Assembly (NCBI GenBank): GCA_025766275.1
Contig: JAFKAC010000004.1
Coordinates: forward strand, 2,294,001-2,358,000
Direction: 5' to 3'
Source: Lactarius indigo
Taxonomy: Eukaryota > Basidiomycota > Agaricomycetes > Russulales > Russulaceae
DNA length: 64,000 nt
Shown piece by piece: positions 1-64,000 of this stretch. Made by a program: the position numbers and the translations under genes. The notes beneath the pieces are model-generated. The model had not been told where the DNA came from, did not search any database, and was given only the letters and a program-made list of their open reading frames with translations. Within the stretch, counting starts at the first letter, position 1. The number at the start of each line of letters is the position of its first letter.

Positions 1-310
1 GTTGGACGCTAGTTACTGTGACTCATAGCCGCGCTTGTAAGCCGGCTCGACTTGTATTTAAGCAGTCTTGTGAAGACCAAGATACGCCATCTTGGTCTTC
101 TTGAATCGTCACTTGTTTTCCGTTCTCTAGCATCTTCCTCTCCCTCTCTAAGATTCCTTGCTTAAGACTTCATAAGCTTGCCGGTGTACCTCCGCGTATT
201 CACTGAGGCAAGGACTTGGACCTTCGCGTCTTCAAGTTGGCAGCAGACATACCGCTAAGTCGTTACCGCCATTCGAGCTCAAGTCGAGCTGACGTTGTGA
301 CAACGTTACA
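1..310 (+). repeat. Gypsy-1 5' LTR (partial, cut by window start)
   Basis: Position 1 corresponds to position 7337 of the 3' LTR, and the copy ends in gttaca at 305-310. It holds a TATA-like box, the putative transcript start and the R-U5 leader. No ATG occurs between the putative start (89) and the gag frame. Confidence 0.95.
55..100 (+). promoter_or_regulatory. Gypsy-1 core promoter and self-priming R start
   Basis: A TATA-like TATTTAAG begins at 55. Thirty-four bases later ATCTTGGTCTT (89-99) is the exact reverse complement of the PBS at 313-323. In Tf1-type elements the first 11 nt of the transcript anneal to the PBS and prime cDNA synthesis, so 89 is the expected transcript start. The R start is also the right arm of a perfect 12-bp inverted repeat (72-83 with 89-100, 5-nt loop) that spans the U3/R junction. 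Confidence 0.75.
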
Positions 311-312
311 TT

Positions 313-323
313 AAGACCAAGAT
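313..323 (+). other. Gypsy-1 self-priming primer-binding site
   Basis: AAGACCAAGAT lies 2 nt after the LTR end and is perfectly complementary to LTR positions 89-99. I recognise no tRNA 3' end (TGG start) here. Its position and complementarity match the Tf1/sushi self-priming mechanism. Confidence 0.8.
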
Positions 324-329
324 ACCACC

Positions 330-2390
330 GTGGCCGTAACAACAAGAGACCAGTGGACGAGCTTCCGTCCTTACTCGCTCCAGAGAAGAGGAGAACGTAA
401 CGTCCCCACACGCTTTTTACAAGCGGCCAGTTGGAGGGAGCGACAAGAAGAAACCGGATACTTTGTGGAGTTTAACGGACCTAGCAGGTTCCGACCAGTT
501 GAGTTCAATTTCGACCACCTGTGTTGGGTAGAAGTTGCGTGGAACCCCATAGACTCTCAGTGGGACGCTATACGACCAGCTGGACCTCGATATCGCTGCG
601 ACATCGACGCGCGAGAACTCAACACCAGATCAGATTGGGGCCCCATCGACGGGCAAATACGAGAACACTCGACCGGAGAAGTAGTGTCTGAAGGAGACAA
701 TAGCGAATCAGACAACGAAGAAAGTGAAGGGCGAGAACCGAATCAGACGGAAACGAGCGGAGGAGCCGTACAAGATCTCCTCATAGAACGAGCTGAGTCC
801 GCACACATCACTGAGCCAGAACCAATTCACATCCGATCGCCAGCCATTATGGCAACAATAACATGAGCAATGGAAGAAGTTGCGATGGAAGAGGCGCGCA
901 TAATACGCGACGAAGCTAGGGACATCATCATGCCCATCAACCCAGAAACAGGAGTACGTATGACGGCGGACGACGCCGCAATTTTCAGAGCAATAGGCTC
1001 GGACAGAGGAGATCCCCCATCAGGGCGACGACCAGCAATGGAGTTACCTCCAGGAGTGGGAGGACCGGGAGAAGACCCACCGCCACCACCGGGAGGGGGA
1101 GTCCCATTCGATTTGCGAAGAACCGAACCACCAAGGGGACCACCCCGCGACCCACCAGGAGGAGGTGGAGGAGGCGGGGATGGCGGTGACGCCGGAGGAG
1201 GGGACAGAGGACACCCCAGCGAGAAATTAACCGGCGAGCCACCCTCTATTTTTGACGGAGACAGACTTAAAGTCGACCAATTCCTTACGCAGTGGCACGT
1301 CTATTGGGGCATGAATCTAGACGCCCCCATTATGCGCAACGACTACAGGAGGTGTCTCCTGTTCCTCTCGTACATCAAGGGCGGAGCGGTCAGCGAATGG
1401 GTTCTATCCTTCCTGAACTGGCTCAATCGGCAAATACAACGGGGAATCAGCCCCTATACTCGAGGCCTATGGGACGCGGTGGCCGATGGTTTCAGCCAAA
1501 GATTCGAAAACACATTGGAACGGGAACAAGCGCAAGCCATACTACGAAAAGGCTACAAAATGACCGGAGAGGACATTGACAAGTACGTCAACGATTTTGA
1601 ACAGTTAGCACGGAAGGCTCATTATCACCTCAACGAACCGCAAACCATCGATCTGTTCACATCGGGTCTGCCCAAGGAACTGTTCAAAAACGCGTTCCAA
1701 TTTGACGAGCCGGTAACATTCGACGACTGGAAGCGAGCTGTCCTCAAGCGACAAAAGAACTACATTCATCTCAAAGCACGGCTCAACGAATACAAGAATA
1801 CTACTACCCAACCAAAAAAGCAGACGGGTAACGCAGGATGGGCACTCCCGCAGAACCTACCACAGACCAACCCATGGGCCATGGATACCTCCGCTGATCG
1901 AGCCAAGGTGCGGCTAGCTGGGTCCGAAGACATCGACTTTAACAAACCGCCTCATCATGACTGGCCGGCACCGCCTTTTCCCCCACGAGGAGGACCCGGG
2001 GCTAGAGGACGAGGAAGAGGCGGATCTAGGAGGGACTTAAGGAACGTCCTTTGTTATAACTGTCACGCGCCAGGCCACCTCTCACGAAATTGCCCACACC
2101 CCCGACAACAGAGGCAATGGCAAAACGCTCCATCTAGCAGCAGAATGACGGAGACCGCCTGGCCATTACAATGGCCGGGATCCCCGGGACCCATGTCTCA
2201 ATACGAACCATCGCTTCCGGGGTATGCGACACCGGCACCCAGCGCGACACCCGCGCCACAAATCAAAGCGGCAAAAACGGCAGGAGAACAAGCGAAGGAA
2301 TGGCTGACGCAGGTGGCCAACAGTACGGATGAGGTAAAAGACCTCATACTTCAAGACCTGTGGGGAAAGGAGGGTTTTCAGAACGCCTGA
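330..2390 (+). CDS. gag: Gypsy-1 Gag (single frame, interrupted by one TGA)
   Basis: Structural capsid/nucleocapsid protein of the retrotransposon. The frame opens at GTG 330 in a Kozak-like context (ACCACCGTGG); there is no upstream ATG in the leader, and the first in-frame ATG comes only about 170 codons in. The N-terminal domain (residues 1-110, with motifs EFNGP and NPID) is shared with the decayed copies near 23000 and 59500. An in-frame TGA at 864-866 splits the gene into 178- and 506-codon parts in the same frame. The second part has a Pro/Gly-rich stretch, a capsid-like region (FLTQWHVYWG) and a CCHC knuckle, CYNCHAPGHLSRNC, near 2052-2093. It ends in TGA at 2388, overlapping pol. The TGA may be a nonsense mutation or a readthrough site; I cannot tell which. 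Confidence 0.88.
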
Positions 2391-5300
2391 ACCCGTCAGT
2401 CTGGGTGAGGGCTTTACGATGTAATTCCGTAATCGTGACAACGCGCTATCGATCTTTGCGAATCCCAGTGACTGTCCACACGAATTACCAAACGACTGAA
2501 ACAAACGCACTGGTGGACTCCGGAGCCACCGACAATTTCATCCGACCAAGAATGGCGGCCCGGGCAGGAATCCCGATATGGCCCTTAGAAACGCCTCGTA
2601 AAATATGGAATATAGACAACACGGAAAACAAAGCTGGGTTAATCACTCATTACGTTAACCTAGAGGTGAAGACACACGGACAGATTAAAAAAATGACCTT
2701 TTTGGTCACCGACCTCGGCAGCGAAGACATGGTGCTGGGCTATCCATGGCTGAGCGCTTTCGAACCGACGATTAGTTGGGCAACAGCAACCATGCACCCG
2801 GACATGCAACCGGTAGTTCTGGCTACTACTGAGGACCTACTCACGACACCCGCCGTGCGGGCTCTAATCGTAGCAGAGAGAGAAGCAATCGTCCAAGAAT
2901 TAGAGGAAGAGGAAATCCTTGTAAGGGCCACCGCCTCGACAGAACTAGCAATATCAGCAAAACAACAGCAAACGGCAGCAGTGCTACCGCCGGTATATGC
3001 AGAGTACAGTATGCTGTTTAACGAGCAGGCCTCGCATCGATTCCCTCCGTCTCGACCCTGGGATCATGCTATTGACTTCAAGCCATCGGCGCCAGCGGCG
3101 ATCGATTGCAAAATCTACCCCATGACGCAAAAGGAAGAGGGCGAATTGAAAGAATTCCTTGACGAAAAATTGAAACAGGGATACCTACGCCCTTCTATCT
3201 CCCCGTACGCATCATCTTTCTTCTTTATCAAAAAGAAGGACGGAAAGCTACGCCCGGTACAGGACTACCGTGTCATCAACTCACACACCATCCGCAACCA
3301 ATATCCGCTACCTCTTATTCAGGACCTCATTCTGGACCTCAGCAACGCCCACATCTACACCAAGCTTGACATCCGCTGGGGCTATAACAACATCCGCATT
3401 CGCGACGGAGATCAGGAGAAAGCGGCATTCAAAACCAAATTCGGCCTTTTTGAACCTACGGTCATGTTCTTCGGTCTCACCAATTCCCCCACAACCTTCC
3501 AGGCAATGATGAATCACATCTACCGCGACACGATCGCAAAGCACGAACGCCTGGGGACTACGATACGTGTTTACATGGACGATATCGGCATAGCCACTCA
3601 TTTTGACCATGATCTGGCAGCTCACATCGCCGCCGTACGCGACGTACTGCGCGTCGCACGCGAACACGATCTCTACTTCAAACTGGAGAAGTGCCTGTTC
3701 CACCAACCGCGGATGGATTACCTGGGGGTAATCCTTGAAAGGGGGGTGACCCGAATGGACCCTGTAAAAGTTCAAGGCATCAAAGACTGGCCCAAGCCAA
3801 CAACAGTCAAAGACGTTCGATCGTTCCTGGGCTTCTGCAACTTTTACAGGCTTTTCATCCGCGGATTCGCAACCCATGCTAAACCACTCACCAAACTGAC
3901 CAGGAAAGACGAAGAATGGAGGTGGACTGACGAAGAAAACAACGCATTCAATACCCTCAAACGTCTCGTGACCGAGGAACCGGTATTGGCGCATCCGGTC
4001 CTCCAAGACCCGTTTGAATTGGAAGTTGACGCTTCCGGATATGCGGTGGGAGCCGTACTTTTACAACAAAAGTCTGACGGAAAACGACACCCCATAGGCT
4101 ATTACTCAGCCACGCTCTCGGAGGCAGAGCGAAACTACGACATCTACGACTTGGAGTTGCTCGCAATAGTCAAAGCATTGCGAAACTGGAGACCGCTGCT
4201 CGCCGGAGCTCCGCATAAAATCAAGATTTATTCGGACCACCTCAACCTACAATATTGGAGGTCGCCACAGAAAATTAGCAGGCGAGTTGCCAGGGAGGTA
4301 CTCGAACTCTCTGAGTACGACTTCGAGATTCACCACATCAAAGGAAAAAACAACGGTCGAGCAGACGCACTCTCAAGACGACCCGACTACAATCAGGGAG
4401 AAAACGACAACAGCGAAGTGGTTGTCCTGCCTCCCGAGGTCTTCGTGAGAACTCTCAACATCGCACGCACCTTCACCGCAAATCCGAACATGCTCCAACC
4501 ACGCCACCAACAAGACAACGAAGTAATCAAGGTATGGGTAGACCCCCATAATCTCAAAAAGATAGAAGGGGAATGGTATAAAGACGGCAGGTTTGTAATC
4601 ACCGGACCAGCCTCAACATATCGGGTACTAATACATGACCACCACGACTTACCAATACACGGCCACCCCGGAGTGGCAAGAACGCAGCGAATCCTGGAAC
4701 GACATTACTGGTGGCCGCGACTACGAAAAGACGTATATGAGTACGTCCAAGGCTGTGCGGAATGTCAGCGAAACAAAGTGAACACAAGGCCCATACGAGC
4801 GGCGCTACATCCCATCACACCGGTACTGGACGCCGTCCCCTTTCAAACCATAGCCATGGATTTTATCACCAAACTACCGTCGTCACAAGGGTATGACAGC
4901 ATACTAACAGTCACGGACCACGACTGCAGCAAGGCCTCCATCTTCATCCCCTGTAAAGAAGAGATAACAGCTGAGGAAACCGCAGCCCTGTACGTTGCTC
5001 ACGTGTTTAAACGCTTCGGATTACCGCGCAAGTGCATTAGTGACAGGGATCCACGATTTGCGTCAAAATTCACCAGAGAAGTATGCCGAGTCCTGGGCAT
5101 CCAGCAAAACATATCAACAGCATATCACCCACGGACCGATGGACAGTCCGAGCGCACTAATCAGTGGTTGGAACAGTACCTGCGCTTCTGGGTAAATGAG
5201 CGACAAGATAACTGGGTTGCTTATCTGCCAATCGCCGAATTCGCTCACAATAACTGGCCACATGAGCACACGAAACAATCCCCATTTCAGCTTCTGATGG

Positions 5301-7105
5301 GATATAACCCACAAGCGGATTGGACCGATAAGCCATCTCCCCTTCCGCAAGTCACGAGACGACTGACACAGCTGAAAGAGGCTAGAGAGGATGCCCAGCG
5401 CCTCATGAAACGAGCTCAAGAAGCATGGGTACGCAACAAAGATACGCCCAGTTTCAAGATAGGAGACCTCGTGTGGCTGGAAGGGAAGCACCTTCGAACC
5501 AACCAGCCCACGGCGAAATTAGCGGCGCGACGCCACGGACCGTTCCGGGTGACACAGGTGATGTCTCCTTACAATTATCGATTGGAACTCCCCACGCAGT
5601 GGAGCATTCACCCAGTGTTCCACATCGATCTTCTCACGCCCTACAAACAAACTCCTCTTCACGGGGAAAATTTCACACGACCACCGCCCGAACTGATCGA
5701 TGGAGAGGAGGAGTACGAAGTCGAGGCCATTCTGGACTCTCGGCATTTCGGCAGAGGAAGAAGGCTCCAATATCTCGTCAAGTGGAAGGGATACCCGGAC
5801 TCGGAGAATCAGTGGGTCAACAAAGATGACGTCTTTGCACCAGAAGCGCTTCGCCTCTATCAGGAAGCGCAAGCACACGGAGCAACGGTTATAAGGGGCT
5901 CCGCCCGCGCAGAGGAAAGTCATCCCCTATTCCTTCGCTCTGCAACCTCTACTCTTATGCCCACTTCTCCTCTACGACATGTCACCCAAGCGCTACTCCT
6001 CGACTCCCTTGCCGAAGACGCTCGGGCCCTCCTCGCAGAAGACGACGAGACTGAGGTTCCCAACACCCAAATCACCCCGTACACACCTGTCGGCCAGCCG
6101 GAGAGCCGTATCACCGCACAAGAATGGGCAAACGTTCTTGCCCGATTCCCAGACCCCACGCAACAGCCCGATGACGAGTCCGCCGTCGTCCACGTCTTCC
6201 GCGACGAACATGGGGCGCGCGAGCCCATCGCCGCCATCCCCCCAAGCGACGACCTCGTCGGCGTTCGCGGAGTTTTCCCGCGCAACGACGAGCGTTCAAG
6301 CTCTCCTGGAGTACGAGTTGGACGGATGGAGGAGGGTAGCGGCGGAGTGGCAGAAGGAACAGCTAGACTCAGCCGCGGCCCGACTGAGAGAGATGCGAGA
6401 GCGGCGGCAGCGATGGAAGCTGCTGAGGCTGGCCATGACGACGACGATTACTACCCGGCACGCCATGCCTTCCTTCGAACGAAAAGCGACCCTACTAATC
6501 CCCGCATCACACCCTGGCTCGTCAATTCCGACGGGTCCGCCATGTATCGAGGACGTGTGCGTGTACCAGGCGCCGCGGACCACCGTCCCTTCACCGCCGC
6601 TGACGACCCCGCGCACGTTATTGCGCCTGAGGGGTTCAGGGCAAATCGACGACCCCATCACATTCCATACCCCATCACCGGGCCCGACGGAGTAGAGAGG
6701 GATGCCTCTCACGTCCAGATTATTGGAGGGGCGGACCCCCTCATACTCGGGGTGATACCGGGTTCCCCCCATCTGTATGGTAAGCCCCTCTACGCCGAGC
6801 CACACGTCAACGCCGCCTTGCGCCCCACATACCCCCACGAGGACCTCGTCATCCTCGCTGCGGACAAGATTACGGACCGCGCCCTCAACCGCATCAACGA
6901 CGAGACGCTTACCACAGAAGTCACGCGCTACCGCGCGGCCAGTTTCGAACTGGAGCGACTTCGCGCCAGGGTAGCTCAACTCCGCGACATGATCGCGTGC
7001 GCCCAAAGCGACCGACAAGACTCCATTTATCGACTGGAGCGCGCTACGGCACTCGAGCGCATCGCCGACGAACAGCACGACTGGCCAGCTAGAGACTTTC
7101 GGTGA
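2360..7105 (+). CDS. pol: Gypsy-1 Pol polyprotein with chromodomain and C-terminal extension
   Basis: Intact 1581-codon frame in -1 phase to gag, so its first codon (GTG) is probably not a start. Domains by residue: aspartic protease with DSGA near 53; reverse transcriptase with YMDD at 405-408; RNase H about 530-670; integrase zinc region (HDHHDLP, then CAEC) about 759-803; integrase core with AMDF near 833, SDRD near 893 and the glutamate of SERTN near 929; a GPF motif near 1061; and a chromodomain about 1119-1160 (YLVKWKGY). Catalytic motifs look complete. After the chromodomain comes an unusual extension of about 410 residues. The chromodomain would direct integration to methylated-histone chromatin, as known for chromoviruses. 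Confidence 0.93.
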   Translation: MGKGGFSERLNPSVWVRALRCNSVIVTTRYRSLRIPVTVHTNYQTTETNALVDSGATDNFIRPRMAARAGIPIWPLETPRKIWNIDNTENKAGLITHYVNLEVKTHGQIKKMTFLVTDLGSEDMVLGYPWLSAFEPTISWATATMHPDMQPVVLATTEDLLTTPAVRALIVAEREAIVQELEEEEILVRATASTELAISAKQQQTAAVLPPVYAEYSMLFNEQASHRFPPSRPWDHAIDFKPSAPAAIDCKIYPMTQKEEGELKEFLDEKLKQGYLRPSISPYASSFFFIKKKDGKLRPVQDYRVINSHTIRNQYPLPLIQDLILDLSNAHIYTKLDIRWGYNNIRIRDGDQEKAAFKTKFGLFEPTVMFFGLTNSPTTFQAMMNHIYRDTIAKHERLGTTIRVYMDDIGIATHFDHDLAAHIAAVRDVLRVAREHDLYFKLEKCLFHQPRMDYLGVILERGVTRMDPVKVQGIKDWPKPTTVKDVRSFLGFCNFYRLFIRGFATHAKPLTKLTRKDEEWRWTDEENNAFNTLKRLVTEEPVLAHPVLQDPFELEVDASGYAVGAVLLQQKSDGKRHPIGYYSATLSEAERNYDIYDLELLAIVKALRNWRPLLAGAPHKIKIYSDHLNLQYWRSPQKISRRVAREVLELSEYDFEIHHIKGKNNGRADALSRRPDYNQGENDNSEVVVLPPEVFVRTLNIARTFTANPNMLQPRHQQDNEVIKVWVDPHNLKKIEGEWYKDGRFVITGPASTYRVLIHDHHDLPIHGHPGVARTQRILERHYWWPRLRKDVYEYVQGCAECQRNKVNTRPIRAALHPITPVLDAVPFQTIAMDFITKLPSSQGYDSILTVTDHDCSKASIFIPCKEEITAEETAALYVAHVFKRFGLPRKCISDRDPRFASKFTREVCRVLGIQQNISTAYHPRTDGQSERTNQWLEQYLRFWVNERQDNWVAYLPIAEFAHNNWPHEHTKQSPFQLLMGYNPQADWTDKPSPLPQVTRRLTQLKEAREDAQRLMKRAQEAWVRNKDTPSFKIGDLVWLEGKHLRTNQPTAKLAARRHGPFRVTQVMSPYNYRLELPTQWSIHPVFHIDLLTPYKQTPLHGENFTRPPPELIDGEEEYEVEAILDSRHFGRGRRLQYLVKWKGYPDSENQWVNKDDVFAPEALRLYQEAQAHGATVIRGSARAEESHPLFLRSATSTLMPTSPLRHVTQALLLDSLAEDARALLAEDDETEVPNTQITPYTPVGQPESRITAQEWANVLARFPDPTQQPDDESAVVHVFRDEHGAREPIAAIPPSDDLVGVRGVFPRNDERSSSPGVRVGRMEEGSGGVAEGTARLSRGPTERDARAAAAMEAAEAGHDDDDYYPARHAFLRTKSDPTNPRITPWLVNSDGSAMYRGRVRVPGAADHRPFTAADDPAHVIAPEGFRANRRPHHIPYPITGPDGVERDASHVQIIGGADPLILGVIPGSPHLYGKPLYAEPHVNAALRPTYPHEDLVILAADKITDRALNRINDETLTTEVTRYRAASFELERLRARVAQLRDMIACAQSDRQDSIYRLERATALERIADEQHDWPARDFR
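2372..2378 (+). promoter_or_regulatory. Predicted -1 ribosomal frameshift heptamer
   Basis: G GGT TTT in the gag frame fits the canonical X XXY YYZ slippery form. A -1 slip moves the ribosome into the pol frame 10 nt before the gag stop. The homologous place in Gypsy-2 has G GAT TTT, also a known slippery form. A short ACCC/GGGT stem could form just downstream, but I did not fold it. Confidence 0.65.
5870..7105 (+). other. ORF3-like C-terminal extension fused to Gypsy-1 Pol
   Basis: About 410 residues follow the chromodomain without a stop: a charged, Pro/Ala-rich linker, then a more conserved block from about 6500. The stretch around 6755-6945 (PHLYGKPLY, then LTTEVTRYR) aligns with the separate ORF3 of Gypsy-2 (PHYGESVY, then LTAEVTRLR) and with a decayed copy in Gypsy-3 (GKPLY). 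The end is predicted to be helical or coiled. Unlike the other lineages, no CCHC motif follows. The function is unknown. Confidence 0.7.
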
Positions 7106-7134
7106 GTCGGGGCCTCACGCTGAGAGGAGGGTGA

Positions 7135-7646
7135 TGTTACGTTTCGGTTCGTACGGGCTGCATGACTCATACCCTTACTGTACCGGTTGTCACTACGGCT
7201 GTAAGGTATATTAGTGACGGACTTACTTACGGTGATACGGTAGTACGATAGGCGATAAGGGCTCGATAGCTGATTGATGACAGGCGCCACTAATACTGGT
7301 AGTAGTGGTACTTGGATTGAGATACTTACGCGATACGTTGGACGCTAGTTACTGTGACTCATAGCCGCGCTTGTAAGCCGGCTCGACTTGTATTTAAGCA
7401 GTCTTGTGAAGACCAAGATACGCCATCTTGGTCTTCTTGAATCGTCACTTGTTTTCCGTTCTCTAGCATCTTCCTCTCCCTCTCTAAGATTCCTTGCTTA
7501 AGACTTCATAAGCTTGCCGGTGTACCTCCGCGTATTCACTGAGGCAAGGACTTGGACCTTCGCGTCTTCAAGTTGGCAGCAGACATACCGCTAAGTCGTT
7601 ACCGCCATTCGAGCTCAAGTCGAGCTGACGTTGTGACAACGTTACA
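7135..7646 (+). repeat. Gypsy-1 3' LTR
   Basis: Complete 512-bp LTR, TGTTACG to GTTACA, preceded by the purine tract GAGAGGAGGGTGA (7122-7134). It contains the same TATA-like box, 12-bp hairpin and R-start motif as the 5' copy. Confidence 0.95.
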
Positions 7647-7853
7647 AGCATGGACTGCTTTAGATTAGATATACAGGACTTGTAGATTAGATACTGTTTG
7701 ATCTGTACAATCTATTACTTACCATTGCATCACATATAACATTACTATTCTTCTATGACATCATGTATCTGGACTCTGTGTTGTATAAATGCCTTTATTC
7801 TTTACATAGCACTATCTTTATTTATGATGTCACTATGATATCATCTTGCTCTG
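7647..7853 (+). repeat. LTR-B copy 1, left segment
   Basis: Middle part of a Copia-type LTR (family LTR-B), homologous to about ten other copies here. Its 5' part is cut by Gypsy-1 and its right part resumes at 17544 after Gypsy-3. Typical motifs are the repeated TTAGATTAGATA and paired TGACATCAT/ATGATATCAT elements. Confidence 0.85.
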
Positions 7854-8256
7854 TGTCACGGTCACGTGACATCGTGACATAACGTCACACAACGCGTTCA
7901 GAAAGTATCCCTGAAAGTTTTACAGAAGTATCTCTTACACAACAAGCACACCTTATGGTGCTAGACTCATGAATCATGTATGTGGCAAAGGTAGTGATGT
8001 GGCTTGTAGAAAACAGTCCCCCGAAAACCCAGTATGTACGACTGTAAGAGATGTAGTACAACGAGTAGTACAACCTTGTCTACTCTTAGTTCTTGAATAC
8101 CAAGCATTGCTTTCATCAACTCCCCTCTCCCTTGCAATCTCTCTGAGTGAGCCAAGGAACCCCCAACTTTGGTTTGTTCAGTGGAACAAGCCCCGACTTC
8201 TACCTAACGTTGAGCTCAGCTCTGTTGACTTAGTACGGTCCCTTGGAACCATAACA
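7854..8256 (+). repeat. Gypsy-3 5' LTR
   Basis: 403 bp, TGTCACGG to CATAACA. The first 26 bp form a near-palindrome centred on CACGTG. GTCTACTCTTA at 8078-8088 is the complement of the PBS that follows the LTR. The TATA-like box is weak (TGTAAGAG near 8043). Confidence 0.93.
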
Positions 8257-8267
8257 TAAGAGTAGAC
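8257..8267 (+). other. Gypsy-3 self-priming PBS
   Basis: TAAGAGTAGAC directly abuts the 5' LTR and is the exact reverse complement of LTR positions 8078-8088. The same pair occurs in Gypsy-D. Confidence 0.8.
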
Positions 8268-8536
8268 CATTCTACTCTGCCATGGAATAAGGCGATAAGG
8301 CATTCCCAGACCAGTACACACAACACAGGCAGTCCTTGAACAGACATGTAGTCACAGTGGCACACGAACAGAAACACGTGTGCATCGAACTGGAACCAGC
8401 AGAGACAAGTGGTGCCCCACTGTTCTCTGCCTTGGGCAAGACTGGTAAGGCCCCAGACAGACCTTAGCCTGGTGTGTCCTCCTAGGAAGACAGTGACCAG
8501 CCAAGTGGAGTGGCTAGGGCACCAGGGCCCATAACC
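8268..8536 (-). mobile_element. Internal fragment of a Copia element joined to LTR-B
   Basis: Non-coding leader of a minus-strand Copia. Reading leftward from LTR-B copy 2, the sequence starts with the PBS GGTTATGGGCCCTG (8523-8536) and continues as leader. The same leader follows the LTR-B end at 38800 on the plus strand. I see no gene. A near-perfect 12-bp direct repeat (8268-8279 and 9142-9153) brackets this fragment plus LTR-B copy 2. Confidence 0.6.
8523..8536 (-). other. Copia half-tRNA initiator-Met PBS
   Basis: GGTTATGGGCCCTG on the minus strand follows the LTR-B end. It would pair with the 3' end of an initiator tRNA-Met 5' half cut in the anticodon loop, the priming mode known for Drosophila copia. 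Confidence 0.7.
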
Positions 8537-9141
8537 TGATGAACAGCACACATAGATAGCATACTCACAGAGGGACAAAGTGTTCTGTGGTGAGATAGGC
8601 TGGGTGGCTGGAAAGCAGCAACAGGAGATCTAGCAAGGTAAAGCAGAAGTGTCTGGCACACAAACAGTGAGAACTGATGTTATACATTGAGAGACAAGAG
8701 GCTTACCTGGCACACAAGCAGTGAGAACTGATGTGGACCAGGAGCGTACATGGTACTCTACTTATACTCCTACAGAGGGTGACAGTAATACAAGGTAAGT
8801 AACGCTAGTCACAGAATACAAAGGTGCTATTGTTCTACAAAGGGACAAAGGAGTGGACGCTTTGAGAACAAGGGAAGGAGAACAAGGAGAGTCCAGAACT
8901 AGATGATATCATACTGACATCATAATAAAGATAATGCTAAGTAAAGAACAAAGGCATTGAGTACAACGCAGAGTCCGGACAAATGATATCATAGAAGTAT
9001 AGTGATGACACAATGATAAGTCCAGATTGTACAGATCAAATAGTATCTAATCTACAAGTCCTATATATCTAATCTAAAGCAGTCCATGCTGTAAGTCCAG
9101 TCCGTACAAGCCACTAAGTGCGCAAGGGTCACTTATCAACA
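8537..9141 (-). repeat. LTR-B copy 2 (5' LTR of a broken Copia)
   Basis: 605 bp, TG...CA, minus orientation, with the Copia PBS next to its 3' end. It carries two copies of the CATCAGTTCTCACTGC unit. Flanks do not show a simple 5-bp TSD. Confidence 0.85.
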
Positions 9142-10283
9142 CATTGTACTCTGTGACCCCAGCCCAGCACTCGATGTCGAATACTTTGAGGAGGAAAATT
9201 GTTGGTACGAAGTTTATTATGAGACCACTGGTTGGTACACATATACCAACGCATGAATCAATGGACCACACCTTTGGGGCCTAAAACTACAATCACAACA
9301 CCAACTGACTCCCGCTTATAACTGGAATGAACATAAGCAGCTGATCAGCAAACAAAAAGGAAAATGAAAGTCACCTCAGCCCGCACCAGTACCCATCATC
9401 TTTCCAACAACAACACCAATCATGGCCAGCAGAAGCAGCAGTGGAGCAGGGTCATCCAGAACTACGCCCACAATGGGACCGTTGCAGGGAGCAGCACCCA
9501 CGTTCTTCAATGGAAACTGAGCACACAGCCAACAGTTTCTACACGAATTCAACCAATTACAATGTGTGAACTGAACTAACGAATGCATGGTTAGCCCATA
9601 CCAACACATAGCCTTGGCACTTACCCTGATTCAAGGACCAGCAGTGGAGAGTTGGAATCAGAGTCAGGATCAAAAACTAGAAGCAAAAATCAGCAATCCA
9701 ACCAACCCTGTACCCAAGACAAATGAGTCACTGTGGAACAACTTTGTAACCAACTTTCAGAACACATGGACAGACACCCTAAGCCAACAAAACGTGTACA
9801 CAAGGTTAACTGCGCTCACCATGAAGGGAGATGACATTGATGAATACATTGTGACATTTGAACAGTTAGCTGAGGCAGCAGACTGGGATCTAACGGCCAA
9901 GGGAACGGTCGACTTGTTCCACTGCAGACTATGGAAAGGACTCTTGGTGTCCTGCTTCAAACAGAGTAAAATGCCGATCACTATGAACGACTGGAAAGAG
10001 GCCACTCATGAAGAGGTCCAACGATACAGGACAATCACCAATTGCATAGCGTCTATAGGAAAAATGACACTGCTACCAGTCCAACAAACACGACCACCAA
10101 GACCTGCAAATCGGAATGATCAGGTGGTACCCATGGAAGTCAATGCAACACAAACGTATACCCCTCACATATGAACCCCACAAGAAATCACCAAAATGGA
10201 GTGATGTCGCAGAGAGGGACTGTGCTTCCATTGTAAGAAAATGGGCCACTTGTCCTGCAACTGCCCGAATAAACAGGTACCTG
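9142..10283 (+). pseudogene. Gypsy-3 gag remnant
   Basis: Decayed Gag. An acidic/aromatic N-terminal piece (about 9160-9250) resembles the Gypsy-2 Gag start. The frame 9587-10174 holds the capsid-like region (NFQNTWTDTL, DDIDEYIVTFEQLAEAA). A CCHC knuckle CFHCKKMGHLSCNC lies at about 10224-10271 in the same frame, beyond two in-frame TGA codons (10172-10174 and one 30-40 nt later). These stops look like CGA-to-TGA changes. Gypsy-1 gag has the equivalent region DDIDKYVNDFEQLARKA. Confidence 0.82.
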
Positions 10284-13200
10284 CACGAGTCAATGAAATA
10301 GCCACAGCGTCACCCCCCACCATCAACATGAAACCAGAGACTACTTCCGAACAATTGATGACAGGAATACTCAGGTTATCGGCAACAGAGCAAAAAAGTA
10401 TGATTTCCCAACTGTTGATGGAAGCTAGTCTCGACGAGGACGACAAAAACGAAGAAACTGCAATTAACGCCATCCACAGTACTTCAAATGATACACTCAC
10501 AATTGAACTCCCTCTCGTGGGATCCACGGAGACAATACCAGCATTGATTGACTCTGGTGCTTCCGATAATTTCATAGATGTTGCTTGCATTAAAAGGTTC
10601 ACCCTCCAGACATCACCGGTACGAGGATGACTTGTATATAATGTCGACAGCACTCAGAACGAAAACGGAAGCATTACTGATGCGTGCCAAGCATATATTA
10701 ATTGGGGACAACAACAATATGAAACACTGTTATATGTCACTCACCTAGGGCGTCCTTGTATAATCCTGGGACATCTGTGGTTCCGTGCCATGAATCCATG
10801 CATCAACTGGCCTGCTAACCATCTTGAGGAAGAACCGAGACGAGTCACAATCGAAAGGATATCAACAATTGACACAGTTGCACAACAAATGGCAGAGTGA
10901 ACCATAACCAAAGAGGAAAAATTACCCGATCATTACGAACCATGGTCTGTGGTTTTCTCAGAAGAAGATGCAATGCGCTTCCCACCTGAACAAGAAGACG
11001 ATCATGTGATCACTCTCTTGCCAGGCACCCCGGCCACACTCAAATGCAAAATATATCCGCTCAATCCCAAGGAGTTAACACACCTTGACGAATTTCTGAA
11101 GGAACACCTTGCAAAAGGGTATATATGCGAATCAAAGTCACCATATGCATCGTCATTCTTCTTCCTTAAGAAGAAAGATGGCAAACTGCAACCAGTACAA
11201 GATTACAAACCGTTAAATCAGATAACGTTGAAAGACACGTATCCGATTCCCCTGATCTCCAACCTACTCGACCAACTAGTGGATAAAACATTATTCACCA
11301 AGTTCGACATAAGGTGGGGATATAATAACATCCATATTAAGGATGGTGATCAGTGGAAGGCAGTGTTTAAAACACCTCGAGGACTCTTCAAACCCATGGT
11401 AATGTATTTCGGACTAACGAACTCTCCCGTGACATTTGTTAGAGCCATGAATCAAGTCTTCCAGCCATTACTGCTCAAATATCCCTTAGAGTTGTTCATT
11501 TACATGGACAATATATTAATTGCCACTGTTGTGGATGTCTACTGACACCAATCAATTGTCAGACAAGTCTTACAGGTTCTGCTCGATGAGAGTTACTTCC
11601 TAAAACTCTCTAAATATGCTTTCAAATGAACAGAGATTGACTACCTAGGGATGATCATTTCTAACCAAACTATTCAGATGGGCGACGATAAGTTTCTGGA
11701 CTACAAGACTGGCCCCAGATGCTAACCACAGTATGACAAGTGCATAGTACGCTTGGTGTCCTTGGATATCAACGCCCATTTATCCCACGATATGCTGACA
11801 TCGCCCAACCCCTTACTGCTCTTCTGCGAAAAGACGTCCCTTTTCAGTGGACAAATGAGTGCACCCAAGCTCTCGATTCCTTGCTCTCCATCGCCTGTTC
11901 TCAGCCTGCCTTACACCAACCTGATGCTGCTTCTCCATATCAGCTTCACACAGACACGTCTCTTTACACTATCGGTGCCATTCTCACTCAGGTGGACGCT
12001 TAACAGAAACAACAGGCTGTCAGTTACTTTTCCCAATCTCTATCCCCAGCTGAACGAAATTACAACGTCTATGACCGCAAACTCCTCGCCCTTGTTCGTG
12101 GATTGGAACATTGGTGACACTTGTTGCTGCTGCTCACCCCATCATAGTCCTGGTCGACCATCAGAACCTTCTTCACTATCATGCACCCCAACACATTAAC
12201 CGACACATTGCACGTTTGATTAATGTTCTCGCTGATTATAACCTCACACTCAAACACGTCCCAGGTCCATCCCTCCATGGCGACGCGCTCTCCCGACACC
12301 TGTCCCTTGCTCCAACCACAGCCGATAATACAGACGTCGTCATTCTTCCACCCTCTCTTTTCCTCAATACTGCTCACATTATCACTTTGGATGACCACTG
12401 TCACGCCGCTCAAGCCACACACCCACATTTCTTCACCACTATTCGCTCGCCCCTCACACGCGATGCCACCAGACTTTGGTTCTACCTCGATCGCTTGGTC
12501 ATCGTGGATGATACCACCTTACAGAGAGGGGTGATTTGGTCATTCCATGACCTTATCTCCGCAGGACACCCCAGCCAAACAAACACCCTAACTGCTATAC
12601 AAAAACATTACTGGTGGCCCAACATGAAAGCTGATGTCGTCGACTATGTCCAGGGATGCACCATATGTCAAGCCAATAAAAACCTTTCTATGCAACCACG
12701 TGTTCCCTTATCGCCCATTTACCCGGATAGCTCCCCATTACCGTTCAAAACAATCACGCTTGACTTTATCACAAAGTTGCCGAAATCACAAAATTTCGAT
12801 GCCATCCTGACTATCACGGATCAGGGATGCTCGAAAGCAAACATCTTTATTCTGTGGAAGGAAAAGTTTGGCACAGAAGAAGTAGCACAAGCATATCTAT
12901 GCCACGTCCTACCGCACTATGGCCTACCTGATAAAGTAATCTCAGATTGTGATCCCCAATTTACAGTGTCACTGGTGAGGGCATGGTGTTCTGCACTAGG
13001 AATCCAACAAAACATTAGCTCCACATACCACCCCTGCACCGATGGTCAATTGGAACAGACTAATCAGAAGTTGGAACAGTACTTATGAATCTATGCCAAC
13101 TATCAACAGGATAATTGGGCACCTATGTTACCCATCGCGCAATATGCTACCAACACCTGGACATCCGACACGACATGGAAAACACCCTTTGAGCTACTCA

Positions 13201-13655
13201 TGGGATTTGTTCCCACCATCCATCAACCAAAGATCCCCACTGTATCGCCAACCACCAACCAGCGACTGACAGAGCTCACAGAAGCTAGATCAAATGCACA
13301 AGAAGCCATGATACAAGCCCAACAGAGCTGGGTACACAAGTCACCGTGAAATCAACCTTATCAATTGGGCGATAAAGTATGGCTCGATGCCACTAATTTG
13401 CAGATGACCCACCCATTGGCAAAAATGGCACCACGATGATACAGACCATTCATCATACTCCAACGCATGTCAGAAACCACTTATCGCCTCCAATTGCTGG
13501 CACACTGGAAGATACATGACGTCTTCCATGTGGGATTACTCACAGTGTATCAAGAGACATTGATGAACGATAACAAGGCAGAAATCCCTCCCCCAGAACT
13601 AATCAAAGGCGAGTTAGAATGGGAAGTAGAGGACATTCTCGATTATTGCACAACA
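10284..13655 (+). pseudogene. Gypsy-3 pol remnant (protease to chromodomain start)
   Basis: In order: protease with DSGASDNF near 10550 in the gag frame; RT 10949-11545 with WGYNN and YMDN (the second Asp of YMDD is lost) before a TGA; RNase H 11740-12110 with LHTDTSLYTIGA; integrase zinc region near 12560-12680 (GHPSQT, CTICQ); integrase core with LDFITKL, ISDCDPQF and TDGQ; and the chromodomain start EWEVEDIL near 13616. Two frame changes lie between about 11545 and 12111, and several TGA stops interrupt it. The chromodomain is cut at 13656-13660 by LTR-C. Confidence 0.88.
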
Positions 13656-13660
13656 GGTCA

Positions 13661-14369
13661 TGTCACAGACGCTCTATTTTTGCCTTATTTTTCCATATTT
13701 TTATGGATTTATTTGGTGAAGATACAAGCATCCAACGTTGTGTTCAAACATCCAAGTCCTTATCATTAGATATGATAAGATGGTTAGTCACGTGATGCCA
13801 ACATGTGCACCCACAAGCACATGACCCTGAGATAGTAACTTCCTTATTGGATGATACCTCTTTAGGTCACTTTCCTCAATAGTACTGTAGTTTCTCATTG
13901 GACGATAAGCAGGGAACATTCTAGATAGTTCTAGACTACGTTGTCATAGGGTTGTGACTCATAGATAAGGACACGTCATTGTTCTGTCAGCCTTAATGAC
14001 TGTGCATCAGTCAGCACAATAGATAAGGCTATTATTAGACACGACGCGTCAGTGTCTGACTCATTACTATTACACATACCTTTAGTAACAAGGTTCTATA
14101 GTAATTTGAACTCAGCCACAGCACAGTATATAAACCCTCATGTAGCGTCCTGAGTGGAACCAACTTGTCCTCTTAGTTCTCCACTCAGCGTGCCACTGTG
14201 TGATCACCTTGCCTTTGACCTTGCATAAAGGTCTCATGTGTGCATACTCTCCGCAGTGACTGTACGTTCGGCGCATGACTTGTCTCCGTGCTAGGCTTGA
14301 GTGTATTCCCAGTTCAGTTCACTTACACTCTTTCTTAGTCTAGTTGTCATGATAAGTCATACTGCTACA
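13661..14369 (+). repeat. Solo LTR-C inserted in the Gypsy-3 chromodomain
   Basis: 709 bp, TGTCACAG to GCTACA, with perfect TSD GGTCA (13656-13660 and 14370-14374). A TATATAAA box starts at 14127. By the spacing seen in other lineages the transcript should start near 14161-14166 (ACTTGTCCTCTTAG), predicting a PBS such as CTAAGAGGACAAGT in the autonomous parent. Confidence 0.92.
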
Positions 14370-14374
14370 GGTCA

Positions 14375-15163
14375 AAGAAGAACACCACAATATTTAGTCA
14401 GGTGGAAAGGTTTTTCCGCAGCACACGATAGCTGGGAACCGATCACTAATATACACACCCCTGAGCTAATCCAACAATATAAGGATAGAACGAGTACGAC
14501 AGTCAACTCCATCATCTGTGTTATGGACTGCCACCCCCCGCAGTATCCAGTCATTTACTCCAGAGACCTACTGGACAACGTCAATTGATGTATCAACCAG
14601 GAAGTTGACAAGTGGGCGAATGTGGGCCCATCCTATAATGCACTGCTCAACTCACCATGGTCTTGAGAAGACATGTGGGGACTGAGTACACATATCGAAG
14701 ATGACGGCAACCATCATTGACATTCACAGGCATGCTACAGGTGACAGCAGAGACTCTGTCAGGAGGCTTTAGAGGAAATTGCTCAGCAAAACCTTGCCTG
14801 GACTGACTGGCACCCCATAGCCAAGGCCAAACCACTGTCACTCATACACCCACTGCCTGTGCAACCGATCACCGATGACTCACTACCCCCAGGAGATTGG
14901 CAGAAGATGCTACTGACACATCCTTATCAGGTAGAAATACCTGACATGATCGGTGAGAGAAAGAACACCACATACCTCCAATTCATCATCAACCAGCACG
15001 ATCAACTGATCATAGTCGCTACAGAGGGATGGGGTAAACCACTCTATTCAACACCTCTCCGCACTCTACCATGACCCAACATTCAGCTGCGACAGATAGA
15101 GAAAGATTACATCGACATCTTTCAACCGGACCACCCCGCACACCCTGACATCAACAAAGCCTT
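14375..15163 (+). pseudogene. Gypsy-3 chromodomain end and ORF3 N-terminal part
   Basis: The frame resumes after LTR-C with YLVRWKGFSAAHDSWEP, completing the chromodomain. Downstream sequence keeps coding character with several stops. 14859-15074 holds LIIVATEGWGKPLY, matching the GKPLY block of the Gypsy-1 extension and the HYGESVY block of Gypsy-2 ORF3. It is cut by LTR-B at the GCCTT target site. Confidence 0.68.
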
Positions 15164-15783
15164 TGATGAACAGCACACAAAGGTAGCATACTCACAGTGG
15201 ACTAAGAGGACTGTGGTGAGATAGGCTGGGTGGCTGGAAAGCAGCAACAGGAGTCAAGCAAAGTAAAGCAAGAGTGTCTGGCACACAACAGTGAGGAACT
15301 GATGTTACATTGAAGAGGAGGAGACATACCTGGCACACAACAGTGAGGAACTGATGTCGACCAGGAGCGTACATGGTACTCTACTTATACTCCTACAGGT
15401 AGTGACAATAGTACAATGCTAGTAACACTAATCACAGAATACAAGAAGGTATTGTTCTACAAACGGACAAAAGAGTGGACGCTTTGAGAACAAAGGTATG
15501 GAGAACAAGAAGAGTCCAGAGCTAAATGATATCATAGTGACATCATAATAAAGATAAGACTAAGTACGGAACAAAGGAAAGTACAAAGGTGTTATACAAC
15601 GCAGAGTCTGGATGTATGATGTCATAGAAGTACAGTGATGTCATATGTGACGCAATGATAAGTCCAGATTGTACAGATCAAATAATATCTAATCTACAAG
15701 TCCTGTATATCTAATCTAAAGCAGTCCATGCTGCAAGTCCGGTCCGTACGAGCTGCTAAGTGCGCAGGGGTCACTTATCAACA
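15164..15783 (-). repeat. Solo LTR-B copy 3
   Basis: 620 bp, minus orientation, TGATGAAC to TCAACA, with perfect TSD GCCTT (15159-15163 and 15784-15788). It carries two CATCAGTTC units. Confidence 0.93.
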
Positions 15784-15907
15784 GCCTTATCACGGCTCGC
15801 TGATCCTGGTGTAAGCGTGGACATATTCCGTCTCCAAAAATCAGTCGAATGACAGGTCACACTGACACAACAGCTGCAAGACATAGAATGAAACTGGGCA
15901 GACTGGG
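15784..15907 (+). pseudogene. Gypsy-3 ORF3, middle segment
   Basis: Removing LTR-B joins this to the previous ORF3 segment in a plausible frame. The piece DIFRLQKSVE corresponds to the conserved helix with the EVTRLR-type motif of Gypsy-2 ORF3 and the Gypsy-1 extension. It contains stops and is cut by LTR-A. Confidence 0.5.
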
Positions 15908-16414
15908 TGTTACGATATGGACTTTATCATGTGTTGGATGACTCATGACCGGTTATGACTACGGTCCGATAGCTGCATTAGTCATGGACTCTTACATCGT
16001 ATCAGTCAGCACAGTAGTTTACATGTGATTGTGATTCGTGTATGACTCATTCCTAGGATAGCTGTACTAGGGTTTGAGCTAGTTACGCTATTGATCTCTT
16101 ACTATTCCAGCGGCGCTTTAAAGCCCGTATGTATCTGTATAAGTAGTCGTGCTGGAAGACCAAGAGTCCTCATCTTGGTCTTCTTCAAACCACCATCTTG
16201 ACTCTTCTTTGCCTGCCTTAGTCTTCAACTAAGAGTACTTCCACTTCTATCCACCAAGGGATAGTACTCCTCTACCTTTTGCTGCAGCATGTGCCCGAAG
16301 TGCCCCTGTTCAGCCTGCATTGTGTTGACACATGATCCCCATTCGCCTAACCTTTGCTAAGTCGATTACACCTATTCAGAGTCCAAGTTGGACTAACGCC
16401 GGTGGAGTGTAACA
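15908..16414 (+). repeat. Solo LTR-A copy 1
   Basis: 507 bp, TGTTACGA to GTAACA, TSD CTGGG (15903-15907 and 16415-16419). It contains a TATAAGTA box, the hairpin GAAGACCAAGA/TCTTGGTCTTC and the R-start motif ATCTTGGTCTT. LTR-A belongs to relatives of Gypsy-1. Confidence 0.92.
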
Positions 16415-17130
16415 CTGGGCAACAGAAGCCGCCGAGATCAATTCGTGTATTCTGGACACTCACAGCGTCACTTGACTCTTGCCATACCTTCTGAAACCCA
16501 TGCCCATGGCCCTCACCACCGTTTTCACACACGATGGGATATCCGACCCTTGTCTCTGACACCACCGTGCCATTATGGCACCTGAGCAAATCCTCCCTAT
16601 TCCCCCATGCCCGTTAACCCACACATTTTCAGAAGCCACACACATTACTCCCAGATGTCTTACCTACCCACAGCTACACGAGGAACTGGGGCAGTCAGTC
16701 TCTCCGGTATTACATGAGGTGGGAGAAATAGTCAAAGTTACCGCTGACAACACCAAGGCACGTGACATGACCGCAACAAGCTGTGAAGACGATCATCACG
16801 CATCTATTCACACACGCACAGGACTACCCGTGTGCACGTGGTGCGACGCCATCATCCACCTCACATTCGAGTGCCAAACCCCACATGCCAAATGCATCAA
16901 ACGCCAAGTCTGTCACATATCACCAATGGCTGTGCACGCTAACTCCTATTGTGCTTGGCTTGCTGTTCTAGGGTGAGCCATCAACTGAGAGTGCACCATG
17001 CAAGCGACTGCACAACTTCGCACACAACGACGTGGAGAACCATATAAGTGACCAGCACATTACGTATTTTGGCATGACTATGACTTCACGCATGCTGCCA
17101 GTAGTGCGAGTCGGGATGACGTCGCCTAGT
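16415..17130 (+). pseudogene. Gypsy-3 ORF3, zinc-motif segment
   Basis: The frame 16575-16976 (133 codons) ends in a Cys/His-rich block: CTWCDAIIHLTFEC (C-x2-C-x4-H-x4-C), then PHAKC, then C-x5-C spacing (CIKRQVC). The same PHA-x-C-x5-C order occurs in Gypsy-D ORF3. Upstream (16420-16575) stops interrupt the frame. The stretch 16977-17130 has no clear gene and ends at the purine tract AGGGGGG before the 3' LTR. Confidence 0.65.
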
Positions 17131-17140
17131 AGGGGGGCTA

Positions 17141-17543
17141 TGTCACGGTCACGTGACATCGTGACATAACGTCACACAATGCGTTCAGAAAGTATCCCTG
17201 AAATTTTTACAGAAGTATCTCTCACACAACAAGCACACCTTATGGTGCTAGACTCACAAATCATGTATGTGGCAAAGGTAGTGACATGGCTTGTAGAAAA
17301 CAGTCCCCCGAAAACCCAGTATGTACAACTATAAGAGATGTAGTACAATGAGTAGTACAACCTTGTCTACTCTTAGTTCTTGAATACCGAGCATTGCTTT
17401 CATCAACTCCCCTCTCCCTTGCAATCTCTCTGAGTGAGCCAAGGAACCCCCAACTTTGGTTTGTTCAGTGGAACAAGCCCCAACTTCTACCTAACGTTGA
17501 GCTCAGCTCCGTTGACTTAGTACGGTCCCTCAGAACCGTAACA
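17141..17543 (+). repeat. Gypsy-3 3' LTR
   Basis: 403 bp, same length as the 5' copy, preceded by AGGGGGGCTA. It differs from the 5' LTR mainly by C/T and G/A changes at CpG. Confidence 0.93.
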
Positions 17544-17905
17544 CTCTGGACTCTCCTTGTTCTCCATGTTCTTGTTCTCAAAGTGTCCACTCTTTTGTCC
17601 CTTTGTAGAACAATAGCCCCTTGTACTTTGTGACTAGTGTTACTAGCATTGTACTACTGTCACTCTCTGTAGGAGTATAAGTAGAGTACCATGTACGCTC
17701 CTGGTCCACATCAGTTCTCACTGCTTGTGTGCCAGGTAAGCCTCTTATCTCTAATGTAACATCATCAGTTCTCACTGCTTGTGTGCCAGACAACTCTCTT
17801 GCTTCACTTGCCTGACCCCCTGCTGCTGCTTCAAGCACTCTTGCATATCTCACCACAGACACCTTTGCCCTCTGTGAGTATGCTCTCCTTGTGTGCTGTT
17901 CATCA
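17544..17905 (+). repeat. LTR-B copy 1, right segment
   Basis: It begins with the second CTCTG TSD copy of Gypsy-3 and continues LTR-B to its end in GTTCATCA. It contains a TATAAGTAG box and two CATCAGTTCTCACTGC units. Confidence 0.88.
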
Positions 17906-18028
17906 CTCAGATGGTAAGTAACCTATAGTGTAACTAGCTTGAACCCTAGTACAGCTATCCTAGGAATGAGTCATACATAAGTCACAAATCACATGTGAAC
18001 TACTATGCTGACTGATACATGAGTAAAT
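17906..18028 (-). repeat. LTR-A fragment
   Basis: About 120 bp matching the U3 part of LTR-A in reverse (CCTAGGATAGCTGTACTAGG on the minus strand). It is trapped between two LTR-B copies in opposite orientation. Confidence 0.6.
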
Positions 18029-18552
18029 TGATGAACAGCACACATAGAGACTATACTCACAGAGACAAAGTAGACTGTGGTGAGATATAGAGGGTGGCTG
18101 GAAAGCAGCAACAGGAGGTCAAGCAGAGTGAAGCAGATAGTATCTGGCACACAACAGTGAGGAACTGATGTGGACCAGGAGCATACATGGTACTCTACTT
18201 ATACTCATACAGGGAGTGACAGTACTACAAGGTGAGTAACACCTAGTCACAGAATACAAGATGCATTGTTCTATACAGGACACAAAAGAGTGGATATAAA
18301 GAGAACAAGGCGATGAGAACAAGAAGAGTCCAGAGTAGGATGATATCATAGTGACATCATAATAAAGATAAGAACAAAAGTAGAACAAAGAAACGTAGTA
18401 CAATAGTAAATCCAGAATAGTCCATATGATGTCATTTACATGTGATGTCATAGTCCAGATTGTACAGATCAAAATGAATAATCTAATCTACTGTAGTCCA
18501 TTATCTACAAGTCCATTTGAGCCGCTAAGTGCACACAGGCTACTTATCAACA
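18029..18552 (-). repeat. LTR-B copy 4 (no matching TSD)
   Basis: 524 bp, minus orientation, one CATCAGTTC unit. The flanks TAAAT and GGTAG do not match, and its right side abuts a truncated gypsy ORF3, suggesting recombination or deletion at this LTR. Confidence 0.83.
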
Positions 18553-18798
18553 GGTAGATGGGGTGAGCTCTCCAGGTTCTCATTTGGGACTTTGGGGTAT
18601 GATGGGTACAGGGTTGATGGTAATGGTGGATTGCAGGGAGTTAGGTACAGATGGTGGGGGTGACAGGCATGGGACTCCAGGGATGGTGAAAGAAAGGTTG
18701 GTAACAGTGATCCTTTCTCCAGTGAGAAAGGTGGTGAGACAAGGGTCCATATTGAGGGTGTTGACCATGGTGGTATCAGAAAGAGGGGTGGTAGTCAT
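18553..18798 (-). pseudogene. Gypsy-F ORF3, N-terminal fragment
   Basis: An ATG at 18798 opens a frame whose start (PLSDTTMVNTL) parallels Gypsy-2 ORF3 (PVSDTTLVHIL), followed by a Ser/Pro-rich stretch (LSPPPS). The rest, including the zinc motifs, is removed by LTR-B copy 4. Confidence 0.75.
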
Positions 18799-18835
18799 AG
18801 TGGGCTAGCATTCTTTTTGGGTCAATGGATCATCT

Positions 18836-21800
18836 CCTTATATCTTTTGTCCAGCCCCAGTGGCGAATGGGTATTGTCAATAATAATTTCTGATGGTGTC
18901 CCTAGCGTGGGTCATGTTAGTCACAGGTTCCCACATATTGTCACTCATAGGGAAGCCCTTCCACTTAACAAGGAAATGGAGTTTGTGCCCTCTCCCTCAT
19001 TCCTGGGTGTCCTCTATTCACTCCACTTCATATTCTTCTTCTCCATTGATAAGGTCAGGTGGGGGTTGCGTGAAGTTTTCCCCATGCATCTCCATTTCCT
19101 TATAAGGAGTGAGAAGGTTGGCATGGAAAACAGGGTGAATCTTCCAAGATGTGGGGAGTTCCAGTTTATAAGAAACATCTGATAGAACTCTTGTTATCTT
19201 GAAGGGTCGATATTGTTTTGGGGCTAGTTTGCTTGTCAGATAGAAGGTGTGGAGATTGGTTCCTTCCAGCCATATGTATGCTCCCTGTTGATAAGGTGTG
19301 AATGTTGTTTTTCCCTGTTGTGCCATCAGTTGTTGTGCATGTTTAATGCTGTCTTGGGCATGCTACTGCCAAACCAACATGTCGTCTAGTCGTTGGTCCA
19401 CCAACAGACAAGTTGATGGTTTAGGGAGCCAGGTGGTTCGAGGTTCCCATCCCATGAGAAGTAAAAATGGGGAGTGCTTTGAGGTGGTGTTTACCCATGA
19501 GTTGTGTGTGAACTGTGCCACTGGAAGGGCTGCTGCCCAATTGTCTTGTTGCATGTTGCACCAGTGTCATAAGTACTGTTCTAGCCACTGGTTTGTTTGC
19601 TCTGATTGTCTGTCAGTTTGGGGGTGGTATGCTGAGGATATATTCTGTTGGATTCCCAGTATGGTGCATAATTGTCTTATGAAAGCTGATGCAAATCTGG
19701 GGTCACAATCAGATATGATCCTTTTGGGTAGTCCATAGTGAGGGTACATGTTCTGAAGGTAAAGTTTTGCCACTCCTTCTGATGTGATTGTTTCATTACA
19801 GGGGATAAATATTGCTGCTTTAGAGCAATCATGATTGGTGATTGTGAGGATCAAGTCATATCTGTTGGATTTGGGGAGTTTGACAATGAAATCCATCAAT
19901 ATCACCTCAAAGGGTTCTACTAATGGATTGGTGGTGATGGGGAATAGGTGTGGTTTCTGTTAGTGGGGGTTGATCTTGTTACTTTGGCATGTTGCACATC
20001 CCTTGACATAAGCCTCTATGTCTTTGCACATGTTTGGCCACCAGAAATTGCATTGTATGAGTTTGAGGGTGTTGGCAATCCTGGGGTGTCCTGCACTTGG
20101 TGTATCATGAAAAAAGGTAATCACCCCCCATTTAAGATTGTTGTTTCCCACAACAATGAGGGTGTTGCCCTTCCACCAGAGGACATTGTGTTTCTTCAAA
20201 CTGTAGGGTTTGATCCAAGGGAGTATTGTGGATTCATCCATGTTTTGGCTAATTTGGCACCATATGTCCATATTGTGCATGGACATATGGGTGATTTCAT
20301 GAATATGTCCTTGGGCAATACAGTGATGTGGTTGTTATCTTGTGTTCTGTTGTTATAGTTGGGTTTTTGTGAAAGGCAGTCTGCTTGCATATTTTTTGTT
20401 CCAGGGATGTGTTTGAGGATAAAGTTGTGTTTGGAGAGTTCTTGGAATTCTTGTGCTACTTGTTGGCTGATTTTTCTAGGTTCCTTCCAATATTGGAGGT
20501 TGGCATGGTCCGTATGGATGGTAATAAGGTGGGGGGATCCAACCAGGTACATGCACCACATCCTCAAGGCTTTGATGATTGCTAGCAGTTCCTGGTTATA
20601 GATGTCATAACTTTACTCTGTCTCTGTCAGAGATTCTGAGTAGAATGCAACCAGGTGCAGCTTTGAATCATCTCCCTTTTGGTTAAGTACTGCCCATAGG
20701 GTGTAGCCAGAGGCATCTACCTCAATCTCAAATGGTTTGTTAAGTTGGAAAAATAGGAGCACTGGTTCACTGCTGATTTGGTCTTTGATAGTGTCAAAGG
20801 CTTTCTGTCGTGCTTCAGTTCATTCCCAGGGAGTGTCCTTTTTTGTCAGATCATGTAATGGTCTTGCAATCGTTGAGAACCCTCGTATGAAGCACCAGTA
20901 GAAATTGCAGAATCCAAAAAACATGCATACTTCTTTAAGGGTTTTCAGTGCTTTCCATTCCCTGATTCCTTGCACCTTAATGGGGTCCATTCAAAGTTTT
21001 CCATGCCCAATGATTAAGCCTAGGTATTCAACTTTGTGCACTTTGAATATGCATTTCTCAGGTTTGATGTAGAGGTCGTGCTCATTGCAGAGATCCAGCA
21101 CCTGATGTAGTATGTTCCTGTGATGGTGGAGATTGTCTTTGGTTGCAATTAGGATGTCATCCATGTATACAATAACCTCCCCAGTCAGTACCAACTCTTG
21201 GAAGATAGTGTCCATCATGGTTTGGAATGTGCTGGGAGAGTTTGTTAACCTGAAGAACATAACTCTTGGCTCAAATAATCCTTGATTCCTTTGAACACCA
21301 CCTTTCATTTGTCTCCCTCCTTGATATGAACATTATTATATCCACATCGTATGTCCAGTTTTGAGTAAAGCCAGGCATTGCAAATTTTGTCAATTAATTT
21401 GGGGATGAGAGGGAGTGGGTAGTGATTTTTCACCATAATGTTGTTAAGGCAGTGATAATCCTGTTCTGGGCATAGTTTCCCATCCTTTTTCTTAATAAAG
21501 AAGAAGGGGGAGGCATAAGGGGACTTTGAAGGTTGGATGTATTTCTTCTTTAGGTGTTCATTGACAAATTTGGTGAGGATCCCTGTCTCTGGAACTGTAA
21601 GTGGGTACACCTTGCAGTCCATTGTCTTTGGGGCATCTGGGATTAGATTGATTGCGTGGTCCCATATTCTTGAAGGGGGAAAACATTGTGATGCTTCCTT
21701 GCTAAACACCTTTTGGTGTTTCCAGTATTCTTGAGGTACCATCTGTTTGAACATTTTTGACATTTTCTTGGCTGCCTCTTTCTGGGCTAACTCAGAGGCT

Positions 21801-21913
21801 GTAGTTATTTTTCGCAGTCAAATATACAGCTCTGCTTCTTGTTCCAGCCATTCCCAGGCTCTTTCGTCAAGTTGATATGTCTCCAATGCCCAGATTGTAG
21901 CTTCCATAGGCAT
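18836..21913 (-). pseudogene. Gypsy-F pol remnant
   Basis: Minus strand, from right to left: protease-RT linker near 21850; RT 20991-21763 with VYMDDILIAT; RNase H about 20600-20990; integrase zinc region near 20000-20130 (GHPRIAN, CATCQ); integrase core 19567-19905 (MDFIVKL, SDCDPRFAS); GPF-like motif near 19220; chromodomain near 18860-19080. Motif wording follows Gypsy-2 closely. It has several frameshifts (one near 21306) and stops. The protease is missing, lost at the LTR-A junction. Confidence 0.87.
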
Positions 21914-22070
21914 GGGTCAAGCTTCTTATCATACTTTGCTGTGGTTGTGCACTGTTGAGCCCTGGTTTAGCTTGCATTGGGTTGACACATGGTCCCCATT
22001 CACCTATCATTTGCTAAGTCGTCTACACCATCATGAGTCCAAGTTGGACTAACACCTGTGGAGCTTAACA
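21914..22070 (+). repeat. LTR-A 3' half fragment
   Basis: About 157 bp ending GGAGCTTAACA, opposite in orientation to Gypsy-F. It separates gag from pol. The left junction falls at gggtcaagc, a short match between pol and LTR-A, suggesting deletion by microhomology. Confidence 0.75.
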
Positions 22071-23400
22071 CCCCCAGTAAACAGGTCTATGGTTTGGGGG
22101 TCATTTAGTTGGTATCCTGCTTTTTTGGTTGCTTCTTCAAATTCATTGATGTATTTGTTGATATCTCCATCAACCATTTTAAGGCCTTTTTGCAACAACG
22201 CTTGAGCCTGTTCTTGTTCAAGGGTATTTATGAACCATTGGTTAAACCCTTCTGCTACTGTGTCCCATAAGGTGCGCATGTGTCGATTGATTCCTCATTG
22301 ATTCTGCCTATTGAGCCACTTGAGGTATGAGAGCACCCATTCACTGATGGAAGTGCCTTTGATGTATGATAGGAATAGGAGGCAATGTCTGTAGTTGTTG
22401 TGCATGATGGTGGTATCGAGGTTCATTCCCCAGTATACATGCCACTGGGTCAGGAATGCATCTACTTAGTTCTGTCTCTGTCAAAAATAGTGGGAGGCTT
22501 GCTGGTTAATTTTTCATGTCCACTTGTGACATGTCCCCCTCCTCCTCCTCCTGGTGGCCCTCTGGGAAATCCCCCTCCTCTTGGTAGATCTGGGGGAGAG
22601 CCTCCACTTCCACCCCTTCTATATGGGAAGTCATCTCCAGGGGGTCCTCCTTGCCCAGGTGGCAGTTCTAGGGTCTGTGGTCATCCTCCTCCAGATGGAG
22701 GGTCAGGTTGATTGGGTCCTATGGCCTGGAAAATGGCTGCATCATTGGCAGTCATTCTCACCCCTGTTTCTGGGTTAATGGGCATCAGTATCTCTTGCAC
22801 CTGTTGGTGTACTGCTTCTGCAGCTTCCCATGCTGCTGTTTCTCATATGTTATAAACTTCTTCTTCTGTCATTGTTGCCATTCACCCTTGCATTGCTGGC
22901 AATCTTACTTGGATCACTTCCAGCTGATCATGAAGGGTTAGGGACTCAGCTTGTTGAACTGTGTACTGTTTGATTGGCCCAATAGATGTGGGTTGCACTT
23001 CTTCACTGACTTCATCTTCTGCCTCAGTTTCTTCACTTACTCCTTCCCCAGTTGAGTATTTGTGTAGCTGTCTGTCAATTGGACCCCAATCTGCTCTAGA
23101 GTTTTGTTCTCTTGCATCAATGTTGCACTGATAGTTTCTCCCTGCTGGTTGTATTACGTCCCAGCAGTGATCTATGGGATTCCATGTAACTTCTGTCCAA
23201 CACAAGTGGTTGAAATTGAACTCAACAGGGTGGAACTGTGTAGGTCCATTGAATTCCACGAAATAGCCAGTTTCTTCTTCTCACTCTCTCCAGCAGGCTG
23301 CTCCTAGGAAGCAGGTGGGGACATTGTGATCACCCCTTCTATCCAAGTGATACAGATGGAAATTTGTCCACTGATCCCTTGTGGTAATTGTCACTACAAT
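22071..23400 (-). pseudogene. Gypsy-F gag remnant
   Basis: Minus strand. The N-terminal domain at 22882-23400 (EFNGPTQFHPVEFNF, NPIDHCWD) is nearly the Gypsy-1 Gag sequence. A Pro/Gly-rich region is at 22520-22740, and the capsid-like piece at 22075-22279 (LWDTVAEGFNQ, NDPQTIDLFT) also matches Gypsy-1, not Gypsy-2. It stops where LTR-A enters. The knuckle is lost. Confidence 0.83.
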
Positions 23401-23405
23401 GAGGT

Positions 23406-23416
23406 ATCTTGGTCTT
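23406..23416 (-). other. Gypsy-F self-priming PBS
   Basis: AAGACCAAGAT on the minus strand, 2 nt from the LTR end at 23419, identical to the Gypsy-1 PBS. Confidence 0.75.
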
Positions 23417-23418
23417 AA

Positions 23419-23638
23419 TGTAACGTTGTCATGACATCAGCTTGACTTGAGCAGTTACAAGGCAACAATGAACTTAGCAGGTCACATGTATAGTGTATGG
23501 CTCAAAGGCATGTGATGGATATTTGAAGATACCACTGCACAAAGGCAAGCACTCTGTCTGTACCAAATGCAAGAAAAGTAGGTCATACAAGGTTTATGAA
23601 GAAGTAGAAGGAGTCTCAACAGGAACAAGTGACAATTG
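23419..23638 (-). repeat. Gypsy-F 5' LTR, U5-R part only
   Basis: It starts (plus strand) TGTAACGTTGTC, like the end of the Gypsy-1 LTR, and continues to about the R region before LTR-B cuts it. U3 is missing. Confidence 0.7.
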
Positions 23639-24210
23639 TGATGAACAGCACACATGGAGATCTTACTCACAGAGACAAAGTAGACTGTGGTGAGATAAGA
23701 AGGGTGGCTGGAAGGCAGCAACAGGGTGAAGTCAAGCAGAGTGAAGCAGAGGTTGTCTGGCACACAAGCAATGAGAACTGATGTGGACCAGGAGCATACA
23801 TGGTACTCTACTTATACTCCTACAGGTAGTGACAATAGTACAACACTAGTAACACTAGTCACAGAATACAAGAAGGTATTGTTCTACAAATGGACAAAGG
23901 AGTGCACACTTTGAGAACAAGGGTATAAAGAACAAGAAGAGTCCAGAGCTAGATGATATCATAGTGACATCATAATAAAGATAAAGCTAAGTATGGAACA
24001 AAGGAAAGTACAAAGGTGTTATATAATGCAGAGTCCAGATGTATGATGTCATAGAAGTACAGTGATGTCATATGTGACACAATGATAAGTCCAGATTGTA
24101 CAGATCAAATAGTATCTAATCTACAAGTCCTGTATATCTAATCTAAAGCAGTCCATGCTGCAAGTCCAGTCCATACAAGCTGCTAAGTGCGCAAGGGTCA
24201 CTTATCAACA
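23639..24210 (-). repeat. LTR-B copy 5 (no matching TSD)
   Basis: 572 bp, minus orientation, one CATCAGTTC unit. The left flank (AATTG) is gypsy LTR and the right flank (CTACT) is Copia integrase, so two unrelated sequences meet at this LTR. Confidence 0.83.
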
Positions 24211-24389
24211 CTACTGTGTGCTCCTATAGGAATTCAGGCAATTCTTGTCCATGAAGCATTGCACATGCAAGTTCCACTAGTGTGCTGTTCATGCATTTGG
24301 CTATGCTGTTCTGGGTTGGTGAGTAGGGCACAGTCATTTGATTTTCTATGCTGCACTCATGACACCATGTATTCAGTGGTTCATTTATG
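24211..24389 (-). pseudogene. Copia-2 integrase, C-terminal piece
   Basis: On the minus strand this reads as Copia integrase core around the catalytic Glu region (WCHEC, MTVPYSPTQN, then NSTLVELACAML). It joins the piece at 31291-31392 once Copia-1 is removed. The AER motif has changed to AKC. The left end is cut by LTR-B. Confidence 0.75.
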
Positions 24390-24790
24390 TGTTGCGCAGC
24401 AAAAGCCTTACAGGCTAAAGTGCAGCACGCAGGAGGGACGTTCTCACCTTTGCAGTAGGTTGAGAGACTGTTTCAGAGGGGAGAGTGTGCACAAGTGAAG
24501 AGGGGTGAAGTTCTGTATTCTCCTCCCTCCCCATAGGAGGATATTTATACTCTATGGCCCCACCATGTCCATTTGTGCAAAAGTGATGAGTAAAGGCATC
24601 CACAATATCGTGTTTTTACACATGCCTGATGTGTTTCACACTTCTGAGACAGTCATGAGACTTCTCCTCATCACTGGACATGATACGCCCACTACCGTAC
24701 GTATCCTGATTTGCCTAATATGGTAAACATAGTACCATAATGTCGTAACTGCTATAGATAAGGTCCTTACGTACTTATCACGTTTCAACA
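24390..24790 (-). repeat. Copia-1 3' LTR
   Basis: 401 bp, TGTTGAAACG to GCGCAACA on the minus strand. It carries about 52 bp near 24580-24635 that the other LTR lacks. Confidence 0.93.
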
Positions 24791-25301
24791 CTCCCCCTTG
24801 CTTAGTGCAGCTAGTAAAGCACTTCTAAGCAATAGCCTTACTCTATAGACATAAGGATCGGTAATAAACATTGACCGGAAAGGCCTCAACCCTCAAATGT
24901 CATAGGGATGTATAGGGGATTTGGTTGCAGGGTCATCGCAACATCCTTTTTGTGAGGGGTTTTGTAAATCGTAGTAAAGATGCTACACCCCAACAATGGT
25001 CGTTGATCCTCGGTTTCTTATGAGCAATTTGACCTCTCATACTACGCCTTGATAGAACAGGATGTGTGAACTTCCTTCTGGTAGAGATACCAGGGTTGTT
25101 TGACACAAAACCATGAGAGGCTTAGAGTCAGATGACTCAATAAACTTCTATGGTTTGTGACAAAAGAGCTTTCTCGAAACAGTCTTTTCAGAGAGATTCT
25201 GAAGAGAACAAGTTGTTCGTGACTCACTTCTAAAGAAGAAGCGATGTACACAGAAAAGCTACAAAAAACCCTTCTTATCTACTACCCTTCAAGCATAGTG
25301 G
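24791..25301 (-). other. Copia-1 3' untranslated region
   Basis: About 510 bp between the pol stop and the 3' LTR. It holds the purine tract next to the LTR (24791-24805). I see no gene in it. Confidence 0.6.
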
Positions 25302-28300
25302 TCAAGTTGCTCGAGCTTGTGTAGGCGAGATAAACTCAAGCCCAAGCTGTTCCCTGAATTTTAGGAACTTAATGTGACCCAGGTTCTTAGTAAAAAGATC
25401 TGCGGGGTTCTTGGCTCCTTCTATAAAGAATAACTCTATCTTCTTATCACTGATTACTTCACATATGTAGTGGTGACGTAAATCAATGTGTTTAATCCGT
25501 TTCTCTTGAACAGGATTAGAAGATAGAAATATGGAGCCTTGATTATCTCCGCATAATGGAATTGGTTCTAGATCTATTCCAAGCTCATGAAAGAGTGATC
25601 ATATCCAAACCAATTGTCTGCTTGTATCACACAGTGACATATATTCTGCTTCAGTGGATGAGAGCGCAATTGACTTTTGTGCTCTCGAATTCCAGCAAAA
25701 TATTCCATTTGCCATTTTTACTAAGTAGCCTGTAGTGGACTTCCTGGTAACTGGGTCTGAAGCCCAGTCAGAATCTGTGTATGCTATTATACCAGCATCA
25801 CTCTTGCCGTCATAGACTAAGGCATAGTTTGAAGTACCAAGTAAATAGCGGCATATATAGAGAGCACGCTTTAAGTGGTCTTCTGATGGGTTGGCAGCAA
25901 ACTGTGCCATTTTGGTAACAGCATAGGCAATATCTGGTTGTGTACCAATCATAATGTATAGGAGTGATCCTATCACTTGTTGGTATGAAGCGCGGAGATC
26001 TGAAGATGCAGTTCCCTTATCAGGGGTAGGATGATACCCTTCTGGTAGTGGAGTGGTACTGATTTGGCATTAATCAGTTTGAAGCGCTGCAAGACTTTCT
26101 GAAGGTAATCCTGCTGATTGATCAGGATTCTACCTTTAGAACGTAGTATGCACATTCGAAGAAACTCTTTGGTATCACCAAGGTCTCTGCATTCCCAGAT
26201 TCTCATGAAGCGCTGCTTCAGGGAATCAATATGTTTTTTGTGTTTCCCAAGGAAGAGGACATCATCGACGTAGACAATTACTACAATTGTTTTATCCTCA
26301 TTTACAAACAGACCTGAGTCTGATTGTAGACGCATACAACTTAGAGTGCCCATGGATTTATCCAGCGCTCTCCACCAAGCAAGAGCAGCTTGTTTAAGTC
26401 CGTAGATGGCTTTTCTAAGGCACATCACTTTGTTTTGTTGGCCAGGGATTTTAAACCCTTCAGGTTGTTCCATGTAGAGTTCCTTATCGAGGTCTTCATA
26501 TAGGAAGGCTGTTTTGATGTCCAGTCCAGAGATGTGCCAATCCTTCAGCACTGTAAGCGCGAGCATCATCCGGATGGTCTCAAAGCGTACCACAGGTGAG
26601 AATATTTCGTCATAATCTATGCCTTCAACCTGAGAAAAGCCTTTGGTGACTAGCCTGGCTTTCTTTTGACCATCTGACTTTAAGTCAAATACCCATTGAT
26701 TCTTGATAACCTTTCTGCCTTTAGGTGGGTTAACAAGTTCGTAGACTTTGCAATTGCGAAGGGAAGCAAGTTCCTCTTTGCACGCATTATGCCACTCCTC
26801 CTGAGAGTCACTTGGCATTTTAAGAATGTCCCAATAGGTCCATTCACGAATATTAGAGGTATCAGGTGCATCTAGATCTATTGGTGAAACTGCTTTGGCA
26901 AGCAGAAGATCTAGAAATTTGACTCCCCCTTCCTGAGCAAGGCGGGCGAGCAATTGTTACTCTACTTCATCATCCGAAAGGTGCGGATTATCACCAGGTG
27001 CACTAGAAGGACCAGACTCAGGTTGCTCAGGAAAATCTCCTGGTACCATCTGATCTTGACGTGAACACAACCAAGAGCTACTCGGCTGGTCACCAGTCAA
27101 TTGTCGCCATGTGCGAGTCCACTCAATGTCACGAATTATCGTAGTAGGAGGCCTATCTCCATAGACATTATCTGGATGAGAAGTAGGTTTCCTTGTATGC
27201 ACCATTCTCCTAGGTTGACTAGGACCTGGTACAGGTTGTGGCGGTAAAGGCGGAGGTAGCAGTGATCCAGTTCCTCCAGTAGATGTACTGGGAGGTCCAG
27301 GCCCAACAGGCTGGGGAGCGCTTCTCCATTTTGGAGGCTCAGGTGGAGGGTCGTCATCAACACCAGGAGTGGTATCGTCTACAGACAGCTCATCATCTGA
27401 AGCTGTATCATCTAACTGAGTTACACCTTTAGGTTTACTCCTGATGCTGTCAGAAGGACACTTAGGAAATAATGCTTCATCAAAGAGTGCTTTGTCCGAA
27501 TAGAACAAAGTATTGGGTGTGCACATGAAGACATCAGCCTTCATTCCAGATCCTCTACCAAGGTAGATCATGAGTTCGCTTTTAGGGGAAAGTTTATTCA
27601 CCCAGCGAGCCTCAGGGATATGGACATATGCACCTGAACCAAACACTCAAAGATGAGAAATATCAGGTACTTCATTGTACAATAGTTTATAAGAAGTCTG
27701 CCATTGCGGGCGACTAATTGGAGTTCTATTGTAACAATGTGTAGCATGTAAGACTGCAAATTCCCACCAACTCTGAGGTAAACAAGCATCAAGGCGCATA
27801 GCCTGAGCTTTGTCCATCATAGTGCGCATAAAGTGCTCAGCGCACCCATTTTGTTGTGGTGTATGTGGTGCAGACTGTAGCACTGTAATGCCGGCATCCT
27901 TTAATTGCTTTAGGAAAGCATCCGACTTATATTCACCGCCGGCATCAGACATCCATTCTTTTATGGTAGCGTTAAATTGATTTTTTATTAACGCAAGCCA
28001 CTGCTTTAAAGCAGGAATAGCAGAGGCTTTGTCCCATAAAAGAGTGATCCAAGCAAAGGAAGTATAATCATCAAAGAAGACAATAAAATACTTGTACTTG
28101 TGATATGACGGTATAGGGAAGCTTTTTAAATCAGAATGAATTCGATTAAAAGAAGCTTTAGCCCTAGTTTCAGAAGGCAGATGAGATGCTGCAGGCATTT
28201 TACCTTGCACACATCCTGGACATAGTTTATCAGAGGTAGGAATTACAATCCCGTCAGGGAAACCCTTAGTGTTTTCCTTAGATCGTCTTAGAACCTCTTT

Positions 28301-30562
28301 AGATGGGTGTCCAAGGTGACGATGCATAAGGTCATAATCTACATTTTGCAACGCAGATATGTTTGCATATTGTGACTCAATTAGAGTAGAAATAGAGGCA
28401 TCTAGCCAATATAATGATTGTCCATGAACTAGGGGTTTACATTGGACAATTGTTTTGTTTTTTCTTAGCAAGGTTATATGCTGCGAATTCCCCAAAACGC
28501 GCAATCCTTGCTGTAGAAAGACTCCCATTGATAAAAGCTGCGTGCTCATAGAGGGTATGTGAAAGACTGGATAAACTCGTGTAGTTACAAGCTTATCTGC
28601 AAGATAATGCTCAAGCAAGACAGTTCCTATTCCTTCAACATATATCATGTGAGCCGCAGTTTTAACAGGTATTCTTTCAGACTTGGGTAGTGACTTATAC
28701 TTGATAAAATCACTAATTTGGTTGGTAAAATGTGCTGAGGCTCCTGAGTCAAGGAGCCACATATTTTTTGTATGTTTCAGATATTCTGCGCATTGGCTGA
28801 AATACTCATTATGCTCACACTCAAGAAAATCGAGAAGAGCGCTGCTAATATTGTACATTTCAGACAACTTTGTTACATGCGACACTACTACGTTATTATT
28901 ATATCTGCCACCCTTTAGACTTCTTGGGGGCAGGACTAATTCTAGAACGTTGTCAGCACGTAATAAGCAAAATGAAGGAGTCACGTACTCTTCTTCATCG
29001 GAACCCCAATCCAGGACCTCATCTGGACCGGTTAGAAAGTGTTTGGGGGTTTCTGCCCGCAAGCCCGGCAGAGATACTAAAGTACCAAAGTCGGGGTGCA
29101 TCGGAAGCCCCTGAGAGTGTAGGAATTGCTGGTTTCTAGTCCATGCGGCAAGAATTAGTTCGTGAGAAGGAACTCTTGGAATAGAACCGGAACCAGTAAA
29201 ACCCGGTTGTTCCCACATTTTTGTTATCTCGTCTGCCTCAACTGTCTCTGGATCGACGTAATCAGGTGTCTGAGCTTGGTTATCTGTTACCGAGTTAAGA
29301 TCCGATACTGTCAGATCACTTAAGTCTATTTGCAGGGCATTAGATGACTCACTGCAATAGGCGGCAATCTCAGAGTCGTCTAGACTCTCAATATCAACTA
29401 TTGATTGTGCACCCGCTGGAGGCGGTCGCAACATATCAACGTCGAAATTGGAGTCATATTCTTCGTCAATAAACTTCTCAATCCGAGGGCACATTTGTGC
29501 ATCCACATCGGCGAAGCACTGCTCAAGCGTCTTCGTGGTCTGAACTGTAGCAGGTACATTCAGCCGCTCTGCAAGTGTCATAGCAGTATTAACAGAAGGA
29601 AAGAAGCCAGGAGACCTCTGAGGCATAGAGGATTCGACTTCTGTACGAGTAGAGACCCCAGATGACCCAATATGGATCACCTTGTGAGAAGTAGGTGGAG
29701 ATAGTGCGGCAACGGAAGCTATGTGGGAATACTGGGGAGTGCCGCCATGCGCTTTGCCTTTGCCTTTTCCTCTGCCACGGCTGGAACCACATCCTCCGCA
29801 CTGCCGGTTAGGCTGCTGCTGGGAAGACAGGCCAGGGGCATTAGAAGTAGATGGCTGCTGCTGCTGCTGATTACCCTGCTTAGAAAAGTGAGGGTTATCG
29901 CGCTTGCGCTTAACGGCAGAAATCTTCTGCGCGTTATGAGCACCCTTGTGCTGTCCGCGATTAGTTTCGGTCTCAAACTGCCCAATGACTACAGCAGCAA
30001 CTGAGTCAAGTTTGAGATCTGTAGTGGTAGTGGCACTACAGATAATGGGAATTAGATTCTCCCATTTCTGAGGAAGAGCGGACATGGCGATTAACGCCTG
30101 AAGGGGGGGCTTTATCACAAGTGTTGTAGCGTTAGCACCACTGCCGACAGTTATTGCACCAAGACAAGAAAAGGCAGCTGCCATCTTCTTGAATGTTGCG
30201 ACAGGGTTCTGGTTAGGATTGAAGCGAATAGAAATTGCTTCTTTAAAGTCCTTGTAGATGCGAGGTAAAGAGACCACTCCATAGTGATCTTTAACTGCAT
30301 TCCAGAGAACCTGGGTGGAGGTACCTGTGACAGCTTGTTGGATTGCAGGAGAGAGACGAAGGGTAAGATTACCCCTAGCCATCTCATCACTACGACGCCA
30401 AGCAGCTTAAATGTCGGCGGTGGCAGTTGTGTCGAGAGGGATAGAACCATCGACATAACCCCAGAGTCCTTAGGACATGAAGAAGGCTTGCATGGCATTC
30501 GACCAGATGGCCCAGTTAGAGCCATCAAACATGGGGACAAGAGCAGTAAGTTGCGAGGACAT
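25302..30562 (-). pseudogene. Copia-1 Gag-Pol
   Basis: Starts at ATG 30562 (MSSQLTALVPMFDGSNW) and ends at TGA 25302-25304. Domains on the minus strand: UBN2-type Gag with a Gln-rich and Gly/Lys-rich tail but no obvious CCHC; protease with WLLDSGASAHF; GAG-pre-integrase (HRHLGHPS, CPGCVQGK); integrase core (HSDLKSF, DAGGEY, and AEH where AER is usual); RT 25973-26953 (VYVDDVLF, KAIYGLKQ); RNase H 25305-25976 (DSDWASD, STEAEY). Breaks are two TAA codons in the first 60 codons, TGA at 27647-27649, TAA near 26957 and a frameshift near 26050. The TGA fits CGA decay. Confidence 0.92.
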
Positions 30563-30927
30563 AGTTGGTGATGAATCTGTTGGCTTTGAGAACGTCAGTA
30601 TCAGAGTTTCATCGTAATACTGAGTGAAATAATAAAGCCAGCATTAATCTGTTCAACTACAGAGCGAACTCTGCAGACTTTTGGTCTTTGGAGACTACCA
30701 TAGTCTATGCCAAAAGAACTGCTCGACCATGTCAATGTTAGACAGTGGGCCAAGTCTGTGTACTCCTCTAGAGTACAATACTGGGTCTGTTATGTACCAG
30801 GGCGCCTTCCAGGGTCTGTTTGCTGTGTCTCATAACAAATCTTGTTCTTCCATAGGAGATACAGATAGTATGAGTGCGCCACCACTGGATGCTACTTCGT
30901 CAAGAAGTGCAACGGCAAGCCCTGTAA
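30563..30927 (-). other. Copia-1 5' leader
   Basis: 365 bp between the PBS and the Gag ATG. I see no convincing coding sequence. Confidence 0.5.
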
Positions 30928-30941
30928 CAGGGCCCATAACC
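30928..30941 (-). other. Copia-1 half-tRNA initiator-Met PBS
   Basis: GGTTATGGGCCCTG on the minus strand directly follows the 5' LTR end GCGCAACA. It is identical to the PBS beside LTR-B (8523) and Copia-2 (33993). Confidence 0.72.
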
Positions 30942-31290
30942 TGTTGCGCAGCAAAAGCCTTACAGGCTAAAGCGCAGCATGCAGGAGGGACGTTCTCACC
31001 TTTGCAGTAGGTTGAGAGACTGTTTCAGAGGGGAGAGTGTGCACAAGTGAAGAGGGGTGAAGTTCTGTATTCTCCTCCCTCCCCATAGGAGGATATTTAT
31101 ACTCTATGGCCCCACCATGTCCATTTGTGCAAATTTCGCACTTCTGAGACAGTCATGAGACTTCTCCTCATCACTGGACATGATACGCCCACTACCGTAC
31201 ATATCCTGACTTGCCTAATATGGTAAACATAGTACCGTAATGTTGTAACTGCTATAGATAAGGTCCTTACGTACTTATCACGTTTCAACA
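30942..31290 (-). repeat. Copia-1 5' LTR
   Basis: 349 bp. It matches the 3' LTR with scattered substitutions and lacks about 52 bp present there. Confidence 0.93.
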
Positions 31291-31392
31291 TTATGAACTC
31301 TTTTCCCCAATCTGTGCATGTAGCACAAAGGGATTTGCTGTTAGTTGTAAGGTAAGTTAAATAATCTTTAATGGCTTGTGCAGCTTGATCTT
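31291..31392 (-). pseudogene. Copia-2 integrase, middle piece
   Basis: The minus strand reads AIKDYLTYL and then CTDWGKEF, containing the second catalytic Asp region of Copia integrase. It is flanked by the Copia-1 TSD on one side and the solo LTR-B TSD ATCTT on the other. Confidence 0.75.
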
Positions 31393-32007
31393 TGTTGATA
31401 AGTGACCCTTGTGCACTTAGCAGCTCATACAGACCAGACTTGCAGCATGGATTGCTTTAGATTAGATATACAGGACTTGTAGATTAGATATTGATCTGTA
31501 CAATCTTGGACACCTTGTATTTACTTATCTATGACATCACTGTACCATGACATCATGCAGGCTCCTCTGGACCTGTCATTGTACTACGCCTTTGTTCTCT
31601 CTTTAGTTCTATCCTTATTGTGATGTCATTATGATATCATTTCAGTCTGGACTTTCTTTTGTTTTATGCTCCTTGTTCTCCATCTGTACATTCCTTTTGT
31701 CCACATGTAGAACAATGTCTCTTGTACTATGTGACCCTATGTTACATCCCTTATAGTAGTGTCACTCCTGTAAATAGTATAAGTAGTGTACCATGTACAC
31801 TCCTGGTCCACATCAGTTCTCACTGCTTGTGTGCCAGGTATGCCCTCTATCTTCTAATGTATTAACATCAGTTCTTACTGCTTGTGTGCCAGACTCTCTT
31901 GCTTCTTTGCAATATCCCTGTACACCTCTGCTTCCAGCCCACCCACATATCTCACCACAGTCTCCTCTTATTACTGTGAGTATGTTACCCATGTGTGCTG
32001 TTCATCA
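31393..32007 (+). repeat. Solo LTR-B copy 6
   Basis: 615 bp, plus orientation, TGTTGATAAG to GTTCATCA, perfect TSD ATCTT (31388-31392 and 32008-32012), two CATCAGTTC units. It splits the Copia-2 integrase. Confidence 0.93.
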
Positions 32008-32012
32008 ATCTT

Positions 32013-33830
32013 TTCCTTTTAGAAAGTGCACCATAATATATCAGCTTGCATTGTTGACGAACAGGAGAAAATATTGGTGTCCATTTATGGACATCATTTC
32101 ATATTTCCCCCATGAATCCATATGTGTAAGTTTGCCTGGCATTGTAGGCTGTGCTGACCTCTTGTTATAGGTTTCTTCAGCCATTTTGGCCTCTGTACAT
32201 GCAATGCAACCTGATTTAGGGGATTGCAAATTGACACAGAAACCTTCTATGAGATGTGTGTCATATAATTTTTGTAGTCTGCTGTAGCTGACATGTCTGA
32301 ATCTCTGATGCCAGGTATCCCAGCTAGGAGGTTCTTTTGTCACAGCAAATGTGACATCTATCTTTGCTTCATGTGTTCTTGAGGGAACTTGTACCTCCAT
32401 TTTATACAAATTGTTGTCCATCATATGTCCACATGCAGCTTGTTTTCCTGTTTTTGTCACCAATATGATGTCTTCACCCTCCAATCAGGAGGAGCTGCCA
32501 GCACGCATCCAGCATCTCAAAGAAATCAAATTATTCTTGTTTGAAGGAATGTGGAGGACATCCTTTAATTGCAAATGATATTTGTGGTTGCCCTGGTGGG
32601 CTTCAAGTTCCACCACACCTCATCCTTCAATGGAGACTCTGGTGCCACTGAGGCCTGCTACTGTAGATCTGTGAAGAGGCTCATATTAAACAAATGCTGC
32701 ATGGCTATTTGTGATGTGTGAGGTCATTCCACTATTGGTGAGCCAGCCATAATAGATAAGTGAATCATTGATTGCTGTAGCATCACTTGAATTGTAGTCT
32801 TTAAAGTTATAAAACTCACCAAAATATTTATCCTCCTTTTGTTCTTGAACAGAGAAGGTAACATTTTCTTCATACATTGTATGAACTTCTTCTACCTTTG
32901 CCATTGACTGCCCTTGTGTTTTTCCATTGCCTTCACCATCTCCTATTTTCCCTTGCTTTCAACATTTATCCAACAGATGCAAGAATCTGCTGCAATGGCT
33001 GCATTTTGTCTTGCCAAGGAACCAGCGATTTGGGGCATTGTGATTGTCTCTTCTGCAGTGGTTGTGGTGTTTATTTTTCCTTTTCCCATGTCAGCTGGAT
33101 GCACCATTAGCACTCCCTGTCCATGTTCTGTGGGGATTGGTTAACTGCTGCATTAGAGGAAGTTTGGTTCTGACAGCTTGATTCATGATTCCAGCAGTTG
33201 CATTTCATAATTGTCATCATGAATACTCTTCTTTGAGTATACCAATAAATTTTTGCAAGCTCACTAGTTTCTTTATATCTGTCAGTATTTCACCAAATTT
33301 GCCTCCTGTGTATGGCTCAGTAAATATATCCCACAAATGTGGGAGAGTGTATGCAATGAGGACGTTGAAGTACTGATCACTTATTGGTATGCATCCACTA
33401 CACACCTGTATGAGACACTCCCATTGAGACTTCATGCAATTGAGGAGCTCTATGACATTGGTATTTTTGTCAGAAACAATATGATTCATGTCGTATAGGA
33501 TCTGAAAATATGTATTCAGCCCTTTTGTTTGATGCACAGCCTTGAGACTTGTCCAAATTTCTCATGCTGTCATGCCACATTGTGTGTTGTTAATCTGCAA
33601 CTCTGTGATATTATTTGTAATGAGGATTTGGGCATAGCTATCATTATCATCCCAAATCTCTGCATTCTGATGATCAGACAGGTGTGGCAGTGATCCATCT
33701 GCATACTCCAGTACATGGCAGTACCAAAGCATCATCCACATCCTGCTGTGCCATGTAGCCCAATTTTCATCAGTTAGTGACTCTATCATGTGGGTCACAG
33801 TGGAATTGGGAGGTTTCACCCATGTGAGGA
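32013..33830 (-). pseudogene. Copia-2 Gag, protease and integrase start
   Basis: Minus strand, right to left: UBN2-type Gag 33217-33819 (MIESLTDENWATWHSRM), with a stop near 33560; a CCHC knuckle CSHCSRFLHLLDKC near 32960-33005; protease remnant near 32700 with LTNSGMTSHI, where the usual catalytic Asp has become Asn; GAG-pre-integrase and integrase start 32041-32484 (WHQRFRHVSY, CIACTEAKM, HMDSWGKYE). RT and RNase H are absent, lost at the LTR-B junction at 24210. Confidence 0.82.
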
Positions 33831-33992
33831 TGATTCCTTCCTTATCAGATGACTGGTTTTGCTTGCTCTGTGGTCATATTCTGCATTTGTATGGTGGCAT
33901 CTTCAGGGAATTTTGTTTTCACACAGAAATGGAAAAATATTATTGTTTTTTGCTAGTAACATATCCTGGCCTGAGTTATTAAGCTATGGGGC
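33831..33992 (-). other. Copia-2 leader region
   Basis: Sequence between Gag and PBS. Codons upstream of the Gag match carry a stop, so the start codon is uncertain. I see nothing else in it. Confidence 0.4.
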
Positions 33993-34006
33993 CAGGGCCC
34001 ATAACC
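33993..34006 (-). other. Copia-2 half-tRNA initiator-Met PBS
   Basis: GGTTATGGGCCCTG on the minus strand, adjoining the LTR end at 34007. Same sequence as in Copia-1. Confidence 0.7.
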
Positions 34007-34037
34007 TATAGAGATTTATTGTATATGATAAATCCCC
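34007..34037 (-). repeat. Copia-2 5' LTR, 3' end piece
   Basis: Short LTR end whose terminal CA has become TA. It ends in TCCCC, the target site of LTR-X, and the rest of the LTR is at 38559-38780. The rejoined LTR would be about 250 bp. Confidence 0.65.
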
Positions 34038-34311
34038 TGTTATGTCCAAGCATGGTTCAGACTATTTTATTTCTTCTTTCTCTTTTCTTGTTTGCCTTGT
34101 GACCTAGTCTTGTGATTGGGCTGTGCCATGTGATGGCATGTGACTGTACTATACAGCAGAGTCATTGTGACTCTTTTCTATTTTTGTTCTTGGACCCATG
34201 GTCATCTCAGAGATGACTCGCATGTCCTTCTCTTTGACTCATATGGAGGGGCTAGCCCTATGCTAGTCCTATTTTAGGACTTGTTCACTGATTGTGCAGT
34301 CCTATGACATA
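34038..34311 (+). repeat. Solo LTR-X, left segment
   Basis: Starts TGTTATGTCC after TSD TCCCC (34033-34037). It is interrupted at a TA dinucleotide by the DNA transposon, and continues at 38178-38558. Confidence 0.8.
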
Positions 34312-34351
34312 AGGTAGCAGTCACCAGGAACCATCCCCCCTTATGTCAGCA
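34312..34351 (+). repeat. Left TIR of the Tc1/mariner-type transposon
   Basis: 40 bp, perfect inverted match to 38138-38177, ending inside at ...TATGTCAGCA. Confidence 0.95.
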
Positions 34352-34737
34352 TGTAACCCTAGGGTTTGTATTATGTAATTGTAACAAATCTTGAGGTTCA
34401 GCAACCAAAACGAAGTACAGGAGAGGAATCTTGTTAAAGCAAAGGAGGGACCATGAAGAATTATGAGAGTGCTACAGAGGCCTTTATTTCCTTAATCATG
34501 TCTGATGTAAGGGTGCGATGCCCATGATACTTTCTGTTAGCCCACACTGCCTGTGCACCTGTTAAACCCTCTCCATATGCATGGATGAACCATGCAGAGC
34601 AATTAGCATAACTGTATATCCAGTAAGGAACACTAAATTAGAGCAAGGAAGATCTGTGCTCACTGCCTGATTTGGTTAAGGGGAACACTATCAAGACACT
34701 CCTGCACCTTTTGTTCCATCTCACAAATAGTTGCATT

Positions 34738-37700
34738 TCAACCAGCAACATGAAATTGAAGTTTTGCAGTGCCCCAATACTGTTCAATAAAATTTAATTC
34801 ACAGTGATATTTGGGGTAGAAATCACAGATGTGGCCACACCTTTGACTGAGCTCTTCAAGCTGTGACTTCTGAGAAACAAAGTCAGGCTGGTTGAAGAGA
34901 AGATGCTGGCAGCAGCAATCAGTCTTTCCACCAAGGCATTTGAAGCCTGGGCACTCAGCAAGCAAACCAGCCTCTGGCCAAAGACCACACTCCTGTATGA
35001 TCTGCTCCATCCCTTTAAACCATCCTAGCATGGTGGGGTGGTTATCAGGGAAGTAAAATGACTGTGATTCTTTAGTTTGAAGGTTGATAATGCCATGGCG
35101 CATCCTTGGGGCATCCTTAAAGGGTGTCCAGCCTTCCTTGGGATCTGTGAGGCAAATAATCAGCATACAGCCTGAGGAAAATAAAACCAGGACTGAAGAA
35201 TACTTTTAGGCATCTTTCTTGCTGATAGGGCATCAGGAGCTCACTTCTGGTGTGAAGGGGCATTGTCAAAGAGAAAAAGACCTTGTGCCATTCCCTTTGT
35301 CTTGCCCTCAAAGATGTCAATTGCCCCTTCAACCTGCTCCAGTAGGTTATCTGCACTAACGTATCCATCATGGTTAAGGCCAGCTTTGAAAAAGATTCTT
35401 GCTTCTCTGCTCAAAAGAATGGTTAGTGTGTGTAGGCCTTATGAATGGAAATTGAACAGACTGAGGCCTTTCTTCATCTGGGCCATCATCTGGGCCATCA
35501 TCATGCAAGTGACCCTGCTCAGAAGTCAGAAATTTGGAAACCATAATTGATTGGCCATCCCCTTTCTGATGTGGGGTGGGCTTATTGCTCTTGTGAGTCC
35601 AGTGAGTCTTTCAGAGGTTATTCTGGAAAAAAGTGAATTCATCATGGGTGACAAGGATCAAGCAAAATCGGCCGCTGGCACCAGGCACATGCCACACAGG
35701 AAAGCCACTTGGCAGTGGCAGCAGATTGCCATTGTTGTCCCACAAATGGAAGCACTTCTTGTATTCCGTCCACCTTCTGACAAATGCCTCTTGGTACATG
35801 ACAACATCTGAATGCTTGTGGCCATCCAGATACATCCCATTTTTGGTGGGACCAAAGCACCAGTTTAGTTTCAGCAGCCATCAACATGCTGTGCTCTCAG
35901 AAATCATTGGCTTAGTAATCCCAGAGTGTGAGAATCTCTCTTGGACCTCCTCACTGGCAACAACATCAACAATATTGGATGCTGTGATGTAGTGGCCTTT
36001 TGTGTGGGCCATTATCTGGAGCTGGATGAACTGTGAGGTGTCTTCATCATCAAGAACTGTCTGGTGGGAATGGTGATACTGGAGCTGTGGGATGTCCCCA
36101 CTGTGGACAAACTTGAGGATCCACTGTCTCAGCATTTGTGTGTGATTTATGCCCTTCCCCTCAATTTTCAAAACAATTTCTGATGCTCTTCCCCAGGTGT
36201 ATTGAAGGGCTGGGTCTAGATAGAGGTTCAGTACTCCAACCATCCCAGTGAGATGTGTGCGAAGCAAGGCACCAAAATCTGTGCTTTTGCTCATGACCAA
36301 GAGGGGTGCACAAGCTTTCTAGAGGCTTTCCCTGTCATCCCAAATGTTGAGGGCTCAGTCAGTACAGGTCAATGGGCCCAGATCCCTGGGAATGTGCCTG
36401 CGATGAATCTCATTGAGTGCTGCATCCAAGGTGTGTTGAATATCCCCTAGCCCCAGATCGAGTTCCCCACCATCTTCATTGCTACTATTCCCATGATCAC
36501 CACCATCATTGTTGTTGGAAACCCAGTCTGAAGCCCCCTGAGAGGTGACCTCATATGAGTTATGTGTGTCATCTTCATCTTCATCCACATCCAAGTCAGA
36601 GTGTTCTGAATGCGCAGTAAGGGTTTGTTTGGGACCAGGTACATCCCATTCTCCTCCTCCATCTGTTTCGTATTCATTTTGTACATAGTTGTCCAAACGT
36701 GGCACATTTTCATTGGCACTTTCCTCCTTGGCACTGTTGCTTTGTGTGCAACCAGGAAGGAATCTCCTGAGCCTCTCACTGCCCTTGGAACTCCCCTCCT
36801 CCTCTTCTTCTGTGTATTCATGTCATATGAATGCAACTCAGCCAGGTCCATGAACACCAGCAGTGCCACTCGACATCCCATCCAGGTTGGCCCTCCCACT
36901 TTGTGTGGAATGGATGACTGCTTTATTTCTGCCCTCTCTGGGGCCCTCCACTTCCATATTGCTCTCCTCCTCTTCTTTGGCGTGTTCATGTCGTGTGGGT
37001 GCAACGGGGACAGGCCCCTTAACATCACCAGTGACATTGCTCCCCTCATCAGTATCACCACCTCAATATCACGCACAATCAACTGGACCTGGTAAGACAA
37101 TGATTTTATCATTGTCTCCCTTGTCTTCTTCATTGACCATGGGCCCTCCAGATGTTGACCAATTGGCAATCATCAGTGTATCAGATGGGCCTGGCTCACC
37201 CCAGTGAGTCAGTGACTTTCGCATTCTTGCTCACACTCATGCTTGCATTTGCATTCCTCACACTCCCTCTCCTTCAATTCCATGAAGGCCCTAATGTCTA
37301 GGAACCCCTCCAAGGCCAGCACTTTGTGAGCCTTCTCACAGTGGTAAAGCATCATCCTTGAGTTCCCCCAGTAGGTTTTTGGTGTCTTGCACTTCTGTAT
37401 CTTATCCTTCTCCAGTTGAACAGCAAGAGTCTGGGCCTCTTGCAGTGCGAAAGCAAACCACTGCAAGGCAGTTTGTTCAGCAAGATCATCGGACTCATTG
37501 GAACCATCAGACAGATCGTTGGGATCTTCCCCATTGCCTGGGTCCTCTAATGGGAGAGGATCACTCAACACTGGTGAGTTTTCCACTTCCATGTCTACAG
37601 GGTTATTGGAGCCCACACTTGGACAGGAGCATTTGTTCCCAGTGGTCTCTGCATCAACACCAGCTCCAGGATCAATGCTGGGTCCTGCTGCAAAGGTGTC

Positions 37701-37754
37701 GCAACATGGGGGCTCATGCTTATTTCTCTCACATATTTTCATAAGATATACCAT
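34738..37754 (-). pseudogene. DDE transposase (IS630/Tc1/mariner superfamily), decayed
   Basis: Minus strand. The N-terminal region 37209-37754 is acidic and then has a KTPKTYWGNSRMM block resembling the start of the DNA-binding region. 35881-36300 is the helical region before the catalytic core. The core carries THDEFTFFQNN near 35620-35650 (first Asp), LFDNAP near 35260 (second Asp) and YPKYHCELNFIEQYWG near 34770-34815 (catalytic Glu in NFIE). The product would cut and paste the element at TA. Several frameshifts and stops break it, for example right after the second Asp block. Introns may account for some breaks in the N-terminal half. Confidence 0.85.
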
Positions 37755-38137
37755 GCAGCATGTTATTCAAGTGCTTTTGCCGTGCAATTGCAAGAGTTTG
37801 TGCATGGGCCTTTTGGCCTTGCATTTTTCAGCCCATAGCTGGGATCTGAGGCCTGAGGACATGAATCCTCATTCTCATTGGTAGATCATATGTCATGTGA
37901 TTGATTATATAATGTAACAAAATTGCAAGCTGTTTTGATGAAAAGTGCAGAAAGGTGAGAAAATGTGTTTTTGCAAAAAAGGAGGATGCATGATAAAATC
38001 TTGGTCAAATCTCAATACTTAAAAAAAAAAATTGTACATGTTGTAGCTACAGATGTACACTTCAATCCTTACAGTATAAATTGTTGTATTTTGATGATGT
38101 GGGAGACAAATTCAGATGGCAAGAAAAGGTGAGTGGC

Positions 38138-38177
38138 TGCTGACATAAGGGGGGATGGTTCCTGGTGACTGCTACCT
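38138..38177 (-). repeat. Right TIR of the Tc1/mariner-type transposon
   Basis: Exact inverted copy of 34312-34351, followed by TA. Confidence 0.95.
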
Positions 38178-38558
38178 TAGGCTGCTCATGACTCATTACT
38201 ATACTGACTCAGTGCACAGCACAATGACTTGTGCTGCCTATTGTTCTCTACTTATGGTATTGGGACTTGGTATTGTTCTCGTTTACTATAAGTACTAAGA
38301 TGTCTGTGGGCTGTAGGCCTCAGACTTGTCTTCTTGTATCTTATGGTACTAAGGTGAACAAGGCCGGTTTGCGATTCCTTTTGTCTCATCAGTAGCTATC
38401 TGAGTTCTCTTCAAACTCAGTACTCTCTATTGCAATCTCTAGGAACCCTTCAAGAACTCTAAGTCAACAGACCAACTTAGACAACAAGACAACTCTGTGT
38501 TTTGTCAACCTAGCAGCATTTGCTCAAGTCAAGCAAATGTCCCTACTGTGATGTAACA
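38178..38558 (+). repeat. Solo LTR-X, right segment
   Basis: Ends GATGTAACA with TSD TCCCC at 38559-38563. A TATAAGTA box lies at 38287, and AGACTTGTCTT sits about 34 nt downstream, predicting AAGACAAGTCT as the PBS of the parent element. Confidence 0.8.
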
Positions 38559-38780
38559 TCCCCAGAGGGAATGAGCAAGTGTGAACATAGTAAGATAGGG
38601 ATTTTTTTTCCCCCTATTCACTTTGTGTGATGTATACATTACATGTTGTGTAATCTACTGCATGTGAGGTCACAGACACAGAGTTGGCCATATATCTAGC
38701 TCCACTGGGTGGTACCAACTGATCACCTTCTCTACAAGTCCATATTGAGCTGCTTAGTGCACAAGGGTCACTTATCAACA
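38559..38780 (-). repeat. Copia-2 5' LTR, main piece
   Basis: Minus orientation. Its outer end TGTTGATAAGTGACCC is shared with LTR-B for about 40 bp, after which the sequence differs, so Copia-2 has a related but distinct, shorter LTR. A (T)8(C)5 tract is internal. Confidence 0.65.
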
Positions 38781-38851
38781 CTATGTTTGCTGTTCATCAG
38801 ATTATAGGCCCTGGTGCCCTAGCCACTCCACCAATGTACAATGCAACTTGT
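38781..38851 (+). mobile_element. LTR-B end with Copia PBS and leader (fragment)
   Basis: GCTGTTCATCA (38789-38799) is an LTR-B end. It is followed by GATTATAGGCCCTG (38800-38813), a G-to-A decayed half-tRNA PBS, then the leader GTGCCCTAGCCACTCC that also adjoins LTR-B copy 2. Confidence 0.65.
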
Positions 38852-39413
38852 TGTTGATAAGTGACCCTTGCACACTTAGCAGCTCATGTGGACCAGACTT
38901 GCAGCATGGGCTGCTTTAGATTAGATATACAGGACTTGTAGATTAGATATTGATCTGTACAATCTCAGATACCTTGTATTTACTTATCTATGACATCACT
39001 GTACCATGACATCATGTGGACTCCTCTGGACCTGTCATTGTACTATGCCTTTGTTCTCTCTTTAGTTCTATCCTTATTGTGATGTCATTATGATCTCATC
39101 TTTGTCTGGACTTTCTTTGTTCTGCACTCCTTGTTCTCCATTTGTATATTCCTTTTGTCCCACATGTAGAACAATGTCCCTTATACTCTGTGACCCTATG
39201 TTACTTCCCTTGTACTAGTGTCACTCCTGTAAAAAGTATAAGTAGTGTAGCTTGTATGCTCCTCATCCACATCAGTTTCCTCACTGCTGTGTGCCAGATT
39301 ACTCTCTACTTCACTTGCTTGACATTCCCCTCTGCTGCTTACCAGCTGCTATCAGTATCTCACCACAGACTCTTTGCCTCTGTGAGTATTGGATATGTCT
39401 ATGCTGTTCATCA
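38852..39413 (+). repeat. Solo LTR-B copy 7
   Basis: 562 bp, plus orientation, perfect TSD CTTGT (38847-38851 and 39414-39418), one CATCAGTTT unit. Confidence 0.93.
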
Positions 39414-39418
39414 CTTGT

Positions 39419-39476
39419 GGTGTCTCATCTTCCTTCTCAGATGCAATCAGAACAATACAGCACACATCACATGTCT
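39419..39476. other. Unidentified sequence, piece 1 of an interrupted block
   Basis: Short stretch that continues at 47257, 47928 and 48693 when the young insertions are removed. It may be Copia leader or an old gene fragment. I do not recognise it. Confidence 0.3.
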
Positions 39477-40015
39477 TGTAACGCCACTACAGGGGCGTTG
39501 AATGCGACCTGCACTAAGTCAGTTAAACGATTGGTAGTCGAAGCTCAAAGGCTCGACTTCAGCAGTGATGATGCACAAGAGTCACAAGGACGCACGTCAC
39601 TTGGACTGTAGAGGAGGGCTAAGACTCGAAGATCTAGCTGGAGCGAGGGTCGGGGGGTTCGCGAGACTGCGCGTGAACGAGTGTAGTATTACACAAGAAG
39701 TTCAGTCTACCGTACAAGCTAGGTAGTACTAGGTTTAAATACGCCGAGTCTACAGAGTGGGCGCAAAGCCGATCCTTATCAGAGAACAAAGGTAAGGCAT
39801 AATCGGGAACAAGGGGAGAATCACGCGGGTCCGTGCGTGAGTGAGAAGTGAACGGAAACTAGCACATGTTGAGCTTTATCAAAAGATGACAGCGATAAGC
39901 AAAGCGCGTGATAGGAACCGGGTAATCGTATAGTCCGCGTGGTCGTACAGGGCTCGTAGTATGAATGATAAGGAATAAGTGGAGGTAAGAAAGAAGGAGT
40001 CCGAAAATCGTAACA
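39477..40015 (-). repeat. Gypsy-2 3' LTR
   Basis: 539 bp. The purine tract GGGGGGTAA (minus strand, 40016-40024) adjoins it. Confidence 0.96.
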
Positions 40016-40049
40016 TTACCCCCCGTCTAGACCTGAAGACGCCTCGGCT

Positions 40050-41498
40050 TCAAGACTCTGGGTCGATAAGATCATAGATGTCCGCATCTAGATCGTTCTC
40101 CGGCCAAGGAGAAATGTCAAGTCGACAGTAATGCGTTTTAAGGAATAGGAAAGGGCCGCGTTTGCCACACTTACGACACATCTCGTACTGTGGGCAACGG
40201 ATTTCGTCGTGGTTAGCGTTCGTTTGGAAGCATCATCCACACCATCTTCCTTGAGTTTGGGCCGCAACGGTCGGTGGTTCGGGAACGGTGAAAGACGTGG
40301 AGGCTTCTGCTGTGATCGCGTGTCGTATCCGTTCATCGGCTTGGGAGGTCGTGATCACTTCTTCGACCATACCAGCCCGTCGAAAGATGCACCGATAAGA
40401 TTGGTGCTCTTGACTTTGACAGTGGCGACAGGCTGGTCGCGGCCTAGTAGGGCAGTCGCGTACGAGGTGATGGGGGCTGTTGCAATGGTAGCAACGTCGG
40501 CGGTGAGGTTTGTCGGCAAGGCGGGGAAACTCCAGCGGTCCTCCGCGTCGTGGGGAAAACGGGATGGCATATCGTGAGTGGCGCAGTGGGGCCGGTAGAG
40601 CTGTCATCCGGGCATATTCGTTGCCGATAGTGGCCAATGCCCCCGCGTACTGAAGCCGTCTCTTGGTGCTGGCTAGCATCAGGTCCACGGTGAGGCGCTC
40701 TGATCGTAACTTCCGCGCCTCGTCTTCTAACTTCTCGCTCTTTTCGTCGATTTCTTTGAGTGCAAGGAGTCCCGTCCGCAGTCTAGTGACCTCGGCGGTG
40801 AGTCGCGGCGAATTAAGCTCAATGAGGGTTTCGTCTAAAGCGCAAGCACGGATGTCGTTGGGGTCGAAGAATTGGAGTTGTTCAGCGGTGAAGGGGGGAG
40901 CGGAGACATTAGGCCTTAGCGACGAGAGATAGACCGATTCCCCGTAGTGCGGTTGCCCCGCGCCCATTGTTCCTACTACCTCGGTGAATCCCTTGCGATA
41001 GTAGATATACTTCGCTGGGTTGGATCCACCGTCTGGTAGTGGGATTTGCAATGGGTAGTACTTGGGGGTTCCTAGGGTGTTCGGGAAGAATGGGGCACCA
41101 GGGTCGTCTGTGTCGTTAGGGGGGGAATCAGGTCTGTCGTAATCAATGGGGGTGTGAACGCGGACTGGGGTAAAGGGCTCTAGTGGGGGTGGTGGTGTGG
41201 ATGACGGAGAGGATACGGGTGATTGTGCGTGTGTGTTGGGTGGAGGGGTGACTTGTTGCTGAGGAGGGGGCGTCGGAGAATATTGCCCTTCCTCGGGTGT
41301 TGACGGGGTAAGTTCCCCAGGTTCTCGTTCGATGGGAATGGGGTGGTTGGCGATGGTATGTTGGGGGGATGGAGGTGGTGATAGACGGGGAATGTCGGAG
41401 AGGTCGATGGTGACGATCCCTTGTTCAAGGGCGACTTCGAGTTGAGGGTTACTGAGAATATGGACGAGAGTGGTGTCGGATACTGGGGTGTCGGTCAT
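40050..41498 (-). CDS. Gypsy-2 ORF3: coiled, zinc-knuckle accessory protein
   Basis: ATG at 41498, 41 nt after the pol stop; the 421-codon frame ends at TGA 40233-40235. N-terminal third: Ser/Pro-rich disordered (residues 1-140). Middle (about 150-300): conserved block with PHYGESVY and LTAEVTRLR followed by Glu/Lys-rich heptad-like sequence. C-terminal: two CCHC knuckles, C336/C339/H344/C349 and C357/C360/H365/C370. After the TGA the same frame continues 60 codons to a second TGA at 40050-40052 and includes another Cys set, CPQYEMCRKC...HYC, resembling the C-x5-C of the other lineages. The protein is unlike env proteins: no signal peptide or membrane segment is evident. Nucleic-acid binding is inferred from the knuckles. 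A TGG TGT GGA TGA context gives no clear readthrough signal. Confidence 0.8.
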
Positions 41499-41539
41499 TG
41501 TGGGGTTGAGGAGTATGGGGATGTGATTGAGGGTGTCTT

Positions 41540-44500
41540 TTATATTGTTCGTCCAGCCCCTACGGCGGTCGGATATCTTTGGTAGTAGTCTTTAATGGCG
41601 TCCGTGGCGTGAGTCATGTTGCTTGCGGGTTCCCATGTGTTATCGCTTGGTGGGAATCCCTTCCACTTTACTAGGTAGTGGAGTTTGCGCCCTCTTCCTC
41701 GTTCCTGGGCGTCTTCGATTCGCTCCACTTCGTACTCCTCTTCACCATTGATAAGGTCCGGTGGAGGTCGGGTGTAATTTGTGCCGTGTATCTCCGTCTC
41801 CTTATATGGGGTGAGGAGATTCGCATGGAATACCGGGTGTATCTTCCATGACTTCGGAAGTTCCAGCTCATAAGAAACGTCTGATAGAACCCTTGTGATC
41901 TTGAAGGGTCCGTATCGTTTCGGAGCTAATTTGCTCGTGGGATAGAAAGTTCGGAGATTCGTCCCTTCTAACCATACTTGGTCCCCTTGTTGATAAGGTG
42001 TGAACTTGTTTTTCCCTCGTTGTGTCATGAGACGTTGGGCATGTGTTATGCTATCTTGCGCATGTTGGCGAAGTACTGATAGTTTCTCTAGTCTTTGATC
42101 TACCGTGGGATTGCTAGATGGCTTAGGCGTCCATATGGTTCGTGGTTCCCAACCCATGATAAGTGAGAAGGGGGAATGTTTGGTCGTGGCGTTCTTCCAA
42201 GAGTTATGAGCGAATTGGGCCATTGGTAGGAGTTCTGCCCAATTGTCTTGTTGTACGTTGCACCAGTGTCGTAGGTATTGTTCTAGCCACTGGTTGGTGC
42301 GTTCAGATTGGCCGTCCGTCTGCGGGTGATATGCTGAGGATATATTCTGTTGTATTCCCAGAGTCTTGCACAGCTGTCGCATGAACGTTGATGCGAATCT
42401 GGGGTCTCGGTCGGATATGACCCTTCGGGGTAGGCCGTAATGGGGATATACGTGTTGCAGATAGAGTTTGGCCACTCCTTCTGACGTTATGGTTTCGTTG
42501 CACGGTATGAATATTGCCGCTTTCGAGCAATCGTGGTCCGTGATAGTAAGGATCGAATCGAAACCTCCTGATGGTGGGAGTTTGACTATGAAGTCCATGG
42601 CCACCACCTCGAATGGCTCGGCTTCCGGTTCTGTGGTGATGGGGAATAAATGTGGTTTTTGTCGATGGGGGTTGATCTTGTTGCTTTGACATGTCGCGCA
42701 TCCCTTGACGTAGGCCTCTACGTCTTTACGCATGTTAGGCCACCAGAAATCGTGTCGCACCAGGTCTAAGGTGTTTGCAATTCCTGGGTGTCCGGCGCTT
42801 GGGGTATCGTGGAAAAAGGTGATTACCCCCCGTTTAAGATCGTTGTTTCCCACAACAACGAGAGCGTCGTTCTTCCACCACAGTCCGTCGTGTTTTTTCA
42901 AATTGTGCGGTTCAATCCATGGGAGGAGAGTCGCTTCGTCTATGTTTTGTGCGATTTGCGTCCATATGTCCATATCATGCATGGACGTGTGGGTTATTTT
43001 GAGAAAGACCTCTTCTGGTAGTACTGTTACGTGATCATTGTCGTTGGTACCATCATCGTAATCAGGTCGCCTCGATAGGGAGTCGGCTTGGGTATTCTTT
43101 TTGCCCGAGATATGTTTGAGTATGAAATTGTACTCGGACAGTTCTTGGAATTCTCGTGCTATCTGTCGATTGATCTTTCTAGGCTCCTTCCAGTACTGCA
43201 AATTCGCGTGGTCTGTGTGAATGGTTATTAAATGGGGGGATCCCACAAGATATGTACGCCAGGTTCGCAGTGCCTTGACGATTGCTAATAATTCCCTGTC
43301 ATAGATGTCGTAGTTACGTTCTGCTTCGGATAGTGATTCCGAGTAGAACGCTATTGGATGGAGTTTATCGTCTTCTCCCTTCTGATTCAAGACTGCGCCC
43401 AGGGCGTATCCTGAAGCGTCGACTTCAATTTCGAAGGGTTGGTCTAATTTTGGGAATAACAAGACGGGTTCCGAGCTGATTCGTTCTTTGATTGTGTCGA
43501 ATGCCTTTTGTCTGACCGCTGTCCATTCCCAGGGGGTGTCTTTCTTTGTGAGATCATGGAGGGGTCTCGCGATCGTGGAGAATCCTCGTATGAATCTTCG
43601 ATAGAAGTTGCAGAATCCCAAGAAGGCCCGTACTTCTTTCAGGGATGTTGGCGCCTTCCATTCTCGAACTCCTTGGACTTTCACCGGGTCCATCCGTAAT
43701 CGTCCGTGTCCGATAATTAATCCCAGATATTCGACCTCGTAGACTTCGAATACACATTTTTCTGGTTTGATATACAGGTCATGCTTGTCGCAGAGGTCAA
43801 GGACCTGGTGTAGTACCGTCCTGTGATGAGTGCGGTCATCCGCAGTTGCAATTAGGATGTCGTCCATGTAGACAATTACTTCGCCCGTTAGTACTAACTC
43901 CCGGAAGATGGTGTCCATCATCGTTTGAAATGTACTGGGGGAATTTGTGAGGCCGAAGAACATGACTCGTGGTTCGAACAGTCCCTGATTTGTTTTGAAC
44001 GCCGCCTTCCACTCGTCTCCTGGTTTGATTCGGACGTTGTTGTACCCCCATCGGATGTCGAGTTTCGAATAGAGTCTCGCTTCCCGGATTTTATCGATGA
44101 GTTCGGGGATTAAGGGAAGGGGGTAGTGGTTTTTTACGGTTAGTTCGTTGAGGCGGCGGTAATCTTGTACTGGACGCAATTTCCCGTCCTTTTTCTTGAT
44201 GAAGAAGAAGGGGGAGGCATAAGGGGATTTGGACGGCTGGATGTACTTCTTTTCCAGGTGTTCGGTTACAAATTCCGTTAATTTTTCGTTCTCTGGGATC
44301 GTAAGTGGGTACACTTTGCAATCCATCGTTTCGGGGGCGTTCGGGATTAGGTCTATGGCATGATCCCACGGGCGTGAAGGTGGGAAGCGTTGGGAGGCTT
44401 CTTCGCTGAAGACTTTCTGATGTCTTCGGTATTCTTCTGGGACCATCTCTTCGAAGGTTTTCTGGGGTTTTTTGGCTGCTTCCTGCTGTGCCAGTTCGGA

Positions 44501-45073
44501 TGCCGTTGTTGTCTTTCGCAACCGGATACAAGGTTCGTCTTCTTCTTGTAGTTGTTCCCAAGCTGATTCGTCCAGTTGATACGTCTCCAATGCCTTAATA
44601 GTTGCTTCGAGAGGCATGGCTTCGTCGGACAAATGCAAGCTGGTGATAACTACCGGTTGGAATTCTTCGTTTAACGTGGCGTCTCGCCAGTGAAATTTGG
44701 GCTCGAATGCTGTGAACCAAGGGTATCCCAGTATGACTTCGTCGTTGCCCAAGTCGGTGATGAGGAATCGGAGGTTCTGGGTTTTTCCCCCGGTTTTGAC
44801 GGTAAGATCGGTGAAGGATGTAATTTCTCCTCCCTGATTATGAGTTCCGTCTACGTTCCATATCTTGATGGGGCGTTCGGTGGGTAGCCAGGTGATTTTA
44901 AGCCGCTTTAGGAGGTTTGCGCTAATAAAGTTGTCCGTTGCTCCTGAGTCTACCAAAACATTTCGTTCGGCCGTCGCGTGTGCAGATTTGAAAAGTACTG
45001 GAATTCGCATGGATCGGAATCTGCTATTGTACACGCTAAGTTTAAGTGCTTTAGCCCAGGCCGCCGGGTTCAA
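41540..45073 (-). CDS. pol: Gypsy-2 Pol polyprotein with C-terminal chromodomain
   Basis: 1177 intact codons in -1 phase to gag; the first codon is TTG, so entry by frameshift is expected. Protease DSGA at residue 42; RT YMDD at 402-405 (43859-43870); RNase H near 530-660; integrase zinc region (HDTPSAGHPG, CATCQ) near 42670-42820; integrase core with AMDFIVKL, SDRDPRF and TDGQSERTN; GPF motif; chromodomain [20 protein letters not shown] near 41620-41690. It ends shortly after the chromodomain, so the extension fused in Gypsy-1 is here a separate ORF3. Confidence 0.95.
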   Translation of the reverse strand: MNPAAWAKALKLSVYNSRFRSMRIPVLFKSAHATAERNVLVDSGATDNFISANLLKRLKITWLPTERPIKIWNVDGTHNQGGEITSFTDLTVKTGGKTQNLRFLITDLGNDEVILGYPWFTAFEPKFHWRDATLNEEFQPVVITSLHLSDEAMPLEATIKALETYQLDESAWEQLQEEDEPCIRLRKTTTASELAQQEAAKKPQKTFEEMVPEEYRRHQKVFSEEASQRFPPSRPWDHAIDLIPNAPETMDCKVYPLTIPENEKLTEFVTEHLEKKYIQPSKSPYASPFFFIKKKDGKLRPVQDYRRLNELTVKNHYPLPLIPELIDKIREARLYSKLDIRWGYNNVRIKPGDEWKAAFKTNQGLFEPRVMFFGLTNSPSTFQTMMDTIFRELVLTGEVIVYMDDILIATADDRTHHRTVLHQVLDLCDKHDLYIKPEKCVFEVYEVEYLGLIIGHGRLRMDPVKVQGVREWKAPTSLKEVRAFLGFCNFYRRFIRGFSTIARPLHDLTKKDTPWEWTAVRQKAFDTIKERISSEPVLLFPKLDQPFEIEVDASGYALGAVLNQKGEDDKLHPIAFYSESLSEAERNYDIYDRELLAIVKALRTWRTYLVGSPHLITIHTDHANLQYWKEPRKINRQIAREFQELSEYNFILKHISGKKNTQADSLSRRPDYDDGTNDNDHVTVLPEEVFLKITHTSMHDMDIWTQIAQNIDEATLLPWIEPHNLKKHDGLWWKNDALVVVGNNDLKRGVITFFHDTPSAGHPGIANTLDLVRHDFWWPNMRKDVEAYVKGCATCQSNKINPHRQKPHLFPITTEPEAEPFEVVAMDFIVKLPPSGGFDSILTITDHDCSKAAIFIPCNETITSEGVAKLYLQHVYPHYGLPRRVISDRDPRFASTFMRQLCKTLGIQQNISSAYHPQTDGQSERTNQWLEQYLRHWCNVQQDNWAELLPMAQFAHNSWKNATTKHSPFSLIMGWEPRTIWTPKPSSNPTVDQRLEKLSVLRQHAQDSITHAQRLMTQRGKNKFTPYQQGDQVWLEGTNLRTFYPTSKLAPKRYGPFKITRVLSDVSYELELPKSWKIHPVFHANLLTPYKETEIHGTNYTRPPPDLINGEEEYEVERIEDAQERGRGRKLHYLVKWKGFPPSDNTWEPASNMTHATDAIKDYYQRYPTAVGAGRTI

Positions 45074-46692
45074 GCGTTCAGAAAATCCTTTTTCTGCCCG
45101 AAGAGTTTATCCACCATTAATTCTCGTACTTCGGGAGTTTGGGCGAATAATGCCGCCACTTGGGCGTCGGCTTGTTCTTCGTTGGAAAGGGGACGTGATG
45201 CGGTCATTGAGATGGTGGCAGTGGTCGGGGTGGAATCATTTGTGTTGGTAGTTTTGGCCGAGGTGGCTGATTTCTGGGGACAGAACCTGGAGATATGTCC
45301 TTGTCCTCGGCATCTGAAGCACCTTCCTTCTTTTTGGAGTAGCTTCTTTTCGTCTTCTGTTATCGCGGCTCTGGCGCGAGTACGACTAACGTCCATCGCA
45401 TTCGGGTCTTTTGCTTTATTGAGGGCATTCAGCCATTGGTCACGGGAGGCTCCTCCTTTCTTGTCCGTTCTTCCTTTGGTAAGCCTATCTTTAAGGAGGA
45501 GATACTCCGCCTGTTGAAGGGTTACCGCCGTCTTCCAGTCATCCCAATCCACGGGGTGGTGGAATTTGATCGCGTTTATGACTAACGCGTTTGGGAGACC
45601 TTTCTGGAAGATTTCCAAGGTTGTGGCCTCGTCTTTATTGTATCCTGCCTTGTTGGCCAGGTTAGAAAACTTGGCTATGTAGGTGTCGATGTCTTCTTTG
45701 TCCATTCGTAAGTTCTGAATGGCGTGGCGGGCTTTCTGTTGTTGGGTAGTGTCGGTGTATGCCTGGATAAAACGTGTCTCGATGGTGTTCCACAGGTTTT
45801 CGGCGTTCATGGCTACGCCACCTGCTAATTGGTCGGCCAGCCATTGTATTTGTTCTTCTACCCAGTCGTCAACGAGTGGTCCGCGAATATAAGACAGAAG
45901 CGTCATTGCTCGTGAATATGGGAGAGTCAGTTGTTGTACGTTCGGGTTCATTCCTCGATATAAGGCGAAGGCGTTGAGGAAGGCTCTGCTGGTTTCCCGG
46001 TCTCCCGTAAATTCGGGTGGGGGGTTTCCCCCGAGTCGTCCGTTTGGCTGTGGAGGTCCTCCGGCTGCGGGGCCAGCTGCGACTCCGCCGCCTCCACCTC
46101 CAGGCGCGCCGCCTCCACCTCCAGGCGCACCACCTCCATGATGGCTTCCTGCGCTTCCCGCAGTGCCTCCTCCGCTTGTCGACATACTTCCTCCCACAGG
46201 ATATCCTCCACTACCTGCAGGATTCGTCGTTGAGGAGCCTGCGGTTGGTTGTGAGGAGGTGAGGGTGGTGGAGAGTTGGGTGGTGGACATGTTGGCATAC
46301 GATGCGAAGTCGACCGGGCGTTGGACAGTTGGTGTAAGGGTCGGATTATCTAGGTCTGGTTCTGAGGATGGTTCTTCGACGTCTGAGTCTGCGTCGATTG
46401 CGCTAATTTGTCCTTTTCCTGGTCCTAGTCCGAGGTGCGCGGGGACGGGTTTATATGAATACCAGGAGTGTCTTGTATCAGAATAGGCGACGTAGGCCCA
46501 AATGTGTTGGTCTTCGATGTACTCGATGGGTTCGTATGTGAGTTTATCGGGGTCGTAGACGTAGTACCCTTCGTCGTGTGGAGTGTTCCTCCAGAGAGCG
46601 GTTCCTTTGATAGACGATCTTAGGTCGTCGTGGGGGTGTCGCTCCAGGTACTCTTTGACGAACTGTGTTCGGCTGCGGCTAGTGAGAGCCAC
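45070..46692 (-). CDS. gag: Gypsy-2 Gag
   Basis: 540 intact codons, overlapping pol by 4 nt. It begins with GTG (46692) in the context CCATCGTGG at the same place as the GTG start of Gypsy-1. No ATG lies between the putative transcript start (46944) and this codon, and the first in-frame ATG is about 130 codons in. Features: acidic N-terminal domain with aromatic motifs (GYYVYDPD, HSWYSYKP); Gly-rich stretch near 46080-46160; capsid-like region (KEDIDTYIAKFSNLANKA); CCHC knuckle C458/C461/H466/C471 (CFRCRGQGHISRFC). Near its end, G GAT TTT (about 45081-45087) is the likely -1 slip site. Confidence 0.93.
   Translation of the reverse strand: MALTSRSRTQFVKEYLERHPHDDLRSSIKGTALWRNTPHDEGYYVYDPDKLTYEPIEYIEDQHIWAYVAYSDTRHSWYSYKPVPAHLGLGPGKGQISAIDADSDVEEPSSEPDLDNPTLTPTVQRPVDFASYANMSTTQLSTTLTSSQPTAGSSTTNPAGSGGYPVGGSMSTSGGGTAGSAGSHHGGGAPGGGGGAPGGGGGGVAAGPAAGGPPQPNGRLGGNPPPEFTGDRETSRAFLNAFALYRGMNPNVQQLTLPYSRAMTLLSYIRGPLVDDWVEEQIQWLADQLAGGVAMNAENLWNTIETRFIQAYTDTTQQQKARHAIQNLRMDKEDIDTYIAKFSNLANKAGYNKDEATTLEIFQKGLPNALVINAIKFHHPVDWDDWKTAVTLQQAEYLLLKDRLTKGRTDKKGGASRDQWLNALNKAKDPNAMDVSRTRARAAITEDEKKLLQKEGRCFRCRGQGHISRFCPQKSATSAKTTNTNDSTPTTATISMTASRPLSNEEQADAQVAALFAQTPEVRELMVDKLFGQKKDFLNA
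45081..45087 (-). promoter_or_regulatory. Predicted -1 frameshift heptamer of Gypsy-2
   Basis: Minus strand G GAT TTT in the gag frame, 5 codons before the gag stop. The spacing to the stop equals that of G GGT TTT in Gypsy-1. GGATTT-type heptamers are known slippery sites in retroviruses. Confidence 0.6.
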
Positions 46693-46699
46693 GATGGGG

Positions 46700-46710
46700 A
46701 GACTGAACTT
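46700..46710 (-). other. Gypsy-2 self-priming PBS
   Basis: Minus strand AAGTTCAGTCT, 2 nt from the LTR end. It is the exact complement of AGACTGAACTT at 46934-46944 in the LTR. The sequence differs from Gypsy-1, yet the pairing partner differs in step. Confidence 0.82.
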
Positions 46711-46712
46711 AA

Positions 46713-47251
46713 TGTAACGCCACTACAGGGGCGTTGAATGCGACCTGCACTAAGTCAGTTAAACGATTGGTAGTCGAAGCTCAAAGGCTCGACTTCAGCA
46801 GTGATGATGCACAAGAGTCACAAGGACGCACGTCACTTGGACTGTAGAGGAGGGCTAAGACTCGAAGATCTAGCTGGAGCGAGGGTCGGGGGGTTCGCGA
46901 GACTGCGCGTGAACGAGTGTAGTATTACACAAGAAGTTCAGTCTACCGTACAAGCTAGGTAGTACTAGGTTTAAATACGCCGAGTCTACAGAGTGGGCGC
47001 AAAGCCGATCCTTATCAGAGAACAAAGGTAAGGCATAATCGGGAACAAGGGGAGAATCACACGGGTCCGTGCGTGAGTGAGAAGTGAACGGAAACTAGCA
47101 CATGTTGAGCTTTATCAAAAGATGACAGCGATAAGCAAAGCGCGTGATAGGAACCGGGTAATCGTATAGTCCGCGTGGTCGTACAGGGCTCGTAGTATGA
47201 ATGATAAGGAATAAGTGGAGGTAAGAAAGAAGGAGTCCGAAAATCGTAACA
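46713..47251 (-). repeat. Gypsy-2 5' LTR
   Basis: 539 bp. A TATTTAAA box lies on the minus strand at 46978-46971; 34 nt downstream is the R-start AGACTGAACTT (46944-46934). Confidence 0.96.
46934..46978 (-). promoter_or_regulatory. Gypsy-2 TATA box and self-priming R start
   Basis: TATTTAAA to AGACTGAACTT, with the same 34-nt spacing as in Gypsy-1. The R-start pairs with the PBS 46700-46710. Confidence 0.72.
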
Positions 47252-47256
47252 TGTCT

Positions 47257-47371
47257 TGTACAGTTGTGTTTGGAAGTCTCATACAATCCATCCACAGATA
47301 CCTGCTGAAGCCATTCTGGGGATATGGATCAGCAAGGTATGAATAATATGGAGCATCACTCACTTCGCCTG
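47257..47371 (-). other. Unidentified coding-like block, piece 2
   Basis: On the minus strand this reads DAPYYSYLADPYPQNGF without a stop, which looks like real protein sequence, but I do not recognise the family. It continues beyond the solo LTR-B at 47928. Confidence 0.3.
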
Positions 47372-47922
47372 TGTTGATAAGTGACCCTTGTGCACTTAGT
47401 GGCTCTAATGGACCAGACTTACAGATATGGACTGCTGTAGATTAATTAGGACCGCTTTAGATTAGATTTGATCTGTACAATCTAGGACTTCTATGACATC
47501 ACTGTACAATGACATCATATGGACTACTTCCAGACTTTTCATTGTACTACGTTCCCTTGTTCTACTTTTGTTCTTATCCTTATTATGATGTCATTATGAT
47601 ATCACCTTTGTCTGGACTCTCTTTGTTCTAGTCGCCTTGTTCTCTTTTGATACACTCCTTTTGTCCTGTATGTAGAACAATGCTCCTTGTATTCTGTGAC
47701 TCTATGTTACCATCCTTGTACTAGTGTCACACCTCTGTATAGTATAAGTAGTAGTGCTTGTACGCTCCTGGTCCACATCAGTTCTCTCACTGCTGTGTGC
47801 CAGACAACCTCTGCTTCACTCTGCTTGACTTCACCCCTGTTGCTGCCTTCCAGCCACTCTTGATATCTCACCACAGTCTCCTTTGTCACTGTGAGTATCA
47901 TCTTCATGTGTGCTGTTCATCA
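47372..47922 (+). repeat. Solo LTR-B copy 8
   Basis: 551 bp, plus orientation, perfect TSD GCCTG (47367-47371 and 47923-47927), one CATCAGTTC unit. Confidence 0.93.
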
Positions 47923-47927
47923 GCCTG

Positions 47928-48179
47928 GATGCCCTTAGGCAGTACATACTCCAACCACTCTGCAATATCTGCATAGTTCTCCTGCTCTCCAATGGATAGC
48001 TCCTTTCAGAGTTGGGTAGTTGTATGTTAAAGGGCCCCCTAAAATGCCTGAGATCCAGGAGCACCACTGGAAACTTCCTAGGTGAGATGCATGATGTCCT
48101 CCTGCTTTGCCTGATAGAAGGCATTCCTTGCAGACCACTTCCAAGTGAGCTTAATGACCTAACAATGTGGGGCAGAATA
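47928..48179 (-). other. Unidentified coding-like block, piece 3
   Basis: About 250 bp with short open stretches on the minus strand (for example YADIAEWLEYVLPKGI). It has no recognised domain. It lies between two solo LTR-B copies in opposite orientation. Confidence 0.3.
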
Positions 48180-48687
48180 TGATGAACAGCAGACATAAAG
48201 TGTATACTCACAGTAACAAGGGAACTGTGGTGAGATATACTAGAATGCTGGAAACAGAGGTGAACAGGGTGAGTTGCAGTGAAGCAAAGAGGTCTGGCAC
48301 ACACCAGTGAGAGAACTGATGTGGACCAGGAGCATACATGGTACTCTACTTATACTCATACAGGGAGTGGCAGTACTACAAGGTGAGTAACACCAAGACA
48401 CATTGTTCTATACAGGACACAAAGGAGTGGATATAAAGAGAACAAGGCATTAAGAACAAGAAGAGTCCAGAGCAGGATGATATCATAATGATATCACAAT
48501 AAAGATAAGAACAAAAGTAGAACAAGGAAATGTAGTATAATAGCAAGTCTGGAGTAGTCCATATGATGTTATATACATATGATGTCATAGTCCAGATTGT
48601 ACAGATCAAACAGTAATATAATCTAATGTAGTCCATTGTCTATTTGTCCATTAGAGCTGCTAAGTGCACACAGGTCACTTATCAACA
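48180..48687 (-). repeat. Solo LTR-B copy 9
   Basis: 508 bp, minus orientation, perfect TSD GAATA (48175-48179 and 48688-48692), one CATCAGTTC unit. Confidence 0.93.
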
Positions 48688-48692
48688 GAATA

Positions 48693-48777
48693 CTGGTTGT
48701 AGAACCACTTTTGGATTTTCTGGTCTGTACAGGATGATGACTACAAGATCATGCATGCCTGTGTTATCACCAATGAG
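48693..48777 (-). other. Unidentified coding-like block, piece 4
   Basis: The minus strand reads CTDQKIQKWFYNQ in one frame. It joins piece 3 across the solo LTR-B. Family unknown. Confidence 0.25.
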
Positions 48778-49115
48778 GTGTAACACCATGATGGCATCAG
48801 CTCAACTTGAGCTTAAGAGAGCAATCATGACTTAGCAATATGATGACCAATGCATGCAGGCATGTGATGCAAGTATAGTGTTGAAGGTGAACTTGTGTAG
48901 ACAGTATGTTTGAGATAGAGACACAAACTGACAGTGAAGAGAGAAGAAGAGAAGTGACAATTCAAGAAGACCAAGATGGCATATCTTGGTCTTCAACAGC
49001 TATCTTAAATACAAGTAGAGATGGGCTTTAAAGCACTGTCTGTAAAGCATCCAACGAATTGTGTAAGTAGAGCAAACCCTAGTACAACTACTACTAGGGT
49101 TGAGTCAGAGATAAC
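48778..49115 (-). repeat. Gypsy-1-like LTR, minus orientation, partial
   Basis: It starts TGTAACACC on the plus strand. Read on the minus strand it has TATTTAAG, then GAAGACCAAGATATGCCATC and TTGGTCTTC, i.e. the U3/R hairpin of Gypsy-1. U3 is cut by solo LTR-A at 49116. Confidence 0.72.
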
Positions 49116-49444
49116 TGTTACAGTATGGACTTTGTTGCAAGATGTGGATGACTCATGGTTGGTTATGACTATGGCCCAGAATTAGTATTAGTCATGGACT
49201 CTTACACCTTATCAGTCAGCATAGTAGTTCTCATGTGATTGTGACTCATGTATGACTCATTCCTAGGATAGCTGTACTAAGGTTCGAGCTAGTTATGCTA
49301 TTGGTTAGCTATTGTTCTAAGCAGTGCTTTAAAGCCCACATGTAACTGTATGAGTAGTAGTTGTGGAAGACCAAGACTCCCCATCTTGGTCTTCTTCAAT
49401 CCACCATCTGACTCGTCTCTTGTCTGCCTTAGTCTTGGACTAAG
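49116..49444 (+). repeat. Solo LTR-A copy 2, left segment
   Basis: Starts TGTTACAG. Left flank ATAAC; the right flank after 57397 reads ATAAC (57398-57402) if one A was lost at the LTR end. It is split at CTAAG by LTR-C. Confidence 0.85.
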
Positions 49445-50206
49445 TGTAGCGGTATGACTTATCACATACAACTAGACCAAGGTGAAGGTAAGTGAACTGA
49501 ACTGGTATACACCCAAGCCTAGCGCAGAGACAAGTCACATGTCAAATGTACAGTCACTGAGGAGGGTAAACACACTTGAGGTCTTTTATACAAGACCAAA
49601 GGTTAGGTGATCACACAGTGGTATGCTGAGCGGAGAACCAAGAGGACAAGTTAACATTGGAGAGGTAAGGGAAGTACAAGGGGAATATGCACCTGAGTGG
49701 AGAACCAAGAGGACAAGTTGGTTCCACTCAGGATGCTACATGAGGGTTTATATACTATGCTGTGGCTGAGTTTGAATTACTACAGAACCTTATTACTAAA
49801 GGTATAGTAAGTAGTAATGAGTCAGATGCTGACACATCGTGTCTAATAATAGCCTTATCTATTGTGCTGACTGATGCACAGTTATAAAGGCTGACAGAAT
49901 AATGATGTGTCCTTATCTATGAGTCATAATCCCTATAACAATGTGATCTAGAACTATCTAGATCCTTCCCTGCTTATCATCCAATAAGAAACTACTATAC
50001 TAATGAGGAAGGTGACCTAAAGAGGTAATACCTGCTAGGGAAGTTACTGTCTCAGGGTCATGTGCTTGGGTGCACATGTTGGCATCACATGACTAACCAT
50101 CTTATCATATCTAATGATAAGGACTTTTGGATGTTTAGACACAACATTGGGTGCTCTATATAAATCCATAAAAATATGGAAAAATAAGGCAAAAATAGAG
50201 CATCCG
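49445..50206 (-). repeat. Solo LTR-C copy 2, main segment
   Basis: Minus orientation. It starts TGTAGCGG on the plus strand, and the remainder TGACA lies at 57208-57212. TSD CTAAG (49440-49444 and 57213-57217). About 60 bp longer than copy 1, partly from a duplicated GAGAACCAAGAGGACAAGTT unit (49634 and 49697 regions). It is split at ATCCG by Gypsy-D. Confidence 0.88.
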
Positions 50207-50614
50207 TGTCACAGTCACGTGACATTGTGACTATCTGTCACGCATTACGTCGTGCCAGCAAAGTAGCAAACGAAGTATGACACCAGAGTTTTGGAATAGC
50301 ACAACTGACAGTGCTAAGGAGCATGCCTTGTGGTGCTCCTCAAGAAAATAGTCATGAAAACCAATAGTCTGTAGGAGTATAAGTAGTAGCTGTCTGAGTA
50401 GTACTTTTGGTTGTCTACTCTTAGTCCATTGAATCCAATCTACAGTTGCCTTGACATCCCTTGCCTGAATTCCCCTCTCTTGTGCAATTGCCTTTGGCTT
50501 GAGCCACGATAATCCCTGACTTTGATTCAGTCATTAACTAAATCCCAACCCTACTTGCCCTTGCCTTGGGCCTGAACTTGAACGTGTCATGGATGGTCCG
50601 TTGGAACCATGACA
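50207..50614 (+). repeat. Gypsy-D 5' LTR
   Basis: 408 bp. TATAAG at 50378 and GTCTACTCTTA at 50413-50423, 35 nt apart. The start is a decayed form of the CACGTG-centred palindrome of Gypsy-3. Confidence 0.93.
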
Positions 50615-50625
50615 TAAGAGTAGAC
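50615..50625 (+). other. Gypsy-D self-priming PBS
   Basis: TAAGAGTAGAC directly abuts the LTR and is the exact complement of 50413-50423. Confidence 0.8.
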
Positions 50626-52594
50626 CCCCTAACATTGCTGCAGAACAAGGCACAAAGCATTCTCAGAAATCGTGAACCACAGAATGAGGCGATCGATCTC
50701 CTCTGTAACCAGAACTGTGCGCGTAACAGTCCCCGAGCAGACATGTAGCACACCAACATCCAGTCCAGACGAGACTGAATATCACCAACAAAATCTGAAA
50801 CCCTGTTGCTGCTGGACAAGGCGTGACACATCCCCACAAAACCCACTCCGACATACATGAGGGATAACCTTAGACAACCAGTGTATCACATGAATGATGA
50901 TGGACAACCTTAGACAACATCGAGAAACCGCTGGACAAGACGAAAAGCATCCTGCAAACCAAAGCACCACGGATAACTTGAGACAGCACGCATATATTGA
51001 GCCAGCTAATGGACACGGAGTACAGTGTGTGATGGATAACTCAGAACCACCATCTTTCACCAATGAAAGAATTGACTCAACACCCCCGGACCACGTGATG
51101 TACGGTGCAAATGAATGATCTATGGAACAGATCAGTATAACACAAACGACTCATGGAATGAAACAACTTGAAGATACAGGAGTTGAAGCAAACAAACTCC
51201 ACGCCAGATGAGTTGAGCACACCGACATAGATTCAAGCGATATCCACAAAGGAATGCAAATGACAGGGCACAGAACCCAGTGCCACAAAAAAGGCTGATG
51301 AACCCCTGAGATTGATTACGAGCCTGGACAGGAGGAGCGAACAAGTAATAACAAAACAGACAACATCAGATCGCCAAGTGATGAACAACAGGAGAATAAG
51401 TCACAAGGAGACAACTCATGAAAGCAACGACACGGAACCCAAGGACCTAATAGCAAAGAGGAGGTCACTTGAACCCCAAACAAGACTCAACAACAAAAAG
51501 AGAACGAACCCACAGGGAAATTACTCAGAGACAACGTGAACATGGTCAACTGGTGTCAACAAAAGCACGACAGAACCGGAATGGAATCACGCACCTATGA
51601 GCACAACTCGACATACATCATCAACACAGGAGAATTGATGACACATAGTCACCCCAGATCCACGAGCTTTAAAATGAGATCGATTACTTATCAGACAGAA
51701 GTACGACAGGAACCTCAATCAGAAACCCCAATGGGAGGTAGTGAAATGAGAACCAAAAACTCCCATGACCACGAGTCAATAGAAACAGTCATTAAAAACG
51801 CAACAACTACAACAAGGAGGTATCTGTTATGTGAGGACACACCGAATACCCGGAAAACAAATATTGATAACTTGGATGACACATCAGAGAATTGTCCTCT
51901 AAACATGGAGGAACAGACTTCAAACCAGTATGCATGCATTAGCCAAGTTGAAGCCCATGTGGAACCACTACACGAGGAGATGCACCGAACAATGTACACA
52001 AACCAGCTAAGTTGAAGCCCATGTGAGACCGTTACATGTGGAGACGCACTGGATAACACAAGTATCAACCAGATAAGACGAAGCCCATACCAACAAAGCA
52101 TACGAGGAGATGCACTGAATGATCAAAGAATAAGTGGAACCCCATACAATATAAACACACGAAACGCACCAGATGACTGTATCACAACACCCATTGAGGG
52201 GATGAGAATGAACAGAGACGAACTACGTTTCAAGGGATTCGAAAGCGAACTCCCACCAAAAATAGTGTCATGATCCCCATGAGGCAACCGCACCGAGTCG
52301 GGAACAGCCAAAGACGTCACCAGACCCATACCAAAAAAACCCATGACGCAAGAAACGTCAAGACATGAGCAATGTCAACAGGAAAGACAACACTTCCAGT
52401 GTCTAGGACGAGACATCAAATTCGCGAATATCCAATCAAACAAATGTCAATGAGAACAGATCGCAACCAAAATTCGAAGAATGGACATCATTACTAGGTG
52501 AAAAATAATCACATGAATGATAAAGGGCGATGAGCCCTCCCTGAAACAAATAACGGCCAAGCTCCAGAGTATGGATGTTGCTGTGTGACAAAAA
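50626..52594 (+). pseudogene. Gypsy-D gag-equivalent region, unrecognisable
   Basis: About 2 kb with open stretches such as 51536-52015 (159 codons) separated by stops, many TGA. Composition is rich in Lys, Thr, Asn, Gln and His. I find no capsid-like motif or CCHC knuckle. Its position between PBS and protease remnant is where gag should be. Confidence 0.5.
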
Positions 52595-55500
52595 ATGATA
52601 TCACGACTCATAGAAAGATTGGAAGATGAACAAGAGGACAAAAACGTCGAAATCAATGGAAATACATTGACTAAAGCAATCACAACGTACGAAAAACTCC
52701 ACCACGACACAGTGGCAATGCTTGACTTAGGAACTGTGGACAGATTCACCAATCATGGAAGGGAGGGGAAATTGAACCTCAAACTAAAACTCGGCGAACT
52801 TTGCCCCACCGTCAGTACAAGCAAAGTATCGAACCAACGAGATGACATGACCTTCGCGTGCCAAGAAACGACCCAATACAGGTCACCCACCTATACCATA
52901 CCTCCATGCGCCATGAATATAAGGTAAATTCAATCGGCAATCAGCCGGAACAACAAAGAAATGCCTGAAGTGGAGCGGCACATCACATTGCAACGAGGCA
53001 CCAGGGTCGACACTGTCGCACAGCAGACAATGGAACAACGTCAGGAGAGGAAAAGAAGAAAGTCGTTAAGAAAGTGTTATGCAGACCAGACAATGATGCC
53101 ACCAGAAGGAACCGAATGGAAGTTCCCACCACAACGAACTGACGATCATGTGACCACATCAGCACCCAATAAACCAACGATCACATTGAACAAAATATAT
53201 TCGCTAAACGAGTTCAAATGCTTGGACGATTCTATGACGGAATGCCTCGTGAAAGAATGTCTTCACAAATCTCGGTCACTCCTCTTCTGTTTAGGAATGA
53301 AAGGTGAAAAACAACAACTGAGATACAAACCACTGAAACAATTAACAACATGGAATGTGTGTGCAATCCTACTAATTCCAGACGTCCTAGACCAGCTGAC
53401 CAACAAAATGCTCTTTACTGCGTTCGACACATGTCAAATGTATGCTGTCACCTGGGGTCAGAATAGAAAACAATGCCAGGTTACAACTAAAGAACCAGTG
53501 AGACCAACAATTATGCCCTCTTGGTTAACCAATTCTCCAGCAAGCCTCCAAACAAATGTCAAACCACGTCTCCCATTCCGTACCTCAAACTTACCCAATA
53601 GAACTGTTCACTTCTTTGGGCGACATGTCAATTTTGATCATTCCCAGCTACGTGCGCCACAAACTGCTCTGTGTCTTGATATGAACAAATTGGACTACTT
53701 CAGTCAACAAAGTCAATCACAAACACTCTCTACCATCGAACAAATTTGCTGTACCCTTGGGACTCTCGGACGTCAACAACTATCTACTCTATGATACGCC
53801 AAACCTGCCCGACCTCTTATGCAAAAGACCAACCCCTTTTCATACATGACGAAGCACGCTACAATGCTTGACATCCTTCTCACCATTGCCTGCTCGTGCC
53901 CCATACGCCAACAAACAGGCGCCTTGCGGTACGATACCAACACCACCCTTACACAGTTCAACAGTTGAGAGGAAACACCGACCATCGACTACTTTCCACC
54001 AATACCCTCCCCCATCAATCGTAACCACTACGTGCACAATCACAAACTCTTTGCACTAATACATACTCTTGCACACTGGCAATGTCTGCTCGACAACACA
54101 TGGTACCCAGTCACCATCCTGACAAACTACAACCTTCAACATTGTCATGTCTGTGACACACACCTTCATACTGCTACCCTTTCTCGCCACCCAGTCCTTA
54201 CTTCACCAATACCAACATTTTTCCTGTTGTCATTCTGCCCTTGTTGCACCTCCTCACAGCTGCCCAAGACCACCACATCCGGCAATCGTCCCCTCCACCA
54301 CCCAGCACATGTCGCTGCCGACCCTCAGTCCTACAATGACCATCTTGTGATTGCAGATGATCCCCTTCTGAGGAGGGGGGTAATTCAGTCACTTCACGAC
54401 TCAATCACCATGAAACACCCAGACAAGAACAAAAAACCGCTTACCCTTTGATGACATCCTATGAAAACAGAAGCCACTAAGCATAACACAGGATGTCTGA
54501 TACACCAGGGAAACAAAAATCTCCCTAAATTACCCTGCACACCCTTGTCATCCATCGACCCGCGACAAGGTACACCCTGTTTCAACACATTCATCCAGGA
54601 CTTCAACACAAAGACCTCCAAGTCTCTTGATTTTGTTACTACCACCAATCAAAGACGTTCCAAAATCAGGGTCATCATACTGACAAAAGAAAACTGTGGC
54701 ATCGAAAGAATGACTAACGTGTTCAGCAGCTGTATGCCACCACGCTACGGACTGCTGAACAAGATACCGTCCAAACAAAACCTACACATTACCACCATAC
54801 TCACACGCATCCCCTACACTCCACCAAACATCAACCAGAATAATAATTCAAAGTATCGTTCGTGTGCCAACAGTCGACCAAAAGATCTGAATCAATGACA
54901 AATGCAATATCTCAATGCTCATGCCAACCCGCAACGGTATAACAAACGTACAACACAGCTACTGGTAATGCAATCCACCCATGACACACAACCGTCTAAA
55001 GAGACAACACGGTCCCCATATGGGATACTCATGAGGTCCACACCCTCAACACGTCAGCAGACACCCATCATCTCACGAACAAGCGACAAACGTCTCACCA
55101 TGCGGAACACACTCCACAGAGATCTCTCATTGATTATAGCAAGTAGAAAAGGATCGATCAGAAATCACCAAACAACACATGGCGAACTCACGCCACAACC
55201 ATGTAAACCATCTCATGTTCCAGATAAGACACGTTCACTGAAACTGGAGAAGGCCCACAACATGTTCTATGAGGAATTGATCATCCCCAATTGTACAATC
55301 AATACCATCAGAAGCCAAAAGGTACAATCCCCGCTCCAATCAACCTCAGAAAACACCAAATGAAATAATGAGTGAATCTCTGGCCATCAACCACGAGACA
55401 AGAAGAGGATGCTGCAAATTCAGATGCCCTGGGAATGTTGAACCACTGTGCACCAGGAAACCGTAGACGGTGTCTGTATGTCAGCATGGTTTGTACAGTA

Positions 55501-55720
55501 TAAGAGACAAGTACAGTTGACCATCAAACCCACCACCTTGAGTTCCCCACTAATGGATGAGCACCGCTCACAGTCTCTAACCATTACAGCAGAACAGGTC
55601 CCCCGTCAATGGACTTTTGAACCAGAAACCCTCACACCTCTTCCCATCAACACCACTTGGCCCATCTGCCCGTCACTTCAGCATCCACCTCCTGGCCCTA
55701 CAGCAAGTGGGACGGAATGA
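52595..55720 (+). pseudogene. Gypsy-D pol, collinear but catalytically dead
   Basis: Protease remnant near 52720 with DLGTVDRF where Gypsy-3 has DSGASDNF. 52961-53794 (277 codons without stop) aligns with RT from the PPE-DDHV start through LTNSP, but WGYNN, FFFLKKKDG and YMDD are replaced (FGRH at the YMDD position). RNase H is not recognisable. Integrase 54350-54900 keeps RRGVIQSLHD and a GLL-K piece, but the TD and SD catalytic positions have changed (TNQRRSK, IPSKQN). 54902-55363 covers the integrase end. Divergence from Gypsy-3 is far greater than the LTR divergence. Confidence 0.7.
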
Positions 55721-55822
55721 CCAGTCTCCATCCTCAATGATGATGCTAACAAAATAACTACCGACATTGGAGGCAAGCCATTGCCGACCCAGATCGATCA
55801 ACAAACTACGACTCTCAAGTGA

Positions 55823-56635
55823 CACCACCTGTACGACCTTCCGGGTGCAGATGCCATATTTACAACAAATGACTATGGGTTTCACATCCACAGTTATTTC
55901 TTCATACACAAGTCACCACATTTCCGACAACTTTGGGGAATCCCCAGATTGAGCCTTGAAAAACCCATCCAAGTAGTAGACGAAGGACCGGTCCCAGTCA
56001 GGACTGACGTCATTGAAGTATACCACATTGACCTTGACGATGTGACATCTGAGGAACTCACGCTACTCTTGTGGGTTTTCTATAACCCGACACATTCAGT
56101 CTACAAGGCTACCACATGGGAATGGACGCTAATCCTCCAATTAGCACAAAAGTGGGAATTAACTGCAGTCGAAGCACTATGCTGGAGAGAGCTTCTAAAT
56201 AATGACATCATTACTTGCTCTCATTTACAGGTACCACGCAACCGATCTCCTTGTATGAACAATGGAGTTCGTCACCTTCATTGTCCACAAATGGTCCATG
56301 CACAACCAACCACCTCCAACGAATCAGAACCTGAAGTACGACAGTGTCCACCAGTCATAATCGACCTCATTGGAGATCACAACCCAATGCCAGCACAAGG
56401 ACAACGTAACGACCACCGAGGCACACAAACTGACACTTACCATTGCTGCTATTGCCAAGGTATCGGACATACCAAGGCCTTCTGTCACCAACCCCATGCT
56501 CGGTGTACCCCGCAGCAACACTGTGCCATTCCACCTCGTCACCCTTATTACAGTCTCCACTGTCCGACGTCAGTGACTTCACCTACTAACAAACACACCT
56601 GTACATGGGTACACGACTTGCGCTCTCCAGCCTGA
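55823..56635 (+). CDS. Gypsy-D ORF3: BTB/POZ domain plus CCHC zinc module
   Basis: 270 open codons after an in-frame TGA at 55820-55822; the first in-frame start is uncertain, no ATG precedes the domain. Residues 2-127 resemble the fungal BTB/POZ fold: GADAIFTTNDYGFHIHSYFF, SPHFRQLWG, then DDVTSEELTLLLWVFYNP and EWTLILQLAQKWELTAVEAL. BTB domains dimerise and recruit partners such as cullins or repressors. The C-terminal part has a CCHC knuckle C208/C211/H216/C221 (56444-56485), then PHA-x-C228-x5-C234 and a His/Cys end, the same order as in Gypsy-3 ORF3. All zinc ligands are intact although pol is dead. Capture of a host BTB exon is inferred. Confidence 0.72.
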   Translation, partial: HHLYDLPGADAIFTTNDYGFHIHSYFFIHKSPHFRQLWGIPRLSLEKPIQVVDEGPVPVRTDVIEVYHIDLDDVTSEELTLLLWVFYNPTHSVYKATTWEWTLILQLAQKWELTAVEALCWRELLNNDIITCSHLQVPRNRSPCMNNGVRHLHCPQMVHAQPTTSNESEPEVRQCPPVIIDLIGDHNPMPAQGQRNDHRGTQTDTYHCCYCQGIGHTKAFCHQPHARCTPQQHCAIPPRHPYYSLHCPTSVTSPTNKHTCTWVHDLRSPA

Positions 56636-56794
56636 GCAATCCAACCGACCACACACCCTCAACACTATTGACACTGTACCGCCATTGACAACCAACCAGT
56701 GGATGACTATGAATACCCCTACAACATCGATTGGGAGGCCACCAATCGAAGCCCTTAAGACATTTGTGGACAAATGAACCTAGAAGGGGGGCTA

Positions 56795-57202
56795 TGTCAC
56801 GGTCACGTGACATCGTGACTATCGGTCACGCATTACGTCGTGCCAGCAAAGTAGCAAATGAAGTATGACACCAGAGTTTCGGAATAGCACAACTGACAGT
56901 GCTAAGGAGCACGCCTTGTGGTGCTCCTCAAGAAAATAGTCATGAAAACCAATAGTCTGTAGGAGTATAAGTAGTAGCTGTCTGAGTAGTACTTTTGGTT
57001 GTCTACTCTTAGTCCATTGAATCCAATCTACAGTTGCCTTGACATCCCTTGCCTGAATTCCCCTCTCTTGTGCAATTGCCTTTGGCTTGAGCCACGATAA
57101 TCCCCGACTTTGATTTAGTCATTGACTAAATCCCAACCCTACTTGCCCTTGCCTTGGGCCCAAACTCAAACACGTCATGGATGGTCTGTTGGAACCGTGA
57201 CA
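56795..57202 (+). repeat. Gypsy-D 3' LTR
   Basis: 408 bp, preceded by the purine tract AGAAGGGGGG (56783-56791). It begins with the intact near-palindrome around CACGTG. Confidence 0.93.
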
Positions 57203-57212
57203 ATCTGTGACA
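57203..57212 (-). repeat. Solo LTR-C copy 2, terminal piece
   Basis: Second TSD copy ATCTG of Gypsy-D followed by TGACA, the last five bases of LTR-C. Confidence 0.75.
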
Positions 57213-57397
57213 CTAAGTGTGCTTCCACTTCAACTTACCAAGGGTCAAGCCTCTATCACCTAGTTGCTGTGGCTGTGTGCTATTGAGCCCCTGTTCAGCT
57301 TGCATTGGGTTGACATGTGGTCCCCATTTGCCTGTCACTTGCTAAGTCATTTACGCCATCACAAGTCCAAGTCAGACTAACACCTGTGGAGCATAAC
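57213..57397 (+). repeat. Solo LTR-A copy 2, right segment
   Basis: Begins with CTAAG (LTR-C TSD) and ends GCATAAC(A). Together with 49116-49444 it makes about 509 bp, close to the 507 bp of copy 1. Confidence 0.85.
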
Positions 57398-57402
57398 ATA
57401 AC

Positions 57403-57529
57403 TGTATTGTACATGTGATTCTTCTGTCAGTCCATGACTAATTACTCCTTACTATTGGAGTCACCATCAATAAGCAAGGGTCCACATCCAATATGTAACA
57501 TGAGGAGAAACATGCATTTGATGAAGGAT
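57403..57529. other. Unresolved junction sequence
   Basis: About 130 bp after solo LTR-A. It may be the remaining U3 of the minus-strand LTR at 48778 or the protease end of the next pol fragment. No gene or clear repeat match. Confidence 0.3.
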
Positions 57530-58283
57530 GCTGAATCAGGGCAACTGCCACTGATCTTGCCATTGCAGCACAACAATACATGACCAAGGTGGAACTTCCA
57601 CCAGAATACCAAGAGTTTAGCAAGCTCTTCAGTGAAGCAGCCTCTGACCACTTCCCACCAAGCAGGCCTTGGGATCATGCTATAGAATTCAAACCTGGGA
57701 CTGCCAACACCATCAACTGTAAAATATACCCATGACACAAGAAGACAAGAAGCTGTGGGAATGGACAGACAAACAACTCAAGAAAGGGTATATATGTCCC
57801 TCTAAATCTCTATATGCCTCATCCTTCTTTTTCATTAAAAAGAAGGATGGAAAACTATGCCTGATACAGAACTATTGCTGCATCAATGCTGTCACCATAC
57901 ACAATCAATACCCTCTTCCCCTCATCTCCAACCCTATCACTGACCTTAGCAATGGCCACATCTACACAAAGCTTGACATTAGATGGGGATACAACAATAT
58001 GCACATCAAAGAAGGGGATGAAGAAAAGGCAGCATTCAAAACATGCTACAGATTATTTGAACCAATGGTGATGTTCTTTGGCTTAACTAACTCCCCAGTG
58101 ACATTCCAGACTATGATAAACTTCATCTTCAGGGACATTATTGCCAAGCATGAAGCATGTGGGACTGTCATACAGGTTTACATGGATGACATCAGCATCA
58201 CAACAGGACTCAAACACTCACTCCAGGACCATGTAGAAGCTGTTAGAGATGTTCTACATGTCTCAGTGGAGCATGATCTACAC
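57530..58283 (+). pseudogene. Gypsy-1-like RT fragment
   Basis: Plus-strand pol piece from the protease-RT linker (ATATDLAIAAQQ) through RT with PPSRPWDHAIEF, FFFIKKKDG, WGYNN and VYMDDISI. The insertion IAKHEACGT before YMDD is specific to the Gypsy-1 lineage. A stop at 57733 and other changes break it. It ends where the LTR-A of Gypsy-G begins. Confidence 0.85.
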
Positions 58284-58354
58284 TGTTACAGTATGTGTTT
58301 CAGACTCTGTGGTAGATGACTCATAACTGGTTACAACTATGGTCTGAGTATTAG
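58284..58354 (+). repeat. Gypsy-G LTR-A, left segment
   Basis: Starts TGTTACAGTATG. It ends in ATTAG, the target site of LTR-B copy 10. Confidence 0.85.
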
Positions 58355-58954
58355 TGATGAACAGTACACATAGAACTATACTCACAGTGGACTAGGGAAC
58401 TGTGGTGAGATATAGAGGTGACTGGAAGCAGAGGTGAACAGGGGAGTCTTGCAGGTAAAGCAGGAGGAGTCTGGCACACAACAGAGTGAGAACTGATAAA
58501 TAGTATTACAGAGGGGTGACTTTACCTGGCACACAACAGAGTGAGAACTGATGTGGACCAGGGTGTACAGAGTACTCTACTTATACTATACAGAGGTGTG
58601 ACACTAGTACAAGGACAGTAATATAGAGTCACACAATACAAGGAGTGTTGTTCTACAAGAGGAATGTACTAAAGGGGAATTAGGCAACCAAAACAAAGAA
58701 AGTCTAGACAAGTATGATATCATAGTGACATCACAATAAAGATAACGCCACAAAGAGAACAAAGGATGGAGTACAATGAAATGTCCAGAGTGTTCTACAT
58801 GATGTCATTGTACATGATGTCATAGATAAGCTAAGAAGTCTGAGATTGTACAGATCATATAATCTAATCTACAGGTCCAATATATCTTATCTAAAGCAGT
58901 CCATATCTGCAAGTCCTTTAGAGCCACTAAGTGCACACAGGCTACTTATCAACA
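58355..58954 (-). repeat. Solo LTR-B copy 10
   Basis: 600 bp, minus orientation, perfect TSD ATTAG (58350-58354 and 58955-58959), two CATCAGTTC-type units. Confidence 0.93.
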
Positions 58955-59386
58955 ATTAGTTGTGGACCTTTACATTTACATCAGTCAGCAGTAGTATCAC
59001 ATGGTTGTGGCTATTGCATGACTCATTCCTAGGATAGCTGTAGTAGGGTTCAAGCTACTTATGCTATTAGTTCTCCATAGTTCTAGCAACACTTCAAAGC
59101 CCGTGTGTATTTGTATAAGTATTAGTTGTGAAAAACCAAGAGTCCTCATCTTGGTCTTCTTCAATCCACCATTCAAACTCACCTTCTGCCTGACTCTAAG
59201 TCAGTGAACTTCTGCTTTGACTTACCAAGGGTTGAGCCTCTTTATCTCTTTGCTGTGGATGTGTTGCCATACAGGCCCCTGTTTAGCTTGCATCATGTTG
59301 ACACATGGTCCACATTTGCCCTACTTTGCTAAGTTGTCACCACCTATCACAAGTCCAAGTTGGACTAACACCCATGGAGCATAAGA
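58955..59386 (+). repeat. Gypsy-G LTR-A, right segment
   Basis: Contains TATAAGTA at 59114 and ATCTTGGTCTT at 59148-59158 (34 nt apart). The end is decayed to ATAAGA. Confidence 0.85.
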
Positions 59387-59388
59387 TT

Positions 59389-59399
59389 AAGACCAAGAT
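59389..59399 (+). other. Gypsy-G self-priming PBS
   Basis: AAGACCAAGAT, exact complement of 59148-59158, same position as in Gypsy-1. Confidence 0.78.
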
Positions 59400-59407
59400 C
59401 CTTCATC

Positions 59408-59641
59408 ATGGTGGTCACAACAAGAGATCAGTGGACATCTTTCCACCCATATTCCCTCCAACGATAAGGAGATTGCAATATACCTATCATATTCCTGGGA
59501 GCTGCCCAGCAGAGAGAACAAGACATCAAAACTGGATATGTTGTGGAATTTAATGGACCAAGCCATTATTGGCCTGTTGAGTTCAATTTTGATCATCTGT
59601 GTTGGACAGAGGTTATGTGGAACCCAATAGATCATTGCTGG
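59408..59641 (+). pseudogene. Gypsy-G gag, N-terminal segment
   Basis: ATG 59408 aligns with the GTG start of Gypsy-1 Gag (VTTRDQWTSF follows in both). It continues with VEFNGPSHYWPVEFNFDHLC up to NPIDHCW, with a stop after SLQR. It is cut by LTR-B copy 11. Confidence 0.82.
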
Positions 59642-60255
59642 TACATATAAGTGACCCTTGCACACTTAGTGGCTTGTATGGACTGGACTTGCAGCATGGA
59701 CTGCTTTAGATTAGATATACAGGACTTGTAGATTAGATATTGATCTGTACAATCTCAGATACCTTGTATTTACTTATCTATGACATCACTGTACCATGAC
59801 ATCATGTGGACTCTGGACCTGTCATTGTACTATGCCTTTGTTCTCTCTTTAGTTCTATCCTTATTGTGATGTCATTATGATATCATCTTAGTCTGGACTT
59901 TCTTTGTTTTGTGCTCCTTGTTCTCCATCTGTATATTCCTTTTGTTCCACATGTAGAACAACATCTCTTGTACTCTGTGACCCTATGTTACTCTCCTTGT
60001 ACTAGTGTCACTCCTGTAAACAGTATAAGTAGTGTACCATGTACACTCCTGGTCCACATCAGTTCTCACTGCTCTGTGTGCCAGGTATGTCTTATTCCCT
60101 CCAATGTAATATCAGTTTGCACTGCTCTGTGTGCCAGACAACCTCACTTGTTTCACTTGCTTGCACCCCTGTTGCTGCTTCTCAGTCACCCTATCATATC
60201 TCACCACAGTCAACCTTGTCACTGTGAGTATGATCTCTTTGTGTACTGTTCATCA
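59642..60255 (+). repeat. LTR-B copy 11
   Basis: 614 bp, plus orientation. The outer start is decayed (TACATATAAG for TGTTGATAAG). It lies inside the gag of Gypsy-G; flanks GCTGG and GGACA do not give a clean TSD. Two CATCAGTTC-type units. Confidence 0.85.
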
Positions 60256-61080
60256 GGACATTGTCTGCCCAGCAGGAAGAAACTACAACTGTGACATTGA
60301 TGCACAAGAACTGCATAGTTGTGCAGACTACAGTCCTATTGATGGACAAGCAAGAGAATACAACACAGATGAAGGAGTAAGTGGGGAAGGAGAATCAGAA
60401 AGTCAGGAATCCCCCAGCAGAGGAAATACACCTGCAGAAGAAGTCAGCTTGGGAGCCATAGGAGAGCATCTCATCAGACAAGCTGAGTCATTGACTATCA
60501 CCCAACCAGAACCCAAAGTCATACACTTTTGATCCCCAGCCATAGCAATGGCTACTGCCAATATTACTTGTGAAGAAGAACAATTAGTAGCTGAGACTCT
60601 TGACTAGCTTGCACAAGAAGAACAACAGCACATACAACAAGAAGCCAAGGCCATATTGGCCCCCATCAATCCCCATACTGGTCATTGAATGACTGATGAC
60701 AACATTGCAATGCACTGTGCCATAGGGCCAGATCAACCAGACCTGCCTAGCATTAGAAGACCCCCCAGAGGACTACCTGGAGAAGGACGGCCTCCACATG
60801 GCAGAGGATTTGGAGGGTTCCCTGGAGGGTATCCTGGCTGCCTGGAGAAGGGCTACCAGGTGCAGTACCCCTACCTTCTCAAAACAACAAATTAGCTGGT
60901 GAAGCACCAACAGTATTTGATGGAGAACACAGCAAGGTTGAGGCATTCCTCACCCAGTGGCATGTCTACTGGGGCATGAATGTGGATGAAGGCATCATGT
61001 CTACACCCTACTGATGTCCTACTGTTCCTTTCTTACATCAAAGGACCCAATGTTAGCAAATGGGTTCTAGCCACGCTGAC
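60256..61080 (+). pseudogene. Gypsy-G gag, second segment
   Basis: It continues the Gag frame (VCPAGRNYNCDIDAQE), has acidic Ser/Glu-rich sequence, stops at 60531 (TGA where Gypsy-1 has CGA), 60606 and 60688, a Gly/Pro-rich part and QWHVYWGMN. It ends after LLFLSYIKG, cut by the Harbinger element. Confidence 0.8.
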
Positions 61081-61436
61081 ATTAGGGTCTTTCAAAGTTC
61101 CCTTATATCAGTCCATGATTGGAACCATTATTACGTTCATTAAGCCCAATTTTGGTGGAAATCTTGTGAAAATTGTGAAAAATAATGAAATAAAAATGGA
61201 CCAATAATGTCCAACTTTGAAACCCCCCCCCCCAAAAAAAATCAATAATGAGACCATAATGCATTCTTTGTGGTCTCTGGCAAACTTTTGGCAAGATCCA
61301 CCTTTTCAATCTCCACCTTGTTCATTGCATGGCTCCATCTGGCTCCATCTGCATCTACCTTGTGATCATGCCAACTGTTCCCCTTCACCACAAGCTGCTC
61401 AATGGCCTGGACGATATCGACCACTCATTCAAATGA

Positions 61437-62920
61437 GTGTGCCTTCACAAGTACCTTGAAGACTCTGGTGTTGATTTTTCTGTTGCCCCAGCTTCTGATG
61501 TCAATGCTGACTCAGATTTGGATTTGGAGCTCTCATCATTCTCCAGCCTCAGCAGCCTCTCATTGTTCTCATCAGATGATGATGATCAAGTGTCTCACCT
61601 TTCTCTCCCCCTCTCTGAGGTAGAAGATGCATTTTATTCAAACAAGCAAGCTGAACTCAATTGACTATGCCAAGAGATCCTCACTTCAAGGGTTTTGCAC
61701 AACAACCCTAAAATCAAGAAAGCTCCTCAAATACATCTCCTCAAACAGTGGCACAATGATAACCTCAACCAATACCAATGCAAAGTCTGTGTTGATCCCA
61801 ACACATTTGATGGACTTGTCAAGACGATCTGCAAACACCCAATTTTTGGCAACAACTCCAATGTTCCCCAGAAGCCTGTTTCAACACAACTTGCCATCTT
61901 TCTCTACTGTGCTGGTCACTATGGCAATGCTGTGAGCCCTGAAGCCATTGGCCACTGGGCCAGTGTCAGTCCAGGGACTGTTTTCAACTGTACTAATAGA
62001 GTAATGCTCATGCTGCTCTCTCTGCACAATGAAGTTGTTCATCTGCCAACTTTGGAGGAGAAGGAGAGTGCTAAGGCCTGGGTAGCTGTGCAGGTTTGCC
62101 TGGAGTGGGAAAATGGGCACCTTATGGTGGATGGTACAAAGTTTCTGCTATTCCAGCGTCCTGGACTTCATGGCAATACCTGGTTTGACAAAAACAAAAA
62201 CTATTCCCTTGACTGTCAGGTGAGCACAATCACTTTCAACATCTTTCCAAAGCTAATTTTGTGTCAGCTTGTGATGCTACTGGACTCCCTGCACATTGTC
62301 CACTATGCTATGGGACACACTGGTAGCATTCATGACTCTTGGTCATTCTGGAGCACTCACATCTTCAAGGAACACAACCACATCTTCACCCCAGGTGAGT
62401 GGATATGGGCAGACTCAGCATATCCATCCAAGACCTGGTGTGTCTTGCCATTCAAGAAGCCAATTGGTGGAGAATTGACTCCAGATCAATGAATGTTCAA
62501 CTATCATGTTTCCTGTGTAAGTCAAATACACTTTCATCTTCAAACATTCTCAAAGGTGTTAGATTTGCATTCATTCTGAACAAGCCATCAGGCTCCTTAA
62601 GGGTCACTTCCAAGCCTTACACAAACTCCAAATACAAATATCCTCACCAAAGCAACACAAATGGGCTATCATCTTCATCTGCTTGTGCATCATTCTCCAT
62701 AACCTCATACCCCAACTTGAAGGAGGCAACTTCAATCCTGACTTTTGCAAACACCTTTGTGAAGCTGGAAGATGGGACATGCCAGATTTTAACAAGGGAA
62801 ATGATGGTGAGTTGCAGCAGGTGTGTCAACAAGTTGAGACTGACAGTCAATGGTTTTGCTGTTATGTTATGGGACAGTTATTTGATAGTTCTACCAGTGG
62901 AGCAGTACGACAGCCAGCAT
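61437..62920 (+). pseudogene. Harbinger transposase (DDE_Tnp_4 type)
   Basis: An acidic Ser/Asp-rich N-terminal part (61437-61661) is followed in the same frame by TGA 61662-61664 and then the main frame 61695-62492. Helical region TQLAIFLYCAGHYGNAVSPE and VSPGTVFNCTNRVM; catalytic VDGT (first Asp, near 62130), GHTGSIHDSWSFW (second Asp), WADSAYPSKTW (third acidic region). A 48-bp GT-AG intron (62220-62267) interrupts YSLDCQ|LVMLLD without breaking the frame. The tail after a likely intron at about 62517-62552 needs one frameshift near 62575 to reach SEQAIRLLKGHFQALHKLQI and CIILHNLIPQLEGG. The enzyme would excise and insert the element. Confidence 0.85.
62220..62267 (+). other. Intron in the Harbinger transposase
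   Basis: GTGAGC to GTGTCAG, 48 bp, a multiple of three. Removing it joins the conserved block YSLDCQ to LVMLLDSLHIV. The size fits basidiomycete introns. Confidence 0.65.
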
Positions 62921-63056
62921 AATCAACTCCATTGCTTGTATTTAGACTATTCCTATGTGTTGTCATGTGATGGTATCTGTTATGTTGAGTGAATAAACTA
63001 GTCTAATGCTGATAACCTTGATGACTAATACAGAGAAAGGGTTGTATGACTTGTAA
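62921..63056 (+). other. Intergenic space between the convergent Harbinger genes
   Basis: Short A/T-rich stretch with AATAAA-like sequence near 62991 (gaataaac). It probably holds both 3' ends. Confidence 0.4.
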
Positions 63057-63959
63057 CTAATTTCCAAGCTGAAAGTCTGAACTCTGGTCAATGCCAGATG
63101 AAGTTGCAGAAAATGAATAGCTGTCAAAGTTAGCATCTGGTATGGGGTATATGTCTGTTCGAGTTGCTTGTCTGAAACTACCAGAGGCTGAAGGAAATGA
63201 CATGCCACCAAGCACAGCTTGAGGTGGGCCCTGAGCCTTGAGTTGGGCAAGCTCAAGCTGGTACTTCATCATCTACTCCTGGTGATTGAATGCCTTATCC
63301 TGCATCCTCTCCTCGATGATGAGAGCCCCTTTCTTTGGCAGCATATCATTGACTGTCATGGTCTTGCTTGGCCTTGAACTCCATCCTCTGGTGCTTTGCT
63401 GCAAGAGTTGCAGTCTTAAGATCCTGCGAACCCTTTGCAAGGTCAATGAGTTTGGTGTGTTTGCTAATCAATGCCTCCAAGGAATTTTCAACATGTGTAT
63501 GCTTGCTGGAATTCTTTTCCCCAGATCCTATACTCTTCAAACTTTGGCCAGCTGAGCTTGAAACAGACAGCATCTGATGGTGGGCCAAGAGGTGTTGACT
63601 GTGCACTGGCTTGAGAGCAATGGAATAACCAGACTGCTGCTCCAAGTTGGGCTTGTCTTCTGTCCCATCTAGAGTAAGGTCCTGTGATGCAATGTCAAGT
63701 TAAATATGGCCAATAGAACAACTGAATTATGTACCTTCAAGTTGCTGGCTTCATGGTCACTGGCAGCCATTCCAGTGTGCCCCACACCAGGATGCTGCAC
63801 ATGGTCTTCTGCCTCCCACAAGCTGTCAGGTTCCTCATCACCAACAGCTTGCAGGTCTTCTTTGGCAACTTTAGCATCTACTTGCACTTTGTCCTGATTC
63901 CCAAACAGGACTTTGAAGGCTTCGGTTTTGAGACCTTGACCAGGCTCAGACAACACCAC
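63057..63959 (-). pseudogene. Second Harbinger gene, C-terminal part (broken)
   Basis: Minus strand, continuing beyond the window. It includes 63669-63959, a charged piece (EDLQAVGDEEPDSLWEAED), 63346-63645 (Ser-rich, then ISKHTKLIDLAKGSQ, typical of a helical tail), and 63057-63272 (YQLELAQLKAQGPPQ). A frame change near 63350 and TAG at 63273-63275 interrupt it. Its place matches the Myb-like partner protein of Harbinger elements, but the DNA-binding part is outside the window, so this is inferred. Confidence 0.5.
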
Positions 63960-64000
63960 ATGAGGGTTGAAACTAGGAAGAGTGCGCCAGAATCCATGCA

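Follow-up and report, generated by a model that had tools for sequence, protein, structure and literature searches.

A host-type BTB domain under purifying selection in a degenerate Ty3/Gypsy element family of Lactarius indigo

The element at the locus

The window is the whole stretch of DNA analysed here, 64,000 nucleotides from Lactarius indigo (GenBank assembly GCA_025766275.1, contig JAFKAC010000004.1, positions 2,294,001 to 2,358,000). An LTR element at 50207-57202 houses an open frame of 270 codons, and the same frame, about 2000 codons long, spans the whole element. The LTRs lie at 50207-50614 (TGTCACAG...CATGACA) and 56795-57202; they are 95.8% identical. Both LTRs and all internal features given below are on the forward strand. 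The flanking target-site duplication (TSD) is ATCCG on the left (50202-50206) and ATCTG on the right (57203-57207), equal at four of five bases. A primer-binding site (PBS), TAAGAGTAGAC, adjoins the 5′ LTR at 50615-50625, and a polypurine tract (PPT), AGAAGGGGGGCTA, adjoins the 3′ LTR at 56782-56794. With TG..CA LTR ends and a 5-bp TSD as well, this is an LTR retrotransposon. TSDs are perfect in seven of the nine elements read, in L009 and L010 once the LTR start is moved to TGTCA; the other two are the window copy and L015.

The PBS is the 11-nt perfect complement of a site within the LTR, the candidate self-primer GTCTACTCTTA at 50413-50423. The same relation was found in nine of nine elements tested, among them Gypsy-3, discussed below. 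We infer from this complementarity a self-priming of the Tf1/sushi kind, which would place the family in that group.

Between the LTRs the frame begins with the relic of a gag-pol region (50732-55822), traced by tblastn with the ORF of locus L009 and by counting stops, which break it here; its pol homology was assigned through hhalign on intact relatives. Next come the BTB domain (55823-56212), delimited by the open frame, Pfam matches in relatives and host-gene alignment, and a linker that varies among aligned family members (56213-56443). A CCHC knuckle and a PHAxC-x5-C module follow (56444-56524; motif scan and alignment), and then the relic of a conserved acidic/aromatic C-terminal tail (DDYEYPY..DWEA..RSP, 56636-56755; alignment).

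The original prediction, made from the window's letters, had described a frame open across 270 codons with a BTB-like block, a CCHC knuckle and a PHAxC module. All are present: the frame is open at 55823-56632, with the knuckle at 56444-56485 and the module at 56492-56524. The block quoted for the BTB started too late, the domain beginning at 55823. Nor is the frame a separate ORF3, as had been proposed; it is the 3′ end of the ~2000-codon ORF, which is intact as one ORF in six relatives. The limits of the 270 codons are two decay stops in a far longer frame. From the 5′ LTR up to the BTB, the window copy has 29 stops in this frame, counting those in the untranslated leader; three more follow the BTB start, the last being the natural end. 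At 18 of these 32 columns with a stop, the closest intact relative has Arg, the pattern that CpG decay would give, and the CpG observed/expected ratio is 0.64 in the window copy versus 1.30-1.38 in the six intact-ORF copies. The window copy is thus an older, decayed family member. CpG decay accounts for most of its stops but does not explain why relatives have the frame open.

On either side of the element, at 47529-48553 and 58563-60104, lie repeats of 61-250 nt, both direct and inverted, that are related to one another (73-93% alike). Further along, at 61695-62492 on the forward strand, is a DDE_Tnp_4 transposase fragment (E 1.6e-11), which we take to be Harbinger-like.

Related Gypsy elements

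Gypsy-3 (7854-17543, forward strand) is a decayed relative of autonomous type, with LTRs, gag, RT, integrase, chromodomain and a C-terminal CCHC module. Pfam recognizes its RT, integrase and chromodomain, the latter two in broken frames, and its gag match falls just short of the cut-off. Its LTR ends and the core of its PPT match those of the BTB element, and its PBS is identical. The prediction that the CCHC/PHA module is common to the BTB element and ORF3 of Gypsy-3 was borne out by tblastn (29% over 75 aa, E 5.7e-4, at 16728-16952).

Two intact gypsy pol frames also lie in the window, at 2333-7102 (forward, 1590 codons) and 41543-45106 (reverse, 1188 codons). Both encode RT, RNase H, integrase, SH3_Tf2-1 and a chromodomain, and are chromoviral.

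Elsewhere in the genome, matches to RT, integrase and the CCHC module fall together in one stop-free frame of 2062-2135 codons at eleven loci (on contigs C272, C281, C244, C280, C46, C219, C226, C179, C262, C225 and C288), as read from match tables. No BTB match was found at these eleven loci in homology searches in which 81 of 81, 91 of 125 and 150 of 214 candidates were scored; in the 91-of-125 search C288 was matched through its CCHC part only. Given these eleven single frames, the one-ORF layout is probably ancestral. Either the BTB was inserted between integrase and CCHC, or the other elements have lost it; insertion is favoured.

In searches with two LTR queries (40 of 170 and 40 of 145 candidates scored), no autonomous element whose LTR is nearly identical turned up. 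The matches fell into three kinds: BTB elements, LTRs without a pair, and four loci with RT in the opposite orientation. The latter (C22, C89, C104 and C167) were considered as partners, having an LTR ~5 kb from a related RT, and were rejected; in the three of them with a listed integrase match, stops break the integrase.

Copies across the genome

A search of this one genome (90.3 Mb, 291 contigs) with the 270-aa protein gave 67 matches, 81 of 81 candidates being scored. By our reading, 34 element loci and one lone gene (L022) are among them; the other matches are to genes of the host BTB family or to additional pieces of these loci. The domain is found at many loci, in line with the prediction that it spread with the element: the 34 loci are those with the BTB or its linked end, some of them possibly alleles, and counts from the genome searches are lower bounds.

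Fifteen loci were fetched. Six (L009, L010, L011, L012, L013 and L014) have an uninterrupted single ORF of 2004-2077 codons, with a common ATG in five. The coding frame of these six ORFs is free of stops, where each of the other forward frames has 63-83, and their pairwise amino-acid identity is 50-73%. The frame is thus not confined to a single copy with stops in all its relatives. A matched LTR pair at 98.4-100% identity was found at eight of the 15 loci, and the LTRs are 99.3-100% identical at five of the six with a stop-free ORF. Only short LTR matches were found at L012 (91 nt, 98.9%) and L023 (137 nt, 94.2%), and no pair at five of the 15.

The L018 type (L018:4148-8530) is the most recently amplified subfamily, with six full copies 97-100% identical across the BTB ORF; at L018 the repeated unit extends past the 9.9 kb fetched on its 3′ side. 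The BTB frame of L018 has 2 internal stops over 4.4 kb, where ~48 would be expected. Two in-frame stops lie upstream of the BTB ORF, one directly preceding it, so that continuous translation is either unnecessary in this type or recently lost. Between this subfamily and other members, omega (dN/dS) for the BTB is 0.09-0.19, at a dS of 1.2-2.5 that is close to saturation.

Several loci are of other form. In L053 and at L019:6631-7134 the BTB is interrupted after EALCW and an unrelated tail is joined in the same frame; The loci of this form are on contigs C67, C242, C290 and C136, those on C242 and C290 being assigned to it by matches over the same shortened range. An array of imperfect repeats with a ~212 bp unit (L020:2941-4792) adjoins one BTB element copy. 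L022:6725-7684 (contig C238, ~172.2-173.2 kb) is an intronless 320-aa ORF at a single locus. Its BTB is 38-43% identical to nine element BTBs and 26-29% to three host BTBs, and its tail resembles the element tail; it lacks the CCHC, and no LTR pair was found within the 9.9 kb read. L022 is possibly a domesticated element BTB.

The degenerate gag-pol frame

No Pfam match to RT, RNase H or integrase was found in the full ORFs of L009 and L012 or in pieces of L018 (seven pieces scanned). An hhalign comparison of the six ORFs with the two intact window pols and the Gypsy-3 RT piece gave a match with probability 99.9 and E 4.9e-31, the E value applying to that one comparison. The match covers 820 columns at 22% identity, from RT through the chromodomain region. 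We therefore read the ~2000-codon ORF as a gag-pol relic, on this profile homology. The six ORFs have not conserved the YMDD motif or the integrase SDRD motif seen in the intact pols; with no Pfam pol domains either, the family is non-autonomous.

The BTB family can thus be classed as non-autonomous LTR elements, without intact RT or integrase and with recent insertions, as the young LTR pairs attest. LARDs have a long internal region without coding capacity, and the BTB family, with its constrained coding ORF, is not one. It lacks the intact integrase and chromodomain of a chromovirus. The suggestion that the BTB sits in an extra ORF of a functional chromovirus therefore gives way: the BTB belongs to the C-terminal end of the ORF, which is a degenerate gag-pol, and the element that carries it is a non-autonomous derivative.

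Selection along the frame

Maximum likelihood (ML) omega was estimated for the six ORFs on gap-free columns, since with gaps included iqtree returned an unrealistic tree length over the integrase-like region. Omega is 0.72 for the gag-like part, 0.88 for the pol-like part and 0.88 for the linker, versus 0.22 for the BTB and 0.34 from the BTB to the end. Over the whole ORF, pairwise NG86 omega is 0.54-0.62.

Counts of differences at codon positions 1/2/3 give the same picture. They are 872/796/1073 and 1007/902/1086 in two gag-like halves (third-position share 0.36-0.39), 1274/1327/1377 in the RT-like, 840/870/981 in the RNase H-like and 540/534/539 in the integrase-like region, and 1149/1130/1270 in the linker. 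For the BTB they are 419/286/811, for the BTB-CCHC linker 270/314/446 and for the knuckle to the end 263/274/577. As a positive control, the two intact window pols have a third-position share of 0.50.

Neutral evolution with stops forbidden was simulated, 60 runs per region, with an assumed kappa of 3 and CpG factor of 3 (ML kappa is 3.7-6.6). Simulated neutral mean omega was 0.71-0.97 by region. Median omega of all gag-pol regions and of the linker falls within the neutral 95% ranges. The BTB median, 0.16, is far below its range (0.43-1.15). The BTB-CCHC linker (0.44 versus 0.48-1.21) and the knuckle with its module in intact copies (0.35 versus 0.39-2.00) are barely below theirs; the tail, a short region with a wide range, has 0.21 in intact copies versus 0.41-2.01. 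The same contrast in constraint appears in three close pairs, at lower divergence. Gag-pol codons thus evolve almost neutrally yet without stops, and the BTB and the rest of the end are constrained. Purifying selection on the C-terminal BTB, found by the dN/dS comparison of copies that the original prediction had proposed, is clear; it also acts on the CCHC and tail. The gag-like part may be under weak constraint.

The BTB has a median synonymous divergence of 1.04, above the 0.20-0.66 of upstream regions. With regional divergence also varying within pairs, this indicates that copies recombine. Recombination, and the youth of many copies by their LTRs, would fit a family that has recently died, with no selected protein, its ORF open by inertia and BTB conservation owed to chance or gene conversion. 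We consider this very improbable. At the 50-73% identity of the six ORFs, ~45 stops would be expected over gag-pol and linker per pair distance if stops were not banned, and 0 are observed; gene conversion would not give a BTB with a synonymous divergence of 1.04 and an amino-acid change of 0.22.

Another reading is that the whole ~2000-residue product works as a disordered protein, its gag-pol part constrained in composition and not in sequence. The share of hydrophobic residues, 0.26-0.27 in the relic ORF versus 0.38-0.39 in the intact pols, is in keeping with it, as are the gag-like values for ML omega, somewhat below 1, and third-position share. We think it unlikely, since composition in the first 1700 residues tracks base composition (correlation 0.88-0.92, compared with 0.68-0.75 in the two intact pols and 0.78-0.86 in the C-terminal end) and pol-like substitutions are spread nearly flat over codon positions.

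Identity and origin of the BTB domain

In the window copy the Pfam BTB match reaches 17.5 bits (E 0.0047), below the curated cut-off of 20.5 bits. Relatives pass it at L018 (29.7 bits, E 7.8e-7), L009 (21.2) and L019 (21.1), and L012 stays under it (19.4); ten of eleven aligned family members match at E<=1, the best at 3.9e-7. Sequence matches in the PDB are weak, the best being to Kaiso at E 0.044. A single-sequence structure model is of low confidence (mean pLDDT 36.2); its order of strands and helices, itself unreliable, looks BTB-like. No relative was found when viral contigs were scanned with the alignment of BTBs. A search of a protein database with the 465-aa BTB-CCHC ORF returned nothing at E<=1e-3; host-type BTBs were missed as well, and the database was therefore taken as poor in fungal proteins and no inference drawn.

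Three host BTB genes align with nine element BTBs at 39-49% identity, with a common core (WVFYN..YS.Y). Within that core, each of the three is interrupted at the same site by a phase-2 GT-AG intron of 51-57 nt. The intron is absent from the nine aligned element copies, and its excision restores the element spacing. A spurious BTB match, or a BTB born in the element and unrelated to those of the host, would suit the window copy's score and the PDB results, but the host alignment with its shared core and single intron site, and the scores of relatives above the cut-off, contradict it; we find this hardly credible. BTB homology is accordingly argued from the Pfam matches in relatives together with the host genes.

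An intron in three of three host genes and in none of the element copies supports capture from spliced RNA, and the element resembles Bs1-like transduced-gene elements in holding host sequence without its introns. What stood of the proposed host BTB exon is a host-type domain fused to the element's CCHC and present at many loci. A single captured exon it is not, the host intron position inside the BTB being cleanly removed. In an unrooted BTB tree with the three host genes these group together, and the branching of element BTBs and the donor are not placed.

BTB genes abound in this genome. A Pfam BTB search gave at least 150 matches (150 of 214 candidates scored). Among these 150, 14 are element loci and most others are in gene clusters; we take the remainder to be host genes or their remains, and the BTB family to be large. 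Contigs C218 (~271-409 kb) and C259 (~1.87-2.16 Mb) carry large BTB gene clusters in mirror image, probably two haplotypes in one assembly.

BTB proteins can serve as CUL3 adaptors. The captured domain might accordingly act on the host, by mimicking or blocking host BTBs or by linking an element-bound target to the CUL3 ligase and so removing a silencing factor, with the CCHC as a tether. The size of the host family and the host-like core residues kept by the element BTB lend this some appeal, and the low-confidence fold model weighs against it; we hold it to be doubtful.

A model for the family

The reading we prefer, with somewhat more than even confidence, is that the window element, now decayed, belongs to a non-autonomous Ty3/Gypsy family that is mobilized in trans and kept for its C-terminal BTB-CCHC protein. 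Its RNA would retain the signals for reverse transcription and integration and be copied in trans by enzymes of Gypsy-3-like relatives, as the common PBS, PPT and LTR ends suggest. Translation would start near the 5′ end, and ribosomes would cross ~1,700 codons that are nearly neutral for amino acids before the BTB. Stops there would be selected against because ribosomes must cross the relic to reach the BTB; avoidance of nonsense-mediated decay may add to this selection. In the least certain step, the BTB-CCHC product would dimerize through the BTB and bind element RNA through the knuckle, which would protect the element's own RNA or favour its packaging. For the biochemical role, favouring its own RNA would be our first choice, and an effect through host BTB or ubiquitin partners the second.

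A more specific form of this idea, which we offer tentatively as less likely than not, is selection on the frame only. The ~1,700 former gag-pol codons would be a leader free of sequence requirement and free of stops, leading to a BTB-knuckle that favours its own RNA in the particles of relatives.

Known systems

Acutely transforming, replication-defective retroviruses bear gag-oncogene fusions and are moved by a helper. The BTB family is like them in having captured spliced host sequence in a defective, helper-moved element, and differs in being an intracellular, long-maintained fungal element with no evidence of cell transformation. To our knowledge, neither Tf1 nor Tj1 carries a BTB. Tf1 and Tj1 have a PBS complementary to a segment near the transcript 5′ end, and Tj1 encodes Gag, PR, RT and IN (PMC4600332). 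In the BTB family the transcript 5′ end is the expected one, and self-priming is deduced from sequence alone.

Bs1 of maize is an LTR element with transduced host genes, and like the BTB family has host coding sequence inside an LTR element (PMC7264820). Here, unlike in Bs1, one BTB domain sits close to the 3′ end of a degenerate gag-pol ORF of full length, copies are many and divergent, and selection was measured on the captured part. Gypsy elements of Phalaenopsis carry an ORF for an AlkB m6A demethylase, again a host-type domain fixed in a Gypsy lineage, and proposed there to reflect host control; it is a separate additional ORF in a 25 kb element, whereas the BTB is C-terminal in the sole ORF of a non-autonomous one (PMC9289625). 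RLG_Quinta of wheat is the non-autonomous partner of RLG_Cereba. It too is a non-autonomous Gypsy whose PBS, PPT and LTR motifs recur in an autonomous relative and which still makes a coding contribution, but it supplies GAG, while here a captured BTB with CCHC is kept as gag-pol drifts (PMC11302176).

Host-gene capture by LTR elements and coding non-autonomous partners are thus already known. No report of a BTB in an LTR element was found in a search of open-licence literature. In PMC5982828 the BTB gene lies next to a mating locus; the main text of PMC3248453 is without the word BTB and mentions complex elements with extra domains in a supplementary figure. What appears new, as a variant, is that a captured BTB is combined with a gag-pol leader that is stop-free and otherwise nearly unconstrained.

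The common view of non-autonomous LTR elements is that they are passive riders. Here the rider keeps a host-domain protein of its own, and has kept it long enough for pol to drift to 22% identity with the frame still open. A mobile element has recruited sequence from the host's BTB genes, which form a large family in this genome. The contrast within one ORF, between a near-neutral stop-free leader and a constrained BTB-CCHC, probes what a parasite's parasite must encode, and asks how translation itself limits retroelement RNA.
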